Source of the DNA: JAWOFN01 sp046497505 [NCBI: bacterium]
GTDB lineage: Bacteria > Blakebacterota > Blakebacteria > Blakebacterales
Assembly (NCBI GenBank): GCA_046497505.1
Contig: JAWOFN010000012.1
Coordinates: forward strand, 1-25,187
Direction: 5' to 3'
DNA length: 25,187 nucleotides
The notes under the pieces were generated by a model. That model did no database searches. It was not told the DNA's origin and saw nothing but the letters and a program-made list of their open reading frames with translations. This document shows positions 1-25,187 of the stretch, one piece after another. The translations under genes and the position numbers were made by a program. Each line of letters starts with the position of its first letter. Positions within the stretch are counted from its first letter, which is position 1.

Positions 1-440
1 CCGCCGCCGGGGTGAAGCGGCTGGGCCTGGAGGAGCATATCGCCGCCTGGCTCCCCCCGGACCGGCTGGTCCCGGCAGTCAGTCAGGGTGCGGTGGCGGT
101 CCAGGTCCGAGAGGGGGACGAGGAGACCCGCGGGTGGGTGGGCCGGCTGGACCACGTCCCCACGCGGGCGGCCACCGCCTCCGAGCGGGCCCTGCTCGCT
201 CGTCTCGAAGGGGGATGTCAGGTCCCCGTCGGGGCCCTGGCCCTGGTGGAGGGGAAGAGACTGCTGCTGAACGCGGTGGTCTGTTCCCTGGACGGGACGC
301 GGGCCGTGGAAGGGAGCCGTGAAGGATCGGCCGCAGGGGCGGAGAACGTGGGCCTGGCCCTGGCGGAGACCCTCATGGAAGAGGGTGCGGAGAGCATCCT
401 GGAGGAGATCCGGGCCCGCCCGGGGGAGGAAGGGTCGTGA
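1..440 (+). CDS. hemC: Hydroxymethylbilane synthase (porphobilinogen deaminase), 3' part
   Basis: The reading frame is open from base 3 and its start lies upstream of the window. About 145 residues of an enzyme usually near 310 residues long are visible. The enzyme joins four porphobilinogens into hydroxymethylbilane in the cytosol. The visible part begins with the family's AGVKRLGLEE stretch and contains the LEGGCQVPVG loop. The cysteine codon at 216-218 is the expected attachment site of the dipyrromethane cofactor. The C-terminal domain follows and ends at TGA 438-440. That stop overlaps the GTG start of the next gene (GTGA), which suggests translational coupling. It is the first visible gene of the heme operon. 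Identity is secure; only the missing N-terminus, with the catalytic aspartate, cannot be checked. Confidence 0.95.
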   Translation, partial: AAGVKRLGLEEHIAAWLPPDRLVPAVSQGAVAVQVREGDEETRGWVGRLDHVPTRAATASERALLARLEGGCQVPVGALALVEGKRLLLNAVVCSLDGTRAVEGSREGSAAGAENVGLALAETLMEEGAESILEEIRARPGEEGS

Positions 441-1108
441 GCGGGGGGAACGGCACCCGCGAGGTCATCCTGGAAGCGGCCTCCGACCTCTTCAGCCAGG
501 ACGAGTACCTGGCGGTGAGCATGGAGGAGCTGGCCCGGCGGGCCAGCGTCGCAAAGGGTACCCTCTACCACCACTTCGGGTCGAAGGAGGCCCTCTTCCA
601 GGCTCTGACCCGCGACCGTTCCCGTCGCATGCTGAGCATGCTGGAGCGGGTGATCGCCGGCGAGGACCCCGTGGAGGGCAAACTCCGGAGCCTCACCGTC
701 CACACCTTCATGTTCTTCGTGAAGTATCCCGCTTTCTTCCGGCTCTGGGAGAAGAGCCTTGCCGGAGGGCCCAGCAGCAGGACCGCTCCTTTCGAGGAGA
801 TGCGGGGGAGGCTCCGGGAGATGATCCAGCGGGTGATCTGCAGCGGGATGGCGGAGGGGGTCTTCCGACCCGTCTCCCCCGACACCGCCGCCGATGTGCT
901 CTTCGGTGCGGTGATGGGCGCCGTGCCCCGATGCCTGGAGCTGGGGGTGGAGGACCCGTGCACCCTCAAGCAGCGGGAGCAGCTCTTCGACTTCGTCTGG
1001 GAGGCCGTGCGTTCCCGCCCGGTCCGTGATGGCGGTCCCCCCCCGGCCGAGGGGCCCGTCGAGGACCCTGCCGAGACGGCGGACTCGCCGGCGGGGGGTG
1101 CGGCATGA
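437..1108 (+). CDS. TetR/AcrR-family transcriptional regulator inside the heme operon
   Basis: This 223-residue protein has a typical TetR N-terminal DNA-binding domain. The helix-turn-helix spans about residues 29-50, including the diagnostic GTLYHHFGSKEALF stretch. Residues 60-190 are helical and match the ligand-binding and dimer domain in length. The last 30 residues are rich in Pro, Gly, Glu and Ala and look disordered. Cysteines at 135, 166 and 175 and a histidine at 89 lie in the sensing half, but I see no Cys-Pro heme motif. The GTG start (437) overlaps the hemC stop and follows a GGAGGAAGG ribosome-binding site. The stop overlaps the hemD start as ATGA. It is therefore co-translated with the heme genes. 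A role in sensing heme, a porphyrin or a related signal is inferred from position only. The ligand and operator are unknown. Confidence 0.9.
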   Translation: MSGGNGTREVILEAASDLFSQDEYLAVSMEELARRASVAKGTLYHHFGSKEALFQALTRDRSRRMLSMLERVIAGEDPVEGKLRSLTVHTFMFFVKYPAFFRLWEKSLAGGPSSRTAPFEEMRGRLREMIQRVICSGMAEGVFRPVSPDTAADVLFGAVMGAVPRCLELGVEDPCTLKQREQLFDFVWEAVRSRPVRDGGPPPAEGPVEDPAETADSPAGGAA

Positions 1109-1890
1109 CCGATCCCGGTCCCGATCCCCTCGCCGGGAAGGGCGTGGCGGTGACCCGGGCCGAGGGTGAGAGCGGTCCCCTCGGACGGAAGCTTCTCGCC
1201 CTGGGTGCCCGGGTCTACCACTGGCAGGCCGTGGACATCGCTCCCCCCTCCGATCCCGGCCCGCTGAGGGATGCACTGTGCCGCCTCACCACCTTCGACT
1301 GGGCGGTGTTCACCAGTCCCCGGGCGGCCGCCGCGGTCACAGGACGGGTGGAACATCCTCCGACGGGCCTGAAGGTGGCGGCGGTGGGGATCAAGACGGC
1401 CGACGCGCTCACCTCGGAGGGGTGGGAAGTGCACCTGGTGCCCAAGCCTTTCAGCGGCGAGGCCCTGGTGGAGGCCTTCGAAGAGACCGGGCGGGCCGAG
1501 GGGGCCCGGGTGTTCCTCCCCACCAGCAGCATCGCCCTCTCCACGGTGCCCGAGGGCCTGCGGGCCCTGGGGGCCGAGGTGGAGCAGGTCACCGCCTACG
1601 AGACCCGACCCGCGGCGCTGGACGCCGGCAGGGTGACCCGGGAGACCGAGGCGGGCCGCGTGGACGCCCTCACTTGGACGAGCCCCTCCGCCGTGGAGGC
1701 CTTCCGGGAGGCCCTGGGTGAGGAGGCGTGGCAGCGGGCCGCCGCCGGCACCCTCTCGGCGGCCATAGGTCCCACCACGGGGAACGCGGTCCGCGGAGCG
1801 GGGGTCCCGGAAGGGAAGATCGTCATCGCAGAACCGAGCACGCTGGACGGCCTGGCAGAGGCCGTCGCCGACGCCCTGGACCAGGAGTGA
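1105..1890 (+). CDS. hemD: Uroporphyrinogen-III synthase
   Basis: A 261-residue protein of the usual length for HemD (HEM4 family). It cyclises hydroxymethylbilane to uroporphyrinogen III while inverting ring D. The sequence diverges quickly in this family, but the two-lobe pattern is visible. It shows an N-terminal VAVTRAE strand, [25 protein letters not shown], an ARVFLPTSS segment, a YETRP hinge, [14 protein letters not shown] and [12 protein letters not shown] near the C-terminus. The ATG overlaps the stop of the TetR gene (ATGA), and hemB starts 5 bases after its own stop. Placement directly between hemC and hemB supports the call. No fusion to a methyltransferase is present. Confidence 0.93.
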
Positions 1891-1895
1891 CGAAC

Positions 1896-2876
1896 ATGAC
1901 ATTCCCCGACCACCGCCTCCGCCGTCTGCGCCGCACCCGGGCATGGCGGAACCTGACCCGTGAGACGACCCTCACGGTCCACGATTTCATCTATCCCATG
2001 TTCGCCGTCCACGGAGAGGGTGTGGCGGACCCCGTCCCCAGCATGCCGGGCGTCCACCAGTTCAGCGTGGACCGCCTGGTGGAGGACGCCGCCGAGGTGC
2101 ATGCGCTGGGGATCCCGGCCGTCATCCTCTTCGGCATCCCGGCGGAGAAGGACGAGCGGGGAAGCGAAGGGTACGACCCGGAGGGGATCATCCCCACCGC
2201 CATCCGGGCCATCAAGGAGCAGATGCCCGACCTGCTGGTGTGGGCGGATGTGTGCATGTGCGAGTACACCGACCACGGACACTGCGGGATCCTCACCCCC
2301 GAGGGGGAGGTGGACAACGACGCCACCCTCCCCCTGCTGGCCCGGGCCTCTGTGGTGTACGCCGAGGCGGGCGCCGACGCGGTGGCTCCCAGCGACATGA
2401 TGGACGGCCGGGTGGGCGCCATCCGGGAGGCCCTCGACGAGCACGACCTCGCCCACATCCCCATCGTCTCCTACGCGGCCAAGTACGCCTCGGCCTACTA
2501 CGGCCCCTTCCGGGACGCAGCCCACTCCGCCCCCTCCTTCGGGGACCGGCGGGGCTACCAGATGGATCCGCCCAACGCGGACGAGGCCCTCCACGAGGTG
2601 GACCTCGACCTGCAGGAGGGTGCGGACATCGTGATGGTCAAGCCCGCCGGGGCCTACCTGGACATCATCCGCCGGGTGAAGGAGACCTTCGGGGTCCCCA
2701 CTGCGGCCTACCAGGTGAGCGGGGAGTTCAGCCTCATCAAGGCGGCCGCCGAGAAGGGGTGGGTGGACGAGCGCCGGGTGGCCCTGGAGAGCCTGGTGGG
2801 CATCAAGCGCGCGGGCGCCGATATGATCCTGACCTATTTCGCCAGGGACGCGGCCCGCTGGCTGCGGGAGGGATGA
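1896..2876 (+). CDS. hemB: Delta-aminolevulinic acid dehydratase (porphobilinogen synthase)
   Basis: A 326-residue protein of full family length. It condenses two 5-aminolevulinate molecules to porphobilinogen in the cytosol. The metal-binding cysteines are present as Cys120, Cys122 and Cys130 in [14 protein letters not shown], so this is the zinc-type enzyme and not the aspartate-rich magnesium type. The two substrate lysines are Lys196 ([17 protein letters not shown]) and Lys249 ([12 protein letters not shown]). The frame is open further upstream, but ATG 1896 is chosen because AGGAG ends 8 bases before it and the protein then begins like other HemB proteins. The stop overlaps the hemL ATG. 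Confidence 0.97.
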
Positions 2877-4195
2877 ACGACCAGATGAGTGAGCGCAGCG
2901 AGAGCCAGCGACTCTTCGAAGAGGCCGGACGCTGGATGCCCGGGGGGGTCAACAGCCCCGTCCGGGCCTTCGGCAGCGTGGGGGGCACCCCCCTCTTCAT
3001 CGACCGGGCCGAGGCGGCCACGGTCTGGGACGCCGACGGCGGCGCCTACCTGGACTACGTGGGCTCCTGGGGTCCCATGATCCTGGGCCACAACCACCCC
3101 GAGGTGCGGGCCGCCGTGGCCGAGGCCCTGGAACGGGGCACCTCCTTCGGGGCCCCCACCTCGGCCGAGGTCCGCCTGGCCGAACTGGTGGTGCAGATGG
3201 TCCCCTCGGTGGAGGTGGTACGGCTGGTGAACTCGGGGACCGAAGCCACCATGAGCGCCATCCGCCTGGCACGGGCCGCCGCAGGCCGCCCGAAGATCAT
3301 CAAGTTCCGCGGGGGCTACCACGGGCATGCCGACTCCTTCCTGGTGGAAGCGGGCTCGGGGGCCGCCACCCTGGGCGTGCCCTCCAGCCCCGGGGTGACC
3401 GAGGGGACCGCCGCCGACACCCTGGTGGCCGACTTCAACGACCTGCACTCGGTGCGGGCGCAGTTCGAATCCGCCCCGGGATCCGTCGCGGCCGTGATCG
3501 TGGAACCGGTGGCCGGCAACATGGGCTGCGTGCTCCCCGAGGAGGGTTTCCTGGGGGGACTCCGGACCCTCTGTGACGAGCAGGGCGCCCTCCTCATCTT
3601 CGACGAGGTGATGACCGGCTTCCGCCTGGCACCGGGTGGGGCCCAGCAGCGCTTCGGGGTCGACCCCGACCTGACCACCCTCGGGAAGGTCATCGGCGGC
3701 GGGCTCCCGGTGGGGGCGTACGGCGGCCGGGAGGACCTCATGCGCCAGGTCGCCCCCGACGGTCCCGTCTACCAGGCGGGCACCCTGTCAGGGAACCCCC
3801 TGGCCACCGCGGCCGGCATCGCCCAGCTGAGCCGGCTGAAGGAGGACCCCGGGATCTACGAACATCTCGAGGAGATGGGAGTACGGATCGCCGAAGGCTT
3901 CGCTGAGATCATCGCGGAGGGGGAGTATCCCCTCTGCGTCAACCAGGTCGGCTCGATGTTCGCCCTCTATTTCGGGCCGGGACCGGTCACCGACTGGGAG
4001 AGCGCGGCGGCGTGCGATCGGGATGCCTTCACCCGCTACTTCCGGGGCATGCTGGGACAAGGCATATACCTCGCCCCCAGTCCCTTCGAGGCGGGGTTCA
4101 TCTCCGCGTCCCACACCGCAGACGACATCGAGCGGACCCTCTCAGCGGCACGTGCGGCCCTGGATGAGACGTTCCGCCCAGGGAGGGGAGGATGA
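2873..4195 (+). CDS. hemL: Glutamate-1-semialdehyde 2,1-aminomutase
   Basis: A 440-residue PLP enzyme that turns glutamate-1-semialdehyde into 5-aminolevulinate, the last step of the C5 route. Diagnostic stretches are [12 protein letters not shown] near residues 24-35, [37 protein letters not shown] and [11 protein letters not shown]. The PLP lysine is Lys272 in [21 protein letters not shown] 2873 overlaps the hemB stop (ATGA), but its ribosome-binding site lies only 1 base away. ATG 2885 (MSERSES) would give a start more like that of other HemL proteins, with a 13-base spacing; either start is possible. Its presence implies that glutamyl-tRNA reductase (hemA) is nearby, probably upstream of hemC. 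Confidence 0.97.
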
Positions 4196-4202
4196 TCCGG
4201 CC

Positions 4203-5252
4203 ATGACCGACCACATCAACAGGGACCTCCCCCCCTTCCTGGCGGCATGCCGCCGCAAGCCGGTCGAGCGCACGCCGGTGTGGATCATGCGCCAGGCCGG
4301 GCGCTATCTCCCCGAGTATCGCAGGATCCGGGAGGACGTGGACTTCCTGACCCTGACCAAGACCCCCGACCTGGCCGCGGAGGTGACCCTCCAGCCCATA
4401 CGACGCTTCGACCTGGACGCGTCCATCCTCTTCAGCGACATCATGACGCCGGTGGAGGGGATGGGCCTGACCCTCGAGTTCGACCCGGGTCCGGTCATAG
4501 CCGACCCGGTCCGCACACCCTCCGACGTGGAGCGTCTCCGCGTGGCCGACCCCGAGGAGTGCGTACCCTTCGTCATGGAGACCGTGGGCATCCTCCGCCG
4601 TGAGCTCCCCGGACACGTCCCCCTCATCGGGTTCGCCGGGGCCCCCTTCACCCTCTTCTGCTATGCCGTCCAGGGACGGGGCTCCAAGACCTTCGCCGAG
4701 GCGAAGGCCTTCCTCTATGCAGAGCCGGAAGCGGCCCGCAGACTGCTGGCCAAGCTCTCACAGTCCATGACGGCCTACCTGCGCGCCCAGGCCCAGGCGG
4801 GAGCCCAGGCCCTCATGCTCTTCGACTCCTGGGCGGGCATCCTGGGACCGGAGGACTTCCGGGAGTTCGCGCTGCCCGCGGTGGAACGCACCCTCGAGGG
4901 GCTGGCCCCCCTGGGCCTGCCCCTGATCTACTTCCCCAACCAGGGCGCCACCCTGCTGGAGCACGTGCGGGGGCTCCCCGCCGATGTCATCGGCATCGAC
5001 TGGCGTACCCCCCTGGGCACGGCCCGGGGGATCCTGGGGCCGGAGAAGGCCGTGCAGGGGAACCTCGACCCCGCCGCCCTCTTCGCACCGGACGATGCCC
5101 TCAAGAGCCGTATCCGAAAGGTCCTGGAAGAGGCGGGCCCCGCCCCCGGGCACATCTTCAACCTGGGACACGGCATCGAGCGGAACACCGACCCGGCCAA
5201 AGTGGCCCTGCTGGTGGACCACGTACACGAACTGAGCAGTGAGCGAGGCTGA
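4203..5252 (+). CDS. hemE: Uroporphyrinogen decarboxylase
   Basis: A 349-residue cytosolic enzyme that removes four acetate carboxyls from uroporphyrinogen III to give coproporphyrinogen III. The N-terminal signature RTPVWIMRQAGRYLPEYR carries substrate-binding Arg30 and Arg34. The second signature ILFSDIMTPVEGMG carries Asp79, the key catalytic aspartate. Further family stretches are GFAGAPFTLFCYAVQGRGSK and the C-terminal FNLGHGIERNTDP. The frame is open upstream, but ATG 4203 sits 7 bases after the hemL stop with GGAGG 11 bases before it, and gives the normal length. hemN begins 5 bases after its stop. Confidence 0.97.
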   Translation: MTDHINRDLPPFLAACRRKPVERTPVWIMRQAGRYLPEYRRIREDVDFLTLTKTPDLAAEVTLQPIRRFDLDASILFSDIMTPVEGMGLTLEFDPGPVIADPVRTPSDVERLRVADPEECVPFVMETVGILRRELPGHVPLIGFAGAPFTLFCYAVQGRGSKTFAEAKAFLYAEPEAARRLLAKLSQSMTAYLRAQAQAGAQALMLFDSWAGILGPEDFREFALPAVERTLEGLAPLGLPLIYFPNQGATLLEHVRGLPADVIGIDWRTPLGTARGILGPEKAVQGNLDPAALFAPDDALKSRIRKVLEEAGPAPGHIFNLGHGIERNTDPAKVALLVDHVHELSSERG

Positions 5253-5257
5253 TCGAG

Positions 5258-6646
5258 ATGGCTGAGGCCCCCGAGACCGTCAGTGTGGAGACCCTCCGGA
5301 AATTCGACAAGCCGGGCCCGCGATACACCTCCTATCCCACCGCGGTGGAATTCACCGACGAGGTGGGGCTCCAGGAGTACCGGTCGAAGCTTGCCGAGGC
5401 GGACGGACGGGACGAGCCCCTCTCCTTCTACACGCACCTCCCCTTCTGCGAGCATCGATGCCTGTTCTGCGGATGCCACGTGGTCATCACCGAGCACCGG
5501 GATGTGGCCGCGAAGTACCTGGAGTACGTGAAGCAGGAGGTGGAACTGCTCGCCGGCGCCCTCCCGGACAGGCGGCGGATCGCCCAGATGCAGTGGGGCG
5601 GCGGGACTCCCACCTACTTCACCCCCGGCCAGCTGGAGGATTACTATCGCCATCTCACCTCCCGCTTCACCTTCGACGAAGGGGCGGAGATATCCATCGA
5701 GGTGGACCCGCGGGTCACCGGCGAGGACCATCTGCGGGCCCTCAGCGACCTGGGGTTCAACCGGCTCAGCATGGGGGTCCAGGACTTCACCCCCGAAGTG
5801 CAGGAGGCCATCGGCCGCTACCAGACCTTCGAGCAGACCCGGGACCAGATGGCCTTCGCCCGCGAGGTCGGTTTCGAGGAGGGGATCAACCTCGACCTCA
5901 TCTACGGACTCCCCCAGCAGACACCCGAGAGCTTCAACGAGAACCTGGACCAGGTCCTCCAGCTGCGTCCCGATCGGGTGGCGGTCTACTCCTTCGCCTA
6001 CGTACCCTGGATCCGGGGACATCAGCGGAAGATCGACGAGGAGAGCCTCCCCCTCCCCGAGGTGAAACTGGAACTCTATCTCACCGCCATGAACCGCTTC
6101 CTCGAGGCGGGGTACGAACCGATCGGTATGGACCACTTCGCCCTCCCCGAGGACGAACTCTCGGTGGCGGCGCGCGAGCGGCGCCTGCATCGCAACTTCA
6201 TGGGCTACACCACGCAGCCGGCCACGGACATGGTGGCGGTGGGGATCTCCGGCATCGGGGACGTGCGCAGCGCCTTCTTCCAGAACGCCAAGAAGCTGAG
6301 CACCTACTACGAGGAACTGGATGCCCGCCGTCTCCCCGTGGTGAAGGGGTACGTGCTGGATGCCGACGACCGGCTGCGCCAGTACGTGATCAGCCGGATC
6401 ATGTGCGACTTCCGCCTCTCCAAGAAGGAGGTGGGAGAGCGCTTCGGGGTGGACTTCGACGACTACTTCGAGGACAGCCTGAAGGGCCTCAGCGAGCCGA
6501 TCGAGGAGGGCCTGGTGACGATGGACGCGGAGGCCATCACCGTCACCGAGAGGGGACGGCTCTTCGTACGGAACGTCTGCATGGCCTTCGACCGCTACCT
6601 GGCCGAGAAGCAGAAGGACCGGCCCATCTTCTCCCGCACCGTGTGA
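5258..6646 (+). CDS. hemN: Oxygen-independent coproporphyrinogen III oxidase (radical SAM)
   Basis: A 462-residue radical-SAM enzyme that decarboxylates two propionates of coproporphyrinogen III to vinyl groups, giving protoporphyrinogen IX. The [4Fe-4S] cluster motif is Cys64, Cys68 and Cys71, followed by Cys73, in HLPFCEHRCLFCGC. The N-terminal PRYTSYPTAVEF stretch is found in true HemN and is absent from the HemW look-alikes. GGGTPTYF, NRLSMGVQDF and NLDLIYGLPQQT continue the radical-SAM barrel, and the HemN C-terminal domain (VKGYVLDADDRLRQYVISRIMC) is complete. It is the only coproporphyrinogen oxidase visible. A gap of 89 bases, the longest in the operon, separates it from hemH. Confidence 0.97.
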   Translation: MAEAPETVSVETLRKFDKPGPRYTSYPTAVEFTDEVGLQEYRSKLAEADGRDEPLSFYTHLPFCEHRCLFCGCHVVITEHRDVAAKYLEYVKQEVELLAGALPDRRRIAQMQWGGGTPTYFTPGQLEDYYRHLTSRFTFDEGAEISIEVDPRVTGEDHLRALSDLGFNRLSMGVQDFTPEVQEAIGRYQTFEQTRDQMAFAREVGFEEGINLDLIYGLPQQTPESFNENLDQVLQLRPDRVAVYSFAYVPWIRGHQRKIDEESLPLPEVKLELYLTAMNRFLEAGYEPIGMDHFALPEDELSVAARERRLHRNFMGYTTQPATDMVAVGISGIGDVRSAFFQNAKKLSTYYEELDARRLPVVKGYVLDADDRLRQYVISRIMCDFRLSKKEVGERFGVDFDDYFEDSLKGLSEPIEEGLVTMDAEAITVTERGRLFVRNVCMAFDRYLAEKQKDRPIFSRTV

Positions 6647-6660
6647 CCCCCTCCCCCGGC

Positions 6661-6717
6661 GGGCGGACCGGCCGCCCCGGGACGAGCGACCTGGAACGCC
6701 CGGCACGTCCGCCGGGC
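6661..6717 (+). promoter_or_regulatory. Two tandem hairpins in the hemN-hemH gap
   Basis: Two perfect inverted repeats lie between hemN and hemH. The first pairs 6661-6666 with 6672-6677 (6 bp, 5-base loop). The second pairs 6698-6704 with 6711-6717 (7 bp, 6-base loop). Neither is followed by a run of T, so they are not classical terminators. They end 9 bases before the GAGG ribosome-binding site of hemH (6727-6730) and leave it exposed. They might stabilise mRNA ends or separate expression of hemH-hemY from the upstream genes. In such GC-rich DNA, chance repeats are also possible. Confidence 0.35.
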
Positions 6718-6735
6718 AGAGCGAGTGAGGACGCG

Positions 6736-7821
6736 ATGGAGACTGCCGTCGTCGACACCCCCCTGCTGCCCAACGACCGGACCGTCGATTCCGGCCTGGC
6801 CATGGCACGGAACGCTCCCGACCGGGCCCGGGTCGGGGTGCTCCTGCTGAACATGGGGGGACCGGACCGGATCGAGACGATCAAGCCCTTCCTCTACAAC
6901 CTCTTCGGGGACGAGGAGATCATCGACCTCCCCGGCGGGAAGGCGGGGCAGTTCCTGCTGGGCCGGCTCATCGTGAACATGCGCCTGGGTGAGGTGAAGG
7001 AGAACTACCGCAGAATGGGGGGCGGCTCCCCCCAGGTACACTGGACCACCATCCAGATGGAGGGGCTCCAGGAGCGCCTGAACGGGCAGATGGACGATCC
7101 CCCCCGGGTGGGGATGGCCATGCGCTACTGGCACCCCTTCGCCGACGAGGCCCTGCGGGACCTGGGGGAGGCGGGGGTCGAGCACATCGTCTCCCTCACC
7201 CTCTATCCCCACTACACCCGGGCCACCACCGGCACCAGTGAGGACGACCTGGTCGCCGCCCGGGACCGCCTGGGCATGGACGTGCCCATCTCCTTCATCA
7301 GCCACTGGTACGACCAGCCCCGCTACCTCGACCTGTGGGCGGAGAAGGTCCAGGGGGCCCTGGATGCCATGGACCCGGACGTGCGGGAGCGGGTGCAGCT
7401 GGTGGTGAGCGCCCACGGGCTCCCCAGGAAGTTCATCGACCGGGGCGACCCGTACGTGGAGCATATCGAAGCCACCAGGGACGGGGTGCTGGAGCGGCTG
7501 GAGGTTCCCCCCCCCCACCACCTGGGCTTCCAGAGCCGGACCGGACCGGTGAAGTGGATCGGACCGGGGACCGAGGACGTCCTCACCGATCTGGCCTCCC
7601 AGGGGCACGACGCGGTCCTGGTGTGGCCCATCTCCTTCGTCTCCGACCACGTGGAGACCACCTGCGAGGTGGGGATGCTCTTCCGGGACCAGGCGGAGGA
7701 TGCCGGCATCGAACACTACCACGTGGTGCCGCAGTTCAACGATGACCCGGCGTTCCAGGACGTCCTGGCGGACCTGGTGACCGGCCGCATGAAGAACCTC
7801 GATGGGGTGCCCACCCGGTGA
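6736..7821 (+). CDS. hemH: Ferrochelatase
   Basis: A 361-residue protein that inserts Fe2+ into a porphyrin, normally protoporphyrin IX in a pathway like this one. After a variable first 30 residues, VGVLLLNMGGP starts the first lobe. The catalytic histidine is His227 in VVSAHGLPRKFID, and the conserved acid is Glu307 in PISFVSDHVETTCEVG. GFQSRTGPVKWIGP is another family signature. ATG 6736 is preceded by GAGG at a spacing of 5; a later ATG at 6802 (MARNAPDRARVGVLLL) is an alternative start that would remove a non-conserved leader. The gene contains an uninterrupted run of ten C at 7507-7516, encoding part of VPPPHH. The frame is intact across it. Confidence 0.96.
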   Translation: METAVVDTPLLPNDRTVDSGLAMARNAPDRARVGVLLLNMGGPDRIETIKPFLYNLFGDEEIIDLPGGKAGQFLLGRLIVNMRLGEVKENYRRMGGGSPQVHWTTIQMEGLQERLNGQMDDPPRVGMAMRYWHPFADEALRDLGEAGVEHIVSLTLYPHYTRATTGTSEDDLVAARDRLGMDVPISFISHWYDQPRYLDLWAEKVQGALDAMDPDVRERVQLVVSAHGLPRKFIDRGDPYVEHIEATRDGVLERLEVPPPHHLGFQSRTGPVKWIGPGTEDVLTDLASQGHDAVLVWPISFVSDHVETTCEVGMLFRDQAEDAGIEHYHVVPQFNDDPAFQDVLADLVTGRMKNLDGVPTR

Positions 7822-7874
7822 ACCGGGGCGCGGACACCTCGAACACGCACGACTGAGGCAGGAGGCGCGGGAGG

Positions 7875-9323
7875 ATGCAGAGGGTCGCAGTGGTGGGGGG
7901 CGGTATCACGGGGCTGACCACCGCCCTGAAGGTTCGGGACCTGACCCGTGGAGAGGGCCGTGAGACGGAGGTCCTCGTGCTGGAGGCCTCCGACCGGCTG
8001 GGGGGCAACATACGCACCTCCCGTGAGGAGGGCTTCACCATGGAGTGGGGCCCCAACGGCTACCTGGACAACGCCCCCGAGACCTCCGCCCTGGTCGGCC
8101 GCCTGGGTCTGGAGGGACAGATACAGAAGGCGGACGAATCCGCGGCGAAGCGCTACCTCTACCGGGACGGGCAGCTCCACCTCCTCCCCACCGGCCCCCT
8201 CTCCTTCCTCACCTCCCCCGTCCTCTCTCTCCCCGGCAGGCTGCGGGTCTTCCTGGAACCCTTCGCCCGGGGCAGGCCGGAGGACGAGGACGAGACCATC
8301 TACGCGTTCGCCAGCCGGCGCATCGGATCCGAGGCGGCCCGCATCCTCATCGATGCCATGGTGAGCGGGGTCTACGCCGGGGACATCCACGAGCTGAGTC
8401 TGAAGAGCACCTTCCCGAAGATGTACGCCATGGAGTCCGAGCACGGCGGCCTGGTGCGTGCCCTGCTGGCGCGCATGAAGGAGCGCCGGGCCGCGAAGAA
8501 GCGCGTCGCGGCCCTGGAGGCCCGGGGAGATCAGGCGGAGGAGCTGGTCCGGCCGGGCGGTCCGGCCGGACCCGGCGGCACGCTCACTTCCTTCAAGGAC
8601 GGACTGGACACCTGGATCGAGGCCCTGGCCTCCGAACTCGAGAGGTCTTGGCGGCTCAGCAGCCCGGTGACCGCGATCCGCGAGGAGGGCGACCTCTCCG
8701 GCGGCCGATACACCATCGAGATCGGCGGGCGCCGCACCCTGCACGCCGACGCGGTGGTCCTCACCATGCCCGCGCCGAAGGCCGCCCCCTCCCTGCGCAG
8801 CCTGGACGGGGATCTGGCCGCCGAGATCGACGCCCTTCCCACGGCCGGGCTGGCCGTGGTCGCCCTGGGATACGACGAGGCCGACCTGGACGGCGCCCCG
8901 GCCGGGTTCGGGTTCCTGGTCCCCCGGGACCAGGGCATCCGGATCCTGGGCTGTCTCTGGGATTCCAGCATCTTCCCCGGCCGTGCCCCCGGGGGGAAGG
9001 TCCTTCTGCGGGTCATGATCGGCGGGGCCCACGACCCCGGTGCGGTCACCCTCCCGGAGGAGGAACTCCTGGAGACCGTCCGCAGAGAACTGGGGGAGAC
9101 GATGGGTATCGACGCCGAGCCGCTCCTCAGCCGCGTCTTCCGTCATCCCCTGGGCATCGGACAGTACCCGGTAGGGCACCAGGAACGCATGGACCGGATC
9201 CACCGGCACCTGGGACGCCACCCCGGACTCTTCATCGCGGGCAGTTCCTACTACGGTGTCTCCATGAACGCCTGCATCGAGAAGGCCTCCGAACAGGCCC
9301 CGGAGATCGTGACAGCTTTGTAA
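7875..9323 (+). CDS. hemY: Protoporphyrinogen oxidase, FAD-dependent (HemY type)
   Basis: A 482-residue flavoprotein that oxidises protoporphyrinogen IX to protoporphyrin IX. The N-terminal dinucleotide-binding motif is VGGGITGL (residues 7-14), followed by the acidic strand end VLVLEASDRLGGNIRT. The C-terminal FAD-binding stretch GLFIAGSSYYGVSMNACIEKASEQA is typical of HemY. GGAGG-rich sequence directly before ATG 7875 serves as ribosome-binding site. The gap to hemH is 53 bases. HemY can also act as coproporphyrinogen oxidase in Gram-positive bacteria, but an adjacent true hemN and no visible hemQ favour the protoporphyrin route. It is the last gene of the operon. Residues about 200-240 form a charged, Gly/Pro-rich insertion. 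Confidence 0.94.
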   Translation: MQRVAVVGGGITGLTTALKVRDLTRGEGRETEVLVLEASDRLGGNIRTSREEGFTMEWGPNGYLDNAPETSALVGRLGLEGQIQKADESAAKRYLYRDGQLHLLPTGPLSFLTSPVLSLPGRLRVFLEPFARGRPEDEDETIYAFASRRIGSEAARILIDAMVSGVYAGDIHELSLKSTFPKMYAMESEHGGLVRALLARMKERRAAKKRVAALEARGDQAEELVRPGGPAGPGGTLTSFKDGLDTWIEALASELERSWRLSSPVTAIREEGDLSGGRYTIEIGGRRTLHADAVVLTMPAPKAAPSLRSLDGDLAAEIDALPTAGLAVVALGYDEADLDGAPAGFGFLVPRDQGIRILGCLWDSSIFPGRAPGGKVLLRVMIGGAHDPGAVTLPEEELLETVRRELGETMGIDAEPLLSRVFRHPLGIGQYPVGHQERMDRIHRHLGRHPGLFIAGSSYYGVSMNACIEKASEQAPEIVTAL

Positions 9324-9364
9324 TGAAAGGGACCGGTGCGTGGTGGGGGAGCACGAGCTCCGGG

Positions 9365-9394
9365 CTGGCACCCCCGGCCTGCGGGGGCTATCAT
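9365..9394 (+). promoter_or_regulatory. Candidate sigma70-type promoter for the arginine deiminase-like lipoprotein
   Basis: CTGGCA (9365-9370) and TATCAT (9389-9394) resemble -35 and -10 boxes 18 bases apart, about 40 bases before the GTG start at 9432. The spacer contains a perfect 6-bp inverted repeat (9371-9376 with 9382-9387, 5-base loop). The repeat could be an operator or the stem of a hemY terminator without a T run. The rest of the 108-base gap shows nothing else clear. Confidence 0.4.
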
Positions 9395-9418
9395 CCCGCG
9401 TGGACATCGACCCCGACC

Positions 9419-9423
9419 AGGAG
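9419..9423 (+). promoter_or_regulatory. Ribosome-binding site that fixes a GTG start
   Basis: AGGAG stands 8 bases before GTG 9432. It supports that codon over the longer in-frame opening at 9336, because the resulting protein starts directly with a lipoprotein signal peptide. Confidence 0.65.
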
Positions 9424-9431
9424 CCCGACCC

Positions 9432-10847
9432 GTGCGCCCTTCTCGCCGGCATCCCTCCCCCGCTCTCCTCATCCCCCTCGCCCTGCTGCTCCTCTCGTGC
9501 GGCCGACCCGACACGACCGTCCCTCTGGAGCCCGAGGAACCCTATGTGACCCGAGACTGGGCCCCCCTGGAGGCGGTCATCGTCTCCCCCGTCGAGGAAT
9601 ACATCTACCGCTCCTCGGAGATGGGGGGCGGGCTCCCCTTCTTCAGCGTAGGGCTCCCGCCGGGCACGATCCGGGAGCACCGTCAGATGGTGGACATCCT
9701 GGAAAAGGCGGGGGTTCGGACCCTGGAACTGGTGGACCTGCTGGACTCGGCTGTCGCCCACGCACGGCCCGAAGGGGCCCTGGAGAGCTGGCTCCGCACC
9801 GCCTACCCGGCCACCGCTGAGGAGGCCGTCGCCCGTATCGACGAGCTCGACGGCCGAAGCCTCCTCAACCTCCGGGAGGAGCACTTCTACATCCAGGACG
9901 CGGAGGGGGACTTCGCCCCCCTCTTCCACGGCCTCTCCTCCATCTACTGGGCCCGGGACTGGGCCGTCTCCACCCCGAAGGGCATCATCATCGGGGACAC
10001 GCGCAACGGGAACCGGACCCTGGAGAAGGCGTACGCCCGGCTGATCTTCGAGCATGCCGAAGGACTCCGCGAGATCCCGGTGGTACTCGACGCCGCCGAG
10101 GAGGGCGTCACCCTGGACGGAGGGGACGTCATCGTGTTCGGAGAGGGGGAACTGCTCGTGGGCGTCGGATCACGGTCGAGCCGGGAAGCCGCTCCCCTGC
10201 TGGCCCGTGAGCTGGGCATGGACGTATACGCCGTGGCCATGCCCCCGGGAGACCGCCGGACCGGTCTTGACCGGCAGCTGCTCCACCTGGACTCGATGTG
10301 CAACATCGTGGACGACAGCGTGGCGGTCGCGGTGCCCTTCTTCCTCGAGAAGGCATTCGCCGGGGACAACCCCATGGCGGTCATCCTGGGGGGGATCGCG
10401 GAGCAGATGGATCGCTGGCGGGAGGCCGAGGACCCCCTCTACCGTCCCGGCAGCACCGATTACATCCGCACGACCATCGAGGCGATGCCCGAGGTGGGCT
10501 GGGTGACGAGGTACGGAGCGGGGAGCGGGGAGGCCGAGGAACTGGACCTGAAACTGGTGGACTTCCTGCGGGAGCGCGGCTTCCGCATCGTCTATGTGGG
10601 GGGTGAGCAGGGGGAACTACCCCTGGAGCAGTACACCCTCGAGCGGGCCATGTACGAACTGCGCTGGCAGGGCTCCAACGTGGTCCAGCTCCGCCCCGGG
10701 GAGGTCGTCGCCTACCGTCACAACGTCCACACCAACCGGGCCCTCCGGGATGCGGGCATCCGGGTCCGCACCTTCGAGGGAGAGCTGCTGGCCATGCGCA
10801 ACGGCGGGCCCCACTGCCTGCTCATGCCCCTGCTCAGGGGCCCCTGA
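9432..10847 (+). CDS. Predicted lipoprotein of the arginine deiminase / amidinotransferase superfamily
   Basis: With GTG 9432 as start this is a 471-residue protein. Residues 1-22 form a lipoprotein signal (Arg-rich start, then ALLIPLALLLLS) with the lipobox cysteine at 23, so it should be anchored in a membrane facing the periplasm or outside. The mature part has the superfamily's active-site set: WARDWAVSTP (172-181), LDGGDV (228-233), HLDSMCN with His285 and Asp287, and NGGPHC with the nucleophile Cys462. The C-terminal GGPHCLLMPLLR resembles arginine deiminase. LDGGDV instead of the deiminase EGGD resembles dimethylarginine dimethylaminohydrolase. Substrate is therefore open: arginine, a modified arginine, or protein-bound or peptide arginine. 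It has its own candidate promoter and ends in a 16-bp palindrome facing a convergent gene. Confidence 0.82.
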   Translation: MRPSRRHPSPALLIPLALLLLSCGRPDTTVPLEPEEPYVTRDWAPLEAVIVSPVEEYIYRSSEMGGGLPFFSVGLPPGTIREHRQMVDILEKAGVRTLELVDLLDSAVAHARPEGALESWLRTAYPATAEEAVARIDELDGRSLLNLREEHFYIQDAEGDFAPLFHGLSSIYWARDWAVSTPKGIIIGDTRNGNRTLEKAYARLIFEHAEGLREIPVVLDAAEEGVTLDGGDVIVFGEGELLVGVGSRSSREAAPLLARELGMDVYAVAMPPGDRRTGLDRQLLHLDSMCNIVDDSVAVAVPFFLEKAFAGDNPMAVILGGIAEQMDRWREAEDPLYRPGSTDYIRTTIEAMPEVGWVTRYGAGSGEAEELDLKLVDFLRERGFRIVYVGGEQGELPLEQYTLERAMYELRWQGSNVVQLRPGEVVAYRHNVHTNRALRDAGIRVRTFEGELLAMRNGGPHCLLMPLLRGP

Positions 10848-10848
10848 G
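10833..10848. terminator. 16-bp perfect palindrome between convergent genes
   Basis: The sequence ctcaggggcccctgag is a perfect palindrome that spans the TGA of the deiminase-like gene (10845-10847). It can fold as a 6-bp stem with a GGCC loop in either direction. The next gene ends at 10868 on the other strand, so a shared two-way terminator is plausible. There is no T run on either side. Confidence 0.35.
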
Positions 10849-10867
10849 GGCCCCCGACCCCGCCGGA

Positions 10868-12178
10868 TCAGCGCCGCCTCCCGAAGCTCCGAATCTCATC
10901 CAGCCGCGGGTTGACCACCGTGTTGTAGATCGACCCGAACGTATAGCTGAAACCGATGCGTAGGCGGTAGTCGTAGCCGGTCTGCAGGCGCCGGATCCTC
11001 AGGAGGATCTCGTCATCCGAGGCGTCCCGGGCGGGGATGTAGAGCTGGTCGTGGATCTTGGATATGCTGCCGTTCAGGTTCAGGCTGAAGCCCCGGAAGA
11101 TCCGGATGTCCCAGTTGGTGGAGAGGGCCAGCCGGTACTGGTTGATGTCCTCGAAGTAGTGGGAACTCTCCAGGGTGGTCCGGGCGCTCCCCCACGGCTG
11201 CTTCATCTCGTACCCGAGGCTCAGCTCGTGGTTGTAGCGGGTCTCCTCCTTCACACCGAAGATGGTCTCCTCGGTGTAGTTGAAGTACTGCGCCCCCAGC
11301 GAGTACTGGACCACCAGCTGCCGCCGTGTGAACTCGCTGTAGGGGAAGAAGCTGTACTCGAAGGCGGGGGCGAAGCGCAGGGAGTAGTCCTGGTTCACGT
11401 TGGTGGACGAGGAGGTGGAGGCCCGGATACCCGCCGCGTAATGCCCGTCCAGGCTCTTCACCACGGTGAGGTTCCCGTTGAGCCGGTGGGTATGGTACTT
11501 GCGGTCCGCGCCGTCGGAGAGCTCCACCCGCGTCTCGCTGTAGTTCCCGTTGAGCCAGAGAGAGGTCTTCCAGGCGTCGGTCACACGACGGGCCGAGAAC
11601 GAACCGCTCGTCTCGCTCTGGCTCCTCGACTCCTCTCCCGAGAGGGTCCCGTTGAGCCGGGTGGAGAAGACCCAGTAGTCCCAGGGGTCCTCCTCCAGGG
11701 TCCGCTGGGGGCGGGTCGTCCGCTCTCCCTTCACCCCCACGCTCAGCTTCTCCCCCGCCTGCGTCCGCAGGGCGTAGGGGACCAGGCCGAGCTTGAGGAC
11801 CCGGACCAGCTCGGTGCGGACCTCGTCCTCGGTGTCGTCCCGGCCCGAGACGTACATCAGCGTGTCATCGACCCCCTCGAAGCGGCCCTGACCCAGGAAG
11901 TCGAAGGTGTAGGCCTGACCGCCCCCCCCTGCGGACTGGCTGGTGAGCAGGACGTAGACGTCGGCGTCCCACCGGTCCCGCACCCAGTCCACGAACTTCA
12001 CCTCGGTCCGGACGTAGTCGAAGTCGCATCCCCGGATCTTGCAGTCCAGGAAGACCTTCACCGTCTCCGGGACCTCCTCCCCCGCCCCGGCCTGGATCTG
12101 GGCCCGGGCCGGGAGTGCTGCCAGAACCAGCATCCCCAGTCCGATCGTCATGCTGAAGATCCATCGGTACCCCTTCAT
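10868..12178 (-). CDS. Exported protein: unrecognised N-terminal domain plus predicted outer-membrane beta-barrel
   Basis: A 436-residue protein. Residues 1-26 are a Sec signal peptide ending in ARA before Gln27. Residues 38-140 form a compact domain I cannot name. It contains two cysteines (46 and 51, FLDCKIRGCDFDYVRTEV), then FVDWVRDRWDADVYVLLTSQ, a GGGGQAY turn and DDTEDEVR. From about residue 165 to the end the sequence alternates polar and hydrophobic or aromatic residues with short turns (for example TSLWLNGNYSETRVEL and YSLGAQYFNYTEE). This is the pattern of a transmembrane beta-barrel of 12-16 strands. The C-terminus (SFGRRR) lacks the usual final aromatic residue. The start is fixed by AGGAG 6-7 bases before ATG 12178. 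The frame is open further upstream, but that part overlaps the M28 gene. It is the last gene of a four-gene minus-strand series. Confidence 0.8.
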   Translation of the reverse strand: MKGYRWIFSMTIGLGMLVLAALPARAQIQAGAGEEVPETVKVFLDCKIRGCDFDYVRTEVKFVDWVRDRWDADVYVLLTSQSAGGGGQAYTFDFLGQGRFEGVDDTLMYVSGRDDTEDEVRTELVRVLKLGLVPYALRTQAGEKLSVGVKGERTTRPQRTLEEDPWDYWVFSTRLNGTLSGEESRSQSETSGSFSARRVTDAWKTSLWLNGNYSETRVELSDGADRKYHTHRLNGNLTVVKSLDGHYAAGIRASTSSSTNVNQDYSLRFAPAFEYSFFPYSEFTRRQLVVQYSLGAQYFNYTEETIFGVKEETRYNHELSLGYEMKQPWGSARTTLESSHYFEDINQYRLALSTNWDIRIFRGFSLNLNGSISKIHDQLYIPARDASDDEILLRIRRLQTGYDYRLRIGFSYTFGSIYNTVVNPRLDEIRSFGRRR

Positions 12179-12266
12179 CCTGCTCCTGTCGTCGGGGGGG
12201 ACGCGGTATCGGGCTCCCCGCCCCCGTACGATCCGTTCCTGTCCGGCAGTTGGAGTGCGCTCCGGA

Positions 12267-13622
12267 TCAGCGCTTGAAGGCCCGGATGATGCTCGGACGC
12301 CCCTCCGCCCCCAGTGCACCGATCCCGATGACCACGTCGTCGATGTCCTGGTTCGGGAGGGTGATCTGCATGTATGCCTCTCCCCTGCGTTCGATACGCT
12401 CCGCCTCGTCGAACCAGAGATAGCGCTCCCATCGCGGCGCGGTGGTGCTCCGCAGGGCGACCACGTAGCCCTGCACCTCGGGCCCCTGCGCGGGGCGGAA
12501 GAGGAGCTGGGCGTCGTAGCCCTCACCCCTGCCCAGTCGGAGGGGGGCGGGGGCGGAGGGTGCCAGGGCCAGGGTCGCCGCGCATGCCCCGGCGATACGG
12601 GCGGTGTCCATCACCAGCCCCATGTCCACGTTCTCGAAGACATCGTTGTAGGAGTGCTGGTGCTCATAGTCCTCGTTCGCCTCCACCAGGCGGACGCCCG
12701 GGAAGCCCTCGGCGTTGAAGGCGGTATGGTCGCCCCCCCGCCCGAAGCGGTCCCGGCGGAAGATGAGGTCCACGTCCATGCCGGGCACGTATCGCTCACC
12801 CACCGTCTCCACGTAGCGGGCGATCTGCCGGGACTCGGAGTCCTGCGGGCCCTCGCTGAAGAGACGCACGGTGCCCGGCGTGGTCTCGGCACCGCCGCCC
12901 CGCTCCGCGTTCCCGATCATGTCCATGTTCAGGACCGCTTCGATCTCCATCCCCTCCGACCGGGCCTTCTGTGCGAAGAGACGCGCACCCACCAGCCCTT
13001 CTTCCTCTCCCGCCACCGCCATGAAGATCAGCGACTTCGGGAACTCGTAGCCGGAGAACACCCGGGCCAGCTCCATGGCCGCCGCCACGCCTGTGGCGTC
13101 GTCATCCACACCGGGGGCCGGTCGGTCGGGGTCCCGCCTCTCGTAGGGGTCCCCTTCGCGAACGGGGTCGAGGTTGACGGTGTCGTAGTGTCCGGTGAGG
13201 ATGATGTGCCTGCCGCTCAGCTCGGGGTCGGTCCCGGGGAGCACCGCCACCACGTCCATCAGCTCCGTACCCGCGGGCAGCCGTCCCGGGGAATCCTCGT
13301 CGATGACGAAGGGGACCAGCTCGACCTCCAGCCGGTCGCTGTACGAAGCATACTCCTCCCGTATCCACCGCCGCGCCGCGCCGATCCCCCGCACGTCGCT
13401 CTCGGTCTCGGAGAGGGTGTGCCGGGTCTCGAACGACTCCAGCTTCTTCAGGATCGCCGCCACGTTCTCACGGCTGATCTGGGCGAGGATCTCCTCCACC
13501 GTGGGATCGGTCGCGGAGTAACCCGGGGGCAGGGTGTCCATGGGGTCCGGCCCCGAGCAGGCGGCTGCTCCGACCAGGAACATCAGGCCCGCCATCAGGG
13601 TCAGTGTACGGATGCGGTGCAC
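12267..13622 (-). CDS. M28-family zinc metallopeptidase, predicted lipoprotein
   Basis: A 451-residue protein read from GTG 13622. Residues 1-21 are a lipoprotein signal (MHRIRTLTLMAGLMFLVGAAA) and Cys22 is the lipidation site. The peptidase domain carries the complete two-zinc set of family M28: His145 in TGHYDT, an aspartate in GVDDDATG (173-175), the Glu pair in AGEEEG (206-207), Asp234 in LNMDMIGN and His323 in EHQHSYND. M28 enzymes are aminopeptidases or carboxypeptidases acting on short peptides. This one should work in the periplasm or on the cell surface. The last 110 residues, after ALAPSAPAPLRL, form a small beta-rich domain of unknown role. A 24-residue longer reading from ATG 13694 is less likely because it would bury the signal peptide. 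Confidence 0.93.
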   Translation of the reverse strand: MHRIRTLTLMAGLMFLVGAAACSGPDPMDTLPPGYSATDPTVEEILAQISRENVAAILKKLESFETRHTLSETESDVRGIGAARRWIREEYASYSDRLEVELVPFVIDEDSPGRLPAGTELMDVVAVLPGTDPELSGRHIILTGHYDTVNLDPVREGDPYERRDPDRPAPGVDDDATGVAAAMELARVFSGYEFPKSLIFMAVAGEEEGLVGARLFAQKARSEGMEIEAVLNMDMIGNAERGGGAETTPGTVRLFSEGPQDSESRQIARYVETVGERYVPGMDVDLIFRRDRFGRGGDHTAFNAEGFPGVRLVEANEDYEHQHSYNDVFENVDMGLVMDTARIAGACAATLALAPSAPAPLRLGRGEGYDAQLLFRPAQGPEVQGYVVALRSTTAPRWERYLWFDEAERIERRGEAYMQITLPNQDIDDVVIGIGALGAEGRPSIIRAFKR

Positions 13623-13628
13623 GTCGGT

Positions 13629-13634
13629 CTCCTT
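13629..13634 (-). promoter_or_regulatory. Ribosome-binding site that fixes the GTG start of the M28 lipoprotein
   Basis: On the minus strand AAGGAG stands 6 bases before GTG 13622. It decides against the upstream in-frame ATG at 13694 and places the lipoprotein signal at the very N-terminus. Confidence 0.75.
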
Positions 13635-13706
13635 GCATGTGCGGCACGGTCGAACGTTCCCTCCCTTCTTATGCCGCTGGAGGTGTCCGTTCATTCATCC
13701 GTCCGT

Positions 13707-14441
13707 TCACATGGGCCGGATGCGGACCTCGATGCCCTCCTCATCCGCCAGCAGTCGCTTCAATTCCCGGGGGTCGGTCCGGCCGTAGTGGTACGGGTAG
13801 AGGATCCGCGGCCGGAAGGCCCTGGCGGCGTCCGCTGCCATCTCCGGACTCATGGTGTACGGCAGGTTCATGGGGAGGAAGGCGACGTCGATCCCCTCCA
13901 GGGTCTTCATCTCGGGGATGTCCTCCGTGTCCCCCGCCACGTAGACCCGCAGGTCGACGAAGGTGATCACGTAGCCGTTCCCCTCCCCCTTCGGGTGGTA
14001 GGGCTGCCCCTCGCTCCGCATGTGGACGATGTTGTAGGCGGGTACCGCCTCCACCCGCAGGCCCAGGCCCTCCCACCTCTCGCCGTTGGCCAGCACGGTC
14101 TCCCCCTCCAGGTCCTCGGCGCATGGGGGGGCGGCGAGGATGAGCGTGTCCTCCCTGCGGATCTGCGCGACGGCGTCCGGATCGAGGTGGTCGCCGTGGG
14201 CGTGGGTGATGAGGATCAGGTCCGCGTCGGGGAGGACCTCGTAGTCCCCCTCCCTGCTCACCGGGTCGATGTGGATCACCTTGCCCTGCCACTCCATCAT
14301 CAGGGTGCCGTGACCGATGAAGGTGACGGAGAGGTCGCCCTCTCCCGTGGGGATCCGATCGGTGGGCGGGCCCTGTCCCTCCGCATCGCAGGCGGGCAGG
14401 AGCAGTGAGAGGACCAGGAGGATCGGGATGCGGGACCGCAT
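13707..14441 (-). CDS. Metallo-beta-lactamase-fold hydrolase, predicted lipoprotein (UlaG-like)
   Basis: A 244-residue protein with a lipoprotein signal (MRSRIPILLVLSLLLPA) and lipidation at Cys18. The mature domain is a short metallo-beta-lactamase fold of the UlaG/YtnP-like type. FIGHGTLMMEWQGKVIHIDP is the first strand pair, THAHGDHLD (79-87) is the HxHxDH metal motif, VAGDTEDIPEM holds the bridging aspartate (Asp171), and the last ligand is probably His218 in PYHYGRTDP. Such proteins include lactonases and phosphodiesterases, and many have no known substrate. The gene lies 84 bases upstream of the M28 lipoprotein gene and 132 bases downstream of the tricorn-like protease gene on the same strand. 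A GGAAGGAG ribosome-binding site precedes ATG 14441. Confidence 0.9.
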   Translation of the reverse strand: MRSRIPILLVLSLLLPACDAEGQGPPTDRIPTGEGDLSVTFIGHGTLMMEWQGKVIHIDPVSREGDYEVLPDADLILITHAHGDHLDPDAVAQIRREDTLILAAPPCAEDLEGETVLANGERWEGLGLRVEAVPAYNIVHMRSEGQPYHPKGEGNGYVITFVDLRVYVAGDTEDIPEMKTLEGIDVAFLPMNLPYTMSPEMAADAARAFRPRILYPYHYGRTDPRELKRLLADEEGIEVRIRPM

Positions 14442-14573
14442 GACGGGGCTCCTTCCTTCGAAGGGGACAGGGCTGCTGCTGACAGCGGGTCCTCACTCTA
14501 CTACAATCCCCCCGCCGGGTCATCTTCGGCACCACCGCCCTCTCAGAGCGGGCCGTGGACCGGCCGCCGCCTG

Positions 14574-17500
14574 CTACCTCCCCCCGCGGTCGGGAGGCGG
14601 AGGATAGCTGAAGGAACGGTCCGGGTAGTCCGGCGGCGTCGGCACCGGCCTCGGGTCCTCCTTGATCTTCCGCAGCAGGTGCCGGATGGCGGTCCGAAGC
14701 TGGGCATCCTCCCCGTTGAAGGTCGCGTGGGGGAGGTTGTCCACCTCGATATCGGGGACCACCCCCACCTGCTCGATGAGCCACTCCGACTCCTCTCCGT
14801 AGACCCCCATCATAGGGGCCCGGGCCAGCCCGCCGTCGCTCAGGCGGTTCCTGCTGGAGAGCCAGATCTCCCCGCCCCATGTGCGCATCCCGATGACCTC
14901 GCCCAGCCCCAGGCGGCGGAAACCCTCGGCGAACGCCTCCCCGTCGGAGGCGGTCTCCTGGTCCACCAGCACCACCATGTGCCCCCGGAAGGCGTACTGC
15001 ATGTTCCAGGTGGGTTCCCCCACCCGCTCCTTCCAGTACATCCATGCCTGCCGGAGCAGGTCGTTCAGGATGAAGGAGTCGATGTTCCCGCCGTTGTTCT
15101 GCCGGACGTCGATGATCAGCCCCTGGCGGTCGAAGACCGGGTAGAACTGCCGGTACCACGCCTCGATGTCCCCCGAGCCCATGGCCCGAAGGTGCACATA
15201 GCCGATCCTCCCCTCCGAGGCCTCCTCCACCTCCTGACGCCGGGTATACTCCCAGTCGCTGTAGCGCAGTCCGTAGCCGCTGCGGGCGGGCTCTACGACG
15301 ACCTCCCGGGTCTCCCCGTCCTCCCCGGAGGCCAGGGTCAGCAGCACCTGGCGCCCCGCTTGGTTGCGCAGCAGCATCCCGATGTCCGTCACCTCGAGCG
15401 TGGACACCCCGTTCACCGCCCGGACGACGTCCCCCTCCTCCACTTCGAGGTAGGGGTCGGCCAGGGGGGAGGCCTCCTCGGGGTAGTCCGGGTCGGTGCG
15501 GTAGATATGGTCGATGCGGTAGCCACCGGCATCCGGGTCTCGGAAGAGGCGGGCCCCCAGCGAGGCGATCCCGATGTCGTCCTCCCCCCTCCGCACGTCC
15601 CCGCCCCGCACGCTGGTATGCAGGGCAGAGAGCTCCCCCACCACCCTGCCGATCAAATCATTCAGCTCCTCACGGGTGGTGACCCGCTCCACCAGGGGGA
15701 GATACTTCTCCCGCACCTCCTCCCAATCCACACCGTGCATACCGGGGTCGTAGAACCAGTCGCGTTCCAGCCGCCAGGCGTCGATGAAGATCTGGCGCCA
15801 GTCCTCCCGGACGTCGATGGAGAACATCCAGTCGCTCAGGTCCACCCGCCCCTTCGAGAGGTCCGCCTTCGCGGCCCGTGCGGCGGCGACGATCAGGTCA
15901 TCCCCCCGGCGTATCAGCAGCTTCTTCCCGTCCATGGAGAGTTCGGCGGAGCGGATCCCCTCCGCCGCGGTCACCGGCTGGGGATCCTCGTTGTCCAATT
16001 CGAGGGCCTTGAGTGCCGTCCCGCCATCGCGGTCGAGCCAGAAGAGGACGTCCTCGGAGAGGCTCAGACCGCTGTGGCTGCCCGCGGGGACCGGGACCCG
16101 CTCCTGCCGGGAGAGCAGCCCCTCCGTCTCGATCTCCACGTCCTCCCCTGACCCGGCCGGGCCCTGGCCCTCCTCCTCGACACACAGCTCGTCGTCGGGG
16201 CGGAAGGGGGAACGCAGTCCGGGTCTGAGCGCGGTGTGGTAGATCTCCATGGGGCGCTCGAAGTAGGGCTTCGGGGCCCTCGGTCCCCAGGGGCTCCCCA
16301 CCTCCGAGCGCAGGTTCCGGTCGGAGACGAAGTAGATGAAGCCCCCCTGCCGGTCCCAGGCAGGACTGTAGCTGTTGACCCGGTCGCTCGTGAGGGGATG
16401 CACCTCCTCCTCCCGGACATCGTAGAGCAGGATCCGGGTGAACCGGTTGGGAGCGGTCTTCTCGAAGGCGATCCACCGGGAATCCGGGGACCAGGCGATG
16501 TCGCCCACCCCGTTGCGGTCCGTGGTGACCCGCACGGCCTGCCCGCCCTTCAGCTCCTTCACCCAGAGGTCGCGGTTGTTGTCGGTCCAGGCGAAACGGG
16601 AACCGTCCGGGCTGGGATGGGGACGGAAGCGGAGGATCTCCCCCCCGGAGGTGAGGGCCTCCTCCTCCCCCACCCCGTCGGCGGGGAGGGTGACGAACTC
16701 CAGTTCCCCCGTCTCGTCCGAGAGGGCCAGCACCCGCTCCCCGTCCGCGGTGAAGACCGCGTCGCGGTAACGCACCCCCTCCTTCCGGGATACGCGGACC
16801 AGCCGCCCCTGCCCGGCCGGGGCGGTGAAAAGACGTCCACGGGCGGTGAGCACCACGCTCTCACCCTCCGGGTGGAGGGCCGCCGAGGTCAGGTAGTCCA
16901 GGGGGTCCTTTACCCACCGCTCCCGGAGCTGTTCGAAGTCGGAGGCCAGGGTCACCGGGATCCTCGAGGTGTCCCCCGTATCGATATCGTACCGCCACAG
17001 GCCCGCCCCGGCCGTGTAGACGATCCGACCATCCGAGAGGGCGGGGTCCCGCACGTCCCACCCGCTGTGCCGTGTGTGCTGACGCACATCGCGCCCGGCA
17101 GGGTCCATCGACCAGATGTTCATGGTCCCGTCCCGGTCGCTCACGAAGTAGACCCGTCCCCCCCACCAGAGGGGGGAGTGGCTCTCCCCACGGTACGATC
17201 CGGTGAGCTCGACCGCTTCGGCATCCCCCTCGCCGAACCTCCAGACATCGCGGGCCGTGCCCCCCGTGTACCGTTTGGTCACGTTGTTGTGAAAGGCGGG
17301 ACGGACGAAGAAGAGGGTGCGCCCATCATCGTCCCAGGCCCCCTCGGTGGCGGTGCTCAGGGGTACCAGCTCCCGGATATCCTCTTCGGTGTCGAGGAGG
17401 ACCATCTGGGGGAGGGGGAGCGTGGCGTAGTGGCTGGTCGTGTAGGCCAGCCGGCCGTCCGGGGTCCAGGCCGCGGCCTGTGAGGTCTCGGGTTCCCAGG

Positions 17501-17816
17501 TCCTGCGTACCGGCATCCCGCCGGTGAGGGACATGGTGTACACCTCCGCGGGCCCCTCGTAGGTGGCCGTGAAGGCCACCGTGCTCCCGTCGGGGGAGAT
17601 GACCGGGGAGTGCTCGGTCTCGGCGTGGGTGGTGAGTCGGCGGGCCAGGCCGCCTGTGATCGGCACCAGCCAGAGGTCCCCCTCGGCCGTGAAGACCACC
17701 TGGTCTCCGTGGACCGCCGGGTCCTGGTAGAACCCCTCCACCCCGCCCTGCTGGGCGACGGCGGCGCCGGGTGCGAGGAGGAGGACGAAGAGGAGGATGG
17801 GGAAGAGGCGTCGCAT
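14574..17816 (-). CDS. Tricorn-like S41 protease with beta-propeller and PDZ domains, secreted
   Basis: A 1080-residue protein with a Sec signal peptide (cleavage probably after AAVA, residue 21). Residues about 25-300 and 305-660 carry repeated beta-propeller blades of TolB/WD40-like type (SPVISPDGSTVAFTA, PHPSPDGSRFAWTDN, IAWSPDSRWIAFEK). Residues 670-745 are the tricorn core, with His733 in SALHTSVRGGD. A PDZ domain follows at about 748-845. The S41 protease domain (865-1050) has the nucleophile Ser958 in ETASDGEAFAEGF and a GVVPDIEVDN stretch near a likely catalytic glutamate. In archaea tricorn degrades peptides in the cytosol. The signal peptide here argues for a periplasmic peptide-degrading enzyme. 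It is the first gene of the minus-strand series with two M28/MBL-type hydrolases downstream, and has a good candidate promoter. Confidence 0.93.
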   Translation of the reverse strand: MRRLFPILLFVLLLAPGAAVAQQGGVEGFYQDPAVHGDQVVFTAEGDLWLVPITGGLARRLTTHAETEHSPVISPDGSTVAFTATYEGPAEVYTMSLTGGMPVRRTWEPETSQAAAWTPDGRLAYTTSHYATLPLPQMVLLDTEEDIRELVPLSTATEGAWDDDGRTLFFVRPAFHNNVTKRYTGGTARDVWRFGEGDAEAVELTGSYRGESHSPLWWGGRVYFVSDRDGTMNIWSMDPAGRDVRQHTRHSGWDVRDPALSDGRIVYTAGAGLWRYDIDTGDTSRIPVTLASDFEQLRERWVKDPLDYLTSAALHPEGESVVLTARGRLFTAPAGQGRLVRVSRKEGVRYRDAVFTADGERVLALSDETGELEFVTLPADGVGEEEALTSGGEILRFRPHPSPDGSRFAWTDNNRDLWVKELKGGQAVRVTTDRNGVGDIAWSPDSRWIAFEKTAPNRFTRILLYDVREEEVHPLTSDRVNSYSPAWDRQGGFIYFVSDRNLRSEVGSPWGPRAPKPYFERPMEIYHTALRPGLRSPFRPDDELCVEEEGQGPAGSGEDVEIETEGLLSRQERVPVPAGSHSGLSLSEDVLFWLDRDGGTALKALELDNEDPQPVTAAEGIRSAELSMDGKKLLIRRGDDLIVAAARAAKADLSKGRVDLSDWMFSIDVREDWRQIFIDAWRLERDWFYDPGMHGVDWEEVREKYLPLVERVTTREELNDLIGRVVGELSALHTSVRGGDVRRGEDDIGIASLGARLFRDPDAGGYRIDHIYRTDPDYPEEASPLADPYLEVEEGDVVRAVNGVSTLEVTDIGMLLRNQAGRQVLLTLASGEDGETREVVVEPARSGYGLRYSDWEYTRRQEVEEASEGRIGYVHLRAMGSGDIEAWYRQFYPVFDRQGLIIDVRQNNGGNIDSFILNDLLRQAWMYWKERVGEPTWNMQYAFRGHMVVLVDQETASDGEAFAEGFRRLGLGEVIGMRTWGGEIWLSSRNRLSDGGLARAPMMGVYGEESEWLIEQVGVVPDIEVDNLPHATFNGEDAQLRTAIRHLLRKIKEDPRPVPTPPDYPDRSFSYPPPPDRGGR

Positions 17817-17860
17817 GCCGGGGCTCCGTGGCTGCGGGTGGAACGGGAGCAGACCGCCCC

Positions 17861-17889
17861 AGCCTAGCCGTCCGGAGAGCGTTCCTCAA
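17861..17889 (-). promoter_or_regulatory. Candidate sigma70-type promoter for the tricorn-like protease
   Basis: On the minus strand TTGAGG (17884-17889) and TAGGCT (17861-17866) are separated by exactly 17 bases. The -10 box ends 44 bases before ATG 17816. The layout matches the candidate at 20985-21013, which has TTGCAG and TAGCGT at the same spacing. In the other direction only a weak TTCCTC/TAAGCG pair (17882-17910) is visible for the divergent gene. Confidence 0.5.
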
Positions 17890-17971
17890 CGCCGGGATTC
17901 CGGCTAAGCGTACCGCGTCCTCGTCCGTCCCTCCCCCGGACCCTCGATCGAAGCGAACGGAGGCCCCGCCG

Positions 17972-19147
17972 ATGAAGCGCCTGCTCATGGCACTCCCGAT
18001 CCTCACACTCCTGGCGGCCTGCGGGGAGGGAACGCTCTTCACCCGCAGCATGGAGGAGGGCGTGGCGGTGCTGACCTACCACCGCTACGAGCCCCCCGCG
18101 ACCGATCCCTACCGGGTGGAACCGGGACCCGTGCTGGGTGCGGCCCAGGGTGCCGACACCTACCTGCTGGGTGCCGCGGAGGTCGCAGGCATCACTCCAG
18201 ACGGCTTAGTCATCGTGGATGATCGACGCGAAGGTCGCATCCACCGCTTCTCGCTGGACGGCTCCCACTTGGGTGCCTTCGGCCGACGGGGGAGCGGCCC
18301 CGGGGAACTGGGCAGCCGATATCATGTCACGTTCGTGGACAGCACGGACATCACGGTCTACGCGGAGGGCCGTCTCTTGTCATTCGCCCACGACGGTACC
18401 TACCGCAAGGAATGGCGACCCGACCCAGGGATCCCGCTCAATCGGATGATGAACGCATTCCAGCATCCTGTTCCGCTGGAGGGGAAGTCGGGCTACATCT
18501 CACCCGCCCGGAGGTTCGTCGCACCCAGAGCTGGGGAGGAGGAGGGTCGATACACCATCCAGCTCCAGGTCCTTGATGGATCGTTCGCCCGGGTGACAAG
18601 CGTTGTCGATACCACGCTGGTCAGGCGCATGATCTGGCTCCCTGGCAACTACGGAGTACCGGCTCCGTTCCAGGAAGATCTCCTCTTCGGCATCGCCCCC
18701 TGGCAGCCTCTGGCCTGGAACTGGAGCCCGGAGGAGGACCGGATCGACTTCCTGGACACCGGGACCATGACCCGATCGGCGGTGGTCATCCCATGGACCC
18801 GGGAGCCGGTGAGGGAGGCAGACCGGGAGGAGGTGTTCAACCGCTACCGTGGGGAACAGGAGGCCGTCGCACGGGAACGCATCCGCGTTCCCGACAGACT
18901 GCCTGCCATCGGTCCGATGATGTGGGACGGAACGGGTCGTCTCTGGGTCTTCCACTACCAGGGGGCCGAGGCGGAGGAGGCCGGCGAGCCCAGGCTGGCG
19001 ACCGTCCTGGACCGAGAAGGCCGCTGGCTCTTCGATCAGCACCTGCCCGTCGAGCCCGACCGCATCGAGGGGGATCTCTTCTTCAAGAACACCGAGGACG
19101 AACAGGGGCAGCCGGTGGCGGAGGTCTACCGTCTGGTGGAGCGCTGA
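17972..19147 (+). CDS. Six-bladed beta-propeller lipoprotein
   Basis: A 391-residue protein. The lipoprotein signal MKRLLMALPILTLLAA precedes Cys17. The mature part shows NHL/6-bladed propeller repeats: GITPDGLVIVDDRREGRIHRF followed by GSHLGAFGRRGSGPGEL (about residues 75-110), then further strands to RLWVFHYQGAEAEEA near residue 335. The GxFGRxGxGPGEL stretch is characteristic of this propeller family, common in Bacteroidota and Gemmatimonadota secretomes. No catalytic motif is seen, and a binding role is likely. GGAGG 8 bases before ATG 17972 fixes the start; the frame is open upstream but overlaps the divergent protease gene. Codon use is less GC-rich than in neighbours, including a TTA leucine. 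It ends only 3 bases from the convergent metallophosphoesterase gene. Confidence 0.85.
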   Translation: MKRLLMALPILTLLAACGEGTLFTRSMEEGVAVLTYHRYEPPATDPYRVEPGPVLGAAQGADTYLLGAAEVAGITPDGLVIVDDRREGRIHRFSLDGSHLGAFGRRGSGPGELGSRYHVTFVDSTDITVYAEGRLLSFAHDGTYRKEWRPDPGIPLNRMMNAFQHPVPLEGKSGYISPARRFVAPRAGEEEGRYTIQLQVLDGSFARVTSVVDTTLVRRMIWLPGNYGVPAPFQEDLLFGIAPWQPLAWNWSPEEDRIDFLDTGTMTRSAVVIPWTREPVREADREEVFNRYRGEQEAVARERIRVPDRLPAIGPMMWDGTGRLWVFHYQGAEAEEAGEPRLATVLDREGRWLFDQHLPVEPDRIEGDLFFKNTEDEQGQPVAEVYRLVER

Positions 19148-19150
19148 GCC

Positions 19151-20698
19151 TCAGGGAGAGAAGGGCCGGGCCTCCCCGGTCTCACCGTCCCACACCATGA
19201 GGCGGTGGCCGTAGACCCCCTCCTCGTCCTTCTCGAACCGCAGGTAGGTGTAGCGGGCCCGTCCGGCCAGGTCGGGGCGGTCCCGGGGCCAGAGGAGCAT
19301 CCAGGTCCCGGCGTTGGTGTACCAGGCCCGGGTCCCGTCCCCGAAGATATCCAGCTCGATGACCTCGGGGGTGTGCCGGTGCCCCAGCACTCCGTAGACC
19401 CGGGGCGGCCGGGGCAGATCCGCGAAGGTGCGGGCCAGCACCCGCCGGGCCCCCTCCACCAGCAGGTCGGGAGGCTCCTCGTGGGCCACGTCCCGGCGGA
19501 CCCGGTCGTAGAGGGCGGTCAGGTAGGGGATGCTGAGCGGGGCCGCCGCGACGAGCAGTGCGGCGCCCGCCACCCCCCACCACGGATAGGGGAAGAGGGC
19601 CCTCCCCCAGACCAGGTAGGCGATGAAGAGCAGGAGAGCCGCAGGGGGCAGGAGCAGCACCCCCCAGACCGTGACGATGGCCCGGGCCACCGAGGGGGGT
19701 TTGCGCACCTTGAGGGCCCGCCACGCGAACCGCACGGCGCGGGGATAGGAGATCACCATCAGGAGGGGATGCCGCCGGAACATGGCCAGCAGGGCCTCGT
19801 GGGAGGGCTCCACGTTGTCGATGGTGGGGTCGAAGCGCTCCAGCCGGTTCAGGAAGTAGCGGTTCAGAAAAGAGCCGAGGGGGAGGTTCAGTTCGGTGGG
19901 GCTCTCCTCCAGGACCTCGGCACCCAGTACGGCGGTGGTGGACTCGTAGCGGTGGCCGTGCTCGATCCAGAGGTTCTCCAGCACCACACCCCGGTCGGCG
20001 AACCCGATCCGCACCGCGGCCCCTTCCTGCTCCTCAACGGGGATCCGGCGGGCGATCTCCTCCCGTACGGCCGACCGGACCAGGGGCCAGTAGAGCTCCA
20101 CGTCGTGGTTCCCCTTGGTGAAGAGGATCCCGCCCCCGGCCCCGACCCATCCGGCCAGGCCATCGAAGAGTACCCGGTGCCCCGTGGCCATGACGTGGAA
20201 CTTCCAGACCGCCTTGTACTCCTCAGCATTCAGGCCGAACCACTCCTCCCTCTTGTTCACCACCAGGCTGCGGGTCCAGGCCCACTCCTCGTCTGCCGCG
20301 TCGGTGAGTTCGGCGAGGCGGGCGGCCCGTTCCTCCTCCCCCAGGCGCTGCAGCCGGTCGGCCCAGGCCCGGAAGTCCTGCTTGCTCTCGGGGATCCGAT
20401 CGATGCGGATGAAATCGAAGATGTCGCCGTTCAGTACAAGGAGCGCCCCCCGGGCGGCCTCCTCCCCGTGGTGCTCCAGCCAGGCCCGGGCCTCTCCGTC
20501 GGCCAGGAAGTTCTCCCGGTCATCCCAGCTCCCTTCCCCATCCCGGCGGCCGCTGCCCAGGTGGAAGTCGCTGGCCACCAGGACCGTGTCGGGGGCCGGG
20601 TCGATGAGCCGCCCCAGGATCGAGCCCTCGTCCAGGGTGCCCGGCTCGCTGTGGCCGGGGGTGCGGAAGCGCTCTCTGAGGCGTCGGATCAGAGACAT
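19151..20698 (-). CDS. Membrane-anchored calcineurin-like metallophosphoesterase
   Basis: A 515-residue protein with all five metallophosphoesterase motifs: ASDFHLGSG (Asp44, His46), LNGDIFDF (Asp92), TKGNHD (Asn197, His198), IEHGHRYE (His247, His249) and GHRHTPE (His440, His442). Between the fourth and fifth motifs lie two strongly hydrophobic segments (about 338-364 and 374-397), which should place the catalytic domain on the cytosolic face. The soluble part resembles large calcineurin-like phosphatases of unknown substrate and distantly LpxH. ATG 20698 has no clear ribosome-binding site. A GTG at 20761 preceded by purine-rich AGGAGG would add 21 residues and is a real alternative. The gene is convergent with the beta-propeller gene and appears monocistronic. 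Confidence 0.88.
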   Translation of the reverse strand: MSLIRRLRERFRTPGHSEPGTLDEGSILGRLIDPAPDTVLVASDFHLGSGRRDGEGSWDDRENFLADGEARAWLEHHGEEAARGALLVLNGDIFDFIRIDRIPESKQDFRAWADRLQRLGEEERAARLAELTDAADEEWAWTRSLVVNKREEWFGLNAEEYKAVWKFHVMATGHRVLFDGLAGWVGAGGGILFTKGNHDVELYWPLVRSAVREEIARRIPVEEQEGAAVRIGFADRGVVLENLWIEHGHRYESTTAVLGAEVLEESPTELNLPLGSFLNRYFLNRLERFDPTIDNVEPSHEALLAMFRRHPLLMVISYPRAVRFAWRALKVRKPPSVARAIVTVWGVLLLPPAALLLFIAYLVWGRALFPYPWWGVAGAALLVAAAPLSIPYLTALYDRVRRDVAHEEPPDLLVEGARRVLARTFADLPRPPRVYGVLGHRHTPEVIELDIFGDGTRAWYTNAGTWMLLWPRDRPDLAGRARYTYLRFEKDEEGVYGHRLMVWDGETGEARPFSP

Positions 20699-20778
20699 GG
20701 CCGTTCGGTTCAAGTGAGGCGACTGAGGGAGAAGGTAGGGAAGGACGCCGACGGCATCCACTCCTCCTCCCCCTCCTC

Positions 20779-20880
20779 GGGCCCCTGAACGGCTCGCTGG
20801 CTTTCGCCGCTGCCTACCTGACCCTCTGGCTTCTGGTGGCCGAGGTCCTCTCCCGGAAGGGGGTGGTCCTGCGTGTCTGA
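20779..20880 (+). pseudogene. Possible C-terminal remnant of a DUF5009/HGSNAT-like membrane acyltransferase
   Basis: In frame 1 on the plus strand, bases 20779-20880 read NGSLAFAAAYLTLWLLVAEVL followed by SRKGVVLRV and a TGA. A last membrane helix, a basic residue pair and a short hydrophobic tail ending in a valine resemble the extreme C-terminus of COG4299/DUF5009-type acyltransferases. No ATG, GTG or TTG lies upstream in this frame and the sequence before 20764 does not look like protein. The stretch is therefore either a relic of a deleted gene or a chance reading frame. The assignment is from memory of the family and is tentative. Confidence 0.3.
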
Positions 20881-20984
20881 TGCTCTTTCCCGACCGCGGT
20901 GGACCGGGAGATGGTCGAAGCCCCCCTGGGGGAGCGCAGCAGGCTCACGATCCTCTGAAAGACCGGGCAGCACCGCATAGCCGG

Positions 20985-21013
20985 TTGCAGGAGACGGATT
21001 TCGAGGATAGCGT
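20985..21013 (+). promoter_or_regulatory. Candidate sigma70-type promoter for the second M28 peptidase
   Basis: TTGCAG (20985-20990) and TAGCGT (21008-21013) are 17 bases apart and lie about 57 bases before ATG 21071. The gap between 20762 and 21070 otherwise holds the possible gene remnant at 20779-20880 and a small C-run/G-run inverted repeat near 20923. I see no other coding or RNA signal in it. Confidence 0.5.
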
Positions 21014-21070
21014 ACGGGGAACGCTCCCGAACGGGTTCGCCCGACAACCTCCCCCCTTGAGGAGAGACAG

Positions 21071-22618
21071 ATGAAGAGAACGATGCGCGCCTTCGCCGTC
21101 CTCGTGGCGGCCCTGGGCCTGATCGCCGTCTATCAGGGTCCCGTGGCGCAGGAGACGGTCTACCTGGACGTGGTGGAACAGATCCGGGACGAAGGGCTGA
21201 ACCGCTCCCGCGTCCCCGAGGACCTCCATTACCTCACCGATGTGATCGGTCCCCGGCTCACCGGCTCGCCCGCCTTCATGCGGGCCGCCGAATGGGCCAT
21301 GGACAGGTTCCGCGAATACGGCCTCGAGAACGTGCACCTCGAATCGTGGGGCCCCTTCGGCCGGGGCTGGGAGGAGATCGACACCCACGGCCGTATGGTG
21401 GAGCCCTTCGCCCGCCCCCTCATCGCCCGTCCCGGTGCCTGGACCGCGGGCACCGACGGTCTGAAACGGGGTCCGGCGGTCTACGTGCCGGTGGAGAGCG
21501 AGGAGGACCTGGAGGGCCTGGCTGAGAAGGTGGATGGCGCGTGGGTCCTCATGAGTGACGCCTCCGACCTGCGGCGGAAGGACGACCGTCCCCCCCGCCT
21601 GGTGGCCGATGCCGACGACCTGCTCCAGCCTGCCCGGGAACGGGTGCGGCGCGAGCGGCCCCAGATCGACCCGGAGGAACGTGAGCGTTTGATGGAGGAA
21701 CGCCGCGCGCGCCGGGAACTGGCCAACAGGACCCGCGAGGTCATCCAGGAGAGCGGAGCCCTCGGCCTGCTGCGGCGCTCCAGTCTCAGCCTCTCCGCCC
21801 TGCGGCCCGCCGGGTCGGGGAGCCGGGAGGCGGGAGCGCCCCACGGCCTGCCCGACATCACGCTGGCCAACGAGGATTACTCCCTGATCTTCCGGAACGC
21901 CGCCAGCGGGATCCCGGTCGTGCTGGAGTTTGACGTCCAGACCCGCTTCCACGAGGACGACCTCAACGGCTACAACGTCATCGGTGAGATCCCGGGCACG
22001 GACAGAGCGGACGAGTTCATCGTGCTGGGCAACCACCTCGACTCGTGGCACCTGGGTACCGGCGCCACCGACAACGGGGCGGGCAGCGTCATCATGATGG
22101 AGGCGATGCGCATCCTGAAGGCCCTCGACCTCGAGCCCCGCCGGACCATCCGCATCGGCCTGTGGGGCGGCGAGGAGCAGGGCCTGTTCGGCAGCCGCGC
22201 CTACGTGGAGGACCACGCCGACGAGCTGGACCGCATCAGCGCCTACCTGAACCTGGACAACGGCACGGGGAAGGTCCGCGGCATCTGGACCCAGAACAAC
22301 GCGGGGGTCATCCCCGTCTTCGAGCAGCTGCTCTGGCCCATGAGGGACCTGGGTGTGGTGGCGGTCCGCCACGGCAACACCGGCAGCACCGACCACGTGG
22401 CCTTCGACGCTGCCGGGGTGCCCGGCTTCAACTTCATCCAGGACCCCCAGGAATACGGGACCACGTACCACTCCAACCTGGACACATACGAGGCGCTCGC
22501 CCTCGAAGACCTGGAGCAGGCCGCCACGGTGACAGCCATACTGGCCTACCACCTGGCGATGCGGGACGAGATGCTCCCCCGCAAGCCGGAAGAGGAAGCA
22601 GACCCGCGCAGGCCGTAG
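21071..22618 (+). CDS. Secreted M28-family zinc peptidase with PA-type insertion
   Basis: A 515-residue protein with a Sec-type signal or N-terminal anchor (MKRTMRAFAVLVAALGLIAVY, then GPVAQ with probable cleavage after Ala26). The N-terminal helix carries IGPRLTGSPAF, usual in M28 peptidases of the carboxypeptidase Q / PSMA-like group. Residues about 130-300 form the protease-associated (PA) insertion, interrupted by a very charged helix (188-226). The zinc-binding set is complete: His322 in LGNHLDSW, Asp334 in GATDNGAG, Glu368 and Glu369 in GGEEQGLFGS, Asp396 in YLNLDNG and His467 in TYHSNLDTYE. It should hydrolyse peptides outside the cytosol. A GGAG ribosome-binding site precedes ATG 21071. 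The gene has its own promoter candidate and ends in a strong terminator hairpin. Confidence 0.94.
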   Translation: MKRTMRAFAVLVAALGLIAVYQGPVAQETVYLDVVEQIRDEGLNRSRVPEDLHYLTDVIGPRLTGSPAFMRAAEWAMDRFREYGLENVHLESWGPFGRGWEEIDTHGRMVEPFARPLIARPGAWTAGTDGLKRGPAVYVPVESEEDLEGLAEKVDGAWVLMSDASDLRRKDDRPPRLVADADDLLQPARERVRRERPQIDPEERERLMEERRARRELANRTREVIQESGALGLLRRSSLSLSALRPAGSGSREAGAPHGLPDITLANEDYSLIFRNAASGIPVVLEFDVQTRFHEDDLNGYNVIGEIPGTDRADEFIVLGNHLDSWHLGTGATDNGAGSVIMMEAMRILKALDLEPRRTIRIGLWGGEEQGLFGSRAYVEDHADELDRISAYLNLDNGTGKVRGIWTQNNAGVIPVFEQLLWPMRDLGVVAVRHGNTGSTDHVAFDAAGVPGFNFIQDPQEYGTTYHSNLDTYEALALEDLEQAATVTAILAYHLAMRDEMLPRKPEEEADPRRP

Positions 22619-22634
22619 CGATCTCAAGGAGGAT

Positions 22635-22665
22635 CGGGCCCCCGTCCGCGACCACCGGGGGCCCG
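22635..22665. terminator. Bidirectional terminator hairpin
   Basis: A perfect 10-bp inverted repeat pairs cgggcccccg (22635-22644) with cgggggcccg (22656-22665) around an 11-base loop. It lies in the 63-base gap between two convergent genes, the M28 peptidase (stop 22618) and the TerB-like gene (stop at 22682). There is only a short mixed pyrimidine stretch after it. Confidence 0.75.
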
Positions 22666-22681
22666 TCTGCCTCCCGCTGTC

Positions 22682-23221
22682 CTAGCGGTCCTCCTCCTGC
22701 TTCAGCACGTCCAGGTACTCCCGGTACCGCCTCCGGGCCCGGATGACGTCCCGGTGCTCCATCCCCAGTTCCCCCGCGATCTTCCGGATCTCGGTGTCCT
22801 CGACGCTGGAGACCGACTCGTCCGCGGCGGATACCGCATAGAGACAGTCGAGCAGCGCCTCCTTCTGATCCCGGTCCGCGATGGCCGCGAACTCCCGGGT
22901 CACCAGGAAGTTCTCGGTCTCGCCGAAGAGGTGGTTGTGCGTCTTCGCCATCCTCACCACCAGCATCGACTCCTCCTCCGGCAGGTGGCCCGCTTCGGAG
23001 ACCAGCCGTTCCATGGCCTCCGTCTCCTCCTCGCTTATCCCCTCCTCCACATCGGCCACCCGTCCCAGGATGTAGGCGAACCCCGCCACGTACCGGGCGT
23101 GATCCGGATCCATCGCGTCCAGCCGGTCCACGATCTCCCGCAGGCTTCGTGCGCCTCCGCGTTCATCGGGACCCGACCCCTCGGGTCGCTGCTCCAGACC
23201 GAGCCACCTGCGTATCGACAT
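22682..23221 (-). CDS. TerB-like (tellurite resistance / DjlA N-terminal type) protein
   Basis: A 179-residue soluble protein with no signal peptide. Residues 40-172 match the all-helical TerB-like domain. GFAYILGRVADVEEGISEEETEAM and SAADESVSSVEDTEIRKIAGELGM are the two pseudo-repeats, each with the acidic D-x-x-x-x-S-x-x-E type motif thought to bind metal in this family. ILGRVADVE...SEEE is particularly typical. TerB domains occur in tellurite/stress operons and as N-terminal domains of DnaJ-like co-chaperones; no J domain or other ter gene is present here. ATG 23221 gives MSIRRWLGLEQ and follows a GAGGAAGG-rich leader. The frame stays open upstream into the adjoining intron, but that part has no protein-like pattern. 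The intron ends about 55 bases upstream, leaving little room for a promoter. Confidence 0.82.
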   Translation of the reverse strand: MSIRRWLGLEQRPEGSGPDERGGARSLREIVDRLDAMDPDHARYVAGFAYILGRVADVEEGISEEETEAMERLVSEAGHLPEEESMLVVRMAKTHNHLFGETENFLVTREFAAIADRDQKEALLDCLYAVSAADESVSSVEDTEIRKIAGELGMEHRDVIRARRRYREYLDVLKQEEDR

Positions 23222-23307
23222 CTCCGGCCTTCCTCGGGCTGAGGTTCCCTTGTCACCGGGACATGGATGATCGACATAGGTAGGCCCTCGCGGGCTGTCC
23301 CTGTCAC

Positions 23308-23339
23308 ACCACCGTGCGTACGGGTCCGTACACGGCGGT
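23308..23339 (-). ncRNA. Group II intron domain V
   Basis: Read on the minus strand, nine bases (ACCGCCGTG, 23339-23331) pair with CACGGTGGT (23316-23308), including one G-T pair. Above them lie a 2-base CG bulge on the 3' side and a 4-bp TACG/CGTA stem with a GACC loop. This is the standard domain V layout with a CGC catalytic triad. It starts one base inside the TGA of the maturase gene. Confidence 0.82.
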
Positions 23340-24737
23340 TCAGTTGGTTGAGCGGGCAGTATACAAGCTATACAGCCCGAGCGTAGCGAAGAAGGCGTTG
23401 GGCAAGGCGAAGCTGAGGGCCGGGCTGCGGCTGAGGTGCCAGTAGGCTTTGGGCGAACCGGCGGTCTGCGCCGCCAGGTCGGCTCCCACACCCAGGCGCC
23501 TCAGTTCCGCATACCGCCGGCGCCCCCGCTTCCACTGCTTCCAGTAGACGGCACGGAGCCGCCTCCGGATCCACGAGTCCCAGTCGCGGAACAGCGTCAC
23601 ATTGTCCGCGTATCCGAAGTAACCCGCCCAGCCCCGAAGGTACCGGTTGAGCCCCTCGATGCGTCGGGACATGCTCATGCTGTGCCCCCTGTCCGTCAGT
23701 TCCCGTATCTTCTGCTTGAACTTCCCCCGGGCCTTGCGGCTCACTCGCCGCTCAGGCTCTTTGTCCGGTGAGAAGACAAAGCCGAGGAACGGACGTTCCC
23801 ACGGCCGCCCCACCGCGCTCTTGGAGGCGTTGACCTTCAGCCGGAGTTTGCGCTCGATGAAGCGGGTGATGGTCTCCATCACCCGCTGCCCGGCCCGCTC
23901 GGAACGGACGTAGATGTTGCAGTCGTCCGCGTACCGTACGAACCGGTGACCGCGTCGCTCCAGTTCCCGGTCCAGCTCATCCAGGACGAGGTTGGACAGC
24001 AGCGGGGAGAGGGGGCCCCCTTGCGGGGTCCCCTCATCCAGTGGACGCACCAGCCCTCCCTCCATGACCCCGGCGGTCAGGAACGCCCGCGTCAGCTTCA
24101 GCAGCCGCTTGTCCTCCACCCGCTCGGCCATACGGGCCATCAGCCGGTCGTGGTTGACCCGGTCAAAGAACGCCTCCAGGTCGATGTCCACCACCCACCG
24201 ACAGCCCGCACCAAGGTACTCCTGTGCGCGGGCCACGGCCTGATGGGCCTTCCGGCCCGGGCGGAAGCCGTAGCTGTGGTCGCTGAACGTGGGGTCCCAC
24301 CGCGGCTGGAGCACCTGCAGTACCGCCTGCTGGATGAGACGGTCCAGGGCGGTGGGGATGCCGAGCATCCGCTCTCCGCCTCCGGGCTTGGGTATCGCCA
24401 CCCGTCTCACCGGCTGCGGCCGGTAGGTGCCTTCCAGCAACTGGGCCTTGAGGGCAGGCCAGTGCTCCCGCAGGTACTCGGGCAGATCCCGGACGGTCAT
24501 CCCGTCCACGCCCGGTGCGCCCGCGTTCGACTGGACCCGTGCCAGGGCCTTCTTCATGTTCCTGCGCTCGCACACCGCTTCCATCAGCCTGCCGGTGTGC
24601 GCCGGGTCCGGGGTATCGCGTTCCACCGCCGACGGTTCGGTCCCTCCGGACGGAGCCCTCGGGGCTTCACCCCTACCCTCCCCGTCGAAGGCCAGTTCCA
24701 ACTGGCTTTTCTGCCGCACTCCGTCGTCGAGTCGCAC
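23340..24737 (-). CDS. ltrA: Group II intron reverse transcriptase/maturase
   Basis: A 465-residue protein encoded within the intron. It binds the intron RNA, helps splicing and copies it into DNA at a new site. Visible RT motifs are SNAGAPGVDGMTVRDLPEYL, LGIPTALDRLIQQAVLQVLQP, DPTFSDHSYGFRPGRKAHQAV, VVDIDLEAFFDRVNHD (about 184-198), GTPQGGPLSPLLSNLVLDELD and the active site RYADDCNIYVRS (YADD 269-272). The maturase (GIIM) domain follows with RIEGLNRYLRGWAGYFGY and DWDSWIRRRLRAVYWKQWK. There is no C-terminal HNH endonuclease. GTG 24737 is chosen because GGAGG lies 10 bases before it and VRQKSQLELAF begins the conserved N-terminus; a second GTG at 24719 is possible. The frame is open further upstream, but that sequence is intron RNA. 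All motifs are intact, so the enzyme may be active. Confidence 0.93.
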   Translation of the reverse strand: MRLDDGVRQKSQLELAFDGEGRGEAPRAPSGGTEPSAVERDTPDPAHTGRLMEAVCERRNMKKALARVQSNAGAPGVDGMTVRDLPEYLREHWPALKAQLLEGTYRPQPVRRVAIPKPGGGERMLGIPTALDRLIQQAVLQVLQPRWDPTFSDHSYGFRPGRKAHQAVARAQEYLGAGCRWVVDIDLEAFFDRVNHDRLMARMAERVEDKRLLKLTRAFLTAGVMEGGLVRPLDEGTPQGGPLSPLLSNLVLDELDRELERRGHRFVRYADDCNIYVRSERAGQRVMETITRFIERKLRLKVNASKSAVGRPWERPFLGFVFSPDKEPERRVSRKARGKFKQKIRELTDRGHSMSMSRRIEGLNRYLRGWAGYFGYADNVTLFRDWDSWIRRRLRAVYWKQWKRGRRRYAELRRLGVGADLAAQTAGSPKAYWHLSRSPALSFALPNAFFATLGLYSLYTARSTN

Positions 24738-25187
24738 GTCCTCGTTCCCTCCAACCGTTCGGGCCTTCGTCCGGCCGCTTCGGTCGTGTGAGCCCCGGCC
24801 GTTTCTCCCCTCTCGGGCGAGTGTCCCGCTCAAGCGGACCGGCTGCATCCGGACTACTATGCCCTCTGCTGACTCCTGCCGTGCGGTCAGGGTACCTCCC
24901 GGTACCCTCAGTCCCACCGGGGACACACAGCAGGCCTCCCAGGGTAAGTCCAACCGCCTTCACCGCACACCCGCCGGATCTACGCCCCGGACCCTTGATG
25001 GATATGGACTTCGCGGTCTGTTGCCCGCTCGTCCGGTCCGGAACGCCTGCTATCCGGTTCCTGTTCGTCGGGTCGCGGCTTTGCTCCACGCTTCCTTCAG
25101 ACCCCGCCTCACGACGGGCGCCCTTGCGCTTCGCTAGACCTTCACCTCCATCAGGTTGGTCAGGGGACTCTCACCCCCGAGCTGTTG

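Follow-up and report, generated by a model that had tools for sequence, protein, structure and literature searches.

Arginine deiminase (ADI) is an enzyme of the cytosolic arginine pathway, and the streptococcal enzyme is, to our knowledge, canonical ArcA without a signal. PPAD, the peptidyl-arginine deiminase of Porphyromonas gingivalis, is exported by the type IX route, and human DDAH1, a dimethylarginine dimethylaminohydrolase (DDAH), carries an LDGGD motif. ADI has nevertheless been reported outside the cell in Streptococcus cristatus, S. intermedius and Granulicatella elegans (PMC4076886, PMC6491454), so the statement in the preliminary description of this locus that known ADIs are cytosolic is too broad for these organisms. 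The available text of the extracellular-ADI reports (PMC4076886, PMC10608802, PMC6491454) mentions neither a signal peptide nor a lipid anchor on any ADI, and the excerpts retrieved on extracellular or exported ADI contain no ADI-family clade with export signals of its own. The PAD_porph/agmatine deiminase family does include exported penteins, namely PPAD, which in the sections seen has a Cys nucleophile, contacts the C-terminal carboxylate through two arginines and has Trp127 three residues before Asp130 (PMC4893104), and Agu2A' (PA14_48450), described in the part consulted as a Tat-exported peptidyl-arginine/agmatine deiminase-like protein of Pseudomonas aeruginosa PA14 (PMC6085387). In Mycoplasma arginini ADI, the reference for our residue numbering, Leu44, Asn155, Arg180, Arg232 and Gly392 are reported to bind the amino and carboxylate groups of the substrate (PMC3474736, in excerpt). 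For lactic acid bacteria, a citrulline-only short ADI pathway (exchanger ArcE, ArcB and ArcC) acting on external citrulline has been proposed (PMC5300872, in excerpt).

The window (the whole 25,187-nucleotide stretch analysed) contains a GTG-initiated frame of 471 amino acids whose product is securely predicted to be an exported ADI-family lipoprotein (Table 1). Membership of the Pfam family ADI (PF02274) was clear (E 1.8e-36; 126.4 bits against a cut-off of 22.8), in agreement with the superfamily assignment and complete set of catalytic motifs first noticed in the sequence. The match to the ArcA equivalog model TIGR01078 reached 111.1 bits against a cut-off of 489.1, and the protein further departs from ArcA in its predicted lipoprotein signal and in three pocket residues (Asn155 to Ser, Phe158 to Trp and Glu213 to Asp), while Arg180 and Arg232 are kept. 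The structural model (pLDDT 84.6, pTM 0.84) retrieved ADIs at Foldseek ranks 1–26, and in VIA-align its best partner was ADI 1lxy (Z 39.0, 370 aligned residues, rmsd 3.0), with the eight listed ADI entries at Z 34.8–39.0. The fold thus shared with ArcA (1lxy, 1rxx, 4bof, 4e4j) includes the helical insert, and the Cys-His-Asp/Glu catalytic set is common to both, at a sequence identity of 19–24% in the VIA-align alignments. The next best fold was the 2-nitroimidazole nitrohydrolase NnhA (9azg, 9b01; Z 27.3), which differs in aligning over only 286 residues with a sequence match confined to the Cys region, followed by ArgZ (26.8), DDAH (24.0–26.1) and, at Z 18.9–19.6, agmatine deiminases and two putative deiminases.

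Table 1. Features in and around the exported ADI gene; residues in brackets are the M. arginini ADI equivalents.
Feature	Coordinates	Strand	Basis or remark
TetR-type regulator, then hemD, hemB, hemL, hemE, hemN, hemH and protoporphyrinogen oxidase in a row	437-9323	+	
Weak sigma-70-like promoter match, 9 of 12	9365..9394	+	Consensus match only; one found, shuffles mean 0.1; may be chance
Shine-Dalgarno-like AGGAG	9419..9423	+	8 nt before GTG 9432
Exported ADI-family lipoprotein gene, 471 aa (predicted)	9432..10847	+	Frame, Pfam, fold, N-terminal pattern
Lipoprotein signal peptide, residues 1-22	9432..9497	+	Predicted by pattern; 10 relatives also with export-type N-terminus
Lipobox Cys23 (LLSC), predicted lipidation site, +2 residue Gly	9498..9500	+	Pattern
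Ser170 (Asn155, substrate alpha-group contact)	9939..9941	+	Alignment; PMC3474736 (excerpt)
Trp173 (Phe158)	9948..9950	+	Alignment
Asp176 (D161, guanidinium)	9957..9959	+	Alignment
Arg195 (R180, carboxylate)	10014..10016	+	Alignment; PMC3474736 (excerpt)
Asp229 of LDGGD (E213)	10116..10118	+	Alignment
Arg248 (R232, carboxylate)	10173..10175	+	Alignment; PMC3474736 (excerpt)
His285-Leu-Asp287 (H269, D271)	10284..10292	+	Alignment
Cys462 nucleophile (C398) in GGPHC	10815..10817	+	Alignment
Frame without Pfam/NCBIfam match, signal-like start inside, outer-membrane type by eye	10868-12526	-	Convergent with ADI gene
M28 peptidase with its own lipobox (by eye)	12270-13694	-	Pfam
Metallo-beta-lactamase-like lipoprotein (signal by eye)	within 12270-17816	-	Downstream of ADI gene
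Tricorn/S41 peptidase with PDZ, signal peptide by eye	14577-17816	-	Pfam
Further M28 peptidase, signal-like start	21071-22618	+	Pfam

Relatives were first collected by a scan of genome contigs with six peptide words, which gave seven stretches and three loci, all three from Acidobacteria MAGs. Further relatives were sought in genomes of the phylum of these loci, wider coverage consisting of that one scan plus plasmid, phage and viral collections. Overlapping draws of phylum genomes gave exported-ADI hits in 5 of 199, 1 of 162, 3 of 38 and 2 of 9 genomes (the last three draws being classes), in 6 of 396 phylum genomes and in 3 of 142 in the class of genome G439. In total we found 10 relatives in nine genomes, with 35–56% identity to the window protein, one genome (G439) carrying two of them, loci L035 and L036. 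Within the collections covered, members were few and confined to this phylum; tblastn against plasmids and phages gave only distant ADI-type places (identity at most 32.2% among the matches listed), and none of six pattern matches in the viral contig scan was confirmed. A profile built from nine members scored these same nine at 603–796 bits and every other ADI-like frame at 131 bits or less, L047 and L048 (partial frames of the same genes) being left out of the comparison, and two members found later and absent from the profile scored 570 and 560 bits. Five further profile matches (L029, L032, L034, L053 and L054), the frames of which run into unrelated sequence, were placed in neither table nor tree.

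All exported members fell into a single clade (100/99) when 36 proteins were placed in a tree; its stem is long (1.26), its sister group consists of 13 canonical ADIs (94/96), and 12 short frames branch separately. The trees were built with the leaders of exported members removed and without L019, which a contig end truncates, or five frames of the short type (L021, L022, L028, L030 and L031). For the short frames the best NCBIfam match was a dimethylargininase model, at scores under its cut-off (all 10 of one scan, and L061 of the other two). Judged from their sequences, the exported ADIs are a small separate branch of arginine deiminases, every member found having a predicted export signal.

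These results bear on the proposal that the protein carries a mixed signature, LDGGDV as in DDAH and GGPHC as in deiminases, and on the reading of the window protein as a DDAH. Its LDGGD motif and core pentein fold are indeed shared with DDAH (1h70, 2c6z), and there is a weak match to the DDAH model PF19420 (19.2 bits, under the cut-off of 23). However, the match to the NCBIfam dimethylargininase model NF045660 was only 20.4 bits against 340, the fold comparison gave Z 39.0 to ADI versus at most 26.1 to DDAH, whose alignments span 243–261 residues and so lack the ADI insert, and the tree sets the protein beside ADI on a branch apart from the dimethylargininase-like short frames. The motif itself varies inside the exported clade, with LDGGD in seven of the 11 members and EGGD in the other four, while Glu stands at the E213 position of all 14 canonical ADIs; since the four Glu members lie on two early branches, the simplest account is that the Asp of LDGGDV originated inside the clade. 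GGPHC stood as a deiminase motif, being an ordinary ADI motif (as are GGGHC and GGPRC), and is not part of a mosaic. The apparent DDAH/ADI mosaic is, as far as these comparisons indicate, an ADI with a single Glu-to-Asp change and not a trace of DDAH ancestry. We consider a DDAH identity very improbable and rejected it on the profile scores, fold Z values, tree and short-frame matches together.

The N-terminus read from GTG 9432, MRPSRRHPSPALLIPLALLLLSC continuing with GRP, has a basic n-region, a hydrophobic core (maximum mean Kyte-Doolittle 2.75 over 12 residues) and then, by a PROSITE-like pattern, a lipobox LLSC, the arrangement expected of a bacterial lipoprotein. An export-type N-terminus was present in all 11 clade members (the window protein and 10 relatives), comprising seven lipoboxes (window, L003, L007, L008, L009, L071 and L072), three ordinary signal peptides (L001, L002 and L035) and one twin-arginine signal, RRQFLK (L036). 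The lipobox pattern matched four of the nine members scored, L009 (LPAC) was recognised by a relaxed pattern only, and the lipoboxes of L071 and L072, like the ordinary and Tat signals, were judged by eye. Hydrophobic maxima ranged from 1.78 to 3.25 in the exported members and from 0.32 to 1.60 in 14 canonical ADIs (from the same phylum or plasmids), none of which had an export-type N-terminus; the start of each canonical ADI had been set to the start codon closest upstream of the core motif, which by itself accounts for part of the shortness of their leaders. In a fairer control, reading in frame 45 codons upstream (20 for L025), 13 of the 14 canonical ADIs stayed at or below 1.49, the remaining one (L066) reaching 2.56 in a hydrophobic stretch that is followed by a stop codon.

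A cytosolic ADI starting at GTG 9546, the hydrophobic stretch being an artefact of reading, would have GAGGA upstream of an in-frame start and an N-terminus resembling those of canonical ADIs. We regard this as scarcely credible: an in-frame export signal occurs at the same place in all 11 members despite unlike leader sequences, and codon-position GC is coding-like over 9432–9545 (0.79/0.55/0.79) but not over 9336–9431 (0.91/0.84/0.50). Because leader sequences differ among members and fall into three kinds, export is the conserved feature and not a chance hydrophobic run. The lipoprotein signal originally proposed on GTG 9432 is thus supported by the Cys23 lipobox, the upstream AGGAG and the clade-wide pattern, and no homologue lacking a signal peptide was found among the relatives.

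Asp161, Glu213, His269, Asp271 and Cys398 have catalytic roles in M. arginini ADI; four of them (D161, H269, D271 and C398), together with R180, are kept in all 11 exported members. The Asn155 position, occupied by Asn in all 14 canonical ADIs, is Ser in seven exported members, Trp in two, and Ala and Thr in one each, and the Phe158 position, Phe in 14 of 14 canonical ADIs, is Trp in eight and Tyr in three. R232 is kept in eight of the 11. Both carboxylate arginines are present in the window protein, which fits a free or C-terminal arginine as substrate and would argue against an internal peptidyl arginine. A subclade of three members (L035, L071 and L072, the loci of G439, G542 and G526) has Cys or Met in place of Arg232 and Ala or Trp in place of Asn155 with the catalytic residues kept, and probably acts on a different guanidino substrate.

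The changed pocket raises two alternatives to free arginine. One is a peptidyl-arginine deiminase acting on the C-terminal arginine of peptides freed by exported peptidases, as PPAD does with gingipain. Predicted export and the exported peptidase genes downstream in the window accord with it, the counterparts of R180 and R232 could bind the carboxylate of a C-terminal residue, and Asn155 is replaced by a small Ser and Phe158 by Trp; like PPAD (PMC4893104, in excerpt), the window protein has two arginines for the terminal carboxylate, and its guanidinium-binding Asp is preceded by a Trp at a distance of three residues. The two nevertheless belong to different families: fold and sequence are those of ADI and not PAD_porph, no PF04371 match was listed at E up to 1 (HMMER filters dropping most matches above 0.1), the ADI helical insert is kept, and the Ig-like and C-terminal domains of PPAD are absent, a lipoprotein signal being present instead. 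A clear peptidase lies directly beside the gene in only one of 10 relatives among the flanks annotated. This reading seems to us unlikely. The other alternative is that the enzyme, outside the cytoplasm, has a guanidino substrate different from arginine, be it methylarginine, agmatine, canavanine or an antibiotic of guanidino type; it draws on the replacement of N155 and F158 in 11 of 11 members and of E213 by Asp in seven, on the three members without R232, which probably lack a full carboxylate clamp, and on the variety of superfamily substrates, which judging by the molecule names of structure entries include 2-nitroimidazole. Against this, both carboxylate arginines and a complete catalytic set are present in the window protein, and we take such a substrate to be distinctly unlikely for it. 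With both carboxylate-binding arginines kept, free L-arginine is the most likely substrate.

Among exported deiminases, Agu2A' is likewise an exported pentein, and a Tat signal recurs in clade member L036, but by name it is of the agmatine deiminase/PAD_porph type. The oral streptococcal and G. elegans enzymes resemble the predicted product in being ADI outside the cell, a likeness drawn from description and not sequence, and differ in that the accessible text of their reports names no signal or lipid anchor (PMC4076886, PMC6491454).

Our preferred reading, to which we give about an even chance, is that the exported, lipid-anchored ADI deiminates arginine outside the cytoplasm and that the citrulline is imported and passed to ArcB and ArcC inside. 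Cleavage at Cys23 would leave the protein lipid-anchored outside the cytoplasm, where hydrolysis of the arginine guanidino group, with a thiouronium intermediate on Cys462 as for ADI, would yield citrulline and ammonia. Citrulline would then be taken up and, in carriers with ArcB and ArcC, could be converted to ornithine, carbamoyl phosphate and ATP, the net result being an arginine deiminase pathway with its first step outside. A fuller version, in which this split pathway belongs to an exported ADI clade separate from canonical arcA and the Arg232-less subclade has moved to a new guanidino substrate, is possible but doubtful.

Canonical-type arcA, judged by score and frame length, was absent from the PF02274 matches in seven carrier genomes, which are fragmented MAGs, several in small contigs, so that the gene may lie in missing sequence. 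Carbamate kinase (ArcC) exceeded its cut-off in six of the seven carriers tested (G526 and G542 being left out), compared with 131 of 396 genomes in the phylum draw; the seventh, G001, the genome of the nearest relative, gave no arcC match. Within the draw, six of six carriers had ArcC as opposed to 125 of 390 others (Fisher p 0.0012; 0.006 with G001 added), and at a looser E of 1e-60 the number of phylum genomes rose to 213 of 396 (p 0.023). This enrichment is suggestive only, as few classes are represented, carriers are not independent and thresholds were chosen afterwards. An ornithine carbamoyltransferase over the TIGR00658 cut-off adjoins arcC in all six arcC-positive carriers, in each of which arcC and the exported gene are on different contigs. 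Among the nine genomes of the class of G072, G004 and G020 have canonical arcA 23–32 bases from arcC, and neither yielded an exported ADI. In G011, G002 and G439 (L082, L084 and L085) the ornithine carbamoyltransferase and carbamate kinase genes have as their neighbour a conserved gene starting GAAGRDFHNFN, the L082 copy of which has no NCBIfam match at 1e-20.

Several observations weigh against the split pathway. With Ser at Asn155 the alpha-group contact of the window protein must be unlike that of ADI, and Asp at E213 together with Trp173 could mean another substrate. ArcC is common in the phylum, lacking in G001 and, where present, on a separate contig, and a permease occurs near the gene only in two close relatives (G072 and G093), no citrulline importer having been identified. 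If the preferred reading is true, some bacteria would be built to deiminate arginine before uptake, with ammonia released outside and citrulline taken in, a meaning that draws on the three kinds of export signal, the changed pocket and the lack of a cytosolic ADI seen alongside. Extracellular citrullination by bacteria would then have a source other than the PPAD family, and the clade would supply natural exported ADI sequences to study.

Neighbouring genes differ among the relatives, within the flanks resolved. The heme cluster on the same strand upstream, whose end is 108 bases from the ADI start, was not considered a partner, no heme gene being found among the annotated flanking frames of relatives; a terminator was sought and none was found. 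The secreted peptidases to which the preliminary description drew attention are real (M28, tricorn and M28), but each is either encoded on the opposite strand or distant from the gene, and they are not conserved as neighbours. The peptidase link was accordingly rejected as a conserved feature, the one clear adjacent peptidase among the annotated flanks of 10 relatives being that of L036 (1246-2667, minus strand), where an M24 aminopeptidase P-like gene, its start signal-like by eye, comes directly after the ADI gene. The flank L062, cut by a contig end, has a beta-propeller gene with weak S9/DPPIV N-terminal matches. Other flanks with Pfam matches held PSD1/cytochrome and phosphodiesterase-like genes (L065), an RND pump (L002), DUF5995 (L003), TPR and DeoC (L064), ARPP-1 and a beta-propeller (L087) and a TonB receptor (L088). 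In G072 and G093 a second, cytosolic-type pentein without a signal comes right after the lipoprotein ADI (L061:1825-2787 and L062:2730-3680, both plus strand), with an amino acid permease further on, on the other strand. This second pentein has ETACC in place of EGGD and, in its L061 copy, a weak dimethylargininase score of 92 bits against a cut-off of 340.
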